From contig CP076357.1 of the NCBI GenBank assembly GCA_018798825.1, positions 310,001 to 374,000 of the forward strand: a stretch of DNA of 64,000 nucleotides, in the 5' to 3' direction. Under the pieces are notes generated by a model. The model made no database searches. It was not told where the DNA came from and saw nothing but the letters and a program-made list of their open reading frames with translations. A program made the position numbers and the translations under genes. This document shows positions 1 to 64,000 of the stretch, one piece after another (within the stretch, counting starts at the first letter, position 1; each line of letters begins with the position of its first letter). The stretch is from Ochrobactrum sp. BTU1 (GTDB lineage Bacteria > Pseudomonadota > Alphaproteobacteria > Rhizobiales > Rhizobiaceae).

Positions 1-2
1 GG

Positions 3-128
3 CTCACAGAACGTGGGCTCGTCCATGTTGGGGGCGGGATCACGATGCGCCGCGCCCTGCATCTTAAAGTAGAACGACGCGATAGCGAGTATCGCACATA
101 TGCGCTTGTAAATCAGGCTTTAGGTTGA
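3..128 (+). CDS. C-terminal end of an unidentified upstream gene (partial)
   Basis: An open frame enters from the left edge and stops with TGA at 126-128, 13 bases before the aminotransferase start. The readable tail includes LVHVGGGITMRRALHL and ends in NQALG. I do not recognise the family. The tight spacing and shared strand fit an operon with the aminotransferase. With only about 41 codons visible the frame could be open by chance. Confidence 0.3.
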   Translation, partial: LTERGLVHVGGGITMRRALHLKVERRDSEYRTYALVNQALG

Positions 129-141
129 TCTGGAGAATAAA

Positions 142-1518
142 ATGCTGAGCAATTCGCTGATCGAACTTGATCGCGCCCATCTGGTGCATCCGGTTTCATC
201 GTTCCGCAGTCACGAAGCGGCGGGTGTTCGTGTGTTAAAGTCGGGCAAAGGCGCGACTGTCACTGACGCAAGCGGCCATAAACTGCTTGACGGGTTTGCA
301 GGTCTTTGGTGTGTAAACGTAGGCTACGGCCAGAACAGTATCGTTGAGGCGGCTACCAAGCAGTTGCAGGAACTCCCATACGCGACTGGGTATTTCGGCT
401 TGGGTTCAGAGCCCGCCATCCGCCTCGCCGCCGAACTCGCAGACCGCGCCCCAGGCGACCTTAATCACGTTTATTTCACGCTGGGCGGCTCCGATGCGAT
501 TGACAGTACGATCCGGTTCATTCGCTATTATTATCATGCCAAAGGTACACCACAGAAGGATCAGTTCATTTCGGTCGAATATGGCTATCATGGCTCTTCG
601 ACCGCAGGTTCCGGTTTGACAGCACTACCGGCATTTCATGCGGGCTTTGGTGTGCCTTATGACTGGCAGCATAAAATTCCATCACATTATGCTTATCGCA
701 ATCCGGTGGGTTCGGATCCGCAATTAATCATCGATGCGTCGGTTGCAGCGCTTCGCGGGAAGATTGAAGAACTCGGGGCAGAACGTGTCGCTGCATTCTA
801 CGTCGAACCTATTCAGGGTTCTGGCGGGGTGCTTGTTCCGCCGGCGGGTTGGCTCAAGGCAATGCATGCGCTCTGTAAGGAGTATGACGTACTGTTCATC
901 GCCGATGAAGTGATCACCGGCTTCGGACGCACGGGCCCTCTGTTTGCTTGTGCTGAGGATGATGTTGTACCGGATTTCATCACGACTGCCAAAGGTCTGA
1001 CATCGGGCTATGTGCCGATGGGTGCTGTGTTCATGTCTGATCATGTCTACAACACGATTGCCGATGGCGCAGGCAAGTCGGCGGTTGGCCACGGCTATAC
1101 CTATTCTGCACATCCCGTTAGTGCGGCAGTTGGCCTAGAATGCCTACGGCTTTATGAAAATGGGCTGCTCGAAAATGGCCGCAAGGCTGGAAAGCGTCTT
1201 ATGGCGGGACTGCAGTCGCTGGCTGACCATCCATTGGTTGGTGATGTCCGTGGACGCGGTATGTTGGCGGCGATTGAGCTGGTCGTTGACAAGGAAAACA
1301 AGACGCCGCTTCCAGCCGCTGCTGATCCTGCGCGCCGTATTTTCGACCGCGCCTGGGATAATGGTCTGGTAATCCGTGCGTTTGCAAATGGTGTTCTTGG
1401 CTATGCGCCACCTCTTTGTTGCACTGATGAAGATATAGACGCGATCATCGAGCGCACGCGCAAGACCCTCGATCAAACGTTGGCTGATGAGGATGTCCGT
1501 ATCGCTATGAAAGGATGA
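142..1518 (+). CDS. Class III PLP-dependent aminotransferase (omega-amino acid/diamine type)
   Basis: This 458-residue protein is a full-length fold-type I class III aminotransferase of the omega-amino acid:pyruvate or putrescine:pyruvate kind. It would move an amino group from a terminal amine to a keto acid, using pyridoxal phosphate in the cytoplasm. The cofactor-binding aspartate lies in DEVITGFGRTG (D255) and the Schiff-base lysine in TTAKGLTSGYVPMGA (K284). The ATG is preceded by GGAG. The gene sits just upstream of a peptide-type ABC importer, with an FAD amine oxidase further on, suggesting one catabolic unit for an amine or amino acid derivative. The exact substrate cannot be read from sequence. 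Confidence 0.9.
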   Translation: MLSNSLIELDRAHLVHPVSSFRSHEAAGVRVLKSGKGATVTDASGHKLLDGFAGLWCVNVGYGQNSIVEAATKQLQELPYATGYFGLGSEPAIRLAAELADRAPGDLNHVYFTLGGSDAIDSTIRFIRYYYHAKGTPQKDQFISVEYGYHGSSTAGSGLTALPAFHAGFGVPYDWQHKIPSHYAYRNPVGSDPQLIIDASVAALRGKIEELGAERVAAFYVEPIQGSGGVLVPPAGWLKAMHALCKEYDVLFIADEVITGFGRTGPLFACAEDDVVPDFITTAKGLTSGYVPMGAVFMSDHVYNTIADGAGKSAVGHGYTYSAHPVSAAVGLECLRLYENGLLENGRKAGKRLMAGLQSLADHPLVGDVRGRGMLAAIELVVDKENKTPLPAAADPARRIFDRAWDNGLVIRAFANGVLGYAPPLCCTDEDIDAIIERTRKTLDQTLADEDVRIAMKG

Positions 1519-1850
1519 ATTTGACGAGCAGCAGCCCTGTTGCGCTTCGGAATTTCGTAAAGCTATGAGATTCGCAATATTATGCTGCTGCTCTTCATCA
1601 ATTCAGCGCAATTTACGTGCTTCTCCGTAACACACTATCAAAGCTGCCAAAGGTGAGGACTAAAGGCAAATCCATCGGATTAATTGGGATATCGAAAATA
1701 CCCTGCACCTATTGGGTTCATTCGCTCCCTCTACGTCTTGCTCGGCTCACATTGCAACGAGGTGTTGTTTACGACTGAATTTCTGAAACCACGGTGAAAT
1801 CGGTGACTATAAACCGACGCACCTGACGCAATTTTACAAGGGGAACTGCC
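1519..1850. other. Intergenic region before the first ABC operon
   Basis: No gene is visible in these 332 bases. A perfect 10-bp inverted repeat, GAGCAGCAGC at 1526-1535 and GCTGCTGCTC at 1584-1593, follows the aminotransferase stop and may fold into a long-loop terminator-like structure. The promoter of the binding-protein gene should lie in the second half, where AAGGGGAACTGCC just before its ATG provides the ribosome-binding site. Confidence 0.35.
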
Positions 1851-3461
1851 ATGAGCGAGAAGATAACCAACTGGACTTCTTCCGACGATCGGATGATTGA
1901 AAATGCAATTCGCCGTGGGGCAACCCGACGCGAATTGTTGCAGATGATGCTTATGGGCGGCGTGGCTGCCGCAGCCGGCGCGACGGTTCTTGGCCGCGCG
2001 ACAGCTGCATATGCTGCTACCCCAGTTAAGGGCGGTTTCATCAAGGCGGCTGGTTTTAGTGCATCCACCGCTGATACACTTGACCCTGCCAAAGCCTCCA
2101 ACGCTACCGACTACGTGCGTTGCTGCGCATTCTATAACCGTTTGACCTTCCTGAATGGTCAGGGTGAGACCGAAATGGAATTGGCTGAGAGCGTCGAAAG
2201 TTCTGATGCCAAGGTCTGGACCGTCAAGCTTCGCAAAGGCGTGACGTTTCATGATGGCAAATCCCTGACGGCAGACGACATCGTTTTTTCGCTGAACCGT
2301 CATCTTGATCCAGCCGTTGGTTCGAAGGTAAATGCGATTGCCAAGCAGATTACCGGTGTCAAGAAAATCGATGACACGACGGCTGAGATTACGCTCGAAA
2401 ATCCAAATGCCGATCTGCCAACGATTCTCGCGATGCATCATTTCATGATCGTCGCGAATGGAACTACGGATTTTTCCAAGGGCAATGGTACGGGACCATT
2501 CGTTTGCAAGGAATTCCAGCCGGGTGTCCGCTCGATCGCTGCTCGCAACGAGAGCTACTGGAAGAACAGCGGCCCACACCTCGACTCCTTTGAGTTCTTT
2601 GCAATCTCCGATGAAAGCGCGCGTATGAACGCCGTCTTATCGGGCGATATTCATCTTGGTGCCAATCTCAATCCGCGCTCGTTGCGCGTTCTAGAAAATA
2701 ACCCAGCGGCAAAACTTTTCATTTCAAAGCTTGGCACTTACACGAACCTCAATGTTCGTCTTGATCTCACACCGGGTGATAAGGCTGGTGTTGCCGAGGC
2801 GCTAAAATATCTTACCAATCGTGAGGTTATTCAGAAATCGGTTCTTCGTGGTCTTGCGGAAATCGCAAACGATCATCCGGTTCCTACGACCAGTAAATAT
2901 CACAACGCAGAACTCAAGCAGAGGGAATTTGATCCTGAGCGGGCAAAGTCACTGCTTGAAAAGGCCGGGATGCTCAATCAGGAAATTCGCATCACTGCCG
3001 CGGAAGCAGCATCTTCGTCGCTCGATTATGCGATGGTTCTTCAGCAGGCTGCATCGACTATCGGGCAGAAGATTACCATTGATAGGGTTCCGTCTGATGG
3101 TTATTGGTCGAACCACTGGCTGAAGGATCCAGTCCATTACGGCAACATTAATGCGCGTCCGACACCTGATATCTTGTTCTCGCTGCTCTATAAGACTGAC
3201 GCCCCTTGGAATGAAAGCCAGTATAAATCGAATAAGTTCGACGCCATGTTGCTTGAGGCACGTGGTTCGCTGGACGAAGCAAAACGCAAGGAGATCTATG
3301 GCGAAATGCAGGCCATGGTATCCAACGAGGCTGGTACGGTCATTCCGGTATTCATGTCTAATGTTGACGTGATTTCGCCGAAACTGAATGGTCTTGAGCC
3401 AAATCCACTTGGCGGCATGATGGGGTATACCTTTGCCGAGCACGCTTGGCTGGAAGCCTGA
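1851..3461 (+). CDS. ABC transporter substrate-binding protein, family 5 (peptide/opine type), Tat-exported
   Basis: A 536-residue periplasmic solute-binding protein of the DppA/OppA family (SBP_bac_5), the receptor of the importer encoded downstream. The N-terminus carries TRRELLQ followed by a hydrophobic stretch and an AYAA cleavage region, which is a twin-arginine signal peptide at about residues 23-55. Family landmarks include LDPAKASNA near the mature start, WTVKLRKGVTFHDGK and NGTGPFVCKEF. It starts the operon with two permease genes and a fused ATPase. The neighbouring aminotransferase and amine oxidase suggest an amino-acid-derived ligand, but ligand specificity is not predictable. 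Confidence 0.92.
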   Translation: MSEKITNWTSSDDRMIENAIRRGATRRELLQMMLMGGVAAAAGATVLGRATAAYAATPVKGGFIKAAGFSASTADTLDPAKASNATDYVRCCAFYNRLTFLNGQGETEMELAESVESSDAKVWTVKLRKGVTFHDGKSLTADDIVFSLNRHLDPAVGSKVNAIAKQITGVKKIDDTTAEITLENPNADLPTILAMHHFMIVANGTTDFSKGNGTGPFVCKEFQPGVRSIAARNESYWKNSGPHLDSFEFFAISDESARMNAVLSGDIHLGANLNPRSLRVLENNPAAKLFISKLGTYTNLNVRLDLTPGDKAGVAEALKYLTNREVIQKSVLRGLAEIANDHPVPTTSKYHNAELKQREFDPERAKSLLEKAGMLNQEIRITAAEAASSSLDYAMVLQQAASTIGQKITIDRVPSDGYWSNHWLKDPVHYGNINARPTPDILFSLLYKTDAPWNESQYKSNKFDAMLLEARGSLDEAKRKEIYGEMQAMVSNEAGTVIPVFMSNVDVISPKLNGLEPNPLGGMMGYTFAEHAWLEA

Positions 3462-3489
3462 CCTTTGGTCATGTAATCCTGCTTTTGTG

Positions 3490-3519
3490 GTTTGGGCAAA
3501 ACATTTGTTTTGCCCAAAC
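3490..3519 (+). promoter_or_regulatory. Perfect 13-bp stem-loop between binding-protein and permease genes
   Basis: GTTTGGGCAAAAC at 3490-3502 and GTTTTGCCCAAAC at 3507-3519 pair perfectly around the loop ATTT, in the 88-base gap after the binding-protein stop. No run of T follows directly, so it is more likely an mRNA-stabilising or attenuating hairpin than a full terminator. Such an element would let the binding protein be made in excess of the membrane parts. The two other binding-protein operons in this window have a hairpin at the same place. Confidence 0.65.
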
Positions 3520-3549
3520 TGGCTGTTTCACCCGAGAATGGGGCCGCGC

Positions 3550-4505
3550 ATGACCATAAAGTCACCATTGTTGAACCTTGTTGCCAAGCGCCTTGTTGTT
3601 GCGGTCGTTACGCTTTTGATTGTTGCGTTTACGATCTTCTTTGCAACCGCGATGCTGCCTGGAGATGTGGCAGAGATCCTGCTTGGGCAGGCAGCAACCC
3701 CTGAAGCGGTTGCCGGACTTCGTCAGGCGATGAACCTCGACCAGCCGGCTTTTCTGCGCTTTTTGTATTGGCTTGGAAACTTGCTTCGCGGTGATCTTGG
3801 TGTCTCTTATGTCAATAATGTCCCGATTGCAGATTTGCTGGGCAACCGGCTGGTGAATTCGCTGAAGCTTGCCGGTGTGACGGCTGCGATCTCGGTACCG
3901 GTTGCCTTGTTTCTCGGCATTACGGCTGCAATCATGCGGGGTACGATTTACGATCGCCTTGTTTCGATTATTACGATTTCGGTTATTTCGGTGCCGGAAT
4001 TCATGGTCGCAACCATCGCAGTGATTGTGTTTGCGGTTTATCTGGGCTGGCTTCCCGCTCTTTCGATGGCCAATGAGGTGACATCCTTTCTTGGGCTCCT
4101 CAAAGTCTTTGCCATGCCGGTCATCACCCTTAGTTTTGTGATTTCGGCGCAGATGATCCGCATGACACGAGCAGCGGTTCTTGAAACACTCAACACAGCC
4201 TATGTCGAGATGGCGCTTTTGAAGGGGCTTCACGCAGTCGGATGGTGATTGTGCATGCCTTGCCCAATGCACTTGGGCCCATTGTGAATGCGGTGGCTTT
4301 ATCGCTGTCTTATTTGCTTGGCGGTGTGATTATCGTTGAAACCATCTTCAATTATCCTGGCATTGCCAAGCTGATGCTTGATGCTGTTGCAACGCGTGAT
4401 CTGCCGCTTATTCAGACCTGTGCGATGATCTTTTGTTTTGGCTATCTTCTGCTCATCACCATAGCCGACCTTATTGCCATCGTTTCAAACCCGAGGCTGC
4501 GATAA
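3550..4505 (+). pseudogene. ABC transporter permease, DppB type, broken by a one-base frameshift
   Basis: The first frame starts at ATG 3550 and gives a normal DppB-like N-terminus with GDVAEILLGQAATPE and several membrane segments, then stops at 4246-4248 just after the EAA loop begins (YVEMALLKG). A second frame resumes with GASRSRM and reads MVIVHALPNALGPIVNAV to the normal C-terminus, stopping at 4503-4505. The join lies in a run of four G at 4224-4227; five G would restore KGASRSRM, the expected EAA-loop sequence. Joined, the protein would be about 318 residues, normal for the family. This is a real mutation or a homopolymer sequencing error. If real, the importer lacks one membrane subunit. 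Confidence 0.85.
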
Positions 4506-4507
4506 TC

Positions 4508-5365
4508 ATGACCGCTTCTGTTTCAAGTCAGCGCAAGTCAAAATCTCCCCGCTTTGGTTATCGGGTTAATCTGGTTGGTACGGTTTCGTTCCTGATCATC
4601 CTGTGCTGGGCACTGGTCGCCATTGCGGCACCCTGGATCGCGCCGCATCCGGTTGGAGAGATTGTCGATTTTGATTTCTTTGGCCCTATAAGTTCCCAGT
4701 TTCCGCTGGGGACTGATTATCTGGGCCGCGATATGCTCTCGCGGATTATCTATGGCGCACGCTTTACCGTTGGCATCTCGCTTGCGGCGGTGTTTCTGGC
4801 CTGTTTCTTTGGTGTGACGCTTGGAATGAGCGCTGCAGTGATTGGCGGATGGTTTGATTCCGCCCTGAGCCGCTTTCTGGATGCGCTGACATCGATACCG
4901 AGCAAGATCCTTGCATTGGTTATTGTGGCTGGTGTGGGGTCTTCGATCCCGATCCTGATTATCACGATGGCAGTGATTTACACGCCGGGCAGTTATCGCT
5001 TTGCCCGTGCATTGGCGATCAACATCAACACCATGGATTATGTGACGGTTGCCCGCGCACGTGGGGAGAAGATTGGCTACCTTATTCGCTCTGAGATCTT
5101 GCCGGGCATTATCGGACCGGTTCTGGCTGATTTTGGTTTGCGGTTTGTGTTTATCGTTCTGCTGTTGTCGAGCATGTCCTTTCTTGGGCTTGGTGTTCAG
5201 CCACCCTTTGCTGACTGGGGCGCGTTGGTGAAAGAAAATATCGGTGGCCTCTCCTTTGCAGCGCCTGCCGTGGTGTTTCCTTCGATTGCCATTGCAAGCC
5301 TCACCATCAGCGTTAATCTGCTGATTGATAATCTTCCGCAAAAGATCCGCGACAGGAGTGAATGA
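4508..5365 (+). CDS. ABC transporter permease, DppC type
   Basis: A 285-residue inner-membrane permease of the DppC/OppC family, partner of the preceding permease. It has an N-terminal membrane segment after a basic leader, then the family stretch PLGTDYLGRDMLSR at about residues 60-73, further membrane segments and the EAA loop near YVTVARARGEKIGYL, where it contacts the ATPase. The ATG at 4508 starts two bases after the upstream stop, better than an in-frame start 75 bases earlier that would overlap the first permease. Its stop abuts the ATPase start, so the genes are translationally linked. Confidence 0.92.
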   Translation: MTASVSSQRKSKSPRFGYRVNLVGTVSFLIILCWALVAIAAPWIAPHPVGEIVDFDFFGPISSQFPLGTDYLGRDMLSRIIYGARFTVGISLAAVFLACFFGVTLGMSAAVIGGWFDSALSRFLDALTSIPSKILALVIVAGVGSSIPILIITMAVIYTPGSYRFARALAININTMDYVTVARARGEKIGYLIRSEILPGIIGPVLADFGLRFVFIVLLLSSMSFLGLGVQPPFADWGALVKENIGGLSFAAPAVVFPSIAIASLTISVNLLIDNLPQKIRDRSE

Positions 5366-7033
5366 ATGCGTAATCTTGTCGAGATCAAAAACCTTCGTGT
5401 GGATGCAAGGACCGATGCAGGACGCACGGTTGAGATCATCCGTGATGTCAGTTTTGAGATTGCAGAAGGGGAGATTGTTGCCCTTATTGGCGAGAGTGGT
5501 TCTGGAAAGACGACGATTGCGCTCACATTGATGGGTTACACGCGTCCGGGTTGTCGCATAACGAGCGGCACAATAGCGCTTGCAGGGCAGGACATTGTCA
5601 CGCTTTCGGAGGGCAAACGGGCAGCCAAGCGTGGGACGGAAGTGTCTTATGTTCCGCAAAGTGCTGCAGCCTCGTTTAACCCCGCCCACCGCATCATGGA
5701 TCAGGTCATTGAGGTGACGAAGATCCACAAGCTGATGTCGAAGGAGGAGGCACGCAAGAAGGCTGTTGAACTGTTCAAGGCGCTTGCCTTGCCCCATGCT
5801 GAAACGATTGGCGATCGCTATCCGCATCAGGTGTCGGGCGGGCAATTACAGCGGCTTTCCGCAGCCATGGCGCTTATTGGCGGCCCCAAGCTTGTGATTT
5901 TTGATGAGCCGACGACGGCCCTTGATGTCACGACACAGATTGAAGTGTTGCGTGCGTTCAAATCGGTGATGAAGAAGCAGCATATTGCCGGTGTTTATGT
6001 CTCCCACGATCTTGCGGTTGTGGCTCAGATTGCAGATCGGATTGTGGTGCTTAAGGGTGGGGAAATCCAGGAAATGGGTTCCACACAAGATATTCTGCAT
6101 AATCCGCAGCATCCTTATACGAAGGAACTGCTGGCAGCCTTTGAGCCTGTCGCTCATGCGCGTGCAACAATGGATGAGCAGGAGAGGCAAAGCCCCGCGC
6201 CACTTTTGAAGGTCGAGAATATCCTTGCCGGCTATGGTGTGGTGGGAACCGGTGGTGAACCGGCGATGATTGCGGTCGACAATGTCAGTCTTGAACTCTC
6301 CCGCGGGCAAAACCTAGGGATTATTGGTGAATCGGGTTGTGGCAAGTCCACGCTTGCGCGGGTGATTGCGGGTATCTTGCCTGCGGCGCGGGGCAAAATA
6401 CGCTTCGATGGCGAGGACATGCCAAGCGATCTGCGTTATCGTAGTCGCGAGCAATTGCGCCAATTGCAGATTGTCTTTCAATTTGCTGATACCGCACTTA
6501 ATCCGGCCAAATCGATTGGGGACATTCTCTCCCGCCCATTGAGCTTTTATCACGGTATGGACGGCAAAAGCCGGGAAGCACGGGTCGACGAACTGCTTGA
6601 TATGGTGCGGATCCCGCGCACTATGCGCTATCGCAGGCCTGGTGAATTATCCGGTGGTCAAAAGCAGCGCATCAATCTTGCCCGGGCTTTGGCCGCCAAT
6701 CCCAAGATGATCATCTGCGATGAAATCACTTCGGCGCTCGATACCGTCGTTGCTGCGGCCATCCTTGATCTGTTGAAGGAACTCCAGCGCGAACTGTCGC
6801 TTTCCTATCTGTTTATCAGTCACGACCTTTCCACCGTTCGCGCGATCTGTGACGAAGTGATCGTGATGTATGGGGGCAAGAAAGTCGAGCAGCTGCGTCC
6901 CGACATGATGGGAGGCGAGGCGAGCCATCCTTATTCAAGGCTGCTGTTCTCGTCCGTCCCAAAACTCGATACCAACTGGCTCGATAACCTCAAACAGGAG
7001 CCGGTGCTGTTCAAAGAGTTTAACGGGGATTGA
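5366..7033 (+). CDS. Fused double ATPase of a peptide-type ABC importer (DppD-DppF fusion)
   Basis: This 555-residue protein carries two complete ABC cassettes. The first has Walker A GESGSGKTT, signature VSGGQLQRLS and Walker B LVIFDEPTTALD. The second has Walker A GESGCGKST, signature LSGGQKQRI and Walker B MIICDEITSALD, in which Pro of the usual DEP is replaced by Ile. Fused DppD/DppF-like ATPases are common in such importers, so the operon needs no other ATPase. The ATG directly follows the permease stop; an ATG at 5362 in another frame is not used. The coding end is only 17 bases from the convergent Lrp-type gene and I see no terminator between them. Confidence 0.92.
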   Translation: MRNLVEIKNLRVDARTDAGRTVEIIRDVSFEIAEGEIVALIGESGSGKTTIALTLMGYTRPGCRITSGTIALAGQDIVTLSEGKRAAKRGTEVSYVPQSAAASFNPAHRIMDQVIEVTKIHKLMSKEEARKKAVELFKALALPHAETIGDRYPHQVSGGQLQRLSAAMALIGGPKLVIFDEPTTALDVTTQIEVLRAFKSVMKKQHIAGVYVSHDLAVVAQIADRIVVLKGGEIQEMGSTQDILHNPQHPYTKELLAAFEPVAHARATMDEQERQSPAPLLKVENILAGYGVVGTGGEPAMIAVDNVSLELSRGQNLGIIGESGCGKSTLARVIAGILPAARGKIRFDGEDMPSDLRYRSREQLRQLQIVFQFADTALNPAKSIGDILSRPLSFYHGMDGKSREARVDELLDMVRIPRTMRYRRPGELSGGQKQRINLARALAANPKMIICDEITSALDTVVAAAILDLLKELQRELSLSYLFISHDLSTVRAICDEVIVMYGGKKVEQLRPDMMGGEASHPYSRLLFSSVPKLDTNWLDNLKQEPVLFKEFNGD

Positions 7034-7050
7034 TCCAGTAGTCGCAATTT

Positions 7051-7527
7051 CTATTCGGTGAACATTATATCGAGCGGGAGATGAGCTTTCACGATTGGTG
7101 ATTTTAGCACGACGAAGCTGAAATATTTATCGATACCGACGTCCATATCGATCAATCGCTCCATGATCGTCTGGTATTCGACAATGCCCGCGGTTACGAA
7201 CTTCATAAGATAATCATATCCACCGGAGACCAGGTGGCACTCTATCACGGAATCGATCTTTTCTACCGTTGAAAGGAAACGCGCGAAATCAATCTGGCGG
7301 TGGTTCTTGAGCGTTATTTCGGTAAATACGGTCAACGTCTGGCCCAATTTTGAGACGTTGATTTGTGCTGAATATCCAGTGATATAGCCCTCAGACTGAA
7401 GCTTCTTTACACGCATCAAACATGGGCTTGGCGATAGATTGACGAGTTCAGCAAGTTCGACATTGGTAATCCGCCCATTCTTTTGCATTTCGGATAGAAT
7501 TTTAATGTCGATCTTATCAAGTTTCAT
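7051..7527 (-). CDS. Lrp/AsnC-family transcriptional regulator
   Basis: A 158-residue regulator with an N-terminal helix-turn-helix (ILSEMQKNGRITNVELAELV, then NLSPSPCLMRVKKL) and a C-terminal RAM/AsnC ligand-binding domain (IECHLVSGGYDYLMKF). Such proteins sense amino acids and often control adjacent catabolic or transport genes. I chose the ATG at 7527, giving the standard opening MKLDKIDIKIL; an upstream start would add 29 residues unlike the family. It is divergent from the FAD oxidoreductase at 7764 and probably controls it. The shared 236-base intergenic region contains the inverted repeat AAAGCT/AGCTTT near 7580-7600. Confidence 0.92.
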   Translation of the reverse strand: MKLDKIDIKILSEMQKNGRITNVELAELVNLSPSPCLMRVKKLQSEGYITGYSAQINVSKLGQTLTVFTEITLKNHRQIDFARFLSTVEKIDSVIECHLVSGGYDYLMKFVTAGIVEYQTIMERLIDMDVGIDKYFSFVVLKSPIVKAHLPLDIMFTE

Positions 7528-7763
7528 AGCAGAACCACTTATTCGGTATATTGATCTGGGAATATTATCTTTTTCTCCGAAAGCTGCAATCGGAGCTTTT
7601 GCGGAATGCATCATTCAGTGATGAGACATTGCTTAGAGATATTTGGCGCAATAATCGCCTGCTGAACCGCCAGCAAACCATAGGAAATTCTGTGTAAATG
7701 CAAACTCCAACCTGCGTGTGGCGCGCGGGCGCTTTAAGATAGTCCAAACACTGGAGCCTGCCG

Positions 7764-9089
7764 ATGTCCGCACCGCTAATGCATATTGAATCCAGCCCGA
7801 CCTTGCCGAAAGAGGCTGACGTTGTCGTTATAGGCGGCGGCGTGGTAGGCGTGTTCACAGCTTACTACCTTGCCCGTGCTGGGGTGAAGGTAGCTTTGCT
7901 CGAAAAAGGACGGGTCGCTGCTGAGCAATCGAGCCGAAATTGGGGTTGGTGTCGGCAACAAAATCGAGATGCGCGGGAACTGCCAATGGCGACTAAAAGC
8001 CTGGAGTTGTGGGACAAGCTTGCGGAAGAAACAGGCGAAGATGCAGGGTTTCGACGCTGCGGGCTTCTTTACCTTTCCCAGGACGAGGCGGAAATTTCTG
8101 GTTGGGCACGATGGAGGGATTTTGCCGCGTCAGTTGGTGTGACCACGCATATGCTCAGTGGCTCAGAAGCATCTGAACGGGGTAAGGCGACCGGGCAGAC
8201 GTGGCGAGGTGGCGTTTTCTCTCCTACCGATGGTGTTGCCGATCCTTCCCGTGCTGTTCCCATTGTCGCGAAGGCGATAATAGCGGCTGGTGGATCCGTG
8301 CATCAGCATTGTGCGGCACGCGGTCTGGAACTTAGCGGCGGTCGGGTCAGTGCTGTCGTTACCGAAGCTGGAACTATTCATACAAAAACAGTGGTAATGG
8401 CCGGTGGTGCCTGGGCATCTTCGTTTTGCCATCAACTCGGTGTTCGTTTCCCGCAAGCTGCTGTTCGTGCTTCGATCTTATCCGTTTCACCGGGTGCGGT
8501 CGGCTTGCCAAATGCCTTGCACACTTCGCAAGTCTCACTGACACGCCGTTTTGACGGTGGCTACACCCTTGCGATTAGCGGACGCGCGCGCGTAGACACA
8601 ACACCGCAGCAACTTCGTTTCAGTCGTGAATTTGTCCCGATGTTTGCGCGACGCTGGCGCAGTCTTGCGCCCGGCGGCTTCCAGGGATGGCGTGCAGGAC
8701 ACGAGACATTAAAGAAATGGCGGTTGGACGAAATCACTCCGATGGAGAGAAACCGCATTCTCAATCCTAAACCAGATGACAATCAGATCGAGCTTACGTA
8801 CCGCAGGGCTTGTGAGCTCTTACCGGAGCTGTCGAAAATACTGATTGCTAATCGTTGGGCGGGATATATCGACAGCACGCCGGATGGTGTCCCCGCAATT
8901 GGTGAGATCGACAGCATTCCCGGGTTCATTCTCGCAGCCGGGTTCAGCGGTCATGGTTTTGGTATAGGCCCCGGCGCCGGTCATATGATTGCTGATATCA
9001 TTATCGGGCGCCAACCCATTGTCGAACCAAGCCCTTACCATCCAGCTCGTCTGAGCCGCAGCGTTTGGGGAAAAGTTGCTGACTTCTAG
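7764..9089 (+). CDS. FAD-dependent oxidoreductase of the DAO family (D-amino acid/amine oxidase-like)
   Basis: A 441-residue flavoprotein with the dinucleotide-binding motif VVVIGGGVVGVFTAYYLARAG at about residues 20-40 and the C-terminal FAD-contact region AAGFSGHGFGIGPGAG. Such enzymes oxidise the C-N bond of amino acids or N-alkyl amines and pass electrons to oxygen or the respiratory chain. No signal peptide is seen, so it should be cytoplasmic. Facing an Lrp-type regulator and near an aminotransferase and importer, it probably degrades what the importer brings in. The substrate (D-amino acid, N-methyl amino acid or opine) cannot be assigned. Confidence 0.88.
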   Translation: MSAPLMHIESSPTLPKEADVVVIGGGVVGVFTAYYLARAGVKVALLEKGRVAAEQSSRNWGWCRQQNRDARELPMATKSLELWDKLAEETGEDAGFRRCGLLYLSQDEAEISGWARWRDFAASVGVTTHMLSGSEASERGKATGQTWRGGVFSPTDGVADPSRAVPIVAKAIIAAGGSVHQHCAARGLELSGGRVSAVVTEAGTIHTKTVVMAGGAWASSFCHQLGVRFPQAAVRASILSVSPGAVGLPNALHTSQVSLTRRFDGGYTLAISGRARVDTTPQQLRFSREFVPMFARRWRSLAPGGFQGWRAGHETLKKWRLDEITPMERNRILNPKPDDNQIELTYRRACELLPELSKILIANRWAGYIDSTPDGVPAIGEIDSIPGFILAAGFSGHGFGIGPGAGHMIADIIIGRQPIVEPSPYHPARLSRSVWGKVADF

Positions 9090-9200
9090 TTGATTGCAAA
9101 CGCGTTCAGGCCAATCTCTACTAAGATTGATGACGCGGAACCGGTATTCTTGGCACTTAGACTTGTGCAGTGACTAGAAATTGCGCGGGAGAATGAAGAA

Positions 9201-9598
9201 GTGCTTACCACATTACTTCTATCGGCACTTTCGAGAATGCCAATAGAGGAGCTTCATCTGCCATTGACCGATGAACCAAAACTTGGTCGCATCGCCACGG
9301 CCTTGGCTGCCGACCCTTCGGATCGCAGTACAATACAGCAATGGGCAGCGCGTATGGCAATGAGTGAAAATTCGCTCGCCCGGTTGGTTCAGCATGAGAC
9401 TGGCCTTACATTTGGACGCTGGCGTCAACAATTGCAACTAATTGTGGCATTGAGGATCTTAGCGTCAGGTGCATCCGTGCAACAAGTGTCGGGGACCTTG
9501 GCTATGAGTCGGTTTCTGCCTTCATAACGATGTTCAAGAAGGCATTGGGTACAACGCCCTCTAAGTATTTCAGCCATCTTGACCAGCGACATGGTTAA
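9201..9598 (+). pseudogene. Remnant of an AraC-family regulator (C-terminal DNA-binding part, frameshifted)
   Basis: The frame from 9201 encodes the AraC-type double helix-turn-helix: LAADPSDRSTIQQWAARMAM, SENSLARLVQHETGLTFGRW and the start of the second helix pair. It then leaves frame after SVQQVSG. The expected continuation DLGYESVSAFITMFKKALG and TTPSKYFS is present one base out of phase and ends at TAA 9596-9598. The break is in a run of four G at 9492-9495; five would restore the frame. The sensory cupin domain usual in this subfamily is missing, with a stop in frame at 9171. This looks like a decayed gene even if the frameshift is a sequencing error. Confidence 0.8.
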
Positions 9599-10008
9599 AT
9601 TCCTGCACTAGTCGCCAATCAATTCATGGCTTTCGAGGCAACAGCATAGTTTCAGCGCGGCGTTTTGCTTCGCTGCACGGCTCGGTGAGGTGATCTTGAT
9701 GTGATGCTATTTCTTCAACGATCTTGGCGATTGCAACTCCTGGGGGAGGTTAGCGTTACGCCCGTTCTCTTGTGTCAGCGATTTATGTAGAGCGCGCTTG
9801 GAAATCCCTGCATATGTTGCGGCTGAAACTGAGACCAACTTCTGTGTAGAGTACCCAAAGGTGTCGACTGATGTTCCATTACTCGGAAGAACCCAATGCT
9901 TTACTGTGCGCGGGGTTAGACAAGAAGAATATACGGCCATAGATCTCGGTCGACACATGGGGGATGTTGATCTAAAAAGAGTCGACTACCTTTTTGTTCG
10001 AGGGGACC
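9599..10008. other. Intergenic region before the MFS gene
   Basis: About 410 bases with no gene I can support. Frames on both strands (plus 9798 onward, minus 9707-9958) stay open for 80 to 120 codons, but neither resembles a known family nor has a good ribosome-binding site. The region may hold the promoter of the MFS gene and debris linked to the AraC remnant. Confidence 0.35.
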
Positions 10009-11229
10009 ATGAACATTTCATCACCAAATACCGTCGGTGTTCGACCGAAGGTATATATTGCAGTGCTATTGGTCTTGGGCCTCACACATCTGTTGAACGA
10101 TTTGATGCAGTCATTGATTGCTGCCTCTTATCCAATAATCAAAGATGCTTATTCCCTTGATTTTGTTCAGATTGGCATGATTACGCTGACGTTCCAGATA
10201 GCGGGGTCTTTACTTCAGCCCGTGATTGGAATGATCACCGACAAAAGGCCCGCTCCGTATTCGCCTGTTATAGGCATGATTTTTACCCTGACTGGGCTTG
10301 TAAGCTTAGCGTTTGCGCATGGGTATGCAGTTATTCTTGTTTCGGTTGCATTAATTGGCATCGGATCGTCAATTTTTCACCCAGAAGCTACACGTATGGC
10401 TCGTTACGCTGCTGGCGGACGTCAGGGTTTAGCGCAAGGCATTTTTCAGGTTGGAGGACAAGCAGGTGGCGCGCTTGGACCTGTTCTTGCGGCCTTAATC
10501 ATTGTTCCGTGGGGACAGCCGAGCCTTGCCGCGTTTTCGGTCGTTGCATTGCTTGCAATGACGCTGCTTTGCTGGATCGGCAGCAAGCAGAGCGAAATTC
10601 GCGCCGCATTCACCGCGATTGGGACAAACGGAAAAGCCGGTGGTTCGTCACCACACTACCCGGTTGCGACAATAGCGACAGGGCTGATCGTTCTGACTTT
10701 TCTTATGTTTACGAAGAACGCTTATGGAGAAAGCTTCCGCTCTTTCTATACGTTCTATCTGATGGAAAAGTTTGGGCTTTCCATTCCCGCGTCTCAGATG
10801 ATGTTGTTTATCTTTTTGATCTCTTCAGCGGCAGGCGCCTTAATTGGTGGAATTGTGGGAGATCGCATTGGTCGTTACAGAATTATATGGATTTCAGTAC
10901 TGGGGCCGTTGCCCCTTACACTGCTGCTTCCCTATGTCGATCTTTACTGGACCGGAATCCTAACAGTTTTTATAAATCTTATCATGGCGAGCGCATTCGC
11001 ATCGATCCTCATTTATGCGATGGAACTGATGCCGAACCGCATTGGACTGATCGGCGGTTTGTTTTATGGTTTGAATTTCGGTCTTGGTGGGATAGCAGCT
11101 GCACTCCTCGGAATGCTAGCAGATAAATATGGTGTCGAAACCGTATATATGTTGTGTTCTTACCTGCCGGTTTTCGGACTGTTCGCGTGGTTCTTGCCAA
11201 GAATCCAAGACAGAACTGAAATAAAGTGA
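10009..11229 (+). CDS. fsr: MFS efflux transporter, fosmidomycin-resistance type
   Basis: A 406-residue, twelve-segment major facilitator protein matching the Fsr group, which exports the phosphonate antibiotic fosmidomycin in E. coli. Recognisable stretches are LTHLLNDLMQSLIAASYPII at the start, GSSIFHPEATRMARYAAGG after the fourth segment and QGIFQVGGQAGGALGPV in the fifth. I chose the ATG at 10009 because AGGGG lies just upstream; an ATG five codons earlier would bury that site. It has its own terminator and appears to be a single-gene unit. Its natural substrate here is unknown, and Fsr homologues are widespread in soil bacteria. Confidence 0.88.
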   Translation: MNISSPNTVGVRPKVYIAVLLVLGLTHLLNDLMQSLIAASYPIIKDAYSLDFVQIGMITLTFQIAGSLLQPVIGMITDKRPAPYSPVIGMIFTLTGLVSLAFAHGYAVILVSVALIGIGSSIFHPEATRMARYAAGGRQGLAQGIFQVGGQAGGALGPVLAALIIVPWGQPSLAAFSVVALLAMTLLCWIGSKQSEIRAAFTAIGTNGKAGGSSPHYPVATIATGLIVLTFLMFTKNAYGESFRSFYTFYLMEKFGLSIPASQMMLFIFLISSAAGALIGGIVGDRIGRYRIIWISVLGPLPLTLLLPYVDLYWTGILTVFINLIMASAFASILIYAMELMPNRIGLIGGLFYGLNFGLGGIAAALLGMLADKYGVETVYMLCSYLPVFGLFAWFLPRIQDRTEIK

Positions 11230-11248
11230 TCGCCCTGCGGGCGGTCAC
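11226..11248 (+). terminator. Rho-independent terminator of the MFS gene
   Basis: GTGATCGCCC pairs with GGGCGGTCAC around the loop TGC, a 10-bp stem with one G-U pair, followed by TTCTGTTTATTT. The stem begins inside the stop codon of the transporter gene. Confidence 0.8.
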
Positions 11249-11374
11249 TTCTGTTTATTTCCAAGAAACGAGCGATTGCAGGCCCTTTGCGGTGCGTTCG
11301 CCGCATCTCCAAGTGTTATGTCTTGGTGCCTTAGAGAATTGAATAGATTTGCCGCTTCTTGATGAGTGTTGTAA

Positions 11375-12172
11375 TCATACAATAAAACGAATAGCGCGTT
11401 GAATCTCGAAGAAACTTCGAGCTTCATAACGTAACGTTCGAGGAGCCGGACATGAAACGCCAGGATACCAACTTCCCATGAAGGCATCGATCGGATTGGT
11501 GTACTCCACAATCAATTCATACTGCTCCGCAAGGGCAGGAAAAGATTTCGAAAAATCGCGAGATAGCGCATCTTCCACGCGTTCCCTGATAGCAATAACT
11601 GATGCTTGCGGCGACAAAGAGGACGTAGCAGGTCCATATCCTTGGCTTGTTGCGACAGTCATAACGCCGGGTACAAAATGCTCAGCTTCCTCACACATGC
11701 CACTGTCACCGGATAGAAATGCCGACGCCACCCCATAGTTTGCAGCACATAGGGAATTCAAGGTGAATTCAGATGCGACTTCTCCGTTGATCAGCATTCT
11801 TGACACTGTACCGGTCAGTGTGTGTGCCAAAGGGTTCGTGTCGGTACCTGCCTTGTTGTGATAGCCGGTGTAGAGAGCTGCATTAAAAGTTTCGTTGATC
11901 CCGAACATCATTGCATCGGGATGCCCACTCCATCCGCGGACGACCCGGACATAGGCGGGAAGCTTACTGAGGATCAAGTTGCGTGCCGTCGAATGGGCGT
12001 CTTTAACGACGATCTCAGTAGCGCCGGCGGCGCGAGCGCCCTCACAAGCAGCTACCAGTTCATCCGTCATATATTCCCGGAATTCCTCATAGTCTGCATG
12101 CCCTTTTCGCGCCTCGTCCCAATTTGTGATGCCGGCTGTGCCTTCGATATCAGCACTGATGAATATTTTCAT
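11375..12172 (-). CDS. M55-family zinc D-aminopeptidase (DppA-like)
   Basis: A 265-residue metallopeptidase of family M55, whose type member, Bacillus DppA, cleaves D-Ala-D-Ala and related D-amino acid peptides. The metal ligands are visible in order: D8 and E10 (ADIEGTAGI), H60 (KDAHSTARN), H105 (GYHNKAG) and a glutamate at 131 or 134 (NGEVASEF). Length is normal. It lacks a signal peptide, so it acts on imported peptides in the cytoplasm. It is the last gene of a minus-strand operon with a peptide-type importer, a serine hydrolase and an alpha-oxoamine synthase, which points to use of D-amino-acid-containing peptides such as cell-wall fragments. Confidence 0.92.
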   Translation of the reverse strand: MKIFISADIEGTAGITNWDEARKGHADYEEFREYMTDELVAACEGARAAGATEIVVKDAHSTARNLILSKLPAYVRVVRGWSGHPDAMMFGINETFNAALYTGYHNKAGTDTNPLAHTLTGTVSRMLINGEVASEFTLNSLCAANYGVASAFLSGDSGMCEEAEHFVPGVMTVATSQGYGPATSSLSPQASVIAIRERVEDALSRDFSKSFPALAEQYELIVEYTNPIDAFMGSWYPGVSCPAPRTLRYEARSFFEIQRAIRFIV

Positions 12173-12188
12173 GATTTGTATCCTTGCT

Positions 12189-13334
12189 TCATAAAACCGA
12201 ACGCATCTGGGAAAGCAGATTGTCGATCTGATGTGTTGTGTGTTGGGAGAAAACAGCTAATCGGAGGGTAGGTGCGTCTGGTGCGTCGGAATAGCCGCGA
12301 GGCGGCGTAATTTTGACAATGATGTCCCTCCGCGCGAGCTCACTCCTTAGATGCTCCATATCGAAGTCCCCACGGACTGAAATTATCGGAACAGGACTTT
12401 CGTCGATTGCAAAACCAAGCTGACGCAGGCCGTGTCGTATGTGCCGCACATTACGAGCCAGGTTTGCCCGCATAATCGGCTGCGTTTCCAAAATCTGCAT
12501 GGCGGCGATTGCTGCCGCGGCGGCACTGGGCGGAGGAAGCGATGCACCGCGCAAGATCATGGCCTTCTCTCGAACTTTCTGGGCAACAGAATTATCTACA
12601 GGTAGAAAACCGCCAAGTGATCCAAAAGCTTTGCTCAGTGTCCCGGCAACATAGTTCCCGCGTTGTCCAAGTTCCGCAATTTGGAGCGATCCTTGCCCTG
12701 TCGGGCCGAGTACACCGACGCCGTGCGAGTCATCTACGAAGAGAAGACAATCACCATAAGCGTTCATCACATGCCTATACTCAGACAGTGGCGCGAGTGC
12801 ACCTGATGAAGGAAACACACCATCGGTGGCGATAAGTGCTCTCTGGCCTTTCTTCAGATTTCGCGAGAGGGTCAATTCCAGGCTTTCTGGATCCAGGTGG
12901 CGAAATCGGAATATTGGTTTTACGAGTGCTGCCAATGCATCACGGGTGCTGTAGTGTGTTCCTTCATCTACGAAAACCACATCGAAGTCGTCACGCAACC
13001 CTTGCAGGAGCGCCGCGGGTGCGGAATACCCGGAGATGAGGGTGACGACATCGTCTGTTGCAAACCACTTACGCAATCGTTGATGCAAGTCCTCATAGAC
13101 CGGCATTCGCGCAAGGGTTCCAGCCCCAAGGCCATATTGTCGAGTAGCCTCGCAGGCGGCGTTAATCACATCCTGGTGGCCATGGAGGCAAAAATAGCTA
13201 GTCCCGCAGAAATAGTCTACCGAACGACCACCAATTTGCATCCTCGCCCCCAAAGGCGATTCCATTGTCAAAGATATTGGCATCTGCGGTTGCCGATCTT
13301 CAGGCTGCTTGCCGATTTGTGTCCCGGCGCTCAA
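12189..13334 (-). CDS. Alpha-oxoamine synthase-family PLP enzyme (BioF/Kbl-like)
   Basis: A 381-residue fold-type I PLP enzyme of the group containing 8-amino-7-oxononanoate synthase, 2-amino-3-ketobutyrate CoA ligase and serine palmitoyltransferase. The active-site motifs are VDDSHGVGVLGPTGQG (D201, H204) and the lysine loop AGTLSKAFGSLGG (K235). These enzymes join an amino acid to an acyl-CoA, or run the reverse cleavage. No biotin genes are nearby. Its start overlaps the serine hydrolase gene by 35 bases and the M55 gene follows after 16 bases, so it belongs to the peptide-uptake operon. It may process a released amino acid; the substrate is unknown. Confidence 0.85.
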   Translation of the reverse strand: MSAGTQIGKQPEDRQPQMPISLTMESPLGARMQIGGRSVDYFCGTSYFCLHGHQDVINAACEATRQYGLGAGTLARMPVYEDLHQRLRKWFATDDVVTLISGYSAPAALLQGLRDDFDVVFVDEGTHYSTRDALAALVKPIFRFRHLDPESLELTLSRNLKKGQRALIATDGVFPSSGALAPLSEYRHVMNAYGDCLLFVDDSHGVGVLGPTGQGSLQIAELGQRGNYVAGTLSKAFGSLGGFLPVDNSVAQKVREKAMILRGASLPPPSAAAAAIAAMQILETQPIMRANLARNVRHIRHGLRQLGFAIDESPVPIISVRGDFDMEHLRSELARRDIIVKITPPRGYSDAPDAPTLRLAVFSQHTTHQIDNLLSQMRSVL

Positions 13335-14973
13335 GGAACATCGGACCTACGCGTATTCCCTGCCGCCCATTCTCGTCGGTTGCGCCGAGTTCAAGAATTT
13401 CTTCTTCATATAAGAGGCCGCGCATACGAAACCGACCGCTATCGACCGGCTCGCATGTATGTGTACAGAAGTACTCGATCAGACATTTGAGCTGGCCGTG
13501 GCTATAAGTTAAATATGTGATGTTGAAATCTGGTCCATATTCTCCGAGGTGAGCTGCAATTTCGTTAGGGATTTGTTCGGTGGGCAGGCTCTCCACCCTG
13601 ATCCAACTTTGTCCCTTCCAGCTCAAATTGTCTGATGTGTCGAAAGAAAGTTCCATATGCGGGTAGTCGGCGCCACGTCCGTAAATTCGACCATCAACGA
13701 TGAAGCCCGTACCAGATGTCGGGCGAATTTGAAGCGGAACACCTTCTCCCATTAAATAGAGTTTTCCTGCTTTTTGCTTGACCTCAACCACTTCTCCACT
13801 TTCGACATGTTGAAAGTGTCCAGGAAGGCTATTGAGCTGCTGATCTGAGATGACGGGAGGGATCTTCGGCCCGCCGGGCTGCTTTCCCATTTTCATTTCA
13901 GAAAGCGCCAGTCGAAGCCCATCATTCGCCAAACGTGAGGAGATTTGGTTGGCAAAATCAAGCGTTGCAAAAATAAGTGCGCCAACACCCGATCCTGGAA
14001 GTAACGTCATTTGTGATGCATAACCGTAAACCGCACCTCCATGTCCAACTGATGTCCAGCCATCCATGTCGCCGACGCCGAAACAAAGTCCATATCCATT
14101 CAATGTTTTGTCGTGGTTGCTGGGACGTTTTCCAATCGGCGTCCACATTTCTCGTAAGGATGCAGGGCTTATGATAGAGCGTCCGTCTTCTGCAAAGCCG
14201 CCTCTCAAAAGACACTGCGCATAATGGGCCATGTCGTGATTTGTCGAGAAAATATTGCCCGCCGGAGATCCACCCAGACTAAAGACCGGTGCAGGGCTGT
14301 CGCCTTCAAGGGTCCACATTGCCGCTGGTGCCAACCGCTCGCGAATTCCTTCTGCCATTCCAGAGGAGGTTTCTTTCATATTGAGAGGAGCGAGGATGTT
14401 TTCTGTGATATAGTCTGCGTAGCTTTTACGTGACACCTTTTCAATCACCAGGCCAACGACGGCGATGCCTGCATTCGAATAATGCATGGTACCCGCGCTC
14501 GGATCCTGCTTGAGAGTTGACGTTGCTAACTCAGCCACAGTGTCCGCCAGCGGTGGCTTCTGGGAATCTAGGTAATGTCCACTTTTTGGTTCACGGACGA
14601 TGCCAGCCGTGTGGCTCATCAGCTTGCGCAGGCTAACATGCGAACCATATGGGCCGCTTTCGCGTCCAACGAACGGATTAACAGGTTGAAAGCCCGGAAT
14701 ATATTCTGAAACGTCAACGTCGAGATCCACCAACCCCTTCTCCACGAGCTGCATGATTGCCACAGCTGTGAATGTTTTGGTTATCGAGCCAATACGAAAG
14801 CAAGTACGATTATTCATGTCGAAGCGACTATCGGGGTGTTGAACGTGACCCTGTGCCAACAATCCCGCACGATCGACTAAGGCGTAGGAAATCGACGGTA
14901 TCGCTTTGTCTATCACCTCGTGACGGATGAGGCTCTCAAACAGGCTGATCGACGAACTTGAAAGCGTAAACAC
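13300..14973 (-). CDS. SxxK serine hydrolase (beta-lactamase-related, family S12)
   Basis: A 557-residue protein of the penicillin-binding-protein/class C beta-lactamase fold, the group that includes D-aminopeptidases and esterases. The three active-site motifs are intact: SITK (S63, K66), YSN (Y165, N167) and HGG (H311-G313). About 200 C-terminal residues form an extra domain after the catalytic one, as in S12 D-aminopeptidases. I chose the GTG at 14973 because GGAGG lies six bases upstream; the longer frame would run into the permease gene. No signal peptide is obvious, so a cytoplasmic peptidase role on imported peptides is likelier than a resistance enzyme. Confidence 0.85.
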   Translation of the reverse strand: MFTLSSSSISLFESLIRHEVIDKAIPSISYALVDRAGLLAQGHVQHPDSRFDMNNRTCFRIGSITKTFTAVAIMQLVEKGLVDLDVDVSEYIPGFQPVNPFVGRESGPYGSHVSLRKLMSHTAGIVREPKSGHYLDSQKPPLADTVAELATSTLKQDPSAGTMHYSNAGIAVVGLVIEKVSRKSYADYITENILAPLNMKETSSGMAEGIRERLAPAAMWTLEGDSPAPVFSLGGSPAGNIFSTNHDMAHYAQCLLRGGFAEDGRSIISPASLREMWTPIGKRPSNHDKTLNGYGLCFGVGDMDGWTSVGHGGAVYGYASQMTLLPGSGVGALIFATLDFANQISSRLANDGLRLALSEMKMGKQPGGPKIPPVISDQQLNSLPGHFQHVESGEVVEVKQKAGKLYLMGEGVPLQIRPTSGTGFIVDGRIYGRGADYPHMELSFDTSDNLSWKGQSWIRVESLPTEQIPNEIAAHLGEYGPDFNITYLTYSHGQLKCLIEYFCTHTCEPVDSGRFRMRGLLYEEEILELGATDENGRQGIRVGPMFLERRDTNRQAA

Positions 14974-14990
14974 AGCAATCCTCCAAAGAT

Positions 14991-15863
14991 TCAGTTTGTG
15001 TGACGGGGGTCTAGAACATCGCGCAGTGCATCGCCTACGAGGTTCCAAGATAAAACGAATAGAAAAATGGCTGCTCCCGGAAAGACCAGCGTGTACCAGT
15101 ACTGAAATGGATTTCCCGGTTGTCCGACAATCCAGTTGCGCGAATAAGCAATAAATTGGCCCCAATCGGCATAGCCTTCTTCAGTGCCAACTCCCAGAAA
15201 GCTCAACGCCGATGCTGAGAGGACCATAGAACCTGTCGCCATTGTCGCAAGCACAAGCACAGGGAAAAACGCATTGGGCAGGATATGGCGCGCTATGAGG
15301 CGGAAGTCGCTAGCGCCATAGCTTCGTGCAGCGTGGATGTAATCCATCTCTCTAATACGCAGAATTTCGCTACGTATGACCCGCGCATAACCCATCCATC
15401 CGAAAGTCGTGAGCGCGATGGTGATAGGCCCTATACCTTTTCCAAGCAGGGCAGTGAGAACCATTGCTGCTATGAGAAACGGAACCGCCATGAAAACGTC
15501 GACTATTCGCATCAATACTTCGTCAACTGCTCCGCCATAATAGGCCGCGGTGGAGCCGATTATCGTGCCAATGATGACCGATATTGCGACAACGCCAAGG
15601 CCAATTTTGAACGCGGTTCGTGTTCCCCATACCACTGCATAATAAATATCGTATTGACCTTCCGTGGTGCCGAAGAGCGCTTCCTCTGAGGGAGGTTGCG
15701 GCGTGGCTAAGAATCCGGCTCTGGGTGTATCGTAGACGGACATCTGAAATTCTTGAGGAGGTGCCAGTACAGGTGCAAACAGTGCAATGAGTGCAAAGCC
15801 CACCAAGATAAGTACCCCTATCAGTGAGACAGGATTGCGGAGCAGATATCGAAGCACTTTCAT
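14991..15863 (-). CDS. ABC transporter permease, DppC type (second importer)
   Basis: A 290-residue inner-membrane permease with an N-terminal membrane segment (LIGVLILVGFALIALFAPVL), about five further segments and the EAA loop around YIHAARSYGASDFRLIARH. It pairs with the permease encoded immediately upstream, with which it shares a 4-base start-stop overlap, and is followed after 17 bases by the serine hydrolase. The ATPases it needs are the two encoded divergently at 20.2-22.1 kb. Confidence 0.92.
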   Translation of the reverse strand: MKVLRYLLRNPVSLIGVLILVGFALIALFAPVLAPPQEFQMSVYDTPRAGFLATPQPPSEEALFGTTEGQYDIYYAVVWGTRTAFKIGLGVVAISVIIGTIIGSTAAYYGGAVDEVLMRIVDVFMAVPFLIAAMVLTALLGKGIGPITIALTTFGWMGYARVIRSEILRIREMDYIHAARSYGASDFRLIARHILPNAFFPVLVLATMATGSMVLSASALSFLGVGTEEGYADWGQFIAYSRNWIVGQPGNPFQYWYTLVFPGAAIFLFVLSWNLVGDALRDVLDPRHTN

Positions 15864-16897
15864 CGCGTTTTAACCCTTGGATCGAGCAGCGGGTAGATCA
15901 AGTCGACGATCAAGTTCATGAGGACGAGCACGATCGCAAAATAGAGGCTGAACCCTAGGATTGCTGGGAAGTCCAGATTGGCAGCCGATTTTGCGGCGAA
16001 CTGCCCAAGCCCAGCATAATCGAAGATAGTTTCAGTTATGACGACGCCGCCCATCATCGTTGCGAATTCCATTCCGGCGATGGTCGTTACCGGAAGAAGA
16101 GCATTGCGACGCGCGTGTTTAAGTTCGACAACGCGCCGGGACATGCCTTTTGCGCGCGCAGTACGTACATAATCCTGGCGCAGCGTTTCAAGCATGGATG
16201 TGCGCATGACGCGTGTCATGCTTGCGAGGTTGACATATGTCAGCGTAATGACAGGCGCGGCGAGATGCCGAAGAGAGTCCCAAAGAATTTGAAAATTTCC
16301 ATTGAGAATAGCATCTACCGAATTGGCGCCCGTGTATCTTGTGAATTCAGGCGACATAACTGCTGCCTGCGCCCACTGGCTTAATCGGCCAGGCGGAAAC
16401 CAGTCGAGCGCCGAATAAAAAATTAACAGCATGAGTAGGCCAAAAACATAGACAGGAAATGACCAACCCAGGATTGTGAAGACCCGTATGATATGATCAG
16501 GCCACTTGTTTAAATAGATGCCTGCTCTTGATCCAAGAAAGATAGCGAGGAGGAAGCTGGGAATAAATGCGAGAACAACCAGCTCCAGTGTTGCAGGAAG
16601 CAATGAAGCTAGGGCGTGCGCAACAGGCTGTCGAGCTGTTTCGGACCATCCCAGGTTACCGGTCAGAATATTACCTATCCATCTACCATATTGGACATGG
16701 AACGGATCACCGAGGCCATATTGTTCTATCATCCGCCGAATGCTCTCTTGTCCACCTTTCAGAAAATCGGGGGAAGGAGCGTAGGCGGCCAAGCGTTGTG
16801 TTGGCGACAAAGACATCTGCAATGCGAATAGCATAAGCGATAAGGCGAAGAGAACGATAGGGAGGGTTAGCAGCCGCCGTAATGCGTAATTCAGCAC
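15860..16897 (-). CDS. ABC transporter permease, DppB type (second importer)
   Basis: A 345-residue membrane protein of the DppB/OppB family. The N-terminal segment VLNYALRRLLTLPIVLFALS is followed by an enlarged periplasmic part, and the EAA loop is YVRTARAKGMSRRVVELKHA. The GTG at 16897 is preferred because AGAGG lies seven bases upstream and the protein then begins like its relatives; a longer frame would add 19 unlikely residues. In the usual importer, DppB and DppC together form the channel. Confidence 0.9.
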   Translation of the reverse strand: MLNYALRRLLTLPIVLFALSLMLFALQMSLSPTQRLAAYAPSPDFLKGGQESIRRMIEQYGLGDPFHVQYGRWIGNILTGNLGWSETARQPVAHALASLLPATLELVVLAFIPSFLLAIFLGSRAGIYLNKWPDHIIRVFTILGWSFPVYVFGLLMLLIFYSALDWFPPGRLSQWAQAAVMSPEFTRYTGANSVDAILNGNFQILWDSLRHLAAPVITLTYVNLASMTRVMRTSMLETLRQDYVRTARAKGMSRRVVELKHARRNALLPVTTIAGMEFATMMGGVVITETIFDYAGLGQFAAKSAANLDFPAILGFSLYFAIVLVLMNLIVDLIYPLLDPRVKTR

Positions 16898-16930
16898 ACC
16901 GGAACCTCTTGCGCTTGAAACTGAGAGGGG

Positions 16931-16952
16931 GCCGGGCGATGTTGCGCCCGGC
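16931..16952 (-). promoter_or_regulatory. Perfect 8-bp GC-rich stem-loop after the second binding-protein gene
   Basis: GCCGGGCG at 16931-16938 and CGCCCGGC at 16945-16952 pair around ATGTTG, 16 bases downstream of the binding-protein stop and before the permease start. No T-run follows on the coding strand. Its position matches a transcript-stabilising or attenuating hairpin that favours expression of the binding protein. Confidence 0.6.
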
Positions 16953-16967
16953 ATGTGTCAGCGAGGC

Positions 16968-18893
16968 TTAGTCAGCCTTGGTCACCGGGTAGAAATCCCA
17001 AGCGCCATAGAGGATCATGTTGTGGACGTAACCGTCGATGTTGCTACGAGTTACGATGTAGCCGAAGTCTTCCCAGAGAAACTGGGTTGTTGCGTAGTCA
17101 TGTGACATGGCTTGCAATTTGGCATAAATCGGCTCGCGGACGGCAGGATCGCTTGAAGCCCATGCTTCGTCGAGCAATGGCTTGAACTTCTCTGTCATCA
17201 GTTGACGATAGCCATCTCCAAGCATTCCTCCTACAAGACCGGTTGGCGAGAGGTAGTAGGTCGCGGCACCCAGCGGACCGCCCGGATCCGAGTAGTCTGG
17301 TCCCCATCCCATATAAGTGAGCGGTGAAGCGGGTTTCTCGCGATTGTTGAGTTTGTCGGAAATTGACGCCCAAGGAAGAGATTGAATCTTCATCTTGAAC
17401 TTCGGATTGATCCGCTGAAGACCTTGCTGCAGCGCAGACAGGGCCGCGGTCCCTTGTGGAGTACCTTCCTGAACATAGGCGGTGAAAGTAAAACCATTTT
17501 CCCAAAGCTTACCATCGAAAGCCTTTTTGAAGTGTTCTGCAGCTTTCTTAGGATCGTAGTTATAAATTGGTGAATCGTCCCGGTAGCCCATGATCCCACG
17601 TACCGACGGCCCGCGCGACTGCACCGTTTTATTGAGAAGGACCTGTTTTAGAAGGGCATCGTAGTTCTGGGCATAGTTAAAGCCCTTGCGCACATCTATG
17701 TCAGCAAAGAAATCTTCTGGAATACCGTTTCCATCGAGTTTGCCACTACCGATTGCAGGATTATCTGTGGTTTCGAGCGGCCAAGCGAAATAAAGACCGC
17801 GGCCAAAGACTTTTGGCAGTCCGTCAACGACTTTTACACCCTCTGTTTTACCAAGTTCATCCAAAAACTCGACGGGGGCGGTTACGAAGTCTGCATCGCC
17901 AGAAAGTAGTTGAAGGCGCCGCGTTGTCCATTCAGGTACAGTGCGCATCACCACCCGTTCGAGCTTAGCTGGGCCCATGAAGTAATTGTCAAAGCGCTTC
18001 AGCGTGATCCTGCGGTCAGTGCGATCCCACTCCTCCAGCATGAATGGTCCGGTGCCATTTTCCTGAGCAAAGAGTGGATCATCTCCTAGTTCCGGCCGAT
18101 AATATTTCTTCCAGGTATCGCCATCGCCATCCCATCCACCGACGGATGCGACCCATTCTTTATCGACAATCGATGCTCCGAATGGCAGCGCTAGGACGCC
18201 CAGCGTAGCTGGAAAAGGCTTTGGAAGCTTCAGGATTACGTTGTCGCCTTCAACCGTGATTTGAGAAGCGAGTTGGTCGTAGACTTTACGCAGTGCTTCC
18301 GGGCTTGCCTCACTAATGTTCTTAACATTACCCTCCGTCTCCACCCACTTAGTGACGTCGGGATATTTTCCTGCAGTCACAACCTCTGTGATGGCGTTTG
18401 ACATCCATGACTGGCCCATGAGGATTGCTCGAAGCAGGGAATATCGTATGTCTTCAGGTGTTATTTCGCCATATCCAGGCTCGATCTTTGTCTTTTGTTC
18501 GTTGGTCAGGCCATCGAAGTTCTGCCAGACGATTTTACCGTCGTCGCCCTTTATACCAACTTTGTGCGCGTGAATATCTTTGCGGATCGGGAAAGTGTAG
18601 CTGATTGACCCATCGTCATTTGTCTTGATCAAGCCGTTTTCGAGCGTCGGGACTTCACTTGAAATAGAAGGAACGAACTCGGAAATCTGGGAACCATTGT
18701 AGTTGAGGAGCCTGCTATAGACATTCAAGACACCATAGGAACTGGGTGTGTTTGCTATGTAGGCGGGATCAAACGATTGAACATCGTCAGTCCACAGAAA
18801 GACAAAAGTTCCGGGATTTTTGGTCTGAGCAACAGCAGGCGCTGTTGCCAGACCAAGGCCGCAGGAAACGGCCAGAGCCAAGGCAAGCTTCAT
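16968..18893 (-). CDS. ABC transporter substrate-binding protein, family 5 (second importer)
   Basis: A 641-residue periplasmic binding protein of the DppA/OppA superfamily, longer than the usual 500-550 residues. A Sec signal peptide is visible (LALALAVSCGLGLATAPAVA, cleavage near AVAQ). It reads QSFDPAYIANTPSS near the mature N-terminus and NGTGPFMLEEWDRTDRR centrally, both typical. It is the first gene of the minus-strand operon and is divergent from a LysR gene. With D-peptidase-type enzymes downstream, the ligand is probably an oligopeptide or cell-wall fragment, but this rests on context. Confidence 0.92.
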   Translation of the reverse strand: MKLALALAVSCGLGLATAPAVAQTKNPGTFVFLWTDDVQSFDPAYIANTPSSYGVLNVYSRLLNYNGSQISEFVPSISSEVPTLENGLIKTNDDGSISYTFPIRKDIHAHKVGIKGDDGKIVWQNFDGLTNEQKTKIEPGYGEITPEDIRYSLLRAILMGQSWMSNAITEVVTAGKYPDVTKWVETEGNVKNISEASPEALRKVYDQLASQITVEGDNVILKLPKPFPATLGVLALPFGASIVDKEWVASVGGWDGDGDTWKKYYRPELGDDPLFAQENGTGPFMLEEWDRTDRRITLKRFDNYFMGPAKLERVVMRTVPEWTTRRLQLLSGDADFVTAPVEFLDELGKTEGVKVVDGLPKVFGRGLYFAWPLETTDNPAIGSGKLDGNGIPEDFFADIDVRKGFNYAQNYDALLKQVLLNKTVQSRGPSVRGIMGYRDDSPIYNYDPKKAAEHFKKAFDGKLWENGFTFTAYVQEGTPQGTAALSALQQGLQRINPKFKMKIQSLPWASISDKLNNREKPASPLTYMGWGPDYSDPGGPLGAATYYLSPTGLVGGMLGDGYRQLMTEKFKPLLDEAWASSDPAVREPIYAKLQAMSHDYATTQFLWEDFGYIVTRSNIDGYVHNMILYGAWDFYPVTKAD

Positions 18894-18992
18894 CGATGTA
18901 TTCCCCTTGTTGGACCTAATGATCTTCTTTTATTTTTTCTTCAGGCTAGGTGCACTCTTGCACCGCTGTCCAATGCGTAGTTAGAATGAACT

Positions 18993-19007
18993 ATGCAAAT
19001 AACGCAT
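18993..19007. promoter_or_regulatory. Candidate LysR operator, copy A
   Basis: ATGCAAATAACGCAT has ATGC and GCAT arms seven bases apart and contains the T-N11-A pattern of LysR sites. It lies just before the lysR start and about 100 bases upstream of the divergent binding-protein gene. A second imperfect palindrome, TGCGTAGTT/AACTATGCA (18974-18997), overlaps it. The same ATGCAAA-N4-GCAT pattern recurs at 19994-20008 before the ATPase genes. Confidence 0.55.
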
Positions 19008-19016
19008 GAGGTTCAG

Positions 19017-19964
19017 ATGGAGCTGGCTTGGCTCGAAGACTTCCTGGAAATTGTGGCAACGCGAAACTTTTCCACTGCGGCTGCCTCGCGCAACATCTCG
19101 CAACCGGCGTTTAGTCGTCGTATCAGGTCGCTTGAAGCTTGGGTTGGTGCAGAATTGCTCGATCGAAGCACATATCCAGTCCATCTAACAACTGTTGGCA
19201 ACATGTTTGTACCGCGGTGTCAGGAACTGGTCCGCGACATGTATAGGTTACGAACCGACTGTCGGAACGTAGCTGGCGCAAGTTCGCAGCTGCTCACATT
19301 TGCGGCCTTTCATACGTTGGCGATCTATTTCTTTCCTGATTGGATTGTGCGAGCTCAACCAGTTGATCAACCCATACGCAGCAGTATGCATACTGCTGAT
19401 TTTCTGGAATGCATTGAGCATTTATCGTCGGGAAAATGCAATTTTGCTATTATTTATGACCATCCCGATGGCCCTCCAGTGCTTGAGGCCGGTCCGTTTG
19501 AATCATTGCAGATCGGGAAGGACCGCCTGATTTTGGTTTCCGGCACCGACGCTGACGGCAGGCCATTGTATGATGTCGATGTGCCGGAAGGTGCACGTAT
19601 TCCTTATCTTTCCTATTCGTGGAACGATGGCTACCTGGGCAAACTTATATCGCTCATACAGTCACGCCGGCGACAACCGCTTAATTTGAATACGGTATAT
19701 CAGTCATCGCTGGCTGTTAGTCTCAAACAAATGGCAATCGCAGGTCACGGGATAGCTTGGCTGCCGCAGATCAGCGCACAAAAAGCGATCAGCAGAAAGG
19801 AACTCGTTCAAATAGGCGGTCAACACATGTCGCTGGAGATGGAAATCAGAATCTTTCGCCGTGCAGGCACGCGAAATGGGGACGCGGAGGCCTTTTGGAA
19901 TCATTTGTCAGAAATTAGTAAGGGTTTGCGTGGACCGGTCAGCCCTTCTATCGGGTTACGCTGA
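19017..19964 (+). CDS. LysR-family transcriptional regulator of the split peptide importer
   Basis: A 315-residue LysR regulator with the N-terminal winged helix-turn-helix (FLEIVATRNFSTAAASRNIS, then QPAFSRRIRSLEAWVGAELL) and a periplasmic-binding-protein-like effector domain. I chose the ATG at 19017, preceded by GAGGTTCAG; an in-frame ATG eight codons earlier lacks such a site. It stands between the binding-protein operon (divergent) and the ATPase genes (downstream, same strand). Matching palindromes lie before it and before the ATPases, so it probably controls the whole importer and its peptidases in response to a ligand-derived inducer. Confidence 0.9.
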   Translation: MELAWLEDFLEIVATRNFSTAAASRNISQPAFSRRIRSLEAWVGAELLDRSTYPVHLTTVGNMFVPRCQELVRDMYRLRTDCRNVAGASSQLLTFAAFHTLAIYFFPDWIVRAQPVDQPIRSSMHTADFLECIEHLSSGKCNFAIIYDHPDGPPVLEAGPFESLQIGKDRLILVSGTDADGRPLYDVDVPEGARIPYLSYSWNDGYLGKLISLIQSRRRQPLNLNTVYQSSLAVSLKQMAIAGHGIAWLPQISAQKAISRKELVQIGGQHMSLEMEIRIFRRAGTRNGDAEAFWNHLSEISKGLRGPVSPSIGLR

Positions 19965-19993
19965 TAAAAGGTCATGCGTAAACAGACGGGGTA

Positions 19994-20008
19994 ATGCAAA
20001 CTTTGCAT
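19994..20008. promoter_or_regulatory. Candidate LysR operator, copy B
   Basis: ATGCAAACTTTGCAT is a perfect 7+1+7 palindrome 30 bases after the lysR stop and upstream of the ATPase genes. It shares ATGCAAA-N4-GCAT and its exact length with copy A, which suggests that the ATPase genes have their own LysR-controlled promoter. Confidence 0.6.
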
Positions 20009-20042
20009 AAGGATCAACCTAACCGCCTCTGGGGAAGGAATA

Positions 20043-20201
20043 GTGGCGCTAAATCGTCAAGAAGTCATCGTTTCAACTGCTCGTATTGACGAGGGTGCGG
20101 GTATCGCCATGTTGACAGAAGATGCACAGTGCGCGTTAGATATCGACAAGTGCGAGCAAATCGCCAGGGGAAACCGTTTTGACACAAGCATCAAAAAGTA
20201 A
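20043..20201 (+). CDS. Possible 52-residue small protein or leader overlapping the ATPase gene
   Basis: A GTG at 20043, preceded by the strong site GGAAGGAATA, opens a 52-codon frame containing RQEVIVSTARIDEGAGIAML and ending at TAA 20199-20201, 20 bases inside the ATPase gene. I do not recognise the protein. The ATPase gene begins with a TTG, so translation of this small frame could feed ribosomes onto it by coupling. It could also be a gene remnant. The evidence is the ribosome-binding site and position only. Confidence 0.4.
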   Translation: MALNRQEVIVSTARIDEGAGIAMLTEDAQCALDIDKCEQIARGNRFDTSIKK

Positions 20202-21105
20202 CCTGACCCTTCCAGATAATGTCATTTTGTCGGTTGAAAACTTGGAAGTGTGTTTTGCGCCGAATGCCGCAAATCCCGTCCGAGCGGTCAAGGGTGTATC
20301 ATTGCAGATCGGGCTGGGCGAGACAGTTGCGCTCGTCGGTGAATCCGGTTCAGGAAAATCGGTGACGGCGATGACGATCATGCGGCTGACTGAATTCGAT
20401 GGAGCCAAGATAACAGGCGGCCGCCTATTAATGCGGTTAAAGGATCAGTCGGTTGTCGACCTAGCGAAGCTTTCAAATAAAAAAATCGAAGAGCTACGCG
20501 GTTCTGAATTTTCTATAGTTTTTCAAGATCCTATGTCCAGTCTCAATCCGGTTTTTACCGTAGCAGACCAGATTTCAGAAGCAGTCATTAAGCACCAAAA
20601 CAAAACTGCTCGGCAAGCAAGGGAAATAGCGCTCAATGTCTTGAAACTGGTACGCGTCCCCGACGCGGAGCGACGGCTTGAACAGTATCCGCACCAGCTT
20701 TCAGGAGGTATGCGCCAGCGTGTCATGATTGCGATGGCACTGGCCTGCAAGCCATCACTGATGATCCTTGATGAACCTACGACGGCACTTGATGTGACGA
20801 TTCAGGCTCAAATCCTCGATTTGGTACGTGCGCTCCAGGGTGAGATTGGCATGGCCGTGTTGTTCATTACCCATGATATGGGGGTCGTTGCGGAGATTGC
20901 GGATCGCGTTTGTGTGATGCTTCGGGGAGAAATCGTTGAGACCGGGCCTGTCAGCGATATTTTCAACAGCCCGCAGCATTTCTACACCAAGGCACTGATC
21001 TCCGCTGTCCCCCGACTTGGGAGTATGGCGGATAAAGACGGGCCAGAAAAATTCCCACTTCTTGTTTACGAGGATGACTCGATCACAGCCGGAGGACATT
21101 TATGA
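20179..21105 (+). CDS. ABC transporter ATPase, DppD type (second importer)
   Basis: A 308-residue ATPase with Walker A GESGSGKSV, signature LSGGMRQRVM, Walker B LMILDEPTTALD and the switch histidine in FITHDMGVV. The C-terminal oligopeptide-transporter extension (PQHFYTKALISAVPRL) is present. The start appears to be TTG at 20179 with AGGGGA upstream; the first in-frame ATG lies far inside the ABC domain. It ends in a 4-base overlap with the next ATPase gene. The two ATPases complete the importer whose other parts are divergently encoded at 14.9-18.9 kb. Confidence 0.92.
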   Translation: MTQASKSNLTLPDNVILSVENLEVCFAPNAANPVRAVKGVSLQIGLGETVALVGESGSGKSVTAMTIMRLTEFDGAKITGGRLLMRLKDQSVVDLAKLSNKKIEELRGSEFSIVFQDPMSSLNPVFTVADQISEAVIKHQNKTARQAREIALNVLKLVRVPDAERRLEQYPHQLSGGMRQRVMIAMALACKPSLMILDEPTTALDVTIQAQILDLVRALQGEIGMAVLFITHDMGVVAEIADRVCVMLRGEIVETGPVSDIFNSPQHFYTKALISAVPRLGSMADKDGPEKFPLLVYEDDSITAGGHL

Positions 21106-22052
21106 GCACTATGGCGCATTCCAATCCCGAAAGTACCCCGCTTATTGAAGTTCGTGATCTTGTTACGCGCTTTGACCTAAGGGGCGGAATGCTCGGACGT
21201 GTCACAGGCCGGGTTCACGCGGTAGAGAATGCCTCGTTTGATATTTTCGCGGGAGAAACCCTTGCCTTGGTCGGGGAATCCGGTTGTGGGAAGTCAACTG
21301 TTGCGCGCAGCATCATGCAACTGGATAAGCCAAAGTCTGGATCGATCCGCTACGCCGGTAACGAGCTAGTTGGAGCGCCGAGGAATGTTTTATCGCGTTT
21401 TCGCCGCGAGGCGCAGATGGTGTTTCAAGACCCTTTTTCCTCGCTTAATCCACGGATGACCATTGGTCAGGCCTTAATGGATCCTATGCGAGTTCATCGC
21501 GCGGGACATACTGCAGAACTGCGAAAACGAGCAGCCGATTTATTGCAAAAAGTCCATCTCCCGCCTGAGTATCTCGAACGCTATCCACACGCGTTTTCTG
21601 GTGGACAACGCCAACGCATCTGCATCGCTCGGGCTCTGGCACTCAATCCAAGGCTAATCATAGCTGACGAGGCAGTCGCTTCGCTTGATGTTACTGTGCA
21701 GGCTCAAGTCATCAATCTGCTCATGGACCTTCAACGAGAGATGGGAATTGCGATCCTGTTCATAAGTCACGATATGGCGGTAGTCGAACGTATTGCCCAT
21801 CGAGTGGCAGTCATGTACTTGGGCGAAATTGTCGAGATTGGAGATCGACGATCTGTCTTCAATAATCCGCAACACCCCTACACACGTAAGCTTCTCTCCA
21901 CCGTCCCGGTCGCGGATCCAGCTCAACGCCCGTTGGGAAGAGAATTGATGTCTGATGAAATCCCAAGTGCTGTTCGACCTCCCGACTTCGTGCCTATCCA
22001 CTTGCCGATGACCCAGGTTGGTGCATCTCACTACGTCCGCGAAGCCGTGTAG
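21102..22052 (+). CDS. ABC transporter ATPase, DppF type (second importer)
   Basis: A 316-residue ATPase partner of the preceding gene, overlapping it by ATGA. Walker A is GESGCGKST, the signature FSGGQRQRIC, Walker B LIIADEAVASLD (Ala for the usual Pro after DE) and the switch FISHDMAVV. The C-terminal region has PQHPYTRKLLSTVPVADP, typical of oligopeptide ATPases. The transcript probably ends shortly after; a weak 5-bp hairpin, CCCCA/TGGGG near 22125-22138, lacks a T-run. Confidence 0.92.
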   Translation: MSTMAHSNPESTPLIEVRDLVTRFDLRGGMLGRVTGRVHAVENASFDIFAGETLALVGESGCGKSTVARSIMQLDKPKSGSIRYAGNELVGAPRNVLSRFRREAQMVFQDPFSSLNPRMTIGQALMDPMRVHRAGHTAELRKRAADLLQKVHLPPEYLERYPHAFSGGQRQRICIARALALNPRLIIADEAVASLDVTVQAQVINLLMDLQREMGIAILFISHDMAVVERIAHRVAVMYLGEIVEIGDRRSVFNNPQHPYTRKLLSTVPVADPAQRPLGRELMSDEIPSAVRPPDFVPIHLPMTQVGASHYVREAV

Positions 22053-22194
22053 GTTCCGGAAGGATAGAACTAAAAGCAGTTGGCCTAAGCTATTGGCAAA
22101 ACGCATTTAATCGAATAGCGGCAACCCCATTGTTGGGGCATCTGAAAGAGGAATGATCCTGTTTCCAGGAATGATTTGAGGAAACATCTATTTT

Positions 22195-22344
22195 CTACCT
22201 ATGCCGATAACATTCGTGTTTGCCTGTGACCATTTCTATTCTCCAGGCCAGGCACACGGTATAATCGGTGTGTTCAGGCAAGTCATTAAGCTGATCCTTG
22301 GTCAATGAAGTAACAGCATGCACTGTTCCATACACCTCGCGCAT
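22195..22344 (-). other. Possible minus-strand gene fragment abutting the broken RND gene
   Basis: A minus-strand frame reads [20 protein letters not shown] and continues to TAG at 22195. It resembles real protein sequence more than a shadow and stops being useful exactly where RND homology begins on the other strand. I cannot name it. It may be the tail of a gene fused at a rearrangement junction near 22345, or a 49-residue small protein. Confidence 0.25.
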
Positions 22345-22353
22345 GAAGTCCAA

Positions 22354-23940
22354 ATGGAACGCACCCGCGCGGGTTACGGCCGTGTTGTTGGGTTGATGGT
22401 AAAATACTGGATCGTTCCTCTTATGGGCATCGCAGCCTGCTTTGTGGGTGCCTATTTTGTCTTCGTCAATCTCCCGGCGACTTTCCTCCCAGACGAGGAC
22501 CAAGGCGCGTTGTTCGTTGATATCCAGCTCCCCAGCGGTGCATCGCTCGAGCGCACAAGTCAAATCGTCGAAAATGTGCGAACTCTACTCAGCAAAACTG
22601 ATGGTGTAGAGGATGTCATCACCGTCGCAGGGTTCAGCATTCTGCAATCAACAAGTACTCCGAACGGTGCAATGGCGGTGGCTGCGTTGGCGCCGTGGGA
22701 AGAACGCGAGAGTGAAAAGTTACGTCTCAACAACATTATTGCGTCGCTCCGTGCGCAATTCATCGGGGTGCCGGGAGCTGTCATCTCAGTGTTCGCTCCA
22801 CCAGCAATCTCTGGGATCGGGTCTGTCGGCGGTCTCGACTTTCGACTACAGGCTTTGCAAGGACAAGGGCCCGAGGAAATAGCGCAAGTGACAACATCCA
22901 TGTTGAGTTATTTCAACCGTCAGAATGAGATCGGTGGGGCAGCTACAACCTTCAATGCGAATGTACCACAAATCTATGTGGATGTAGACCGCGCGCGCGC
23001 CGAAGCACTCGGCCTCAGCGTATCGGATGTCTATGCAACCATTGGTGCAAATTTTGGGTCGCGCTACGTTAACGACTTCACGTTGAACGGTCGCGTTTTT
23101 CAAGTCAATTTGCAAGCAGACGCGGATTTTCGGGCACATTCTGAAGATATACTGAAGCTGCACGTCAGAAGTCGTGCTGGAGGCTTGGTTCCATTGCGGA
23201 GCGTTGTAAGTCTGACAACTGTCTTGGCGCCTTTCGTTATTACACGGTATAATCTCTCTGTCTCGGCACAGGTGAATGCTGTGCCCGCCTCGAATGCAAG
23301 CAGTGGCGAGGCGATGAACGCAATGGAACGAGTTGTTGCAGAAAAACTACCCGATGGTTTCGGATACGAATGGTCAGGTCTGTCATTCCAAGAAAATCGT
23401 AGCAGCGGCCAAGAGGCTATGATAGTCGGATTGGCATTTCTCTTTGCATACCTATTTTTGGTAGCACAATATGAAAGTTGGGCTCTGCCGCTCGTGGTAA
23501 TTCTCTCACTTGGTGCTGCGCTGTTGGGAGCTGTGGCTGCGTTGCTCTTTTTTGGGTTGCAAAATAGCCTCTATGTCCAGATTGCCCTCGTCTTGCTGAT
23601 TGGCCTCGCCGCAAAGAATGCAATTCTGATTGTCGAGTTCGCTAAAGAAAAAAGAGAGGGTGGCCTTAGCGCGAGTGATGCTGCTCGTGTCGGCGCCGAG
23701 CAGCGTTTTCGCGCCGTGATGATGACTGCAGTTTCGTTTATTCTCGGTATTCTTCCTCTCATCCTTTCGTCTGGGGCGGGGGCTGGGGCTAGGCAAGCGG
23801 TTGGCGTTACGATTTTTGGCGGGATGGTTGCAGCAACAACGATTGGACTGCTGCTTACACCTGGGATTTACTTCACTATCCAGCGGCTGACAGAGCGTTT
23901 GAACAAGGGACAGCGGAGCATCCGATCTCCGCAAGAGTAG
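22354..23940 (+). pseudogene. C-terminal half of an RND multidrug efflux pump (AcrB/MexB-like), N-terminally truncated
   Basis: About 528 residues align with the second half of an AcrB-type pump, whose full length is about 1040. It begins shortly before transmembrane segment 7 ([20 protein letters not shown]), continues through the second periplasmic part ([20 protein letters not shown]), and contains the segment [20 protein letters not shown] and the normal C-terminal membrane helices. The first half, including the porter subdomains and the proton-relay aspartates of segment 4, is absent, and no membrane-fusion or outer-membrane gene is nearby. The remainder cannot work as a pump. The truncation point near 22345 adjoins unrelated sequence. 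Confidence 0.85.
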
Positions 23941-24347
23941 CAAAATAAACACTTCGTAACGCATCGGTGGCAGATGTTGGTTGGTTCGGGGCGGAGTGCC
24001 ATTTACCTCTGCCCTACAAGCAGTAAGTGCTGAATCTTGAAGTGATAACTAAGGTCTAAGGCCGGATTGTTCGTCTCACTGGCAGTAACGCTAAGTTTCT
24101 ACCCAGTCATCGATCTGAACTAAGAGGTTTCATGAAACCGAAATTAACTCAACAACGGAACTATCGCGATTGGGTGCAACTTGACCGGAAATCGCTGATG
24201 TTTGACTGTTAGACATCATGAACCGGTGTTGATATTAGAAACCGCTACAATTTAGCTGGCAAATTCAATTTTGAAACGGCTGCGTGTAAGCAAGAAGAAC
24301 CACAGAAAGGTCTTCTTCCTTACATTGTATCCACTTGGCGCAGATGC
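23941..24347. other. Intergenic region after the RND remnant
   Basis: No clear gene in about 400 bases. One short plus-strand frame, 24132-24212 (26 codons, starting MKPKLTQQRNYRDW), has AGAGG six bases before its ATG but no recognisable features. Otherwise I see nothing. Confidence 0.3.
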
Positions 24348-24497
24348 TCATTTCTGAGTTGAAGCGGGGCTCTGAATGCTGGCGGTCGTTAGGGGCTTTT
24401 CAATTTTTGTCGATTGGGCACTATGGCTCGGGCAATCGGCCATCGCGAAACTAACTGACAAAGCGAGAGCAGTTAGGGTCAAAAATGTGACTTTCAT
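24348..24497 (-). CDS. Small secreted protein (49 residues, signal peptide)
   Basis: An ATG at 24497, preceded by GAGGAGAAGGAT, opens a 49-residue frame starting MKVTFLTLTALALSVSFAMA and continuing DCPSHSAQSTKIEKPL to a TGA at 24348. The first 20 residues are a clean Sec signal peptide with an AMA-DC cleavage site. The mature part is short, rich in Ser and Thr, with one Cys. A minus-strand gene with strong ribosome-binding site and signal peptide is unlikely by chance. The function is unknown; it may be periplasmic. It lies downstream of the siderophore operon on the same strand. Confidence 0.65.
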   Translation of the reverse strand: MKVTFLTLTALALSVSFAMADCPSHSAQSTKIEKPLTTASIQSPASTQK

Positions 24498-24619
24498 ATC
24501 CTTCTCCTCGGTTCAGTGCAGCAAAACATCACGAGAACAAAGTAACAGGTTTTCCAGCTTTTGTCTGTTCACGCCTATTTTGCATTGTTTATTGCGGGCA
24601 GATGGGCCTATGGGTTTGG

Positions 24620-25384
24620 TCAGGATCGGAGATAATGAATATGCGGCCTTGAGGAATATGGTGAGGCCTCCACTCGTGCATCGACGCAAAATACCTCCTT
24701 CAACAACTGCTCAGTGATGACTTCGTCCGGCGTGCCGGAAGTCACGATTTGGCCGGACTGCAGCACGATGATTTCATCACAGAACATGGCGGCATGATTG
24801 AGGTCATGTAAGGCTATTATGCTGGTGATGGACAGGTTCGAAATAAGTTGAAGCAGCGCCATCTGATGTTGGATGTCGAGATGATTTGTCGGTTCGTCCA
24901 ATATGAGTTCACGTGGCATTTGTGCGAGAGCCCGTGCAATATGTACGCGCTGCTTTTCTCCCCCCGACAGATTTTGCCAATAGCTATCGCGCTTAGTGGT
25001 GATGCCAGTGCGTTCGAGAGCATCTTCTACAGCCTTCTGGTCCTCTTCAGACCAGGCTGCGAACATCGCTCTGTGGGGAAAACGTCCCAGCTTTACGACG
25101 TCAATTACTTTCAAATTAGCATTCGTAGACGCGTGTTGTTCAACAAACGCCACTCTTTGAGCCATGACTCGGCGAGAAACCGTAGCTACATCGACGTCAT
25201 CAAATGTAATGCGTCCACTTTTTGGGAGCTTAAGCCCGGCGATCAGTCGGAGTAGAGAGGTCTTTCCAGAGCCATTTGGTCCTAGAAGACCAACCATTTT
25301 GCCTGGTTTGGCCTCAAATGAGACATTGTCGAGCACCGTCTTGTTGGCAATAGTCCAAACGATGTTTTCAGCCTTGATAGTCAT
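24620..25384 (-). CDS. Iron/siderophore ABC transporter ATPase (FecE/FepC type)
   Basis: A 254-residue ATPase with Walker A GPNGSGKTS, signature LSGGEKQRVHIARALAQ, Walker B RELILDEPTNHLD and switch IIALHDLNHA, the pattern typical of FecE/BtuD-type importers. The ATG at 25384 overlaps the permease stop by four bases and gives the normal opening MTIKAENIVW; the longer frame adds 50 residues read from the permease gene. It powers uptake of a ferric siderophore, heme or cobalamin-like ligand with the two genes upstream. Confidence 0.93.
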   Translation of the reverse strand: MTIKAENIVWTIANKTVLDNVSFEAKPGKMVGLLGPNGSGKTSLLRLIAGLKLPKSGRITFDDVDVATVSRRVMAQRVAFVEQHASTNANLKVIDVVKLGRFPHRAMFAAWSEEDQKAVEDALERTGITTKRDSYWQNLSGGEKQRVHIARALAQMPRELILDEPTNHLDIQHQMALLQLISNLSITSIIALHDLNHAAMFCDEIIVLQSGQIVTSGTPDEVITEQLLKEVFCVDARVEASPYSSRPHIHYLRS

Positions 25385-26421
25385 GATGCACGTTGAAAAC
25401 GATAGAGAATGACGGAGAAAAACGGTACGCCGACAAGTGCGGTTACTACCCCGATTGGAAGCACTTGCTGCGGGACGAGCGCCCTGGAGGCGATATCGGC
25501 AAGGACCATGAAAATTGCACCACCCACCGCACATGCGGGCAACAGTTTCACATGCACAGGACCGACTAAAAAGCGTGCCGCGTGCGGGACAACAAGGCCA
25601 ACGAAACCGATTGAGCCGACCATACTGACGATGGTTGCAGTCATTACAGCCGTGAGAGCGAAGAGGATAATTCGTGCCTGTCCAACGTTGACTCCCAGCG
25701 AGGATGCCGCTTCGTCACCAAATGCGAAAGCGTCTAACACACGGGCGTAAAACAAGGAGATGATGAGCCCCAATCCGATAACGACCGATACCAGAATGAA
25801 TTCTGGCCACCTAACAGCGCCGAAGCTGCCAAGTAGCCAAAACATTACATCCCGAGCCTGCTGGGCGTTGCCAGATGTGGTGACAATGTAGGACGTAGCA
25901 GCGTTGAACAGTTGAGATGCCGCGACGCCTGCCAGAATTGTGCGATCAGCTCCACCACGCGTTCCATTGGAAAGCATAGCAACAAACAAAAATGCAGAAA
26001 AGGCTCCAGCGAACGCGCCAGCAGAAAGCGAAATTGCACCTGAACCGATACCAAGAATGACGACGGTGACAGCTCCAGTCGATGCACCGGCTGAAATCCC
26101 TAGGACGTAAGGCTCGGCTAGCGGATTACGCAGAAGAGATTGCATTATTGCGCCAGAAAGAGCGAGGCCCGCACCACTGAATGCTGCAACAAGGGCCCGG
26201 CTGAGCCGGTAGTCCCAGATGACAGTTTCATGGATCCGATTAAGTTCGATTGCGCTCCAACCCAAACGGTTGGTCAATGCAGCAAACGTCGTCGACAGGG
26301 GAATTGGCAAGTCACCGATCCCCACACTAACTGCTACTACAAGGACGATCACGATGGCCGAAATCAACAAGAATCCGCCAAAGCCAAGCCACTGCGCGTA
26401 TGGGTAGCGTGAAGCTTTCAC
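25381..26421 (-). CDS. Iron/siderophore ABC transporter permease (FecCD family)
   Basis: A 346-residue polytopic membrane protein of the FecCD/BtuC family, expected to form a homodimer with about ten helices per subunit. Diagnostic stretches include SRALVAAFSGAGLALSGAIM, QSLLRNPLAEPYVLGISAGA and SIGFVGLVVPHAARFLVGP. It overlaps both neighbours by four bases (ATGA), so binding protein, permease and ATPase form one tightly coupled operon. Confidence 0.94.
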   Translation of the reverse strand: MKASRYPYAQWLGFGGFLLISAIVIVLVVAVSVGIGDLPIPLSTTFAALTNRLGWSAIELNRIHETVIWDYRLSRALVAAFSGAGLALSGAIMQSLLRNPLAEPYVLGISAGASTGAVTVVILGIGSGAISLSAGAFAGAFSAFLFVAMLSNGTRGGADRTILAGVAASQLFNAATSYIVTTSGNAQQARDVMFWLLGSFGAVRWPEFILVSVVIGLGLIISLFYARVLDAFAFGDEAASSLGVNVGQARIILFALTAVMTATIVSMVGSIGFVGLVVPHAARFLVGPVHVKLLPACAVGGAIFMVLADIASRALVPQQVLPIGVVTALVGVPFFSVILYRFQRAS

Positions 26422-27443
26422 TTTAGGATACCAAGCGCTCTTAGTTGCTCGGCGATCTGTTCAGCACCATAAATTGTCCGAATTGTCGGGTTCATGGCCT
26501 GTCCATCCATGATAGCAATGGCTTTGTTCTTAACAGCTGGCATTTCCTTAACCGCAGGGTCGTTGTTCAAGAAAAGGATCTTAGCCTCCGGCTTGTCGAG
26601 CTCCCATCGGTTCCGGTCAAGATCAGCAACCACGATTACGTCTGGATTGGCTGCAATGATGCTTTCCCATCCAAGCGTGGGCCATTCTGCTGCCGCCTTG
26701 ATCGCATTCTCACCACCGAGCAGATCGGCAATATAACTTGAGGCGCCTTTACCGCCGCCAACATAGGCGTCCGCTGAAGGCGATTGGCTCGAGAACCAGA
26801 AGACATAGGTGAGTTTCTTTCCACCCACAGCAACGCTTGATCGCAGCGCTGTCTCGCGGGCTTTGAGGTCAGCGATCAAAGCCTGGCCGCGATCAGACAC
26901 GTCAAAAATCTGCGATAATTCGTCAATTTCTTTATAAAGAAGATCCGGATTCCATAATGTGTCGCGGCTGCCGTACTCGTCCTTTACTTGTTGGGTTGAC
27001 AAACACGTGCTCGGCGACAGATAGGTTGGGACGTCGACCTTGTCGAAGTCTGCACGCTTCGCAACCTTGCTGCTCGCACCGATCAGGCTCGGCAAGGAAG
27101 CTGCTACGAAGTCCGGATTTACTGCGAGAATGGATTCAAAAGTTGGAAATTCGACAGTTAAGAGCTTAACTTTTGAATTTGCGGCTTCAAGCTCTGGCAA
27201 AACTTTACTGGGCCAGAACGCCGTCGCTGCCATCCTGTCTTCAAGTCCAAGGAGCAAAAGGATCTCTGCGCTGTTTTGGCCAAGGCCCACGGCACGTTGC
27301 GGCGCCTTATCAAAAGTTATTGTCGCGCCGCAGTTCTCAAGGGTGAGTGGATACTGCGTAGGAGAAGCGCTCGCAGTTGTTGTCTGGAGAGCCAGAAGCC
27401 CGGTGAGAGCTGTTCCGATGAGAATAGACTTTATTGCGTGCAC
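26418..27443 (-). CDS. Periplasmic iron/siderophore-binding protein (FecB/TroA-like)
   Basis: A 341-residue class III periplasmic binding protein with a Sec signal peptide (ILIGTALTGLLALQTTTASA). The start of the first lobe reads APQRAVGLGQNSAEILLLLG, and the second lobe holds WPTLGWESIIAANPDVIVVA, both typical of siderophore-binding proteins. Two cysteines, in LENCG and PSTCLS, are unusual and could form a disulfide. It is the promoter-proximal gene of the operon; the 210-base gap upstream should contain the promoter, but I could not find a convincing Fur, Irr or RirA site. Confidence 0.9.
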   Translation of the reverse strand: MHAIKSILIGTALTGLLALQTTTASASPTQYPLTLENCGATITFDKAPQRAVGLGQNSAEILLLLGLEDRMAATAFWPSKVLPELEAANSKVKLLTVEFPTFESILAVNPDFVAASLPSLIGASSKVAKRADFDKVDVPTYLSPSTCLSTQQVKDEYGSRDTLWNPDLLYKEIDELSQIFDVSDRGQALIADLKARETALRSSVAVGGKKLTYVFWFSSQSPSADAYVGGGKGASSYIADLLGGENAIKAAAEWPTLGWESIIAANPDVIVVADLDRNRWELDKPEAKILFLNNDPAVKEMPAVKNKAIAIMDGQAMNPTIRTIYGAEQIAEQLRALGILK

Positions 27444-27653
27444 GGGTGGTGTCCTGAGTTTGAAGCCGGTATGCCGGGCCTGTACCTATTTCGCTTCCCT
27501 ATAAAACGGTTGCAGGGGGGTAAACAAGACCTGTTAACTCATATTTCGTTGCAACAATCAGTATGGTTATAGAGAAATTAGCCAAAGACGTTTCATCGTC
27601 CAGACTCATAACCTTCTCGCACGTCTTCCTGCGACGGATATCAACAGACAGTG

Positions 27654-28346
27654 CTACGTGGATTGTTCGACGACATACTCACGCTGTCCGTCTTCCTTCG
27701 CAAACAAGACGCATGGACCATGAGATCCTCTGGGGTCGTATCCAAACCCTTTTGCTGCCAGAGAATAAGTGATGTCGCGAATGCCGGAGATGCCATAAAG
27801 ATGGTCATGCAACTCGAGAAAGATCCGGTCTATCCCGGTTAAATCGGCATTCTGGAGGAGATCATGTTCCGCGCCTTCTATATCCATCACGAGAACGTTG
27901 ATCGCGTGGACTTGGATGAACTCGTCGATGTTTGAGGACGAAAGTTCTATGTTGTATTCGAACGGCCCTTGATCTTTGTCCATTGAGGACATCCATAGAT
28001 CACGTCGAACGTAAAAGGTGAACGGCCGCGGCGAACCTGCCGTCAGGATACCTTGAGTCAAAACCACATTATTGAGATTGTTAGCTTCGATAACACGCTT
28101 AGCAAGAGTAGCAGTGGCTGGATTTGCTTCAAATGCCCAAACGTGCACATCTGCGATGCTAGCAATAAGTGATGTGATAATGCCTAAACCAGAACCGAGT
28201 TCCAGTACGCGGTCCCCCGGCTTTACAGCTCTGGTGACCGCGCGCGCTTCTTTCGCCTCGTAAGTCTCATTTTCTAAGGCTTCCCAGATGACCGGCGAGA
28301 CTTCATCCGAATGGATTGGTACGGTTATGCCATGAACATTTAACAC
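27654..28346 (-). CDS. FkbM-family SAM-dependent methyltransferase
   Basis: A 230-residue cytosolic methyltransferase with the SAM-binding motif I VLELGSGLGIITSLIAS and the acidic motif AFEANPATATLAKR, followed by VLVMDIEGAEHDLL, the signature of the FkbM group. FkbM proteins methylate hydroxyls on sugars and polyketides. The ATG at 28346 is natural. It is alone, 106 bases from the GGDEF-EAL gene and 210 from the siderophore operon on the same strand. A role in modifying a surface glycan or siderophore is possible but unproven. Confidence 0.85.
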   Translation of the reverse strand: MLNVHGITVPIHSDEVSPVIWEALENETYEAKEARAVTRAVKPGDRVLELGSGLGIITSLIASIADVHVWAFEANPATATLAKRVIEANNLNNVVLTQGILTAGSPRPFTFYVRRDLWMSSMDKDQGPFEYNIELSSSNIDEFIQVHAINVLVMDIEGAEHDLLQNADLTGIDRIFLELHDHLYGISGIRDITYSLAAKGFGYDPRGSHGPCVLFAKEDGQREYVVEQST

Positions 28347-28451
28347 GTTTTCACCAATCTTTATTGGATGTTACACTGCGTCTCTGGCTTCAGTATCTGA
28401 TTTGCTATGATGGCGCCATCATTTGTTAAGAGACCAGCACAGGATTTGGCT

Positions 28452-30413
28452 CTAAATCACTGCTTTTGTGCGATAATCGCTTCCATTTCGCAGGTGTTCG
28501 AGATCTTTCGCCGGGATTGGCTTTCCGATCAGGTATCCTTGCACTTGGTTACAGCCTAACCGTTTTAGACACTCGAACTGCTCTTCCGTTTCAATGCCTT
28601 CTGCTATTGTAATCATTTTCAAGCTCCGCCCAACGCCGGTTACAAGTTCCACGATTGCAAGTGCATCGGGCCGTGTTGTGACGTCGCGCACAAATGAACG
28701 ATCGATTTTGATTTTGTCGAATGGGAACCCGCTCAAGCTCCCAAGCGATGAGTAACCCGTCCCGAAGTCGTCCATCGCGATTTGAATGCCGAGAGATTTC
28801 AGCTGGCGAAGAGTGGAAAGCGTCTGTTCATTTTTATCGAGAAGGACAGATTCAGTGATCTCGAGTTCTAAGCGGTGCGCTTCAAGGCCGCTATGTTCGA
28901 GCGCCTGGACCACGTTTTGAATAAGACTAAGACTGCGGAACTGCACTGGAGACAGATTGACCGCAATTTTCAGTGGTCTTGTCCAGTTCGCAGCTTCCAG
29001 ACACGCCGACCTGAGGACCCATTCACCAAGCACATGAATGTAGCCAATTCTTTCTGCAACGGGGATAAAATCCATTGGGGCAACAGCGCCTCGCACGGGA
29101 TGCGTCCATCGAACGAGGGCTTCATAGCCGCAAATATCCCGCGTATCGGTTTGAGCTTGAGGTTGGTAATATACTTCCAACTCACCGTTTGATAATGCGG
29201 CCTGTAGATCAGATTCGAATGATTTCTTCTCGCGCAGCCTAGTTTGCATCTGTGCTTTAAAAATACTTGCGTGGCCAGGACCGAGGGCTTTTGCTTCGTA
29301 CAAAGCCAGATCGGCATGCTTGAATAACTCGTCGGTGTTGGGTTCCCCGTGCGAAATTGAAACTCCAATGCAAGTTCCGATTTTTATCTCCAACTCTCCG
29401 ACTTGATATGGCCGACTAATTGCAGCCATTAATTTTTCGGCGAGATTAACTGTTTCTTTCTCGGCAATGCCTGTTGTGAGCAAGGCAAATTCATCGCCCC
29501 CCAATCGACAAACAATGTCGTCAGGCGCCGACATTTGCATCAGTCGACTTGCAACAGCCTGCAGTAATGCGTCTCCGATATCATGACCAAGCGTATCATT
29601 AACGTCTTTAAATCCGTCGAGATCAAGTAGGAGTATAATCGCTGACTGTGTTCCGTCCTTTGCGGCTCGAAGCCGCCTTTCTAGGTCTTGACGAAACAAC
29701 ACGCGATTTGGAAGACCTGTCAGGGCGTCGTGATGTGCGTCGTGTTCCAAGCGAAAATTCTGTGTTTGGAGTTCGCCGGTTGCCTCTTGAAGGTCAGCCG
29801 TGAGGCGCTGCATGTTGGTGTGTGCCCGATCAAGGAGCTTGTTGTGCCGAAGGAGAAGGACAACGAGAATGACGCCACAAACAATCAGGCCCCCTGCAAG
29901 TGCGGTATAGATGAAATGAAGTTTACGCACCTCTGATTGGGCTACATCGATGAGACCCACGTCGTATTCCACTGCCGAGGAAGCAAGGGCTGTCATCGGT
30001 CCGTCCAGTTCAGCCATTGACGTCATCACTTGCGCGATGTTGCCTCCATTCAAGTCGCTCAGAGATGCGTCCAATGTATTGAGGACTTCACGTAGTTTGA
30101 GAAAGATGCCTTTACGTTGCGGGTCATCCTGAATAAAGGAACGTAGATTTCCCTGTTGTAACAGTTCTAATCTTCCAAGCATAATGTCTAGTCGGAGACG
30201 AACTTCCTCGCGCTTTTCCTCGGTCATATCGAGGGCATAGGCTGCAAGGACATGCTCAAGGCGCATGTACTCGGACACGGTCTGTCCGATTGACCAGGAA
30301 TCGTTATAGCGAGAGAATTTTTGAAGCGCGGTCTGTCGCTCAGCAATGACGTAAGCGATATATGACGTCGCCAAGACAAAGCACAGGATTATGACGCCGA
30401 GAATTCGTCGCAC
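28452..30413 (-). CDS. Membrane-bound GGDEF-EAL protein (cyclic di-GMP synthase/hydrolase)
   Basis: A 653-residue inner-membrane sensor. Helices at about 4-24 and 168-188 enclose a helical periplasmic region of about 140 residues. The cytoplasmic part has a GGDEF domain with intact RLGGDEFALL (305-309) but no RxxD inhibitory site before it, and an EAL domain with EALVRWTHP (431-433), MDDFGTGYSSL and KIDRSFV intact. Both activities, making and breaking cyclic di-GMP, are therefore possible, and the periplasmic domain should decide between them. The gene starts 9 bases after a gene for a small periplasmic protein, a likely partner. A role in adhesion or exopolysaccharide control would fit the surroundings. 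Confidence 0.92.
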   Translation of the reverse strand: MRRILGVIILCFVLATSYIAYVIAERQTALQKFSRYNDSWSIGQTVSEYMRLEHVLAAYALDMTEEKREEVRLRLDIMLGRLELLQQGNLRSFIQDDPQRKGIFLKLREVLNTLDASLSDLNGGNIAQVMTSMAELDGPMTALASSAVEYDVGLIDVAQSEVRKLHFIYTALAGGLIVCGVILVVLLLRHNKLLDRAHTNMQRLTADLQEATGELQTQNFRLEHDAHHDALTGLPNRVLFRQDLERRLRAAKDGTQSAIILLLDLDGFKDVNDTLGHDIGDALLQAVASRLMQMSAPDDIVCRLGGDEFALLTTGIAEKETVNLAEKLMAAISRPYQVGELEIKIGTCIGVSISHGEPNTDELFKHADLALYEAKALGPGHASIFKAQMQTRLREKKSFESDLQAALSNGELEVYYQPQAQTDTRDICGYEALVRWTHPVRGAVAPMDFIPVAERIGYIHVLGEWVLRSACLEAANWTRPLKIAVNLSPVQFRSLSLIQNVVQALEHSGLEAHRLELEITESVLLDKNEQTLSTLRQLKSLGIQIAMDDFGTGYSSLGSLSGFPFDKIKIDRSFVRDVTTRPDALAIVELVTGVGRSLKMITIAEGIETEEQFECLKRLGCNQVQGYLIGKPIPAKDLEHLRNGSDYRTKAVI

Positions 30414-30422
30414 GTTTCGCCT

Positions 30423-30932
30423 CTATTCAACTATAAGTTTTGCGACCTGCCATGCCGAACGCGTGTAATATGTCTGACTTTGAAGCTTCGGGTCGCTTTC
30501 GTATGGATAAATTATGAACAAGGGACCTTTGTCACGAACCGGCATGTAATTGCCATCTCTCTTCAAAGCAAGAATAACATTGAATGTCTTGAAGTCTTCC
30601 ATCGGAAGGGTGCTGACGTAGTCGTTCAAGGCCACCGCTGTGACCTTCGTACCTTTGGCTCCGACCAGTGTCATCAGCCTGTCCATCGAAACGCCGTCAA
30701 ACTTAACACGACCATCGTACCAAGGGTTGGTTGTTTCAACGCTCTGCAGCCCAATGGCCTCTAACATTTCGCGGTCGAACTGTGCCGTGTCACCGACGTT
30801 CGTGTTGGCAATGTTACCTGAAATAACAAGGATTGGCTTTCCAGTTGGTGCGGACAGTGGCTCCGCAAACGGCGCTGTAGCCCAAAAAAGCGGGATCAAG
30901 AAGAATGAAAATAATCGAATGAGGTTCATCAC
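30423..30932 (-). CDS. Periplasmic protein resembling a molybdopterin oxidoreductase domain, without the metal-binding cysteine
   Basis: A 169-residue exported protein with an N-terminal signal sequence (LFSFFLIPLFWATAPFAEPL). The body, with LVISGNIANTN, FDGVSMDRLMTLVGA and DYVSTLPMEDFKTFN, resembles the sulfite-oxidase-type fold found in small periplasmic proteins. The sequence contains no cysteine at all, so the usual molybdenum ligand is missing and catalysis is unlikely. It directly precedes the GGDEF-EAL gene, with 9 bases between, so it probably acts as a sensing partner of that protein's periplasmic domain. The assignment is by pattern and not certain. Confidence 0.7.
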   Translation of the reverse strand: MMNLIRLFSFFLIPLFWATAPFAEPLSAPTGKPILVISGNIANTNVGDTAQFDREMLEAIGLQSVETTNPWYDGRVKFDGVSMDRLMTLVGAKGTKVTAVALNDYVSTLPMEDFKTFNVILALKRDGNYMPVRDKGPLFIIYPYESDPKLQSQTYYTRSAWQVAKLIVE

Positions 30933-31562
30933 ATTTCTCCATCGTAAACTGAAATTATAAAGGGAATTGCCTAAATCAGTATGAAGATCGCGAAACTGAA
31001 GTATACCTGCTCTAACAATATGTAGCGTGACTATGAAAAATATCCAGTTCTTGTAAAGCGATCAGACTGTCGAGTGAATTCAAGTAGAAGTTGAACGCCT
31101 TAACGCAATTTGGTGGAACTTGCTCATCGAGGTGGCTTAAAAAATACTCGGGTTGAACCCGAGTGTGGCATAAGGAGCTCCTATAAGCGGATCACTCAAG
31201 GATTTGTCTTCACAGTAAAGCAGCCTCCGCGGCTCCATCGTGTTCTATCAAAGATGACACTCCTGATAGGACAGTTCCAAGGGTCTTCTTCGTCCTAATG
31301 AATTTATCGATCGCGATCATCGGATCGCATGGGTTGTCTGGATATGTTGCGCCATCCACCGATACGAGAGAGTTGCTAAGTTTTGGCGTCCGGGCATAGA
31401 GAATGACGTATTGCGGAAAAACCAGCCATTGATCCTGCTAGCTCGGAGGCGTTCGCCCAACCGTGAGCGCAATTTAATGTTGAAACGCAAGAAGCGCAGT
31501 ATGAGATACTGCAAATCAATAAGCACGCTGCATTCAAGTCCAGGTCTAGTCGCAACGGAGCA
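30933..31562. other. Gene-poor stretch of about 630 bases
   Basis: No frame on either strand combines adequate length, start site and recognisable sequence. A perfect 7-bp inverted repeat, ACTCGGG/CCCGAGT at 31146-31164 with loop TTGAA, is present without a T-run. A minus-strand frame at 31317-31526 is unconvincing. The stretch adjoins a decayed CYTH gene and may be degraded sequence. Confidence 0.35.
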
Positions 31563-32152
31563 CTAAAACGTACATAAGGTTTTCCTCTCCCAAACGAACG
31601 TCTTCATGGATGGCAGCTGGGCCTTCAAGTCCAATGTTCCGATATCCGCGAGATTGGCTCCATTAAAAATGGATCAGCGGTAAATTCTTGCCCTAACTAG
31701 CTGGATGTTGGAATCGATTGAAGGTCTTCCACGGTTGCAGCTTCGACTTCGCACAAGATCAGTCCAGTAAGGTGATCTTGGAAGACATCGAGGGTAAATG
31801 TCATCGTTGCAAAATCCAGGGGATATCGCCTTTTTCGAGTTCCTTTGCCTGGTAGCTTCGCCATGACGGCAAACTCAGCCTCGGTCAGATAGATGTTAAC
31901 AATCGGGCGGGAGAACGGATTTCCCGTGGGGTATTTCTTGCAGAGCATGAACTCAGCCTGCTGATCTTCGCGGTGGGTAATTGCACGCAGACGCATTCGA
32001 GTTGAGAAGATATACTGATCGTCGATCAACCGGGACGGCAAGTCAGATAGATCCGGACTTGCAGCAATAAGAAACCGACGCTCGTGCTCGAACAGAGCGT
32101 ATGATGCGATTGCCCTCTTGGAGGCCGCCTGCTTCCAAACAGACTTACTCAA
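31563..32152 (-). pseudogene. CYTH-domain protein (triphosphatase/adenylyl-cyclase-like), broken by a stop codon and a frameshift
   Basis: The frame from 32152 encodes a CYTH domain: FEHERRFL with the Glu-x-Glu-Arg motif, FSTRMRLRAI, LCKKY, RKRRYPL and LILCEVEA. These would bind triphosphate and divalent metal in the tunnel. It stops at a TAG, 31697-31699, where relatives have Trp in a PDWLGREVTDD-like segment. The same frame continues LGQEFTADPF after the stop, then loses frame in a run of five T (coding strand, 31665-31669). The expected NGANLADIGTLDLKAQLPSM follows one base out, ending at 31563. Two independent lesions make this a genuine pseudogene rather than a single sequencing error. 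Confidence 0.8.
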
Positions 32153-32337
32153 GTCTAGTTACCGTTCGGGGTTCCAGCCACATTATCTATACCTCCGAAT
32201 TTGTAGAAAAATATTTTTTTGCAATTAGTTATTGTGTTCTGTTCACTTTCGAATCGAGGACGATATTTTGTGTCGTCAAATGCCTCTGATGGGTTTAAAA
32301 GCAATCACCTACGAAATCGGAGCAATGGAAAACAGTC

Positions 32338-32880
32338 ATGAGCCACAACCTCCACGACCCGGGCGGTAAAGTACGTCTTAAGGTAAACTCCGAGATTAGA
32401 AGTGAGGCGATTTTCTCCCCCTGTGGACGTTACCGTCGCCTTCTTAAGCGAGAATGGGATGGCGCCGAGAAAGATGGATATATTCTCTGGATTGGAATGA
32501 ATCCGAGCACAGCAGATGTTACTGTTGACGATCCGACGGTGTTTAAGGAGCAAAAATTTACCCGTCGCTGGGGATATGGGCGCTTTGTAAAATGCAACGT
32601 GATGGACTACCGCGCAACAAACCCGAAGATGTTGCTTGGGGATGGCATTATACCCAGTACTCAAGAGAATCTACAAACCATTGTAGATCAGGCAACGGGC
32701 GCGGAAATTGTGGTCTTGGCATATGGTTCGCTTCACAAAAAGCTCGCCCATCATGGACATGCAGTAACTGAAGCGCTACGCGCGGCCGGAGTGAAACTCT
32801 ACGCGCTGAAAATCACGTCTAATGGGTCGCCAGGACACCCGCTTTATCTCAAGGATTCTAGCGAGCTGATAGACTACTAG
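32338..32880 (+). CDS. DUF1643-family protein
   Basis: A 180-residue protein of family DUF1643, recognised by FSPCGRYRRLLKREW near the N-terminus, the core WIGMNPSTADVTVDDPTV at about residues 51-68, and the region IVVLAYGSLHKK. No enzymatic function is firmly established for the family as far as I know. No signal peptide or membrane helix is seen. It stands alone between the broken CYTH gene and a PLP enzyme, and members often occur in accessory regions. Confidence 0.88.
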   Translation: MSHNLHDPGGKVRLKVNSEIRSEAIFSPCGRYRRLLKREWDGAEKDGYILWIGMNPSTADVTVDDPTVFKEQKFTRRWGYGRFVKCNVMDYRATNPKMLLGDGIIPSTQENLQTIVDQATGAEIVVLAYGSLHKKLAHHGHAVTEALRAAGVKLYALKITSNGSPGHPLYLKDSSELIDY

Positions 32881-32947
32881 CGTTATTGCCGCCGTGAATG
32901 CTGGCCGCTCCACCGGCTTACATCAAATCACTGAAAGATAGGTCTCC

Positions 32948-34144
32948 GTGAACAACAAGCTTCCTCGAAACCGAGCTGGATTTGCAACTCGGGCAATCCA
33001 CATTGGACAAGAACCAGATCCGCTGACTGGTGCTGTAATTCCGCCTGTTTATCATGCGACAACCTATGTTCAGGATGGGATCGGATCGAGCAAAGGCTTC
33101 GATTACAGTCGAAGCGGAAATCCGACGCGAAATTCTCTTGAATTAGCGCTTGCAGATCTTGAAGGGGCGCAAGTGGCGTTTGCCTTTCCGAGCGGTTTAG
33201 CAGCTGCTGCGACGCTTATAGAGACTTTGCCAACCAGATCCTCGATCCTCGCACATAAGGATCTTTATGGTGGCGTCTATCGCTTGATTGCGGACGTTCG
33301 ACCAGTGACTGCGGGTCACACGGTCGATTTTGTCGACTTCTCGGACGCGGCCGCACTGGCAGAAGCAGTGGCGAGTTCAAAGCCCGACATGATGTGGTTC
33401 GAAACGCCATCCAATCCTACTCTACGTATTGTCGATCTCTCGCTCGTTTCTAGGCTTGGTGCGCAGGCCGGAGCGATCACTGTCTGCGACAGCACGTTTT
33501 CTTCCCCGGCAGGACAACGCCCCATTGAACAAGGAATAGATGTCGTAGTTCATTCCGCCACGAAGATGCTAAATGGGCATTCTGACTTGTTAGGCGGCGT
33601 TGTCGCAGTATCTGCTCATGCACCAAGAGAAATCGGATCCCGCATCAAGTACTTGCAGAATGCTCTTGGGTCGGTGATGTCTCCGACCGATTGCGCATTA
33701 TTACACCGATCGCTGAAGACACTGGAAATTCGTAGCTTCCGTCAGTCGCAGACTGCGTTGCATCTAGCTCAGGTTCTGGAGCGTCGAAGGGGAGAGCTTG
33801 GGCTACGCAAGGTCATGTATCCAGGTCTTGCCAGTCATCCACAACATGACATGGCAGCTAAACAGATGCTCAACTTTGGCTGCGTGGTGACGATTGAGGT
33901 CGAGGGTGACCTCTCCCGCGTCGAACGTATTCTGACTTCTACGCGATATTTCCACTTTGCGGTAAGCCTTGGAAGCGTTGAGAGCCTCATCCAGCATCCG
34001 TTTTCCCTAACGCACGCCGTTGTGCCGGAAGATCAAAAATCCGATCTTGGGATCACCGAGCAAATGATCCGTATTTCCATCGGCCTTGAAGACCCCGCTG
34101 ATTTGGAGGCCGATTTGGTTGATGCACTTGCCGGCAGCCGCTGA
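32948..34144 (+). CDS. Cystathionine gamma-synthase/beta-lyase-type PLP enzyme
   Basis: A 398-residue member of the Cys/Met metabolism PLP family. It has the tetramer-forming phosphate-binding segment FDYSRSGNPTRNSLE, the cofactor region FPSGLAAAA, and the Schiff-base lysine in VHSATKMLNGHSDLLGG. Family members add sulfur to, or remove it from, homoserine esters, cystathionine, homocysteine or methionine. The sequence alone does not decide between gamma-synthase and lyase. The start is GTG at 32948, matching the family N-terminus (FATRAIHIGQEPDP). A strong terminator hairpin follows. Confidence 0.9.
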   Translation: MNNKLPRNRAGFATRAIHIGQEPDPLTGAVIPPVYHATTYVQDGIGSSKGFDYSRSGNPTRNSLELALADLEGAQVAFAFPSGLAAAATLIETLPTRSSILAHKDLYGGVYRLIADVRPVTAGHTVDFVDFSDAAALAEAVASSKPDMMWFETPSNPTLRIVDLSLVSRLGAQAGAITVCDSTFSSPAGQRPIEQGIDVVVHSATKMLNGHSDLLGGVVAVSAHAPREIGSRIKYLQNALGSVMSPTDCALLHRSLKTLEIRSFRQSQTALHLAQVLERRRGELGLRKVMYPGLASHPQHDMAAKQMLNFGCVVTIEVEGDLSRVERILTSTRYFHFAVSLGSVESLIQHPFSLTHAVVPEDQKSDLGITEQMIRISIGLEDPADLEADLVDALAGSR

Positions 34145-34157
34145 CGTGTAGAAATAA

Positions 34158-34182
34158 TCCTGCCGTCCCTAGGACGGCAGGA
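34158..34182 (+). terminator. Hairpin terminator after the PLP enzyme gene
   Basis: TCCTGCCGTCC and GGACGGCAGGA form a perfect 11-bp stem around CTA, 13 bases after the stop codon. The downstream sequence is only moderately T-rich, so termination may be partly Rho-dependent. Confidence 0.7.
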
Positions 34183-34352
34183 CTGTATAGTGTGTTTCCT
34201 GCATTTCACATACCAGGGTGGGAAATTTTGCTAAAGTTTCAAGATTTCAAGGCGGTCTTTCATATCAGACATCGCCCACCAATCCGCATTGCCCCAATTA
34301 CTGCGGTCTTTCGCCACTTTATCTGGCAGCTCTTGTTAGATTTTGAGCGGCA

Positions 34353-34565
34353 TCATCTATGATCTGTATTAAGCCGAAACCAACCGCGAAAAACCCGAAT
34401 AAATGGTTTCGTCCGGTCACGAGGGTTGTCGCTCGCATTCGATCTTAAGAAGATGGCAATGGCATTGCGTGTCTGATCTTCCATATGAGGGGACAAGGTG
34501 TCGGCACAAAATGGTTGCTGGACGTTTTTTCCATCCTGCACCAGCGCAATAATTTTTTCCAACAT
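34353..34565 (-). CDS. Small hypothetical protein (70 residues)
   Basis: The ATG at 34565 is preceded by AGGAGG seven bases away, a near-ideal ribosome-binding site. The product begins MLEKIIALVQDGKNVQQPFC and contains a helix-like stretch EDQTRNAIAIFLRSNASDN, then a basic C-terminus. I recognise no family, signal peptide or membrane helix. The C-terminal part may be altered by a frameshift but I cannot show this. The start site is the main support. Confidence 0.5.
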   Translation of the reverse strand: MLEKIIALVQDGKNVQQPFCADTLSPHMEDQTRNAIAIFLRSNASDNPRDRTKPFIRVFRGWFRLNTDHR

Positions 34566-35078
34566 CGGGTCCTCCTGAATTGTTCACCAAATTGCGGAAC
34601 CCCGAAACCGTGAAATCTGTTCCATTTTCGAACAGCGAAAATTTTTGTAAAAATGTTTAATGCCCAATCAACATGCCCGTTGGATGAACTGCATGTCGAA
34701 TAGCCGAGAATTTGGCAGCTAGTGATTGGTTGCGAGCTAACGATTTGCAACTGCAACAATCTGCTATTTTGTTAGAATGCGGTCCTGCATATTTTTGAGC
34801 AGCAGCCTGTTTGCAGGAATGCGTGCGCCCGTATCGCGGACCAAGCCCCCGCCAACCGCGATCCGGGATCTCTACGGTCAGCAGAAAGATGCGGATTCTG
34901 CGAGCTTAGGAACGAGCGTGGCAGTAGAGTCCGAATTGCATTTTGTGCATCGATAGTGAAATTACTTTATTCATAGTTTCACCGGCCTGGCCCGTGAAGA
35001 GAAAAGAAGCGCCTTGTTGCGGCAACCGCTCCAGTGGTTTGCATTTTCAGATTGCATAGCTGCTATGCAAACTCGTTT
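34566..35078. other. Intergenic region before the small RNA
   Basis: No supported gene. A 59-codon plus-strand frame starting at 34777 (MRSCIFLSSSLFAGMRAP) lacks a ribosome-binding site. The region is otherwise featureless to my eye. Confidence 0.3.
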
Positions 35079-35108
35079 CTTGAAAGCCCTCACAGTTGGG
35101 CGTATTTT
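35079..35108 (+). promoter_or_regulatory. Sigma-70-type promoter of the small RNA
   Basis: CTTGAA at 35079-35084 and TATTTT at 35103-35108 are separated by 18 bases, as for a vegetative alphaproteobacterial promoter. A start 6 to 8 bases further, at about 35115, falls directly before the first hairpin of the RNA. Confidence 0.6.
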
Positions 35109-35114
35109 ATTTCT

Positions 35115-35240
35115 GTTCAGTCTTACTCCTCCTCCCAGAGGCTGAACCCAAAGCGTGGCGCTCCTCCTCCCAATAGCCGCGCTTTTAAGATCAGCCCGTT
35201 TCGCACTCCTCCTCCCAGCGAAACGGGCTTTCTTATTCTT
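35115..35240 (+). ncRNA. Trans-acting small RNA with three anti-Shine-Dalgarno loops (alpha-r14/NfeR1-like)
   Basis: Three successive hairpins each display CCTCCTCCC in the loop. Hairpin 1 is 35116-35146 (loop motif 35128-35136), hairpin 2 is 35150-35185 with a 10-bp stem (motif 35163-35171), and hairpin 3 is 35193-35229. Hairpin 3 has a perfect 12-bp stem, AGCCCGTTTCGC/GCGAAACGGGCT, followed by TTTCTTATTCTT, making an intrinsic terminator. This architecture is that of the alpha-r14 family of Rhizobiales small RNAs (NfeR1 in Sinorhizobium). Their repeated CU-rich loops pair with ribosome-binding sites of many mRNAs, often those of ABC transporters. Ends are estimated from promoter and terminator. 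Confidence 0.85.
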
Positions 35241-35513
35241 GGTGGCTGCGAAAATATAATCTTCGCTCTTTGAACTTATATATATCATTCGTACCAGTCG
35301 GCATTGTAATCTTTTCCTAAAATTGACTTAAATTCCGTGGTTGCCTTTGCCTGTTTCACCGTCTGCGCCGCAAAATCGGGCACAACAGCGAACCGAGAAA
35401 ACGGCGGAGCGGTTTTTGCGAAGCAAATGCGCTCAAAAACAAATAGATATTGCTCTCAATTCAATCTGAACTGAAACTGGAACAGGCCACATTAACTGTA
35501 ATATGTTTGCTGG

Positions 35514-36248
35514 TTAATGCGCAGTGCTTCTAGTAAGCTTTTCTTCCAAAGAAACAAAAGCGGCATTCAGAAGGATTGCAAGACTTGCCACAATAAAGCC
35601 GCCTTGCAGCACGAATGCGGTATTACCCGATAGAAGACCCGCAACAATTACTTCACCCAGTGTGCTTGCAGCGACGGTGGAGCCAATTGTGGCTGTGGAG
35701 AGGGAAATGATTGCGGCGAGACGAATTCCCGACAAAATGACGGGAAATGCGAGTGGCAATTCAACATTAAACAGCAATTCTCGATCAGTCATACCCATCC
35801 CACGACCTGCGTCCACGACTTCTGGATCAAGGTCGCTCAATCCAGTAAGTGTATTTTCGAAAATCGGGAGAAGTCCGTATAGCAACAGTGCGATGAATGC
35901 AGGAGTCGAGCCGAAACCAAAAATCGGTACTGCTATTGCAAGCACTGCGACGGGAGGGAAGGTTTGGCCTATATTGGCTATGGCACGCGATAGAGGGAGA
36001 AATTCTCGCCCGCTTGGGCGCGTTGTAAGGATTCCGAGAGAAACTGCGACGATCGTCGCGGTTACTGTGGCAAGAGCAACGAGGGCAAGATGGTGAATGG
36101 TAAGTGCTAACAATGAGTTCTGAGTATAGATCGCCGGTGCGTTGTTTCTGGTGAACGGGGCGAGAAAACTCGCAAAAAACTCTGGTTTAACGATGAAGAC
36201 ACAGAGAAAGATCAGCAGGGCTGCCTTCAAGAATGCACCAATCTTCAT
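35514..36248 (-). CDS. Quaternary-amine ABC transporter permease (YehW/OpuBB type)
   Basis: A 244-residue inner-membrane permease of the osmoprotectant family, matching E. coli YehW in length. It has about six helices and the EAA-like loop GRGMGMTDRELLFNVELPLA. It is the last gene of a four-gene minus-strand operon with the order binding protein, long permease, ATPase, short permease, which is the YehZYXW set. Its start overlaps the ATPase stop by four bases. Near the divergent catabolic operon it is likely to import a trimethylammonium compound, possibly ergothioneine. Confidence 0.9.
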   Translation of the reverse strand: MKIGAFLKAALLIFLCVFIVKPEFFASFLAPFTRNNAPAIYTQNSLLALTIHHLALVALATVTATIVAVSLGILTTRPSGREFLPLSRAIANIGQTFPPVAVLAIAVPIFGFGSTPAFIALLLYGLLPIFENTLTGLSDLDPEVVDAGRGMGMTDRELLFNVELPLAFPVILSGIRLAAIISLSTATIGSTVAASTLGEVIVAGLLSGNTAFVLQGGFIVASLAILLNAAFVSLEEKLTRSTAH

Positions 36249-37183
36249 GCGAGCCTCCGAGCATGCTCTTCAATTGACGAGCGCGTTATCCGTCCAATAA
36301 GCGAACCATTATGGCTGACGGGCAGCTCAAGCCGCCCAGACGAGAGGCTTGCGCCGAGCGCTTCACGTAGAGAAGTTTGACTTGATATTGCTTCCCCCCC
36401 GGCTTGGCCAGGTTCAACAAGGCTTTCCACTTTTCTAAGCGATAACAAACGAAAGACTTTATCATTGCCGCCGCCAACAAGCGCTTGGACAAATTCGGTT
36501 GCTGGACGCGCGATTATTTCTTCTGGCGTGGCATATTGAAGAAGTCGGCCCTTATCCATCACCGCGATGCTCGAACCCAGCCGGATTGCTTCTTCCATGT
36601 CGTGGGTGACGAGTACAATTGTCGTTCCGTAGTGTTTCTGAATTGCGAGCAGGTCTTCTTGTGCCTTGTCACGAATAATGGGATCGAGCGCACCAAAAGG
36701 CTCATCCATAAGGAGAATTGCAGGGTTTGAGGCCAGCGCGCGCGCTACACCGATGCGCTGCTGTTGGCCGCCGGAGAGCTCATGGGGCATCCGATTACGG
36801 AAGGCTGCGGGATCGAGATGGAACAATGAAAGCAGTTCATCAACGCGTGCGTTGATTTTTCCCTTGTCCCAGCCAAGAAGCCTCGGAACGGTGCCAACAT
36901 TATCTGCAACTGTGCGATGAGGAAATAACCCATGCCCTTGAATGGCGTAACCAATACCGCGGCGGAGAATATGAGCAGGTAGCTCCCGGTTGTCCTTGCC
37001 ATTAATCTTGATTGTACCAGCGCTTGGTTCAACCAACCGATTAATCATTCGCATGAGCGTAGTTTTACCGGAGCCCGAAGTCCCTACGATCACGGCAAGT
37101 GCGCCAGCCTCAATCGTCAAAGTAACACTATCGACTGCGGTCTGTGCGCCGTATAGACGAGTGATATTGGAAATTTCGATCAT
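36245..37183 (-). CDS. Quaternary-amine ABC transporter ATPase (YehX/OpuBA type)
   Basis: A 312-residue ATPase with Walker A GTSGSGKTT, signature LSGGQQQRIGVARALA, Walker B ILLMDEPFGALDP and switch VTHDMEEA, characteristic of ProV/OpuBA-type importers. About 75 residues after the ATPase core form a C-terminal regulatory extension in the position of CBS domains, shorter than a full CBS pair. In relatives this region senses ionic strength or nucleotides. It forms an operon with the permeases on either side. Confidence 0.92.
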   Translation of the reverse strand: MIEISNITRLYGAQTAVDSVTLTIEAGALAVIVGTSGSGKTTLMRMINRLVEPSAGTIKINGKDNRELPAHILRRGIGYAIQGHGLFPHRTVADNVGTVPRLLGWDKGKINARVDELLSLFHLDPAAFRNRMPHELSGGQQQRIGVARALASNPAILLMDEPFGALDPIIRDKAQEDLLAIQKHYGTTIVLVTHDMEEAIRLGSSIAVMDKGRLLQYATPEEIIARPATEFVQALVGGGNDKVFRLLSLRKVESLVEPGQAGGEAISSQTSLREALGASLSSGRLELPVSHNGSLIGRITRSSIEEHARRLA

Positions 37184-37194
37184 GGAGCCCGCTC

Positions 37195-38382
37195 CTAATT
37201 CCGTTGTCCACGGCTGATTTCAATTATTGCATCTAGTAAAATGGCTGCAATGAATGCCATGGCGACCGTAGGCAGGGCGCCGAGTAGTACCAAATCTGTG
37301 GCGGTTTGGGCGATGCCTTGGAACACAAACGTTCCCAAACCACCACCCCCGACAAGGCCGGCAATGACGGCTAAACCTATATTCTGTACCAGCACGACGC
37401 GAATTCCTGTGAGGATCACCGGAAAAGCCAACGGTAATTCAACCGATAACAACCGTTGGCGCCGCGTCATCCCAACCCCGCGGGCAGCATCCACCACAGA
37501 CTGAGCAACGTTATCGAGTCCGGTAACTGTAGCAGAGACGATAGGGAGCAACGCGTAGGCAATCAACGCGATGAGTGCCGGCGCTGGACCGATGCCGGCA
37601 ATGCCAAGTTTCGCAGCCCCCGGAAGATGCGTTCCTATCCAAGCCAATGGCGCTATCAGAACACCGAACAATGCCATCGATGGAATTGTCTGAATGACAT
37701 TGAAGAATGAAATAACAGGATCGCGCAAACGTCCGAAATTGTGAATTAATATTCCGATTGGTGTGGCTATGACGAGTGCTGCGAAGAGCGATCCGACAGA
37801 AAGAAAGGCGTGTGTACTAAGCGCGCCTGTAAAGGCATCACGCCGAGATGCGAATTCTTTCAGGATGGAAATGTCGGACCAGACGCCGGAGAACAGAAAA
37901 GCCGTCAACAAGAGAACGAAAATGCCAAGCGCCGCCAAACGCAGAAGTGGTTTCAGCTGCATGCGCACCAACGTATCTCCGATCGCAAGGGCAAGAGCAA
38001 AAAGCATGAGCCAAAAGCCAGCGCCGGGGGATATCCGGGCATAATTATTACCGGCAGGTGTAAGAAACGTAGCGCTCAGGCCGATACCAAGTCCGGCCAT
38101 GATTATTGTTACGAGCAGAACGGCTAGTCGCAGTTTCAATGATGACCGATTAGCCATTACAACGCTGGAGACGAGGATTAGCCCGGAAAGTGCGAAAGAA
38201 GGGAGAAGGGGCAGGGCATTTAAGATATACACTGGCGCCGTTGCAGCCACGCGGTTTGGCCTAACGAGAGCGAACGGCTGAATGACCAGCGCCAGTATCA
38301 ACAGTAAAGCAATAACCGTTCCTAAACGGTCTAGGGTGAAAAGTGAGGGAGCAGCGGCAGTTCTTCCTGCGCTAGTTTGCAT
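37195..38382 (-). CDS. Quaternary-amine ABC transporter permease, long form (YehY type)
   Basis: A 395-residue permease like YehY, with several extra N-terminal membrane segments before the canonical channel domain. The EAA-like loop is GVGMTRRQRLLSVELPLA. Together with the short permease it would form a heterodimeric channel. The gene is separated from the ATPase gene by 11 bases and from the binding-protein gene by 127 bases containing two hairpins. Confidence 0.9.
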   Translation of the reverse strand: MQTSAGRTAAAPSLFTLDRLGTVIALLLILALVIQPFALVRPNRVAATAPVYILNALPLLPSFALSGLILVSSVVMANRSSLKLRLAVLLVTIIMAGLGIGLSATFLTPAGNNYARISPGAGFWLMLFALALAIGDTLVRMQLKPLLRLAALGIFVLLLTAFLFSGVWSDISILKEFASRRDAFTGALSTHAFLSVGSLFAALVIATPIGILIHNFGRLRDPVISFFNVIQTIPSMALFGVLIAPLAWIGTHLPGAAKLGIAGIGPAPALIALIAYALLPIVSATVTGLDNVAQSVVDAARGVGMTRRQRLLSVELPLAFPVILTGIRVVLVQNIGLAVIAGLVGGGGLGTFVFQGIAQTATDLVLLGALPTVAMAFIAAILLDAIIEISRGQRN

Positions 38383-38417
38383 AATGTGTCCTACTCACCG
38401 GCAAAGAAAGTCGATTA

Positions 38418-38502
38418 CCGCGCGCATCAAGGTTCGCGCGGCATGCGAAGATTTGTGGGAAAGTCCCCAGGCTTGGATTCTGCCGAAACGACTATTCGGC
38501 AG
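38418..38502 (-). promoter_or_regulatory. Two stem-loops between binding-protein and permease genes
   Basis: CTGCCGAA/TTCGGCAG (38480-38487 and 38495-38502, loop of 7) lies 7 bases after the binding-protein stop. CCGCGCG/CGCGCGG (38418-38424 and 38435-38441, loop of 10) lies nearer the permease. Neither is followed by a T-run. They may stabilise the upstream mRNA or attenuate transcription so that the binding protein is made in excess. Confidence 0.6.
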
Positions 38503-38509
38503 GGTCGCT

Positions 38510-39427
38510 TCATTTCAGAAAGCCCTTGGTCGTGAGATAGTCACGAGCGACATCCGCTGCGGGTTCGCCTCCGACTTGAACGCGACCGTTCAAATCCTGT
38601 AGGTTTTCGAGCGTGAAAGATTCGAAAACTGGCTTGAGGATTTCCGCAATTTTGGGATATTCCTTCAAGGTAGCTTCGCGAATAATTGGCGTGGGCAGGT
38701 AAACTGGCTGAACGCCTTTGTCATCCTGCAGCACGACGAGGTCCGCAGGAGCGATACCGCCATCGGTACCATACACCATCGCCGCATTGGCACCTGAAGT
38801 CTGCTGCGCCGCAGCGGCAATAGTTGCTGCAGTATCTCCACCTGAAAGCGTGATGAGTTGATCCGGCTTAAGAACGAAACCATAGGCAGTTTGAAACGCG
38901 GGCAGGGCTGTCGCCGAGCTTACAAATTCTGATGATGCCGCCAGCTTTACGCCACCGCCCGATGCCACGAATTTACCGAAATCCGTAAGTGTCTTCAGGC
39001 TGTCCTTTTCCGCAAGGTCACGTCTTACCGCTATTGCCCAGGTATTATTGGCATTTGCAGGGGTTAGCCAGACAATCTTATTGGCCTCGAAGTCGAGCTT
39101 TTTGGCTTCTTCATAGCCAGCGTCTGCCTTGTTCCAGACTGGCAAATCGCCTTTATTGAAAAAGAATGCAGCATTTCCGGTATATTCCGGATAGATGTCA
39201 ATCTGCCCCTGAATTATCGCTTCACGAACGATGGGTGTTGCGCCGAGCTGGATCTTATCGACAACGCCGATATCGTTGGCCTTCAGCACCTGGGAGATTA
39301 TATTGCCCAAAACGCCGCCTTCGGTGTCAATTTTTGAACCGACAACCACGTCGGCCGCGAGTGCAAAACTGCCGCCATATACAGTGCCGGCTACGAAACC
39401 AGCCAAAATGAGCATCGCTTTCATCAT
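38510..39427 (-). CDS. Quaternary-amine-binding periplasmic protein (YehZ/OsmF type)
   Basis: A 305-residue class F binding protein (OpuAC family) with a Sec signal peptide (MLILAGFVAGTVYGGSFALA) and length equal to OsmF. Typical stretches are VVVGSKIDTEGGVLGNIISQ at the mature start, IDIYPEYTGNAAFFF in the hinge region and VYGTDGGIAPADLVVL. Relatives bind glycine betaine, choline or, in the EgtU group, ergothioneine. I cannot read the aromatic cage with certainty. Its operon is flanked by the regulator and catabolic genes of a probable ergothioneine pathway, so that ligand is the favoured guess. Confidence 0.9.
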   Translation of the reverse strand: MMKAMLILAGFVAGTVYGGSFALAADVVVGSKIDTEGGVLGNIISQVLKANDIGVVDKIQLGATPIVREAIIQGQIDIYPEYTGNAAFFFNKGDLPVWNKADAGYEEAKKLDFEANKIVWLTPANANNTWAIAVRRDLAEKDSLKTLTDFGKFVASGGGVKLAASSEFVSSATALPAFQTAYGFVLKPDQLITLSGGDTAATIAAAAQQTSGANAAMVYGTDGGIAPADLVVLQDDKGVQPVYLPTPIIREATLKEYPKIAEILKPVFESFTLENLQDLNGRVQVGGEPAADVARDYLTTKGFLK

Positions 39428-39486
39428 TCGTTCTCCCTCACAGTCAGACGCTGTTTGAATTGCACGCTATTTAAAAACACAGAATA

Positions 39487-39498
39487 GGGATATATCCC
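39487..39498. promoter_or_regulatory. 12-bp palindrome upstream of the quaternary-amine importer
   Basis: GGGATATATCCC is a perfect palindrome about 60 bases upstream of the binding-protein start, in the gap after the LysR-like gene. It could be an operator. No partner copy was found near the catabolic operon, so the assignment is weak. Confidence 0.3.
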
Positions 39499-39588
39499 AG
39501 ATTGCGAACACCGGATGCCTCAACGAGTTTTCGGCGCTATGTGTATGATTTATAAGCTCCGTAAACACCCCTTCCGAGAAATTAAATT

Positions 39589-40758
39589 CTACTCGATATC
39601 CTCTTTAAGAAGTCCAATGACTTCATTTAACATTGCTGAAGTGAAAGTGTTCCGGCGCCATACAAATGAAAGTATCTGACGGTACTCGGGCCCCAGCGGA
39701 ATTTGAGTAATTGGGAACGGCAGCCGCGCGACAACTGGCTCTGGCAAGATCGAGAGATAGCCATGTCGCGTAACCAAATTAATGATCACCGGAATGGAAT
39801 CCATTTCGATCAAGCGCAGTTTTGATGGGCGCACGGGTCCCAAGACGCTTTCGAGATAGCGCACAGCACTTTGTCTAATTCCACTTTTCAAACTCGGCAG
39901 CGCTATTGGGTGGCTTTGCAGAAATGAAACGATATTGTCAGAAAGTCCGGCCATGACACGCTGATCGCCGATCAATGCCAACGGGATATTTGAAACAATT
40001 CGCCCGTCAAAGTCCTTTGAAAAGTTTCCGTGATCAATAAGTACGGCGTCATATCGTCGGCTTTTTAATCCTGACGTCAATTCGTCTGCGGTATTCGCCG
40101 AAATCGAGAGTGGTTGCCGAGGATATAGGCGTTCCCAACCCGCAGTCAGGTTTGCAAGTATCTGAGCAATGTTGCTCTCATGCCCAAGTGGCATAACAGA
40201 GCCGATCCTGCAGGTTGCGAGATTGTGGCGAAAACGATCTGCGGATGCGTGTGAGAGCTCTTCCCATTTCGCTGTGAGGCTTTCAACTATTTCCAGTGCC
40301 ATCGCACCTTCTACTGTACAATTAACACCAGTTCGCATCCGATCAAAGAGTTTGCAATTAAGATTACGTTCGAGGTCGGAAAGCTGTCGCGTTAGTTGAG
40401 GTTGACCCATGTTCAGATTTTTTGCGGCGGCCCGAATGCTGCCGGCTTTGGCTGCGGTCACAAAGCGCACGAGTGCAGTGATGGTGATTGTTGGTCGATG
40501 ATCACCTGTGCTGCCGATCGAAAACAATTTACGAATGAGCGCGCTTGCTTCTTCAAACAGCCGCAAACGGTTTTCTGCCTCCAATGTCAAGGTCAGTACG
40601 CTACCCTCCCGTCGTAACAGCGGAAATGCAAGCGCGCTTTCCATACGCTCTAAAGAGGCACTCACCGTCGATGGTGCTCGTCCTTCCAGACGGCCTGTTT
40701 CACGAATAGAGCATGTCGCCAGCAATGAGTTTATCGTGAGTATAGTGCCGAGATCCAT
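39589..40758 (-). CDS. LysR-like regulator with two helix-turn-helix domains
   Basis: A 389-residue regulator, about 80 residues longer than typical LysR proteins. Residues 1-65 form a divergent LysR-type helix-turn-helix (INSLLATCSIRETGRLEGRA, PSTVSASLERMESALAFPLL). Residues about 88-150 form a second, more canonical one (TALVRFVTAAKAGSIRAAAK, MGQPQLTRQLSDLERNLNCK). A normal effector-binding domain follows. It lies between the importer operon, on the same strand downstream, and the divergent catabolic operon, and probably controls both. A tandem DNA-binding region is unusual; sequencing error is unlikely because one frame covers everything. Confidence 0.88.
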   Translation of the reverse strand: MDLGTILTINSLLATCSIRETGRLEGRAPSTVSASLERMESALAFPLLRREGSVLTLTLEAENRLRLFEEASALIRKLFSIGSTGDHRPTITITALVRFVTAAKAGSIRAAAKNLNMGQPQLTRQLSDLERNLNCKLFDRMRTGVNCTVEGAMALEIVESLTAKWEELSHASADRFRHNLATCRIGSVMPLGHESNIAQILANLTAGWERLYPRQPLSISANTADELTSGLKSRRYDAVLIDHGNFSKDFDGRIVSNIPLALIGDQRVMAGLSDNIVSFLQSHPIALPSLKSGIRQSAVRYLESVLGPVRPSKLRLIEMDSIPVIINLVTRHGYLSILPEPVVARLPFPITQIPLGPEYRQILSFVWRRNTFTSAMLNEVIGLLKEDIE

Positions 40759-40798
40759 AATTCCCCCAATTCCACGACAAGAAAACCCTCCAGCTGAC

Positions 40799-40829
40799 TG
40801 TCATATCGGACCCGCGGTTTCGTATGACA
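40799..40829. promoter_or_regulatory. Candidate operator in the divergent regulator/catabolic promoter region
   Basis: TGTCATA at 40799-40805 and TATGACA at 40823-40829 form a perfect 7-bp inverted repeat with a 17-base spacer, 41 bases upstream of the regulator start and 182 bases before the catabolic operon. The wide spacer would suit a protein with two DNA-binding domains. No other strong element is seen in the 252-base gap. Confidence 0.4.
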
Positions 40830-41010
40830 TGCGTGTTGGAAACTGCCGGTTAAATCCGATCATGGGGTTCAACAGCTTGCGTCAGCCCAAAGGTTCGCCC
40901 TGACCGATAAACTATATTCGAACATCACGCGTTCGCAAGATGGGATATGCCTTAAGCGGGTTTAGTCAGATAGACTTGCTTCAAAGGCCTAATTTAAAGG
41001 TATCGAGATA

Positions 41011-42603
41011 GTGCAGATTGTGTTGAATGGGCAGCCTCTCGGCTTCGCCGAAATGATGAAAATCGGAAACGGAGATGCCCTGGTTGTTGCATCGCCAGAA
41101 GGGATGGAGCGTGTTCGATCATCACGTGCTATCCTCGAGGAGGCTATTTATAACGGCGTTCCGGTCTATGGCAGCACGACTGGCGTAGGGGCAATGAAAG
41201 ACGTCAATTGGTCGAGCGATGAGCTTGATGAATTCAATATGGGTCTTGTTCGGGCGCATCACTTCGGTACCGGCGCTGCTTTTCCACCTTCCACCGTACG
41301 AAAAGCGATCGCAATTCGGATAAATACGATTTTGACGGGCCAAGTTGGCTGCACAGCTGAGCTTGTCGATGCATATCTGGAGCTGTTGCGCGAGGACGTT
41401 ATTCCTGTTGTCAGGCGTACAGGTTCCATCGGCTGTGCCGATATTGGTCTAATGGGGCAAATTGGTGCTGTATTAACCGGTGTAGGTGAGGCTACCTACC
41501 GCGGTGAGCGAATGCCCGCGGCTGACGCTTTGGCGCGGGCTGGGATGCGACCGCATCGAATGGCGCCCCGTGATGCGTTGGCGTCGCTTTCAGCCAATGC
41601 GGTAAGCTTTGCCGCGGCGGCCCGCGCACTTCGAGATGCCGCGTCAGTTATTCGGGTGATGCTTGCAACCAGTTTTACAGCCTCGGGTGCACTTGGGGCC
41701 TCTACGGACCCGTGGCTTGCCGCTTGCCACGTCGGTACGCCACGGGAGGCCCTTGTTGGTAAATGGTTTTATGACGCAGCGGCGACTTGGCGGTGGCCTG
41801 TATCCACGCAGGTGCAAGACCCACTAAGTTTGCGAATGGTGGCGCAAGTCTTTGGCGCAATTATTGAAAGTCTACTGGGTGCTGGCTACAAGATTCTGCA
41901 ATCAACAGGCCGTTCAGACGATAATCCTGTCGTTGTTGAGGGACGAATTATCACTTCCGGGGGGTCGCTGCCGCTCGACGTGACCATACTGTTGCAGTCT
42001 GCTTCGCTCTGCCTTGCTCACGCAGCACGCAATGCATTCAATCGATGTGTTCTCCTGGGGAACGGTCACCGCCGCGGTCTACCGCTTAACCTCGTTCCAG
42101 AGGGTAAGATTGCAACTGGGTTTGGCCCCATTATCAAGCTCGCAGGGGAAATATTTTCACGCGTCCTATCCCTTAGCAATCCAGTTTCAGCTCAGTCACT
42201 TGTCGTCGCTGGCGGCATGGAAGACGAAGCAGCATTTTTGCCATTGGTAATTGAGCGGTTTGAGAGACAGGTTGAAGCCATCAAGCGGTTGGCAGCACTA
42301 GAAGCACTTTTGTCATCACAGGCCATAGATATCCTTAATGACAAACCTCAAGGTATTGCACGTCTCATTTACGAACAGGTGCGCAAATGTTCTTCATTCT
42401 ACGACAAGGACAGACCGCTTTCTGCCGAAGTGGAATGTATTGAGGAACTGATTTGTTCAGACGCAGTCGTAGCGCAAATCATCGAGATTGCGCCCATTAA
42501 CAGCATCGATGACTTCTTTGCATTAGGGACTGCACCAGAAGGCAGTCCCGAGGCGATACGGGCAAAGGTCGTTGTTGCGACACCGGCTTTCAAAGAGAAC
42601 TGA
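41011..42603 (+). CDS. Ammonia-lyase-family enzyme without the MIO motif, probable ergothionase (ergothioneine trimethylamine-lyase)
   Basis: A 530-residue member of the histidine/phenylalanine ammonia-lyase superfamily. The catalytic tyrosine loop is kept (VYGSTTGVG, Y53), as are QDPLSLR and SDDNPVV. The Ala-Ser-Gly triad that cyclises to the MIO group is replaced: GSIGCADIGLMG has C142-A143-D144 there, and the usual NFHG stretch is also changed. Without MIO it cannot remove a primary amine in the normal way. Ergothionases, which eliminate trimethylamine from ergothioneine to give thiourocanate, are MIO-less members of this fold. The gene opens a five-gene operon containing a urocanase paralogue. 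The start is GTG at 41011. Hercynine or another betaine remains possible as substrate. Confidence 0.8.
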   Translation: MQIVLNGQPLGFAEMMKIGNGDALVVASPEGMERVRSSRAILEEAIYNGVPVYGSTTGVGAMKDVNWSSDELDEFNMGLVRAHHFGTGAAFPPSTVRKAIAIRINTILTGQVGCTAELVDAYLELLREDVIPVVRRTGSIGCADIGLMGQIGAVLTGVGEATYRGERMPAADALARAGMRPHRMAPRDALASLSANAVSFAAAARALRDAASVIRVMLATSFTASGALGASTDPWLAACHVGTPREALVGKWFYDAAATWRWPVSTQVQDPLSLRMVAQVFGAIIESLLGAGYKILQSTGRSDDNPVVVEGRIITSGGSLPLDVTILLQSASLCLAHAARNAFNRCVLLGNGHRRGLPLNLVPEGKIATGFGPIIKLAGEIFSRVLSLSNPVSAQSLVVAGGMEDEAAFLPLVIERFERQVEAIKRLAALEALLSSQAIDILNDKPQGIARLIYEQVRKCSSFYDKDRPLSAEVECIEELICSDAVVAQIIEIAPINSIDDFFALGTAPEGSPEAIRAKVVVATPAFKEN

Positions 42604-42645
42604 AACACGCATGAACCTCTGCGGAGGTGATTGAGGAGGATTGTA

Positions 42646-44034
42646 ATGTCCGATTTCGATCTGGTCCTACAGGGAACCGTCGTTCTCTCCGATCGCACAG
42701 TGGAGCGCGCATACGTGGCGGCGCGAGATGGTAAAATCATCCAGATAGGATCCGGCGAACCGCCTCAAGCCAGGGAGCGGCATCTTTTGGGCGATGCACT
42801 TATCATGCCGGGGGCAATTGATGCCCAAGTCCATTCGCTTTCTCAAAAAAATCAAGAGGATTTCATTTGGTCAACCCGCACTGCAGCGGCTGGTGGGGTC
42901 ACGACCATCGTCGATATGCCATATGATGAAGGTGATCTGATTTGCTCTGCAGAAGCAGTCAAACGCAAAGCTGCTCGTGCAAAAGAGCAGGCCTTTGTCG
43001 ACTTCGCGCTTTATGGCACTATTGACCCAATCGAAGGCTCAAAACGCATTTCTGAACAAGCGGAAGCGGGAGTTTGTTCGTTTAAATTCTCAACGTTTGG
43101 AACCGACCCAAAACGTTTTCCGCGCATTAATCCGCCGCTTTTGACCGATTGCTTTCGGGAGGTTGCGAAGACTGGTCTGGCTGCTGGCGTGCACAATGAG
43201 AATGAGGAGTATGTGCAGCACGCCATGGCAGCGGTAAAGGCTTCAGGCATTACCGACTACCGCGCGCATGGCATGTCGCGTCCGCCTTTAACTGAATTAC
43301 TTGCAATGACCGAAATTTACGAGATTGGTGCTGCTACCCACTGTCCGGCTCACGTCGTTCATTGCTCGCTTGCTCGCGGATACGAGATTGCTGCGTCGTA
43401 CCGCTTACAAGGTTACCATGCAACGGCTGAATGTCTTATTCACTATCTGATGCTGGATGAAGAGAGTGACGCGAGGCGGCTTGGCGGTCGCTCAAAATGC
43501 AACCCGCCATTGCGCCCCCGGGCAGAAGTCGAAAAGCTTTGGCGCGAACTGACTAACGGAAATATTTGGTTACTGTCCACTGATCATGTGAGCTGGTCAC
43601 TCGACCGCAAGACCAACCCCGATATGCTCGCAAATGCATCGGGCTTGCCCGGTTTAGAGACGCTAATTCCGTTATTTGTGAAAGGTGCTATCGAACGCGG
43701 CGTACCGCTGTCATGGGGAGCAAGGCTGATGGCTTTGAACCCAGCAAAGCACTTTCGGATTGATCATATAAAGGGAGCGCTTTCTCCGGGGCGAGATGCG
43801 GACATTTCGGTCCTGGTGCCGGAGCCTTATACCTATGACGCGGCCTCTTCGGGCAACAATGTCGCGGGGTGGTCACCTTTTGATGGGATGAGACTTCCTT
43901 ACAAAGTTGCGGCGACCTATGTGCGAGGTACCAAGGTCTATGATGGAAAGAATGTGATCGTACCTGCGGGAACGGGACAGTTTGTGCGCCCACCGCAACG
44001 CCACATCATTTCGGGTGCTCGAAATGGTGAGTAA
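42646..44034 (+). CDS. Cyclic amidohydrolase (hydantoinase/dihydroorotase-like)
   Basis: A 462-residue metal-dependent amidohydrolase of the hydantoinase/allantoinase group. The metal-binding elements are IDAQVHSL (Q61-V-H63, with Gln in place of the first His of HxH), the carboxylated-lysine segment CSFKFSTFG (K147), GVHNENE, AHVVHCSL and LSTDHVSW. The C-terminal beta-sandwich GALSPGRDADISVL is typical. I chose the ATG at 42646, which follows GAGGAGG; an upstream start would add five residues and bury that site. In the proposed pathway it would open the ring of hydantoin-5-propionate to give N-carbamoyl-glutamate. Confidence 0.85.
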   Translation: MSDFDLVLQGTVVLSDRTVERAYVAARDGKIIQIGSGEPPQARERHLLGDALIMPGAIDAQVHSLSQKNQEDFIWSTRTAAAGGVTTIVDMPYDEGDLICSAEAVKRKAARAKEQAFVDFALYGTIDPIEGSKRISEQAEAGVCSFKFSTFGTDPKRFPRINPPLLTDCFREVAKTGLAAGVHNENEEYVQHAMAAVKASGITDYRAHGMSRPPLTELLAMTEIYEIGAATHCPAHVVHCSLARGYEIAASYRLQGYHATAECLIHYLMLDEESDARRLGGRSKCNPPLRPRAEVEKLWRELTNGNIWLLSTDHVSWSLDRKTNPDMLANASGLPGLETLIPLFVKGAIERGVPLSWGARLMALNPAKHFRIDHIKGALSPGRDADISVLVPEPYTYDAASSGNNVAGWSPFDGMRLPYKVAATYVRGTKVYDGKNVIVPAGTGQFVRPPQRHIISGARNGE

Positions 44035-45280
44035 TCTCCCGGTTCAGGCCGATCGTGTCGCCTGTGATATCAATGATCTCGCCGCGATTACTGAAACGGA
44101 TAGACCTTGGACGCGGCGCGTATTCACGCCGCTCTATCTCGAAGGTCGATCCTACGTTGAAAAACGTATGCTGGCCGCTGGACTTGAGACGAGGATCGAT
44201 GCGGCTGGAAATTTGATTGGTTTTCGAAAAGGTTTAGCAAAGAAAGGCGTTATCATGTTGGGCTCTCACACCGACACCGTTCCAAATGGCGGTCGGTTTG
44301 ATGGTGTGGCAGGCGTTGTGGCCGCGCTCGAAGTTGCTCGTTCCCTTCACGACAATAATATTGAGCTGCAACATGACTTGGAAATTGTCGACTTCTTGGC
44401 GGAAGAAGTCAGCCCGTTCGGGGTTTCCTGCATCGGAAGCCGTGGCATGACGGGACAATTGCCGAAATCATGGCTGGACCGGGTGAATGCTGGTCGAACA
44501 CTTCACGAGGAATTAGGTGGGGTGGGAGGCAATGGAGATATCGTTCTGGGTCAAAGACGCGCCGACATAAAGGCTTTCTTGGAACTTCATATCGAGCAGG
44601 GCCCGGTGCTTGAGGATGAGCGTAAGGATATCGGTCTGGTTACAACAATCGTTGGTATTAGCCGATTTGAAATCATCATTGAGGGGCGTGCAGATCACGC
44701 AGGAACTACGCCAATGACAAAGCGCGCGGATGCTCTTGTTGCAGCCGCAAAATTGACGCTTGAAATAAGACAAAGGGCTACGGAAATTTCGACAGAGGGC
44801 GGTCATTTTACTGCAACCGTTGGCGAATTCAGTATTGAACCAAACGCCGCCAATGTAGTGCCGTCCTCAGCGCGACTGTTAATTGATGCTCGGGCTGAAT
44901 TGCGCGCGGATATGGACAGATTCACAGCTTGGCTGGACCTCCTATGTGCACAACTCTCCCGGGATTATGCCGTATCTATTCCGGCAGTTAACCGTGTATC
45001 GGACAATGACCCAGCACCGAGCGACTTGATGGTCCTCGAGCACCTTGAGCGAGCGTGTGGAACGGTTGGCGCTACCCATCGCCGCATCGCATCGGGTGCG
45101 GGTCACGACGCGGCATGGCTTTCCAAGGTAACACCAACCGCCATGATCTTCGTACCGAGTAAAGATGGGCGAAGTCACACGCCCGATGAGTGGACTTCAA
45201 TTGGTGAGATTACGTTGGGTGCGGCCGTGCTTTACGAAGCAGTACTCTCGTTGGATGAAACACTGTCAAACAAGCAATAG
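44024..45280 (+). CDS. M20-family Zn-dependent amidase (N-carbamoyl-L-amino acid hydrolase type)
   Basis: A 418-residue di-metal amidase of the group containing allantoate amidohydrolase and N-carbamoyl-amino acid hydrolases. Visible metal and substrate motifs are GSHTDTVPNGGRFDG, DFLAEEVSPFG, ELHIEQGPVLE, GRADHAGTTPM and SGAGHDAAWL. The ATG at 44024 overlaps the hydantoinase stop by 11 bases, showing tight coupling; a longer frame would add 14 unlikely residues. In context it should remove the carbamoyl group from N-carbamoyl-glutamate, releasing glutamate, carbon dioxide and ammonia. Confidence 0.87.
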   Translation: MVSNLPVQADRVACDINDLAAITETDRPWTRRVFTPLYLEGRSYVEKRMLAAGLETRIDAAGNLIGFRKGLAKKGVIMLGSHTDTVPNGGRFDGVAGVVAALEVARSLHDNNIELQHDLEIVDFLAEEVSPFGVSCIGSRGMTGQLPKSWLDRVNAGRTLHEELGGVGGNGDIVLGQRRADIKAFLELHIEQGPVLEDERKDIGLVTTIVGISRFEIIIEGRADHAGTTPMTKRADALVAAAKLTLEIRQRATEISTEGGHFTATVGEFSIEPNAANVVPSSARLLIDARAELRADMDRFTAWLDLLCAQLSRDYAVSIPAVNRVSDNDPAPSDLMVLEHLERACGTVGATHRRIASGAGHDAAWLSKVTPTAMIFVPSKDGRSHTPDEWTSIGEITLGAAVLYEAVLSLDETLSNKQ

Positions 45281-45289
45281 GAGTGTTAA

Positions 45290-46384
45290 ATGGGACGCAT
45301 TCTCGTTGAGAAAGACGTTGAGGCCGCAGTCAAGGGCGGCTCCGTTTATGCAGCTGGGGGCGGAGGCTGGGCTGACCACGGACGGATGTTAGGTTATGCC
45401 GCAGTGAATATTGGTAAGCCTGAACTCGTTGCTATCGATGAACTTGCCCCGGAAGACTGGGTGGCTACCGCAGCAGCCATTGGGGCTCCAGCCTCGACAA
45501 CACCATGGGAAATGCAGGGAGTAGATTACGTCAAAGCGGTAGATCTGTTGCAAAAGGCCCTTGGATCGCCGTTGAAAGGCCTGATCATAGGCCAGAATGG
45601 AAAATCATCAACCCTAAACGGCTGGCTGCCATCTGCAATACTCGGTACAAAGGTCGTCGATGCGGTCGGCGATCTTCGCGCGCATCCGACTGGCGACATG
45701 GGTTCTATCGGGATGGCGGCTTCACCCGAACCAATGATCCAGACTGCAGTCGGCGGAAATCGCTCAGAAAATCGTTATATTGAATTAACGGTGACAGGTG
45801 CTACAGCGAAGGTCTCTCCGATCTTGCGCGCCGCGGCAGACCAATCTGGCGGATTCATTGCATCCTGCAGAAACCCTCTGCGGGCTTCATACGTGCGCGA
45901 CCACGCAGCCTTGGGCGGCATTTCGATGGCTCTCAGTCTGGGAGAAGCTATCATCGCAGCTGAAGCTGCGGGTGGACATGCGGTTATCGATGCTATTTGC
46001 AAGAACACCGGAGGACACATTTTGTCGGAGGGTGTAATCAAGCAAAAAAAGGTGGTCTACACCAAGGAAGCCTTTGATATTGGTACCGTGACCGTTGGTG
46101 CAGGGAGCGATGCAGTTGTATTGCACGTCATGAACGAATACATGGCGGTAGACGATAACCAGGGGCATCGCCTGGCAACCTTTCCTTCGGTGATCACTAC
46201 TCTTTCGCCGCAGGGCCATCCATTAAGTGTGGGCGAATTGCATGAAGGAATGAAGATTTTCATCCTTCACGTCCCTATGAATACAATACCACTGTCCGCC
46301 AGTGTTCTAGACAGAACTGTCTATCCACCCGTTGAAAAGGCAATGGGGATCGAGATATCCAAGTATATTCAGGGAGTAAAGTGA
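45290..46384 (+). CDS. DUF917-family protein, candidate thiohydantoin desulfhydrase
   Basis: A 364-residue cytoplasmic protein of family DUF917, with the opening VYAAGGGGWADHGRML, the central LRAHPTGDMGSIGMAASPEP and DHAALGGISMALSLGEAI. DUF917 proteins commonly accompany hydantoinase genes and have no broadly established reaction. Here the operon supplies every other step from ergothioneine to glutamate. By elimination this protein is the best candidate to replace sulfur by oxygen in the thiohydantoin intermediate, releasing sulfide. It starts 9 bases after the amidase stop and overlaps the urocanase-like gene by four bases if that uses GTG. Confidence 0.82.
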   Translation: MGRILVEKDVEAAVKGGSVYAAGGGGWADHGRMLGYAAVNIGKPELVAIDELAPEDWVATAAAIGAPASTTPWEMQGVDYVKAVDLLQKALGSPLKGLIIGQNGKSSTLNGWLPSAILGTKVVDAVGDLRAHPTGDMGSIGMAASPEPMIQTAVGGNRSENRYIELTVTGATAKVSPILRAAADQSGGFIASCRNPLRASYVRDHAALGGISMALSLGEAIIAAEAAGGHAVIDAICKNTGGHILSEGVIKQKKVVYTKEAFDIGTVTVGAGSDAVVLHVMNEYMAVDDNQGHRLATFPSVITTLSPQGHPLSVGELHEGMKIFILHVPMNTIPLSASVLDRTVYPPVEKAMGIEISKYIQGVK

Positions 46385-48048
46385 TCATGCCCACAGAAAA
46401 CGCGCGTCATCCAAACTTCCCTATTCCAGGCGGTCAAGAGCTCCGGGCCAAGGGATGGCGACAAGAAGCGTTGTTACGTCTGCTTGAGAATGTGCTCGCT
46501 GTCGGCGAAGACCCAGAAAATTTGATTGTTTACGCAGCGCTTGGGAAGGCTGCACGGAGCTGGCCCGCGCATCGCGCTATTGTAAAAACCTTGTTGGAAA
46601 TGGATGAAAACCAAACCTTGCTCATTCAATCAGGCAAGCCAATTGGCATCGTTAAAACCCATGCCAAAGCGCCACTCGTCATCATGGCGAATTGCAACAT
46701 CGTCGGACAGTGGGCCAAAGCTGAGTATTTTTATGAGTTGCAGCGAAAGGGCTTGATTTGCTGGGGAGGGCTTACGGCTGGCGCCTGGCAATATATAGGC
46801 AGCCAAGGCGTCATCCAGGGCACTTATGAAATATTCATGCGGATCGCGCAAAAGCGCTTTAATGGTGACCTCGCTGGCCGTTTCATTCTGACTGCGGGCC
46901 TTGGAGGCATGGGCGGCGCCCAGCCGCTTGCTGGACACATGGCCGGCGCAGCCATCCTTTGCGTCGACATCGACCCTGTGCGTGCAAAGATGCGTAAAGA
47001 AATCGGTTACTTACAGGAGATAGCTCCTAATCTGGATTCAGCACTCACATTGATCGGTGAGGCCGTCAAAGCAAGACGTCCGCTTTCGGTTGGGTTGGTC
47101 GGTAATGCAGCCGAAATCTATCCCGAAATCGCTCGTCGCGGGATTGTGCCAGATATCGTCACGGATCAAACATCGGCGCATGATTTGGTCTATGGGTATG
47201 TTCCAAAAGGTATGAGCCTTACCGAAGTAAAGCAATTGCGCGTCCACGGGCAAGGGCAGTTGATGGCGGCGAGCAGGGCATCGATCGTGGAGCATGTCAG
47301 CGCGATGCTGAGCTTTCAGAAAAAAGGATCAGAAGTTTTCGACAACGGCAACTTGATCCGGACGCAAGCGAGGGAGGGCGGTGTCGAAAACGCATTTGAT
47401 ATTCCGATCTTCACGGAAGCTTATCTGCGCCCGCTTTTTGCCCGAGCCATTGGACCCTTTCGTTGGATGGCAACGTCGGGTGAAGAAACTGACATAGCAA
47501 AAATCGACGACGTAGTTTTAGAGATGTTTCCTGACAATCATATTGTCACCAACTGGATTTCGCTTGCACGCCAATACGTGCCTTTTGAAGGCCTTCCTGC
47601 ACGGATCGCTTGGCTCGGACACGGCGAAAGAACCGCACTTGCATTGCGCGTCAATCAAATGGTCGCAACTGGCGGATTGAAGGGGCCGATAGCATTCTCA
47701 CGGGATCATCTTGACGCAGGTAGTATGGCACATCCAAACATCATGACTGAAGGTATGAAAGACGGCTCTGATGCAATCGCTGATTGGCCTTTGATTGATG
47801 CGATGATGTTGAGTGCGTCGATGGCCGACCTTGTGGTTGTGCATTCAGGCGGTGGAGGCTATGCGGGTTACATGACAAGCGCTGGCGTCACTGTGATTGC
47901 GGATGGTACGACTGGGGCAGCCGAGCGGTTAGAGCACGCGCTTACAAATGATACGGCCCTTGGTGTGATGCGATACGCGGATGCAGGATATGAGGAATCG
48001 TTTGATGAGATCGCGAGGAAAAACATACCGTATATAGCCTCTTCATAA
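46381..48048 (+). CDS. Urocanase paralogue, probable thiourocanate hydratase
   Basis: A 555-residue protein clearly homologous to HutU, an NAD-dependent lyase in which the cofactor adds to the substrate. The NAD-binding stretch LGGMGGAQPLAGHMAG, the WGGLTAGAWQYIG region and DHLDAGSMAHPN are in place. At the position where HutU proteins, as I recall, read RICWLG with an active-site cysteine, this one reads RIAWLGHGER (Ala at residue 410). No histidine-utilisation genes for imidazolonepropionate or formiminoglutamate are nearby. It probably hydrates thiourocanate to the thiohydantoin propionate. The start could be GTG 46381 (GTGA overlap) or ATG 46387, two codons later. Confidence 0.88.
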   Translation: MIMPTENARHPNFPIPGGQELRAKGWRQEALLRLLENVLAVGEDPENLIVYAALGKAARSWPAHRAIVKTLLEMDENQTLLIQSGKPIGIVKTHAKAPLVIMANCNIVGQWAKAEYFYELQRKGLICWGGLTAGAWQYIGSQGVIQGTYEIFMRIAQKRFNGDLAGRFILTAGLGGMGGAQPLAGHMAGAAILCVDIDPVRAKMRKEIGYLQEIAPNLDSALTLIGEAVKARRPLSVGLVGNAAEIYPEIARRGIVPDIVTDQTSAHDLVYGYVPKGMSLTEVKQLRVHGQGQLMAASRASIVEHVSAMLSFQKKGSEVFDNGNLIRTQAREGGVENAFDIPIFTEAYLRPLFARAIGPFRWMATSGEETDIAKIDDVVLEMFPDNHIVTNWISLARQYVPFEGLPARIAWLGHGERTALALRVNQMVATGGLKGPIAFSRDHLDAGSMAHPNIMTEGMKDGSDAIADWPLIDAMMLSASMADLVVVHSGGGGYAGYMTSAGVTVIADGTTGAAERLEHALTNDTALGVMRYADAGYEESFDEIARKNIPYIASS

Positions 48049-48101
48049 CAAAGAGTTATCACTCAAACACAACACTTCTGTTGCATATCGGTGCATTTTG
48101 G

Positions 48102-48923
48102 TCAGAGACTTAAGCGATGGAAAATCTTCATCGCTAAGTAATCTTCATCAAAACTCGCGATGTGAACCAAAGCAGGACGATTTCTAAACTCAACGATATT
48201 GTTGCGGAAGGTGAGAAGGTCGTCACTGCGCAAATCGCGTAACATCCGGTTGATGTGGATTGGTGTCAGGCCTAGAGCGTCGCCCAATTCGGATTGGGTT
48301 AGCGGACAGAAGAAACGTAGTTCGTCTCCTGTTCCGTTCATCCGCGCGCGATGGCCGAGTTCAAGTAATAAGTGCGCCACACGTACTATAGCGCTGCGTC
48401 GTCCGATGCTAATCACATGTTCTACTAGGATTGCGCGCTGCCTCGCCATCAGTTCGATGAAAGTCATGGCCAGACGTGGCGATTTCGTGAGGCGTTCAGT
48501 GAGATGGTCAAGTGAGAGTTCAAAGACGGAAAGCTCGGTAACTGAGAGCAATGTATAATAATTAAAACCGATACCTGTGCGAAATCCCAGAAAGTCCCCC
48601 TTCATGGGGAAGTCGAGGATTTGTCGATCTCCGTCCGCGAGATCTCGATAAGTGCATCCCCAACCACTTTTAATAATATGCAGTGAATTAGCCCAGTCGC
48701 CCTGGCTGCTAACGATTGTGTGCGGCGGGAATGATCTGACGGATACGGGTAGTGATTCAAGGATGTCCAAGTCGCTGTCTTCGAAGACCGCGCTAATTGG
48801 AGGTCTCTCAAGAAACTCACGAAGTGTTTTCGCGTCATCCGTATTCACCGCCATGCGCATCCACTTCAAACTCCACTGAAGAACCGTGATTCGTCTGATT
48901 CTTGTGCCCACATCTCGTGTCAT
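48102..48923 (-). CDS. Crp/Fnr-family transcriptional regulator
   Basis: A 273-residue regulator with an N-terminal cyclic-nucleotide-binding-type beta-barrel (SFPPHTIVSSQGDWANSLHI, then GWGCTYRDLADG) and a C-terminal winged helix (PLTQSELGDALGLTPIHINR, followed by MLRDLRSDDLLTFRNN). No Fnr-type cysteine cluster is seen, so it is not an iron-sulfur oxygen sensor. The true start may be at 48860 or 48854, where in-frame ATGs give a more usual length. It is convergent with the urocanase-like gene and divergent from the LuxR-type gene, with an inverted repeat in between. Confidence 0.88.
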   Translation of the reverse strand: MTRDVGTRIRRITVLQWSLKWMRMAVNTDDAKTLREFLERPPISAVFEDSDLDILESLPVSVRSFPPHTIVSSQGDWANSLHIIKSGWGCTYRDLADGDRQILDFPMKGDFLGFRTGIGFNYYTLLSVTELSVFELSLDHLTERLTKSPRLAMTFIELMARQRAILVEHVISIGRRSAIVRVAHLLLELGHRARMNGTGDELRFFCPLTQSELGDALGLTPIHINRMLRDLRSDDLLTFRNNIVEFRNRPALVHIASFDEDYLAMKIFHRLSL

Positions 48924-48943
48924 TGCTTCAGGGTTTTAGCCCT

Positions 48944-49012
48944 GCAATTAGTGTCAGCGAGGTCATATATTTTGGCAAGGTAGTAATCTCTACCACTAAT
49001 TGCGTATATACG
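48944..49012. promoter_or_regulatory. Inverted repeat and palindrome between the Crp/Fnr and LuxR-type genes
   Basis: GCAATTAGTG at 48944-48953 and CACTAATTGC at 48994-49003 are perfect 10-bp inverted copies separated by 40 bases. Immediately after lies CGTATATACG (49003-49012), a perfect palindrome. The pair could be two sites for one regulator, allowing DNA looping or cooperative binding. The rest of the 305-base gap up to 49228 holds no gene. Confidence 0.45.
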
Positions 49013-49228
49013 TGAGCATTTCCTAAACCATATTTCCTATCAGGCCTTAATCTAAGTTAATGACACTGTGTCGGAATTCAGGCAATCTTGAAATCAATAA
49101 ACAAAAACAAAATACTTGGTACGGGGTTAAAGTATAAAATAAACAATCACAACTATGACAGCCGTCGCTAAATAATCATTGCAGTCAAACTGCAATGAAA
49201 TAAGGCGCTTTGGGCAAATTATGAGGGC

Positions 49229-50011
49229 ATGAAAATGAACGTTTCTCCGCAATTTAGCGTAAAGAGCAGTGAATTGGCGAACAATGCTCGTATTAGTGCT
49301 AGTGAGGGCACCCTTAGGCAAGAGGAAGCTAACGACAAATTATTGCCGTTACTCGTCATAATTGACAACCGGGCGTTGGATCGCGAATGTCTTGCCCATG
49401 GTTTAACGAACCATAGTATCGATATGACGATCGCAACCTTTAGCTCATTTGAGCAGTGGCAGCACCAGCGCCGTGGTCGTAGTGTCAGCGCCGTTCTATA
49501 CAACATAGGTGGGCAGAAAGTATCGGATCCAGCTGTTGGCAACTATCTTAATCGCGTTGTCAATGATTGTGCGCCAGCACCCGTTATCATTCTCGCTGAC
49601 AAGGAAGAAATTTCCCAAGTCCTAAAAGCCCTGGACTATGGTGTTAAAGGCTACATACCGACTTCGGTGAATGTAAATGTCTGCGTCGAAGCACTACGGT
49701 TGGCAATGGCTGGCGGCACGTTCGTTCCGGCAAGTAGTGTTCTCACGCTCCGCCATGCAAGTGATCCCAACTCCCATAGATTACAGCCTCTTGGTGGAAT
49801 GTTCACGCAACGTCAAGCTGAAGTTGTCAATGCGTTGCGTCGCGGTAAAGCAAACAAGATAATCGCCTACGAGCTCAAGCTGCGTGAAAGTACAGTGAAG
49901 GTTCATATCCGAAACATAATGAAGAAATTGAAGGCTTCGAACCGCACAGAAGTTGCTTGCATAATAAACGAACTGTTTCCATCAGAAACATCGTTCTCTG
50001 ATCTCCATTAA
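49229..50011 (+). CDS. LuxR-family regulator with a degenerate receiver domain
   Basis: A 260-residue regulator. Residues about 40-160 have the receiver-domain outline (LPLLVIIDNRALDRECLAHG, VIILADKEE, ALDYGVKGYIPTS), but the usual phosphorylated Asp is replaced in SAVLYNIGG, so it is probably not phosphorylated. The C-terminus is a standard LuxR helix-turn-helix (FTQRQAEVVNALRRGKANKI, then ESTVKVHIRNIMKKLKASNR). An ATG two codons later (49235) is an alternative start. It lies 64 bases upstream of the exopolysaccharide export genes on the same strand and probably activates them. Confidence 0.88.
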   Translation: MKMNVSPQFSVKSSELANNARISASEGTLRQEEANDKLLPLLVIIDNRALDRECLAHGLTNHSIDMTIATFSSFEQWQHQRRGRSVSAVLYNIGGQKVSDPAVGNYLNRVVNDCAPAPVIILADKEEISQVLKALDYGVKGYIPTSVNVNVCVEALRLAMAGGTFVPASSVLTLRHASDPNSHRLQPLGGMFTQRQAEVVNALRRGKANKIIAYELKLRESTVKVHIRNIMKKLKASNRTEVACIINELFPSETSFSDLH

Positions 50012-50075
50012 CGCTGGGCGCGTTTGACGTTCACTTGTTGTAGCGCAGAACCTGTTCCCACGAGGGAGGCACTTT

Positions 50076-52271
50076 GTGATTATCTCCGACGTATCCTCTG
50101 GTAACGCGCGGCAGCCTTTGGTTGATCTGCTCAGTACCGTCAGACGCAGGAAAATACTGCTCATCACGCCAATTCTCGCCGGCGCGGTGATTGGGATTGC
50201 GGGGTATGTTACCGCCCCGGTAAGTTATGTATCAGAGTCCGTGTTGGTTCTGGATATGCGTCGTCTTCAGGCACTTCCTAATGAAAGTGCGATTACTCCA
50301 TTACCCCAAGACAGTCCAGTATTGCGGTCCGAGTTAGATATTATCAGCTCTCGTATGATGGCACGGAAGGTAATTGATATTCTTCAGGGTGAAAATATTG
50401 TTGTACCTTCCGCCTTTCGCTCTCGCACGGTTCTCTCGTCAACCGTCGATACAATGTCAGCTCAGCGAGAAGCGCGCGGTGTTGATGCGGCTGATCGTGA
50501 AAGACAGCGGATCGATCTGTTGTTATCACGCCTTAGGGTAAACAATGATGGGCGTTCCTATACGATTTTCATTTCGTATCGAGCGTCAGATCCAGTTTAC
50601 GCAGCCAAGGTCGCCAACGCCTTTGTCACGGCCTATCTCGATCACCAGATTGATGTGCAACAAACGGCAGCGCGGCGTGTGAGCGAATGGCTGGGTGAGA
50701 AACTGGTCACTTTGCGCAGTGATCTGGAAACAGCGGAGCGGGCAGCCGAAGATTTCCGTCAGAAGTCTCGGCTTGCGGGTGATCCGGGGCAGGTCAGCTT
50801 CCAAGCCCAGCGAGTCGCAGCGCTTAACACGGAAATTGTTGCAGCCACCGGAGCGGTCTCACTTGCCGAAGCACGTCTCCGCACGGCCGAAGCTCTTGCT
50901 GCAAACAATGAGTCCCCTGCCTTAACGGAAGTCTTGGCATCACCGGCAATTCAAACACTGCGCAACGAGCAGGCGCGCGTCGAGCGTCAATTGGATGAAT
51001 TGCGCGCAAATGGCGCCTTGAAGAGCGCGGAGATTCCTGTGCTGTCGGCGGAGCGCGAGGCGCTAAAACTACAAATCGCTGCACAAGTGGATGAGATCGT
51101 TAAGAGCCTTAGGAATGAAATTCAGATTGCGAGGCAAAGACGGTCGGGCCTCGAGGAGGCACTTAAATCTGCAGAAGTCGAACTTGGAGAAGCCAATCAA
51201 GCACAAGTCCAAGCGGTTCAACTTGACAGAGAGGCTAATGCAAGCCGTACTGTATATGAAAGTTATTTGACCCGGTACAAGCAACTCATTGAACAAGATG
51301 GGATTGCAGTTCCAGAAGCACAAATGATATCTGCGGCGGAGCCTGCGATGGCTAAAGCAAGTCCAAATCTTGCTAACTGGCTGCTGTTCGGTTTGGGATT
51401 GGGAACACTCGTATCGTTGGTAGGGACAGCCCTGCGCGAGACGTTTGATAAAGTACGTCCAGCGCAGACCGCCACTTTCATGCTTCCAGGCATTCCTGCT
51501 GCTACACTGTTACCACTTTCGGACCAACTCACTGTACCGATGCTCGTGAATAGAGGGCTTGATCCGGCAAGCGCATTTGGACGCGCGATTAAGTCCGTGC
51601 ATGATCGTTTGAGAATACTGGCACGAGGACGGGATTCGCTTGCGCTCTCTGTGGTCTCACTAAGTGACAGTGAGGGTAAAACATTGCTGATTACAGCGTT
51701 GGCACAACAATTTGCAGCGTCCGGTGTCAGTGTTGCTGTTATTGATGCACCGAACAGGCAATCGCGTCTCTCACAAGCTTTTGGTTTGTCCGACGAAGAC
51801 CATGACTTAGTGCTGTCAGGCCGCAGAATTGCTGGTGCTACGCTCGTTCATGACCATGGGTCAGGAATTGACATAATCACCCCAGCAAGAAACCTCAAAG
51901 ATGGGGAGTGGCTTTCGGACTTGATCACGCAACTCCGACCCGATCATAAGATAATACTGGTTGATCTGCCGGCTATCCTTGAAGATAGGCACTCGGCACT
52001 CCTCTCACGTGCAACGGATACGACGCTGCTTGTCGTTCAGCCCGACAAGAAAGATCAACCCGCCAATCTTGCCCTTATTCGAGCTATGGCATCCATGGGT
52101 CGTAAACCTGCGCTCGCGGTGGTAAACCAGTTTTCGCCCTCATATCACGGTTGGCTTAATGTTGCTCTTCTAGCCTGCCGACGAAAAGCTCGTGCTGTGA
52201 GCCGATCTGCAAGGTATTGGTGGAGACGCAAAGGTGTCGCGTCTGGACATGGAATGGGAGAAAAATTATGA
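50076..52271 (+). CDS. Exopolysaccharide co-polymerase/export protein (Wzc/GumC/ExoP-like)
   Basis: A 731-residue polysaccharide co-polymerase. An N-terminal Wzz-type membrane helix at about 29-49 and a second near 443-463 flank a long periplasmic part rich in coiled coil (about 200-400). The cytoplasmic part is a BY-kinase-like ATPase: the Walker A position reads SLSDSEGKT, short of the usual Pro-Gly, then VAVIDAP and IILVDLPAI. The C-terminus lacks the tyrosine cluster of autokinases, so phospho-regulation as in Wzc is doubtful. The GTG start at 50076 has GAGGGAGG upstream. It sets chain length and couples polymerisation to export through the next gene's product. Confidence 0.9.
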   Translation: MIISDVSSGNARQPLVDLLSTVRRRKILLITPILAGAVIGIAGYVTAPVSYVSESVLVLDMRRLQALPNESAITPLPQDSPVLRSELDIISSRMMARKVIDILQGENIVVPSAFRSRTVLSSTVDTMSAQREARGVDAADRERQRIDLLLSRLRVNNDGRSYTIFISYRASDPVYAAKVANAFVTAYLDHQIDVQQTAARRVSEWLGEKLVTLRSDLETAERAAEDFRQKSRLAGDPGQVSFQAQRVAALNTEIVAATGAVSLAEARLRTAEALAANNESPALTEVLASPAIQTLRNEQARVERQLDELRANGALKSAEIPVLSAEREALKLQIAAQVDEIVKSLRNEIQIARQRRSGLEEALKSAEVELGEANQAQVQAVQLDREANASRTVYESYLTRYKQLIEQDGIAVPEAQMISAAEPAMAKASPNLANWLLFGLGLGTLVSLVGTALRETFDKVRPAQTATFMLPGIPAATLLPLSDQLTVPMLVNRGLDPASAFGRAIKSVHDRLRILARGRDSLALSVVSLSDSEGKTLLITALAQQFAASGVSVAVIDAPNRQSRLSQAFGLSDEDHDLVLSGRRIAGATLVHDHGSGIDIITPARNLKDGEWLSDLITQLRPDHKIILVDLPAILEDRHSALLSRATDTTLLVVQPDKKDQPANLALIRAMASMGRKPALAVVNQFSPSYHGWLNVALLACRRKARAVSRSARYWWRRKGVASGHGMGEKL

Positions 52272-53527
52272 GGAGGTTCACGGAATTCTCCCCGGCCAGA
52301 GCAGGTCTCGCACGCGTTATAAGAGCTAGTCTATTATCGAGTTGGCTTGCAATCGCACCAGGTCAAAGTGCTTATGCTCAATCTCAGGCTTATAAAGTCG
52401 GCCCCAATGATATCCTTCAAGTCACTGTTTACGGCCAGCCATCCTTAACGGGCCTGTACCCAATCGACGTTGATGGAAATATCGGTTACCCGGTTGTTGG
52501 AAATTTCAATGTGAGGGGCCTCACGACAACTGAGATTGGTGAAAAGCTCGCCAGTGTCCTGTCACAACATATTCCAGGCCTCACGGTAACTGCATCGATT
52601 AATCAGTATGCGCCAGTCTTCGTTGTCGGTGACGTTAAGTCCCCAGGTAAGTATGAATTCCGGCCAGGCATGGTTGCATTGGAACTTATGGCGCTAGGCG
52701 GTGGATCTGGCAAAGGTGAAGCGCCCGCAATTACTGCTGGAATGCAACTAATTACCGCACAACAGGAATACGCGGATTTGCAGATGCAGATCACAACAAC
52801 TAATATCCGCCGCGCTCGGTTTCAGGCCGAGCTCGAGGGCACTGAGTTTGTTTATGAACTTCCAGCAGCCACGCCTGCAAGTAAAGAATCGTTGTCTTTG
52901 AGCCAGCATATGCTGCTGGGTGAAAGAACCTTGTTTGAAGTACGGCGAAATAACCTAGCTGCTGAGCGTCAAGCGTTAGAGGCTCAATCTGCAAGCTATG
53001 GCGATGAAATTGAGACCCTACAGCAAAGCATAAAACTTCATGACGCCGAAATCTCGTTACTAGAGGAGAATGTTGCTTCGAGCAAATCCCTTGTTGATCG
53101 CGGTCTTGCCGCCAAGTCAAACCTTCGGGATATGGAGCGCGATCTTTCAGCGACGCGGCGCGATGCGCTTGAATTAGGTTCATTCCTGGCGCGTGCGCGA
53201 CAAAACCAGCTTGGCGTGCAACAACGAATAGCTAACTTGGTTGAGGTTCGCAAAAGTGATGCAGCCAACAATCTACAGGAGCTTGATCTGAATATTGCCC
53301 GCATGGAACTCAGAAGCAATGCCCAACTTCAAACAATGGCAGAGATTGCTAAGTCTTCTGGCAACATTTCCTCCTCCGATATGCGGAAGAATCTACTCTT
53401 TACAATCAGTAGGAATGTTGATGGGACATTCCAGGAAATAAGCGCGACTGAACGAAGTGATATACGGCCTGGAGATATCTTGCGTATAGAGTTCGATATG
53501 AGCAAGGTGACCGGCTCGCCGAGCTAG
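52268..53527 (+). CDS. Outer-membrane polysaccharide export protein (Wza/GumB/ExoF-like)
   Basis: A 419-residue exported protein. After a signal sequence (ASLLSSWLAIAPGQSAYAQ) come the Poly_export domain (YKVGPNDILQVTVYGQPSL, then DGNIGYPVVG) and an SLBB-type domain (APVFVVGDVKSPGKYEFRPG). A long coiled-coil region follows, unlike the short E. coli Wza but like rhizobial ExoF. No lipobox cysteine is visible. The ATG at 52268 overlaps the Wzc-like stop as ATGA, with GGGAG upstream. A terminator follows the gene. Confidence 0.9.
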   Translation: MRRFTEFSPARAGLARVIRASLLSSWLAIAPGQSAYAQSQAYKVGPNDILQVTVYGQPSLTGLYPIDVDGNIGYPVVGNFNVRGLTTTEIGEKLASVLSQHIPGLTVTASINQYAPVFVVGDVKSPGKYEFRPGMVALELMALGGGSGKGEAPAITAGMQLITAQQEYADLQMQITTTNIRRARFQAELEGTEFVYELPAATPASKESLSLSQHMLLGERTLFEVRRNNLAAERQALEAQSASYGDEIETLQQSIKLHDAEISLLEENVASSKSLVDRGLAAKSNLRDMERDLSATRRDALELGSFLARARQNQLGVQQRIANLVEVRKSDAANNLQELDLNIARMELRSNAQLQTMAEIAKSSGNISSSDMRKNLLFTISRNVDGTFQEISATERSDIRPGDILRIEFDMSKVTGSPS

Positions 53528-53554
53528 AGAACCAGATTTCATCTCATGATGAAT

Positions 53555-53582
53555 AAGGGTGCCGCTTAACAGTGGCACCCTT
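53555..53582. terminator. Bidirectional terminator between convergent polysaccharide operons
   Basis: AAGGGTGCC at 53555-53563 and GGCACCCTT at 53574-53582 form a 9-bp stem with a 10-base loop. TTGTT follows on the plus strand and TTATTC follows on the minus strand. It lies between the converging wza-like and fcl genes. Confidence 0.7.
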
Positions 53583-53651
53583 TGTTAGGTTATAATTATC
53601 GCATGGATTGTCTTGAATACCTGCAATCTTTATCATCGGACATCGCTCAAG

Positions 53652-54635
53652 CTATGCTGCAGCAGGACGCTCGAGGCTTTTTACCCAGTTTTGATATAAC
53701 TCGGTAATTCCGTCACGCAATGCGATGGTCGGTTTCCATCCCAAATCCTGCATCTGGGAAGTGTTTAGGAGTTTCCGCGGCGTTCCATCGGGTTTGCTGA
53801 AATCATGGAGGAACCCACCTTCAAAGCCAACCACTTCGGCGATCACTCTGGCGAGTTCGTTGATAGAGATCTCTTCTCCAGTACCGATGTTAACTGGTTC
53901 ATCAGTGACGCTGTAGCGAAGCAGATGAATGCACGCGTCTGCCAAGTCGTCGACGTGTAGGAACTCACGCAAAGGCTTACCACTTCCCCAGAGGGTGACG
54001 TGATCAGAACCATTTAACTTTGCTTCGTGAACTCGCCGCATGAGCGCCGGCAAGACGTGTGAGGTCGAAGGATCAAAGTTGTCGTTGGGCCCGTATAAAT
54101 TGGTCGGCATTGCGGTCATGAAGCAATTGCCAAACTGTCGCGAGCACGCTTGAGCATACTTAAGGGCTGCAATCTTCGCAATCGCATAGGCCGCATTGGT
54201 TGGTTCTAACGGCCCGGTAAGTAACATGTGTTCTTCCAACGGTTGGGGCGCGTCGCGGGGATAAATGCAACTCGATCCGAGCCAAAGGAGGCGCTCGGTC
54301 TGGTTCTGCTGTGCAGCGTGAATTAAGTTCATGCCAATTGCGAGATTTTCATAAAGAAAATCCGCTGGATACTGGGCATTGGCAAGTATTCCGCCAACAC
54401 GCGCAGCGGCAATGATGATAATGTCTGGGCGATGCTTCTGAATGAAATGTTCAGTTTCATTTTGTCGGGTGAGGTCAAGGTCCGCGTGATCGATTGTTAA
54501 AACCTGACAGTCTTCACGCATGAGACGGCGGATGAGCGCTGAACCAACCATACCGGTATGCCCGGCAACAAAAACTTTCTTACCAGCAAACAAATAGAGG
54601 GGGGCAGGTGGAGAAATATCAGCCGTAGAAATCAT
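53652..54635 (-). CDS. fcl: GDP-L-fucose synthase
   Basis: A 327-residue short-chain dehydrogenase/epimerase that turns GDP-4-keto-6-deoxymannose into GDP-L-fucose with NADPH. It shows the nucleotide-binding motif [16 protein letters not shown], the serine region [17 protein letters not shown] and the catalytic pair in [15 protein letters not shown] (YxxxK). The ATG at 54635 has GGGAGG upstream and overlaps the gmd stop by 17 bases; the longer frame is read through gmd. With gmd it supplies L-fucose for the exopolysaccharide. Confidence 0.95.
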
Positions 54636-55689
54636 TTCTTCCGACCTCCCGCATAACATTTCGCATATCCCAGTCGACCATTTCGGTGACAAGACTTTCA
54701 AATCCAGTTGTATGCTCCCAGCCCAGCCTTTTCTTTGCTTTGGATGCGTCACCCAGCAAAAAATCAACTTCATTTGGACGGAAATATCGGGGATCGATCT
54801 CGATCAGGCATCGACCTGACTTCCGGTCCAGGCCAATTTCTTCAATCCCATCGCCATGCCATTCGATTTGCTTGTCGACAGCCTTAAATGCGTGCTCAAC
54901 AAACTCACGTACGGTATGCGTCTCGCCGGTCGCTAAAACGTAATCATCCGGCACGTCTTCCTGGAGAATTCGCCACATGCCTTCAACATAGTCTCGCGCA
55001 TGTCCCCAGTCGCGACGGGAATTCAAATTACCTAACCGCAGTTTTTCTTGCAGACCTCGTTCAATTGCTGCAACTGCGCGTGTTATTTTGCGAGTTACAA
55101 AAGTTTCACCCCTTAACGGGCTCTCGTGATTGAACAGGATGCCGTTTGAGGCATGAAAGCCGTAAGCCTGTCTGTAATTGACCGTTGTCCAATAAGCATA
55201 AAGCTTAGCTGTCGCATATGGGCTTCGGGGTGCAAAGGGCGTCTGCTCGCTCTGTGCGTCGGGAGAACTATTTCCAAATAATTCAGACGTGGATGCCTGG
55301 TAGAAGCGACATCTCTCACCGAGCCCCAATATGCGCATCGACTCAAGCAAACGCAGGGTGCCCAAGGCATCGGCGTTCGCTGTATATTCAGGAGTTTCAA
55401 AGCTCACCTGCACATGGCTCTGCGCGCCGAGATTGTAAATCTCGTCCGGTTTGACTTCCTGGATTACGCGACAAAGATTAGTTGCATCGGTAAGGTCGCC
55501 GAAATGCAATCGAAATCGAATGTCCGCCTCGTGCGGATCTTGGTAAAGATGATCGATGCGGGCGGTATTGAACGATGAAGACCTCCGTTTGAGACCATGC
55601 ACACGATAGCCCTTATTGAGTAGTAGTTCACTCAGATAGGCACCATCTTGCCCGGTAACGCCGATAATAAGTGCTGTCTTTTCCTGCAA
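54619..55689 (-). CDS. gmd: GDP-mannose 4,6-dehydratase
   Basis: A 356-residue NADP-dependent dehydratase catalysing the first step from GDP-mannose to GDP-fucose. Motifs are [17 protein letters not shown], the active-site ASTSELFG and [12 protein letters not shown] (YxxxK), with [20 protein letters not shown] typical of the family. The start is taken as TTG at 55689 because GGAGG lies seven bases upstream and the protein then begins just before the Rossmann fold; the first in-frame ATG further out adds 45 residues unlike the family. It is divergent from the glycosyltransferase operon. Confidence 0.94.
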
Positions 55690-55948
55690 CGTCTTCCCTC
55701 CGTCCAAATGTTTCGAAGTTCGATGATAGCGAATTCGAATGGCAACAGAACGGCTCCAAAACGGTAAGAATGTCTGCCCAGGCGTCTGATTGGATGAAGC
55801 ATGGCCGTAGCCCGCTAAGATCAACTTCGCCTAAAGAGGTAGTAACAACGCCTGCTGTTCGTGTTCCCTATTCCAATAGGCTTCTTGTGGGTCATTGGAT
55901 AAAATCGCCATGCTTCCAAAACGGCTCGAGCTGGAGAAAGTTGGAATC

Positions 55949-57220
55949 ATGCGCGTGGTGCTTGCAAATCGATATTTTTACCCCGATCAATCCGCGACAA
56001 GCAGAATGGTGACGAGCCTCGCTCATGAGTTGGTGCGCGAAGGCGTTGAGACAATCGTGCTTGCCAGCCGTAGCTATCACGAATGCGGTAAGGGATCGTT
56101 GCCCGCTCGAGAAACAATCGATGGCATTGAGGTGCACCGTATCTGGACTACGAATTACGGCCGGAGCAGTCTTGCGGGACGTGCAACGGATTATACCTCG
56201 TTTCATCTGTCTGCAGCCGCTTGGTTTTCCGCCAATGTTCAGAAGGACGATATATGTGTGGTTTGTACCGATCCGCCAATGCTATCTGTCACTGCAGCGT
56301 TACCATTGAGGGTCCGTGGGGGGCATCTTGTCAATTGGGTCATGGACCTTTTTCCGGAAACAGCAATGGAACTGGGGCTGTTGAAGCACAGTACGCTTGC
56401 GGGACGTGTGGCATTGGCACTGCGAAATTGGTCAATGCGCCGGTCTGCTCTCACAATTTGTCCGATCGAACGAATGGCGAGGTTCCTCTCATCGAAGGGA
56501 ATTCCAGCCGACAGATTGGCCGTGGTCCATCACTGGGCGGACAAGAACGAAATTCTACCCGTCGATCCGACGGTCAATTCATTGCGTCATGCCTGGGGAC
56601 TAACTGATAAATTTGTAATCGGGTATTCGGGAAACTTCGGGCGCGCGCACGAATTTGCGACGGTTCTTGACGCCGCGGAGCAGCTTCAGGAGTATCCGGA
56701 TGTCGCTTTCCTCATGATAGGGGAAGGCCAGCAACGGGGATATGTCGAACGCGAGGTAAGGCGACGTCAACTGACAAATGTAATCATGAAGCCGTTTCAG
56801 CCGGTTGAACATCTGTCTGAGAGCCTCGGTGCTGCTGATGTCCACCTCGTCTCCCTCAAACCGGAGCTGGAACATTGCATCGTGCCAAGTAAATTTTACG
56901 GAGTACTTGCTGCTGCACGCCCGACGATTTTCATAGGAGACCCCGAAGGCGAAATTGCAAACGTCGTGCGCGATTTTCATTGCGGTCTTTCGCTTTCGCC
57001 CGGCGAAGTCGAAACCTTGGTGAGTTCTGTTTTGCTACTGCGAAACTCCCAGGTCAATCGAAATATGATGGGTAACAATGCGCGGTATCTTATGGAAACT
57101 GCTTACTCGCGCGAGTTTGGCGCCGCCGTATGGCAATCCGCTATTGGCCGTTTGGTCCGCAAGGATGAAATCGTTCCAATGCCCGTGCTCGATCGACAAT
57201 TTCAAGCTGAGAAAATGTGA
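55949..57220 (+). CDS. Glycosyltransferase family 4-like (WbuB type)
   Basis: A 423-residue GT-B glycosyltransferase resembling WbuB. The N-terminal domain opens MRVVLANRYFYPDQSATSRM and includes VCTDPPMLSVTAALPLRVRG; the C-terminal donor-binding domain holds IGYSGNFGRAHEFAT and the helix LKPELEHCIVPSKFYGVLAA. It adds a sugar to the lipid-linked exopolysaccharide repeat unit at the cytoplasmic face. I preferred the ATG at 55949 over one 18 codons earlier because the protein then begins as relatives do. The next glycosyltransferase starts at its stop codon. Confidence 0.87.
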   Translation: MRVVLANRYFYPDQSATSRMVTSLAHELVREGVETIVLASRSYHECGKGSLPARETIDGIEVHRIWTTNYGRSSLAGRATDYTSFHLSAAAWFSANVQKDDICVVCTDPPMLSVTAALPLRVRGGHLVNWVMDLFPETAMELGLLKHSTLAGRVALALRNWSMRRSALTICPIERMARFLSSKGIPADRLAVVHHWADKNEILPVDPTVNSLRHAWGLTDKFVIGYSGNFGRAHEFATVLDAAEQLQEYPDVAFLMIGEGQQRGYVEREVRRRQLTNVIMKPFQPVEHLSESLGAADVHLVSLKPELEHCIVPSKFYGVLAAARPTIFIGDPEGEIANVVRDFHCGLSLSPGEVETLVSSVLLLRNSQVNRNMMGNNARYLMETAYSREFGAAVWQSAIGRLVRKDEIVPMPVLDRQFQAEKM

Positions 57221-58455
57221 TGGAAGGTTCTTTCGTCGTTAGTCAACTGGGTGCACGGATGCATTATGCCGTGCCAAGAATATTCGAGAGCCATCAAAAA
57301 CTCGCGCATTTTTATACCGACATTTGTGCGTTGCAAGGCTGGCCGCGAATGCTCAACAAATTGCCAGGTGAGATGTTACCCACTGCAGTACGGCGGTTGG
57401 TGGGGCGAAAGCCAGGAGGTATTCCTCGAGAGAAAATGACCACTTTTCCGACATTTGGTCTTTATTCAGCGATAAAGCGGTTGGCGCATGAAACAGGACC
57501 CAAATCGACGGATAACGCTATTTGGGCTGGAAAAACCTTCGGCGCATTGGTTGCGGCAAGAGGATTTCATGGTGCCCATGGTCTTTATGCGTTTAGCGGG
57601 GAAGCTTTGGAGCTTTTGACCGTTGCCAGAAATCAAGGAGTTTGGACGGCCGTTGAGCAGATGATAGCGCCACGTCCTGTTGTGGATCGTCTGGCTGCGG
57701 AGGAAAGTCTGCTTCATCCTGGGTGGCAGTCACCGGACAACGACGACAGCAGTTCCTCAGAATTTGCAGCGCGTGAGCGGGCAGAGTGGAGAATTGCTGA
57801 TGCAGTTATCTGCCCTTCACAATTTGTCGCAGATCATGTCATTCAGGCAGGCTGTGAGCCTCAAAAAGTTGTCGTTGTTCCTTACGGCGTCGACGACCGG
57901 TTCCAAATCCCACCGCGCCAAAGGGAGCCTGGCCCTTTGCGGGTGCTGACTGTGGGCGCAGTAGGTCTTAGAAAAGGTTCCCCTTATGTAGGGGCAGTGG
58001 CACAGAGCCTCGCAGGCAAGATGGAGTTTCGTATGGTCGGCCCCATTGACGTCCGACCACAGGCTCGTGAAACTCTTGAACAGTGCGTGGAACTGACTGG
58101 ACCAATACCGAGAAGCGAAATGCGGGCACAATTTGAATGGGCCGATGTTTTCTTCCTTCCGTCTTTGTGTGAAGGATCAGCGACCGTTTGTTACGAAGCT
58201 CTCGCCTCTGGTATCCCGGTGATTTGCACTGAGAATACGGGCAGCGTTGTACGCCATGGAATTGATGGATATATCGTGCCGATCCGCGACGTTCACGAAA
58301 CGATTCTTCGATTGCAACAGATATCAGACAGTCCAGCTCTGCTTGCCGCGCTATCCATTAAAGCACGAGAACGAGCAAGAGACTTCACCGTTGAGCGTTA
58401 CGGAGAGCGACTACTGGTTGCGATTTCGAACCGTTCGAATATGGGTTTGTCATGA
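57220..58455 (+). CDS. Glycosyltransferase family 4
   Basis: A 411-residue retaining glycosyltransferase with a GT-B fold. The N-terminal half is divergent (SQLGARMHYAVPRIFESHQK); the C-terminal half shows VVPYGVDDRFQIPP, VLTVGAVGLRKGSPY and the donor motif LPSLCEGSATVCYEALASGI with two Glu seven residues apart. The ATG at 57220 shares one base with the stop of the previous gene; a GTG three bases earlier is an alternative. It ends in a 4-base overlap with the third glycosyltransferase, so the three form one unit. Confidence 0.88.
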   Translation: MEGSFVVSQLGARMHYAVPRIFESHQKLAHFYTDICALQGWPRMLNKLPGEMLPTAVRRLVGRKPGGIPREKMTTFPTFGLYSAIKRLAHETGPKSTDNAIWAGKTFGALVAARGFHGAHGLYAFSGEALELLTVARNQGVWTAVEQMIAPRPVVDRLAAEESLLHPGWQSPDNDDSSSSEFAARERAEWRIADAVICPSQFVADHVIQAGCEPQKVVVVPYGVDDRFQIPPRQREPGPLRVLTVGAVGLRKGSPYVGAVAQSLAGKMEFRMVGPIDVRPQARETLEQCVELTGPIPRSEMRAQFEWADVFFLPSLCEGSATVCYEALASGIPVICTENTGSVVRHGIDGYIVPIRDVHETILRLQQISDSPALLAALSIKARERARDFTVERYGERLLVAISNRSNMGLS

Positions 58456-59600
58456 AGATTATTCACGTCATTGGATCGTTTGATCCTGCGAAGGGTGGAC
58501 CACAGGCAGTCGTGGTCCGCCTCGCTGCTGCACAAGCAGGGCTGGGGCATCAAGTCACGATCGTTAGCTATAGTGACGATGAGATTAATTATCGTGCCTC
58601 TAAGGCGACCGCCAGCGTTCCTCATTTCAACAAGGTCCGGGCATTCATGCTGCCAATGCCGAGTTTACAGGAGAGGATCACTGGCAACAGCGCCGCGAAG
58701 GCCTTGACCGCTCTGATTAAAGGCGCTGATTTCGTTCATTTGCACGGGGTTTGGGAAATGATCCTCCTGCGTGCGGCACGCCTGTGTCGGTCAAATGGCG
58801 TGGGATACTGCATATGTTGTTGTGGAATGCTTGATGTCTGGAGCATGAAACAAAAATCTCTGAAGAAAAAACTCGCATTGCAGCTTGGTTTTCGAAAAAT
58901 GCTTGACGGAGCAGCTTTTATTCAAACTCTAAATCAAGATGAGGCCGAGCTGATGCGGCCGTTACGTCTTCTTCCTCTTTCGATCACGATTCCAAATGGG
59001 ATATTCCTTAATGAAATAGAGGGCAGTGAACCTCGTCGAGATGGACTACCTGATCGTCCATTCGTGCTGTTTCTGTCACGTCTACATTACAAGAAGGGAC
59101 TTGATATTCTGGCGGAGGCCTTTCGCCTTATTGCACCTCGCTATCCAGATATCGACTTGGTTGTCGCAGGGCCAGACGGCGGTTCAAAAGGGGAGTTTTT
59201 ATCCTCGATCCGAAAAGCGGGGCTAGAAAGCCGTGTTCATCTGACAGGTGGTCTTTACGGAGCGGCCAAGATTGCCGCCTTAAAGAACGCTGTCTGCTTC
59301 TGCCTGCCAAGCCGCCAGGAAGGCTTCAGCGTCGCAATCACCGAGGCACTCGCATGCAGTGTGCCGGTTGTGATTACCGAAGCTTGCCACTTTCCCGAAG
59401 TTGCTGAGGCGAAGGCTGGGATCATATGCGAAGTGTCTGCAGAAGCGGTCGCAGCAGGGCTAATGACAGTCCTCAACGATCCGCTTGAGGCATCACGCAT
59501 GGGACGTGCTGGGAGCCGGCTTGTGGAAGAGAATTACACTTGGCCAATGGTTGCGCAGCAAACAATCAAGGCCTATTCCCGCTTTACCAAACGCGCTTAG
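58452..59600 (+). CDS. Glycosyltransferase family 4
   Basis: A 382-residue GT-B glycosyltransferase. The start is the standard IIHVIGSFDPAKGGPQAVVV; HLHGVWEMILLRAARLCRSN follows, then the donor domain VLFLSRLHYKKGLDILAEAF and LPSRQEGFSVAITEALACSV with the Glu-x7-Glu pair. The cluster CICCCGMLDVW in the middle, with four cysteines in five residues, is unusual for the family. It is the last glycosyltransferase of the plus-strand unit and the acceptor sugar is unknown. Confidence 0.9.
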   Translation: MKIIHVIGSFDPAKGGPQAVVVRLAAAQAGLGHQVTIVSYSDDEINYRASKATASVPHFNKVRAFMLPMPSLQERITGNSAAKALTALIKGADFVHLHGVWEMILLRAARLCRSNGVGYCICCCGMLDVWSMKQKSLKKKLALQLGFRKMLDGAAFIQTLNQDEAELMRPLRLLPLSITIPNGIFLNEIEGSEPRRDGLPDRPFVLFLSRLHYKKGLDILAEAFRLIAPRYPDIDLVVAGPDGGSKGEFLSSIRKAGLESRVHLTGGLYGAAKIAALKNAVCFCLPSRQEGFSVAITEALACSVPVVITEACHFPEVAEAKAGIICEVSAEAVAAGLMTVLNDPLEASRMGRAGSRLVEENYTWPMVAQQTIKAYSRFTKRA

Positions 59601-59713
59601 GTTGGGCCTTTCAATTGCTACGCTGCCGAGTCAAGGCCCGGGCTATTCCAAGGCGCTTTAGTGAAACTGCTACGGGGATCAATCTTAAGCCGCATACGCC
59701 AGATCAAATGAGT

Positions 59714-59806
59714 TTATCTGTTTCGAATTTCTAAAGATGTAACAAAGAAAACGGCCAGTACCACGGCAACCGTTGTGCTTAGTGCAATTACATTCGACCA
59801 ATCCAT
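59714..59806 (-). CDS. Tiny single-helix membrane protein (30 residues)
   Basis: An ATG at 59806 with GAGGTGA upstream opens a 30-codon frame starting MDWSNVIALSTTVAVVLAVF and ending in SLEIRNR, stop at 59714. It encodes one membrane helix with a charged C-terminal tail. The combination of ribosome-binding site, helix and clean stop supports a real small gene. The function is unknown; such proteins often modulate larger membrane complexes. A similar tiny gene lies about 130 bases upstream on the same strand. Confidence 0.55.
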   Translation of the reverse strand: MDWSNVIALSTTVAVVLAVFFVTSLEIRNR

Positions 59807-59932
59807 TTCTTTCACCTCAGGTTACCGGAGATTAACAACCTATTAACGCGCTAAATTTGGTTTGGTTCATTTTGTGACAGTCTGATATCAGAAGGCGGAC
59901 ATACGAAAGGCACTCGGCCCCATAGAAGGAGT

Positions 59933-60016
59933 TCAATCCTCGTTACGTTCTGACCATGCGGAATAGGCGATTACAATAAGCCATGCGGTCGATATAGCAG
60001 TTAGAAACCAACTCAT
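59933..60016 (-). CDS. Tiny single-helix membrane protein (27 residues)
   Basis: An ATG at 60016, preceded by GGAGG eight bases away, opens a 27-codon frame starting MSWFLTAISTAWLIVIAYSA and ending WSERNED, stop at 59933. It has one membrane helix and a polar tail. Together with the 30-residue gene downstream it forms a possible two-gene unit on the minus strand, opposite to the glycosyltransferases. No family is recognised. Confidence 0.55.
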   Translation of the reverse strand: MSWFLTAISTAWLIVIAYSAWSERNED

Positions 60017-60565
60017 GCCGTCATCCTCCGAGGATTAAACTCGCGGCTGCGCAAAAAGTTCAACCAGCAGGAAACAGACGGGAACGCGGGTTCTCGTTTT
60101 ATGAACTTCCCAGATCCGTTCTGAAACTTATGAATTGTTTGATTGCGCTAAGCCCGCAACCCACGCCTTGCCTCTCTTCAAAAATGAACAGAGGAATTGA
60201 ACGGCACAACACTCAAAGGTGAATCGAATACGGAAAACCATTGCGCAATAATAAAAGCTATATAAATCCGCAGCTTAGTAACCGTTTTTAATTTTTTACT
60301 GCTAGTCGTGCATGAAGCTCGTCACGCATCGCATCGCTACGCGACTTTGCCATTTTGATAATCTTTAGTATTTATATCCAGAGTCTTATGTTTAATTCTT
60401 AATGTTTAGATGTAGCAAAGGCATATTTTACATTTTCATTTTCACGCCAATTGCATCCGATTAACTCAGACAGGGTACCCGCAATCGATAAAATGGGTAT
60501 AAACATCCACGAAACTTAGTACCTTTGGGGCCCAGCCACTGGGATGATAGTTTAAGGAGCACAGT
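60017..60565. other. AT-rich intergenic region
   Basis: No supported gene. The stretch around 60240-60440 is markedly AT-rich, which would suit promoters or nucleoid-protein binding. The HD-domain gene at its right end has its ribosome-binding site AAGGAG at 60554-60559. Confidence 0.35.
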
Positions 60566-60970
60566 TTGAGTAATCTCGAAACCGCCATTGCCGTTGCGGC
60601 CGCGGCTCATATGGACCAGAAGGACGAACGAGGAAATCCGTTTATTCTGCATCCTCTCCGCGTTATGTTAGCACAAGACACGGTCGAGACGCAGATAGTC
60701 GGTGTCATGCATGATATGATCGAGCGCACAGACACTTCGCTCAATGATGTATACTCTTTCGGTTTCGATGACGATATTGTCTTAGCTTTGAACGCCATCA
60801 CCATGCGTGACGATGAAGAGTATCTTGTCTACATAAAGCGCGCATGTGCAAATCCTATCGTTCGGCCGGTAAAAATTGCCGAACTTCGCGATGAAGTAAA
60901 CAACTGCGAGGATGAGCAACACCGAGCACAATGCGCGTACGCGCTCAAGATACTTGGCGCAACACCTTGA
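60566..60970 (+). CDS. Small HD-domain hydrolase (SpoT/MESH1-like)
   Basis: A 134-residue cytosolic protein with the arrangement of the HD hydrolase domain of RelA/SpoT proteins: AHMDQKDERGNPFILHPLRV, then VGVMHDMIERT carrying the His-Asp pair (H49, D50), and VKIAELRDEVNNCE with a further metal ligand. It is shorter than stand-alone alarmone hydrolases (about 180 residues), so (p)ppGpp hydrolysis is plausible but unproven. The start is TTG at 60566 with AAGGAG in place. It is monocistronic within the exopolysaccharide region. Confidence 0.75.
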   Translation: MSNLETAIAVAAAAHMDQKDERGNPFILHPLRVMLAQDTVETQIVGVMHDMIERTDTSLNDVYSFGFDDDIVLALNAITMRDDEEYLVYIKRACANPIVRPVKIAELRDEVNNCEDEQHRAQCAYALKILGATP

Positions 60971-61078
60971 CCACACTTTTAGAGCCAGCCCGTTAATAGG
61001 AGCGACGATTGATACCCTGGTGCAAAATTATAGTTGACCAAACGGGAAGCACACAAATGTAGTAGCTTGGGAGCCAAA

Positions 61079-61462
61079 CTATTCGCTAATGGTCAGAATG
61101 GCTCGCTGTAATTGATCAGCGAGCGCTCCAAGCTCACCTTTGGTTGCGCGATAGTCGATACCTTGCAACACCGTCACAGTCACATCGTTTACTGCGATAC
61201 ATTGAGCGGTAAAGACACCTTTGCCCTCTTCGCCACCGCTGACCATCACGAGCTGGTTGGGAAATTGCTGCGTATTTACGGAGAAACCAGCACTCTTCGC
61301 TGTCTTTTCGACAACTGCGCCACATTCAACGAGATCGACCTGCGCGTTGGGAAAACGTTCAACGTGGTATGTCAGATTGAAGTTCGGGCTTTGGGCAGCC
61401 AACTGTGAGGTAAGGGCTGCAATCGCGCCTAATGATCCACAAACTATTGCTGCTGCTTTCAT
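61079..61462 (-). CDS. Secreted hypothetical protein (127 residues)
   Basis: A small exported protein with the signal peptide AAIVCGSLGAIAALTSQLAA (cleavage near LAAQS) and a mature domain of about 105 residues containing two cysteines (DLVECGAV and TAQCIAV), which may form a disulfide. Segments such as VMVSGGEEGKGVFTAQ suggest a compact beta-rich fold. I recall similar proteins only as uncharacterised (DUF6180-like). It probably acts in the periplasm. The neighbours are an HD protein on the opposite strand and an acetyltransferase. Confidence 0.75.
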   Translation of the reverse strand: MKAAAIVCGSLGAIAALTSQLAAQSPNFNLTYHVERFPNAQVDLVECGAVVEKTAKSAGFSVNTQQFPNQLVMVSGGEEGKGVFTAQCIAVNDVTVTVLQGIDYRATKGELGALADQLQRAILTISE

Positions 61463-61743
61463 AGCTGCCTCCTCGACAAACTTGCAATCACCCGACTTGC
61501 GGGCACAATTGTTTACACTCGACCAATCGGGTCAAGCGAAATGTTTGCAAAGTCGGTGAGATAATCCTCCAGGTCGTTGCGCACGGACCAAAGACTGGAT
61601 GATCGCTAAGGCTTGTCTATGCTGTCGGCGTTGCGTTTGCGTACTAACCGAGTATCCAGTAGCGCGACATCGAGCCCAGTTTGAAGAGCGCGTACGTGTA
61701 CTTTAGTTGGAGTTATCTGCATTGTGTGAAATGACGAAACCGA

Positions 61744-62355
61744 TCAAAAATTGGTGGGCTTTTGTCGCTTGCGAAGTGGCTGTGCAGGGTTTCCGGCATA
61801 AACCATCCATGGTTCCAAGTCACGAAAGCTTACTGCTCGAGCACCTAGTACTGCGCCTTCTCCCATGGACACTCCTGGTCCAACAAATGCTTCCGCTGCA
61901 ACCCAAGCGCAAACGCCAATTGAAATCGGGGTCGCCGTCAAAGGGAAATCCGGTCGATCGATATTGTGTCCGGCTGAGCAGAGATGGGCGCCTTGTGAGA
62001 CGATTGCATAGGGCGCAAGCTCGATCCTTGCAACGTTATAGCAATTTACGCCTGGCCCTAAGGAAGAATGAGCATCCATGAATAAATTTCCTGGCCACCA
62101 AATTCGAACGCTACTGCGCACGATCGCAGTTTTGTGGATCGTTGCGCCAAACAATCGCAATATGTAGCCCCGCCACGGCCATAGAAAGGATGGTGTCCAT
62201 GCAGCGACAAGCAACCAGGTTATTTGCCAAATGAGCCGGTTAATGCGATTTCTTATCGTGAATGTTGCGCCGCCCTCCAAAGGGCGTGAAGATTGCTTTT
62301 GGCCACGAATGGTTGATTGAGAACTGGTTTCAGATCTAATTGTCATCGAATTCAT
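61744..62355 (-). CDS. wcaF: WcaF-like exopolysaccharide acetyltransferase
   Basis: A 203-residue left-handed beta-helix acyltransferase of the putative colanic-acid acetyltransferase group. After a hydrophobic N-terminal part (LIWQITWLLVAAWTPSFLWP) come hexapeptide-type repeats: IHKTAIVRSSVRIWWPGNLF, GVNCYNVARIELAPYAIVSQ and AAEAFVGPGVSMGEGAVLGA. The histidine in CSAGHNIDRPDF is a likely catalytic base. It would O-acetylate a fucose-containing repeat unit, consistent with gmd and fcl nearby. The start could also be the ATG three codons in. It follows the polymerase-like gene by three bases. Confidence 0.87.
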   Translation of the reverse strand: MNSMTIRSETSSQSTIRGQKQSSRPLEGGATFTIRNRINRLIWQITWLLVAAWTPSFLWPWRGYILRLFGATIHKTAIVRSSVRIWWPGNLFMDAHSSLGPGVNCYNVARIELAPYAIVSQGAHLCSAGHNIDRPDFPLTATPISIGVCAWVAAEAFVGPGVSMGEGAVLGARAVSFRDLEPWMVYAGNPAQPLRKRQKPTNF

Positions 62356-62358
62356 CCA

Positions 62359-63639
62359 TTAGTTGAGCTGTGGCGCGACGTGACTTTGTTGCAGGGGGGT
62401 CGGTAGACCGACGGATTGATTTCGGATCCGGCAAAATGCCAACACTGGTGTCAGGAAGATTGCCATATGGATCCAGACAGGAATTACCCAGTCTGTTTGA
62501 TGTGAAATGGCATGCATCGCCGGCACGATTGACATCATATAAACAAGCTGCCCAAGCATCTCACCAGCCATCGCTGTTTCCCAGAGACGACGCATGATCC
62601 AAGCAAGGAGCAAAAATTTCAGCGCTCCGAAATACCAAAACGATTCGTATGCATCGACTAGTCCAGTTTCGGTTGTGCCTGTAGGGGGATTGTAGTCTCG
62701 GCCTGGCCGCGGAGTATCAAATTGCAAGGCATCTTTCAGCCTGGAACCAACGAGCTGCGCAGGAACAAACGTAAATATTACACGGTTCCAATGGAATTTT
62801 CCGTAGTCGAACTCGAGTCTTCGGTCTATCTCATCGATGCGCATCACAGCGTTACGCATCTCAAGCCCCCCACGCTCAAGTGTCTCCTTAAAATTTGTGG
62901 CGTAATCGATTTGCATTATGTCATCGAGAACAAAACCGGACGCTGCGCGCGTGATTTGGCGATAGTCCCCCATGCTTGTCATAAGAAACGTACCAGCGAG
63001 AACTCCAACGATCATGAGGACACGCGGAACAACGATACGTCGATAGAACCAGAAAGAGAGCAGTATCATCAATACGAGCTGTATGGCCTCGGCCCGCTTT
63101 CCGGTTACGACAATCCGGTCCAGATAGAAAATGAGGTCAAATGCAATAATTGCAAAGACAACCCATGACGGACGACGTACGAAACACAACAATGCGATGC
63201 CAAGTCCATAAGGCATGAGTTGTGCAAAGAAGAGATAAACGACAGGAATGCCCGTCATCTGCACGCCAATAGAAACATCGCCCGGCAACCGACTTAAAAG
63301 ATAGTAGAACACTCCCCCAAACCCAGACAGACCAGCTGCCGCCCAGATGAGGCGACGTTCGCTGAACCCCATGCGCAGAAGACCGAGTGGCTTCTTCGTC
63401 AGTTTCCAACCAATTGCTAGCATTGCAAGCGAAGCAATACCCATAAGCATCGTTTTGGCGTACGCACCCGATGGAAGGAACTGATCGTTCATAAGGGCTG
63501 GCATCTGTGGCAGAAGGAAACCAAAGGTCATTACGCCGGCCAGAAATGGAAACTGATACATGCGATCTGCTCGTAAAAGACCATTCGCAAGAAACCAGCT
63601 TACCAACCCGACAAATATCCACGTGAGGGATGTGTTCAT
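62359..63639 (-). CDS. Polytopic membrane protein, probable exopolysaccharide polymerase (Wzy-like)
   Basis: A 426-residue protein with about ten membrane helices and one larger soluble loop (about residues 220-330) containing RPGRDYNPPTGTTETG. Sequence similarity among Wzy polymerases is low, so the assignment rests on topology, length and position between an acetyltransferase gene and a YdcF-like gene in the cluster. I chose the ATG at 63639, preceded by GGAGAGAAGG, which also overlaps the upstream stop as ATGA. Confidence 0.7.
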   Translation of the reverse strand: MNTSLTWIFVGLVSWFLANGLLRADRMYQFPFLAGVMTFGFLLPQMPALMNDQFLPSGAYAKTMLMGIASLAMLAIGWKLTKKPLGLLRMGFSERRLIWAAAGLSGFGGVFYYLLSRLPGDVSIGVQMTGIPVVYLFFAQLMPYGLGIALLCFVRRPSWVVFAIIAFDLIFYLDRIVVTGKRAEAIQLVLMILLSFWFYRRIVVPRVLMIVGVLAGTFLMTSMGDYRQITRAASGFVLDDIMQIDYATNFKETLERGGLEMRNAVMRIDEIDRRLEFDYGKFHWNRVIFTFVPAQLVGSRLKDALQFDTPRPGRDYNPPTGTTETGLVDAYESFWYFGALKFLLLAWIMRRLWETAMAGEMLGQLVYMMSIVPAMHAISHQTDWVIPVWIHMAIFLTPVLAFCRIRNQSVGLPTPLQQSHVAPQLN

Positions 63640-64000
63640 CCTTCTCTCCCCCCAATAGCGCAAATATCAGAGGCACCGATGGACTGACTTGCAGCGAGGT
63701 AACCTAGAGAAATCCGGCCAGAGATTAGGTACCAGCCTAGTTTCACATATTCTTTAGTCACTAATTCTAAATCACTGGAAGACATAGGAAATCCAGCATG
63801 TGTTGGCTCACTGTTGATGGGCGAGGAACTAAACTGCATTTGAGGACAGACTGTCCGGAAGCTGGCGACAGCCCGCCGCGAATGATACCAATTTGTGACA
63901 ATCAGCGCCCTTCGGGCGTGCATCCTTCGCATAACAGGCGCGGAATAGAAGGCATTTTGCCAGGTGGTCCCTGATTTACATTCCACCAGGATGGCTGACG
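63636..64000 (-). CDS. YdcF/ElyC-like DUF218 protein (partial, 5' end outside the window)
   Basis: The frame is open to the right edge, so the gene begins outside. The visible 121 residues include AILVECKSGTTWQNAFYSAP and ARRALIVTNWYHSRRAVASF, the conserved core of the DUF218 family (YdcF, SanA, ElyC), proteins linked to envelope polysaccharide metabolism. It overlaps the polymerase-like gene by four bases (ATGA), so it belongs to the same operon. Confidence 0.85.
   Translation of the reverse strand, partial: SAILVECKSGTTWQNAFYSAPVMRRMHARRALIVTNWYHSRRAVASFRTVCPQMQFSSSPINSEPTHAGFPMSSSDLELVTKEYVKLGWYLISGRISLGYLAASQSIGASDICAIGGREG

What the first reader, a model, noticed from the sequence alone, without database searches (positions are those of the whole stretch)
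35514..48048. Probable ergothioneine uptake and catabolism island
A quaternary-amine importer operon, a double-HTH LysR-like regulator and a divergent five-gene operon lie together. The enzymes are an MIO-less ammonia-lyase homologue, a hydantoinase-like enzyme, an M20 carbamoylase, a DUF917 protein and a urocanase paralogue. Established chemistry from other bacteria: ergothionase gives thiourocanate plus trimethylamine, a hydratase gives a thiohydantoin propionate, sulfur removal gives hydantoin propionate, and ring opening and decarbamoylation give glutamate. Five steps, five matching families, plus a transporter suited to a betaine. The assembly as a regulated island in this kind of organism is inference.
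Basis: partly seen in the sequence, partly recalled or inferred. Interest (0 to 1): 0.88.

Follow-up and report, generated by a model that had tools for sequence, protein, structure and literature searches.

The report
Ergothioneine uptake and breakdown gene island
A soil bacterium carries one gene island that most likely imports the mushroom antioxidant ergothioneine and breaks it down to glutamate, and the same kind of importer, an unusual double-headed regulator and its DNA switch recur in relatives, which makes them testable new parts of a known pathway.

Summary
Four of five enzyme genes pass curated cut-offs of NCBIfam models named for this pathway: thiourocanate hydratase, thiohydantoin desulfurase, hydantoin-5-propionate amidohydrolase, N-carbamyl-L-glutamate amidohydrolase. 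The lyase lost the MIO triad by the same one-residue deletion as solved ergothionase 6s7j and shares its Ser and Lys signatures, but is only 26% identical. The genome has separate ordinary HutH and HutU-like genes.

The new evidence concerns uptake and control. In 16 of 29 regions fetched around hydratases, from four other families, an OsmF-type importer lies inside the enzyme operon. In six Rhizobium genomes with the importer elsewhere, it stands beside a related tandem-HTH LysR regulator (29-32% identical). A palindromic site, TTC-N7-GGGATATCCC, precedes lyase genes (core in 88 of 103) and those six pairs, but 0 of 31 OsmF importers without the enzymes. The window's copy has one changed base and is the only match in its genome.

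The binding pocket lacks the known EgtU signature, so uptake specificity is inferred. The pathway is known; importer role, regulator and operator appear new.

The parts
35514..36248 (-). ABC permease 2 of the OsmF-type importer
   Evidence: PF00528; lies beside ATPase, permease 1 and binding protein in fetched relatives
36245..37183 (-). ABC ATPase (ProV-like)
   Evidence: PF00005; TIGR01186 277 bits, below its cut-off of 326.6
37195..38382 (-). ABC permease 1 with long N-terminal part
   Evidence: PF00528 at residues 207-386 of 395
38510..39427 (-). Periplasmic binding protein, OsmF type, with quaternary-amine aromatic cage
   Evidence: NF049931 487/400 bits; cage residues Y82, W130, Y219, Y243 with N128, K32, E167; only match to itself in the genome
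39589..40758 (-). Tandem-HTH LysR-type regulator, proposed controller of importer and enzymes
   Evidence: Two HTH_1 stretches plus LysR_substrate; two winged HTHs in the model, ten-residue means mostly 85-93 with dips to 67; relatives in ert loci
40932..40951 (+). Proposed operator TTCGCAAGATGGGATATGCC, 59 nt before the lyase start
   Evidence: Only match in the 5.88-Mb genome to a pattern widened to admit its changed base; within the window alone not significant (15 of 100 shuffles had a match with up to 1 mismatch); conserved position in three same-genus islands
41011..42603 (+). MIO-less aromatic amino acid lyase homologue, proposed ergothionase (ergothioneine trimethylamine-lyase)
   Evidence: PF00221; best PDB match 6s7j ergothionase; signature residues
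42631..44034 (+). ErtD-type hydantoin-5-propionate amidohydrolase (true start probably near 42646)
   Evidence: NF058538 760.1/600 bits
43982..45280 (+). ErtE-type N-carbamyl-L-glutamate amidohydrolase (true start probably near 44024)
   Evidence: NF058540 575.9/520; NF009531 653.1/486
45290..46384 (+). Thiohydantoin desulfurase (DUF917/S-Me-THD-like)
   Evidence: NF058529 587.3/440; S-methyl variant NF058532 268.7, below 450
46381..48048 (+). Thiourocanate hydratase (urocanase paralogue)
   Evidence: NF058530 1033.5/930; S-methyl variant NF058531 727.8, below 880; nearest PDB chain 7ned

Best explanation
The island is a regulated ergothioneine scavenging and degradation unit. An OsmF-type ABC importer brings in ergothioneine, a histidine betaine. 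The MIO-less lyase removes trimethylamine to give thiourocanate. Thiourocanate hydratase adds water to give the thiohydantoin propionate. The DUF917-type desulfurase releases sulfide to give hydantoin-5-propionate. ErtD opens the ring and ErtE removes the carbamoyl group to give glutamate. A LysR-type regulator with two tandem helix-turn-helix domains binds TTC-N7-GGGATATCCC-like sites and coordinates importer and enzymes. Shown by computation: gene families, conserved linkage, co-distribution, conserved operator. Inferred: substrates, direction of regulation, inducer. The chemistry of the steps is established knowledge from other bacteria (recalled; not read here).
For: Curated equivalog hits over cut-off for four steps. 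Lyase: same one-residue loss in the MIO triad as 6s7j, N195 to S, Y280 to L, and K376 (6s7j chain index 383) where HutH has V; in 13 columns this class (20 rows) equals 6s7j and two untested relatives and differs from two HutHs, against 3 and 5 columns for the other groupings. Importer embedded lyase-sbp-perm-atp-perm-ErtD-ErtE-desulf-hydratase in 16 of 29 regions fetched around hydratases, from four families. Order sample of 397 genomes: OsmF (E to 1e-60) in 28 of 32 hydratase-positive versus 75 of 365 others, p = 2.7e-14; regulator (E to 1e-30) 19 of 32 versus 4 of 365, p = 2e-20. Rhizobium: regulator next to importer in 6 of 6 although the enzymes are elsewhere. Operator core upstream of 88 of 103 lyases, between regulator and importer in those six, and upstream of 0 of 31 OsmF genes from hydratase-negative genomes. 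Operator in 20 of 21 loci with the regulator and 0 of 4 usable loci without it.
Against: No experiment. The lyase is 26% identical to 6s7j and sits in a separate, long-branched class with Ser where 6s7j has Phe, and NCBIfam gave it no ergothionase model. The binding protein passes a glycine-betaine OsmF model, lacks the EgtU determinants (G244, F293, R379) and has the same cage as OsmF proteins from genomes without the enzymes; ert-linked OsmF proteins are not one clade. The window's operator has one changed base, and its match is not significant within the window alone. In the genome-wide pattern search, 8 of 26 hydratase-positive genomes had no match at a lyase or importer promoter, and more matches (32) lay elsewhere than at targets (24). 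Seven hydratase-positive genomes of one family (f15) have no detected regulator, and their three usable lyase upstreams lack the operator. One locus with the regulator lacks the operator (L171).
Confidence: 0.83

Rival explanations
1. The enzymes degrade ergothioneine, but the OsmF importer is an ordinary glycine-betaine or general betaine importer that only happens to lie here.
For: Passes NF049931 (glycine betaine OsmF) at 487/400 bits. OsmF is in 75 of 365 hydratase-negative order genomes. The cage is identical in linked and unlinked proteins. In the genus an OsmF match occurs in 32 of 35 genomes but the hydratase over cut-off in only 4, all of which also have OsmF.
Against: Importer genes sit inside the enzyme operon in four other families; in six Rhizobium genomes the importer stands beside the regulator and operator, while 31 importers from hydratase-negative genomes carry no operator.
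Confidence: 0.25
2. The true substrate is ergothioneine sulfonate or S-methyl ergothioneine, not ergothioneine.
For: An ergothioneine-sulfonate route in Agrobacterium radiobacter is cited in PMC13405746 (passages seen; the original was not read). The regulator also occurs in clusters with another MIO-less lyase plus an ErtD homologue.
Against: Hydratase and desulfurase pass the thio models and fail the S-methyl cut-offs. The alternative clusters show neither enzyme in the 18-kb stretches and their genomes have no hydratase over cut-off; one (L221) has a UbiD-family enzyme, a type not among the island's ten genes.
Confidence: 0.08
3. An alternative histidine degradation operon (a paralogous hut set).
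For: Lyase and hydratase belong to the HutH and HutU superfamilies.
Against: The MIO triad is lost; the genome has a separate HutU-like gene scoring under the thiourocanate cut-off and an ordinary HutH beside it; no island gene is of a formimidoglutamate type, and desulfurase, ErtD and ErtE are present.
Confidence: 0.02

Closest known systems
Bacterial ergothioneine-to-glutamate pathway (ergothionase, thiourocanate hydratase, thiohydantoin desulfurase, ErtD, ErtE)
   Same: All five enzyme families; four pass curated NCBIfam cut-offs
   Different: The lyase belongs to a class only 26% identical to solved ergothionase 6s7j; here the set is joined to an OsmF-type importer and a tandem-HTH regulator
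EgtU/EgtUV ergothioneine importer (PMC9732360)
   Same: OpuAC-type binding domain, aromatic cage, equivalents of Lys242, Asn339, Glu375, Tyr419, Tyr443
   Different: Separate binding protein and two permeases (EgtU is a permease-binding-domain fusion); G244 is Asp34, F293 is Tyr82, R379 is Ser171; only 95-100 bits to EgtUC chains
OsmF/YehZYXW betaine importer
   Same: Same binding-protein family (NF049931 over cut-off); gene set as recalled
   Different: Embedded in, or beside the regulator and operator of, ergothioneine catabolism genes
LysR-type regulators
   Same: HTH_1 and LysR_substrate domains
   Different: Two complete N-terminal winged HTHs in tandem and a palindromic GGGATATCCC site with a TTC arm

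Membership tests
Thiourocanate hydratase (NF058530) | Score over the curated cut-off and above the urocanase and S-methyl models | tested here: met
   1033.5 against 930; S-methyl 727.8 against 880; hutU 675.7 (its own cut-off 375 is also passed)
Thiohydantoin desulfurase (NF058529) | Score over the curated cut-off | tested here: met
   587.3 against 440
ErtD (NF058538) and ErtE (NF058540) | Scores over the curated cut-offs | tested here: met
   760.1/600 and 575.9/520
Ergothionase | MIO triad absent and signature residues shared with 6s7j | tested here: met
   One-residue deletion, S194, L at HutH position 280, K376, E404
Ergothionase | Same subfamily as an assayed enzyme | tested here: inconclusive
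   26% identity, separate class, Phe at HutH position 329 replaced by Ser; the class of the Burkholderia sp. HME13 ergothionase was not tested
Ergothionase | Releases trimethylamine from ergothioneine | not testable with these tools
   Needs an assay
EgtU importer | G244 and F293 specificity determinants | tested here: not met
   Asp and Tyr in all 23 linked and 33 unlinked OsmF rows, window Asp34 and Tyr82
EgtU importer | Permease fused to the binding domain | tested here: not met
   Separate genes 35514-36248, 37195-38382 and 38510-39427
OsmF binding protein | Score over the NF049931 cut-off | tested here: met
   487.5 against 400
OsmF binding protein | Glycine betaine as physiological ligand | not testable with these tools
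   No ligand data used
LysR-type regulator | N-terminal winged HTH and C-terminal effector domain | tested here: met
   HTH_1 (two stretches) and PF03466; the effector part of the model is of low confidence

The most novel reading that the evidence does not exclude
Hyphomicrobiales have a further route of ergothioneine import, an OsmF-type ABC system recruited to ergothioneine by operon position and by a dedicated operator rather than by the EgtU pocket. It is controlled together with degradation by a new LysR subfamily whose two tandem winged HTHs together read TTC-N7-GGGATATCCC. Many proteins annotated as glycine-betaine OsmF would then be ergothioneine or broad betaine binders.
Probability: 0.5. 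Interest if true: 0.68.

Novelty: new variant of a known kind. Interest (0 to 1): 0.56.

Why it matters
Ergothioneine is made by fungi and some bacteria and taken up by animals and microbes, but its fate in soil is little known (recalled). If right, this gives soil and root bacteria a complete scavenging unit. It also names a candidate importer outside the EgtU family and gives a regulator with a readable operator for finding further ergothioneine genes. In PMC13405746 (passages seen) a BLAST search with a Burkholderia ergothionase led the authors to call the enzyme rare, with the caveat that divergent homologues could be missed. The clusters found here include such divergent lyases in many Rhizobium genomes and other Hyphomicrobiales.

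Tried and rejected
Considered and rejected: a paralogous hut operon (MIO lost; separate HutH and HutU-like genes); S-methyl ergothioneine (below both S-methyl cut-offs); the sulfonate route (clusters without hydratase and desulfurase nearby); EgtU membership. A third recurrent operator-like site in Rhizobium, and three similar hits checked in the same run, lie inside long open frames and were taken as chance (six places). The search for a pocket signature of ert-linked OsmF gave only a weak difference (EgtU position 274: G in 17 of 23 linked, A in 27 of 33 unlinked), and the window's protein has A; at EgtU 379 and 381 one of the two rows 4nd9 and 4wep has Arg and Asp as EgtU does. Literature: ten searches (listings) showed no open paper that joins OsmF with ergothioneine catabolism (one search listed one paper, on oral cancer) or describes this regulator; the papers on the enzyme steps (Seebeck, Muramatsu, Yan) were not found there and are recalled or seen only as citations. 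Two R. leguminosarum transcriptome papers, searched by term in the main text only, had no passage naming these genes under the terms used. EgtD was not found in the genome, but none of the 14 control genomes was over its cut-off, so the search had no positive control. Trimethylamine disposal was not examined.

Limits of counts: the regulator search scored at most 4 candidates per genome, so 19 of 32 is a lower bound (G224 and G295 show a candidate). Loci are related, so counts are not independent events. The 103 lyase upstreams include genomes fetched twice (L003/L143, L069/L163 and L020/L164 by matching contig lengths) and three loci of other lyase types (L193, L197, L198), all three without the core. 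The operator word came from regulator upstream regions, which in some loci are also lyase upstream regions; of the 80 loci L003-L082, 74 have the core, and of these 80 only L060 and L003 (same genome as L143) belonged to the set the word came from. The core test was widened to admit the window's base.
Full report
WHAT IS THERE. The window is G000:C4:310001-374000 of a 5.88-Mb genome in four contigs; the best named match of the lyase is Brucella (Ochrobactrum) rhizosphaerae, 88% identical. Four enzymes pass curated NCBIfam cut-offs: ErtD 760/600, ErtE 576/520, thiohydantoin desulfurase 587/440, thiourocanate hydratase 1033/930; the S-methyl versions stay below their cut-offs. The genome also has a HutU-like gene that fails the thiourocanate cut-off (683 bits), with an ordinary MIO-bearing HutH near it.

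THE LYASE. Against HutH numbering, the A-S-G triad has lost one residue, as in ergothionase 6s7j; N195 is Ser, Y280 is Leu, 311 is Asp, and a Lys conserved in 6s7j (chain index 383) replaces Val. In 13 columns this class (20 rows, 90% conserved) equals 6s7j and two untested relatives (L193, L197) and differs from two HutHs; the two alternative groupings have 3 and 5 columns. Still, it is 26% identical to 6s7j, has Ser where 6s7j has Phe at HutH position 329, and forms its own class in a tree with many long branches. Ergothionase activity is therefore a strong inference, not a demonstrated fact.

CONSERVATION OF THE ENZYME OPERON. Of 80 lyase loci from named genomes, the best 80 of 220 confirmed, 68 show lyase-ErtD-ErtE-desulfurase-hydratase in that order, 11 the lyase without the others (one, L039, ends soon after the lyase) and L082 lacks an ErtD match; the importer was seen beside the lyase in one, L003. 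In L068 and L004, the two annotated, ubiB (and in L068 ubiE) lies upstream. Of ten lyase-only genomes searched, 7 have the hydratase elsewhere, there with ErtE and desulfurase in 7 of 7 and ErtD in 3 of 7 stretches; the regulator and a full palindrome in 1 (L239). In 35 genomes of the window's genus the hydratase is over cut-off in 4, so the island is patchy. In a sample of 397 phylum genomes it is in 8, all of the window's family or order.

THE IMPORTER. Of 29 regions fetched around hydratases, 16 from four other families (f6, f10, f15, f24) show lyase-sbp-perm1-atp-perm2-ErtD-ErtE-desulfurase-hydratase (in several the region's end cuts the lyase). In the order sample of 397 genomes, 32 have the hydratase over cut-off. 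By coordinates, in 19 of these the importer is on the same contig within 20 kb, in 2 more contig ends separate the halves (G424, G289), in 6 Rhizobium and in G360 it is distant, and 4 lack it. OsmF at E to 1e-60 occurs in 28 of 32 positives and 75 of 365 others, Fisher p = 2.7e-14. The binding protein has the quaternary-amine cage (Y82, W130, Y219, Y243, N128) plus K32 and E167, but Asp for G244, Tyr for F293 and Ser for R379 of EgtU; the determinants are from PMC9732360, of which I read section 7 and passages found by term. Linked and unlinked OsmF proteins share this pocket (23 and 33 rows) and linked ones are not one clade (12 label changes, at least 5 forced by well-supported branches; shuffled mean 18.5). 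So the case for ergothioneine import rests on linkage and regulation, not on the pocket.

THE REGULATOR. It has two HTH_1 stretches; the model from three sequences (mean pLDDT 63.5) shows two complete winged HTHs with linker helices, confident for most of residues 1-170, and a poorly modelled effector part. At E to 1e-30 it is found in 23 of 397 order genomes: 19 of 32 hydratase-positive and 4 of 365 others, p = 2e-20. The four others are G368, with a partial hydratase match and a stop inside the regulator match, and three clusters with an ErtD homologue and another MIO-less lyase. In 6 of 6 ert-positive Rhizobium genomes of the sample it stands divergent beside the importer, away from the enzymes, at 29-32% identity.

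THE OPERATOR. Words shared by regulator upstream regions gave GGGATATCCC. The core GATATCCC lies upstream of 88 of 103 lyases, often near -70, in others at -118 to -184 by the start taken. It lies between regulator and importer in the six Rhizobium pairs, closer to the regulator (61-97 nt) than to the importer (about 345-383 nt), and upstream of 0 of 31 OsmF genes from hydratase-negative genomes. Among loci with usable upstream sequence, 20 of 21 with the regulator have it and 0 of 4 without (p = 0.0004 by hand). Genome-wide, TTC-N7-RRGATATSCC has 56 matches in 26 chosen genomes, all with the hydratase over cut-off; the reversed-pattern control has 4. By coordinates 24 are at lyase or importer-regulator promoters, in 18 of the 26 genomes, and 32 are elsewhere; the six elsewhere that I checked lie in open frames. 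In the window's genome the single match is 40932-40951, 59 nt before the lyase, with one palindrome base changed; the pattern was widened to admit that base, and in the window alone 15 of 100 shuffles had a match with up to one mismatch.

HOW IT WORKS. Import, then removal of trimethylamine, hydration, sulfur release, ring opening and decarbamoylation to glutamate. The step chemistry is established knowledge from other bacteria, recalled here. Because the regulator also accompanies clusters without hydratase and desulfurase nearby but with an ErtD homologue, an inducer common to both routes is possible; this is inference. No EgtD was found in the genome (without a positive control), which would fit scavenging rather than recycling of home-made ergothioneine.

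VERDICT. The pathway is known. The importer assignment, the tandem-HTH regulator and the operator are, as far as ten searches of an open-access library show (call numbers in Tried and rejected), not described; subscription papers could not be checked.

Noticed in passing
L221 (G338), L222 (G080), L223 (G114): Tandem-HTH regulator with an ErtD homologue and a further class of MIO-less lyase (triad A-S with one residue lost, N at 195, L at 280, C at 311, M at 329), without hydratase or desulfurase in the stretch; L221 also has a UbiD-family enzyme. Possibly the ergothioneine-sulfonate route.
   Followed up: partly
L192 (Paracoccus aminophilus), L194 (Thalassospira marina), L196 (Neorhizobium): Clusters with regulator, ErtD, ErtE, desulfurase and hydratase but no lyase in the stretch, beside TRAP (L192, L194) or amino-acid ABC transporters (L196); they may take up thiourocanate made by others.
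   Followed up: no
L004, L005, L016, L022, L034, L038, L041, L043, L049, L080: Rhizobial lyase without the other enzymes nearby; in 7 of the 10 genomes the hydratase lies elsewhere, so the pathway is split between loci.
   Followed up: partly
L146, L147 (G014) and L148 (G006): Same-genus relatives that keep the importer, and the CRP-like and LuxR-like flank, but lack the enzymes; G014 has a hydratase remnant and a regulator match in two pieces.
   Followed up: no
window 41011-42603: NCBIfam release 20.0 returned no ergothionase model for this lyase, only HutH-type and related models below cut-off, so automatic annotation will probably call it a histidine ammonia-lyase relative.
   Followed up: no
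window 38510-39427, residue 63: At the position that touches the thione sulfur in EgtU (274), 17 of 23 ert-linked OsmF proteins have Gly and 27 of 33 unlinked have Ala; the window's protein has Ala.
   Followed up: no
window 49229-59600: By eye from translations, a LuxR-type regulator followed by exopolysaccharide-type genes (Wzc-like, export, nucleotide-sugar and glycosyltransferase genes); unrelated to the finding.
   Followed up: no
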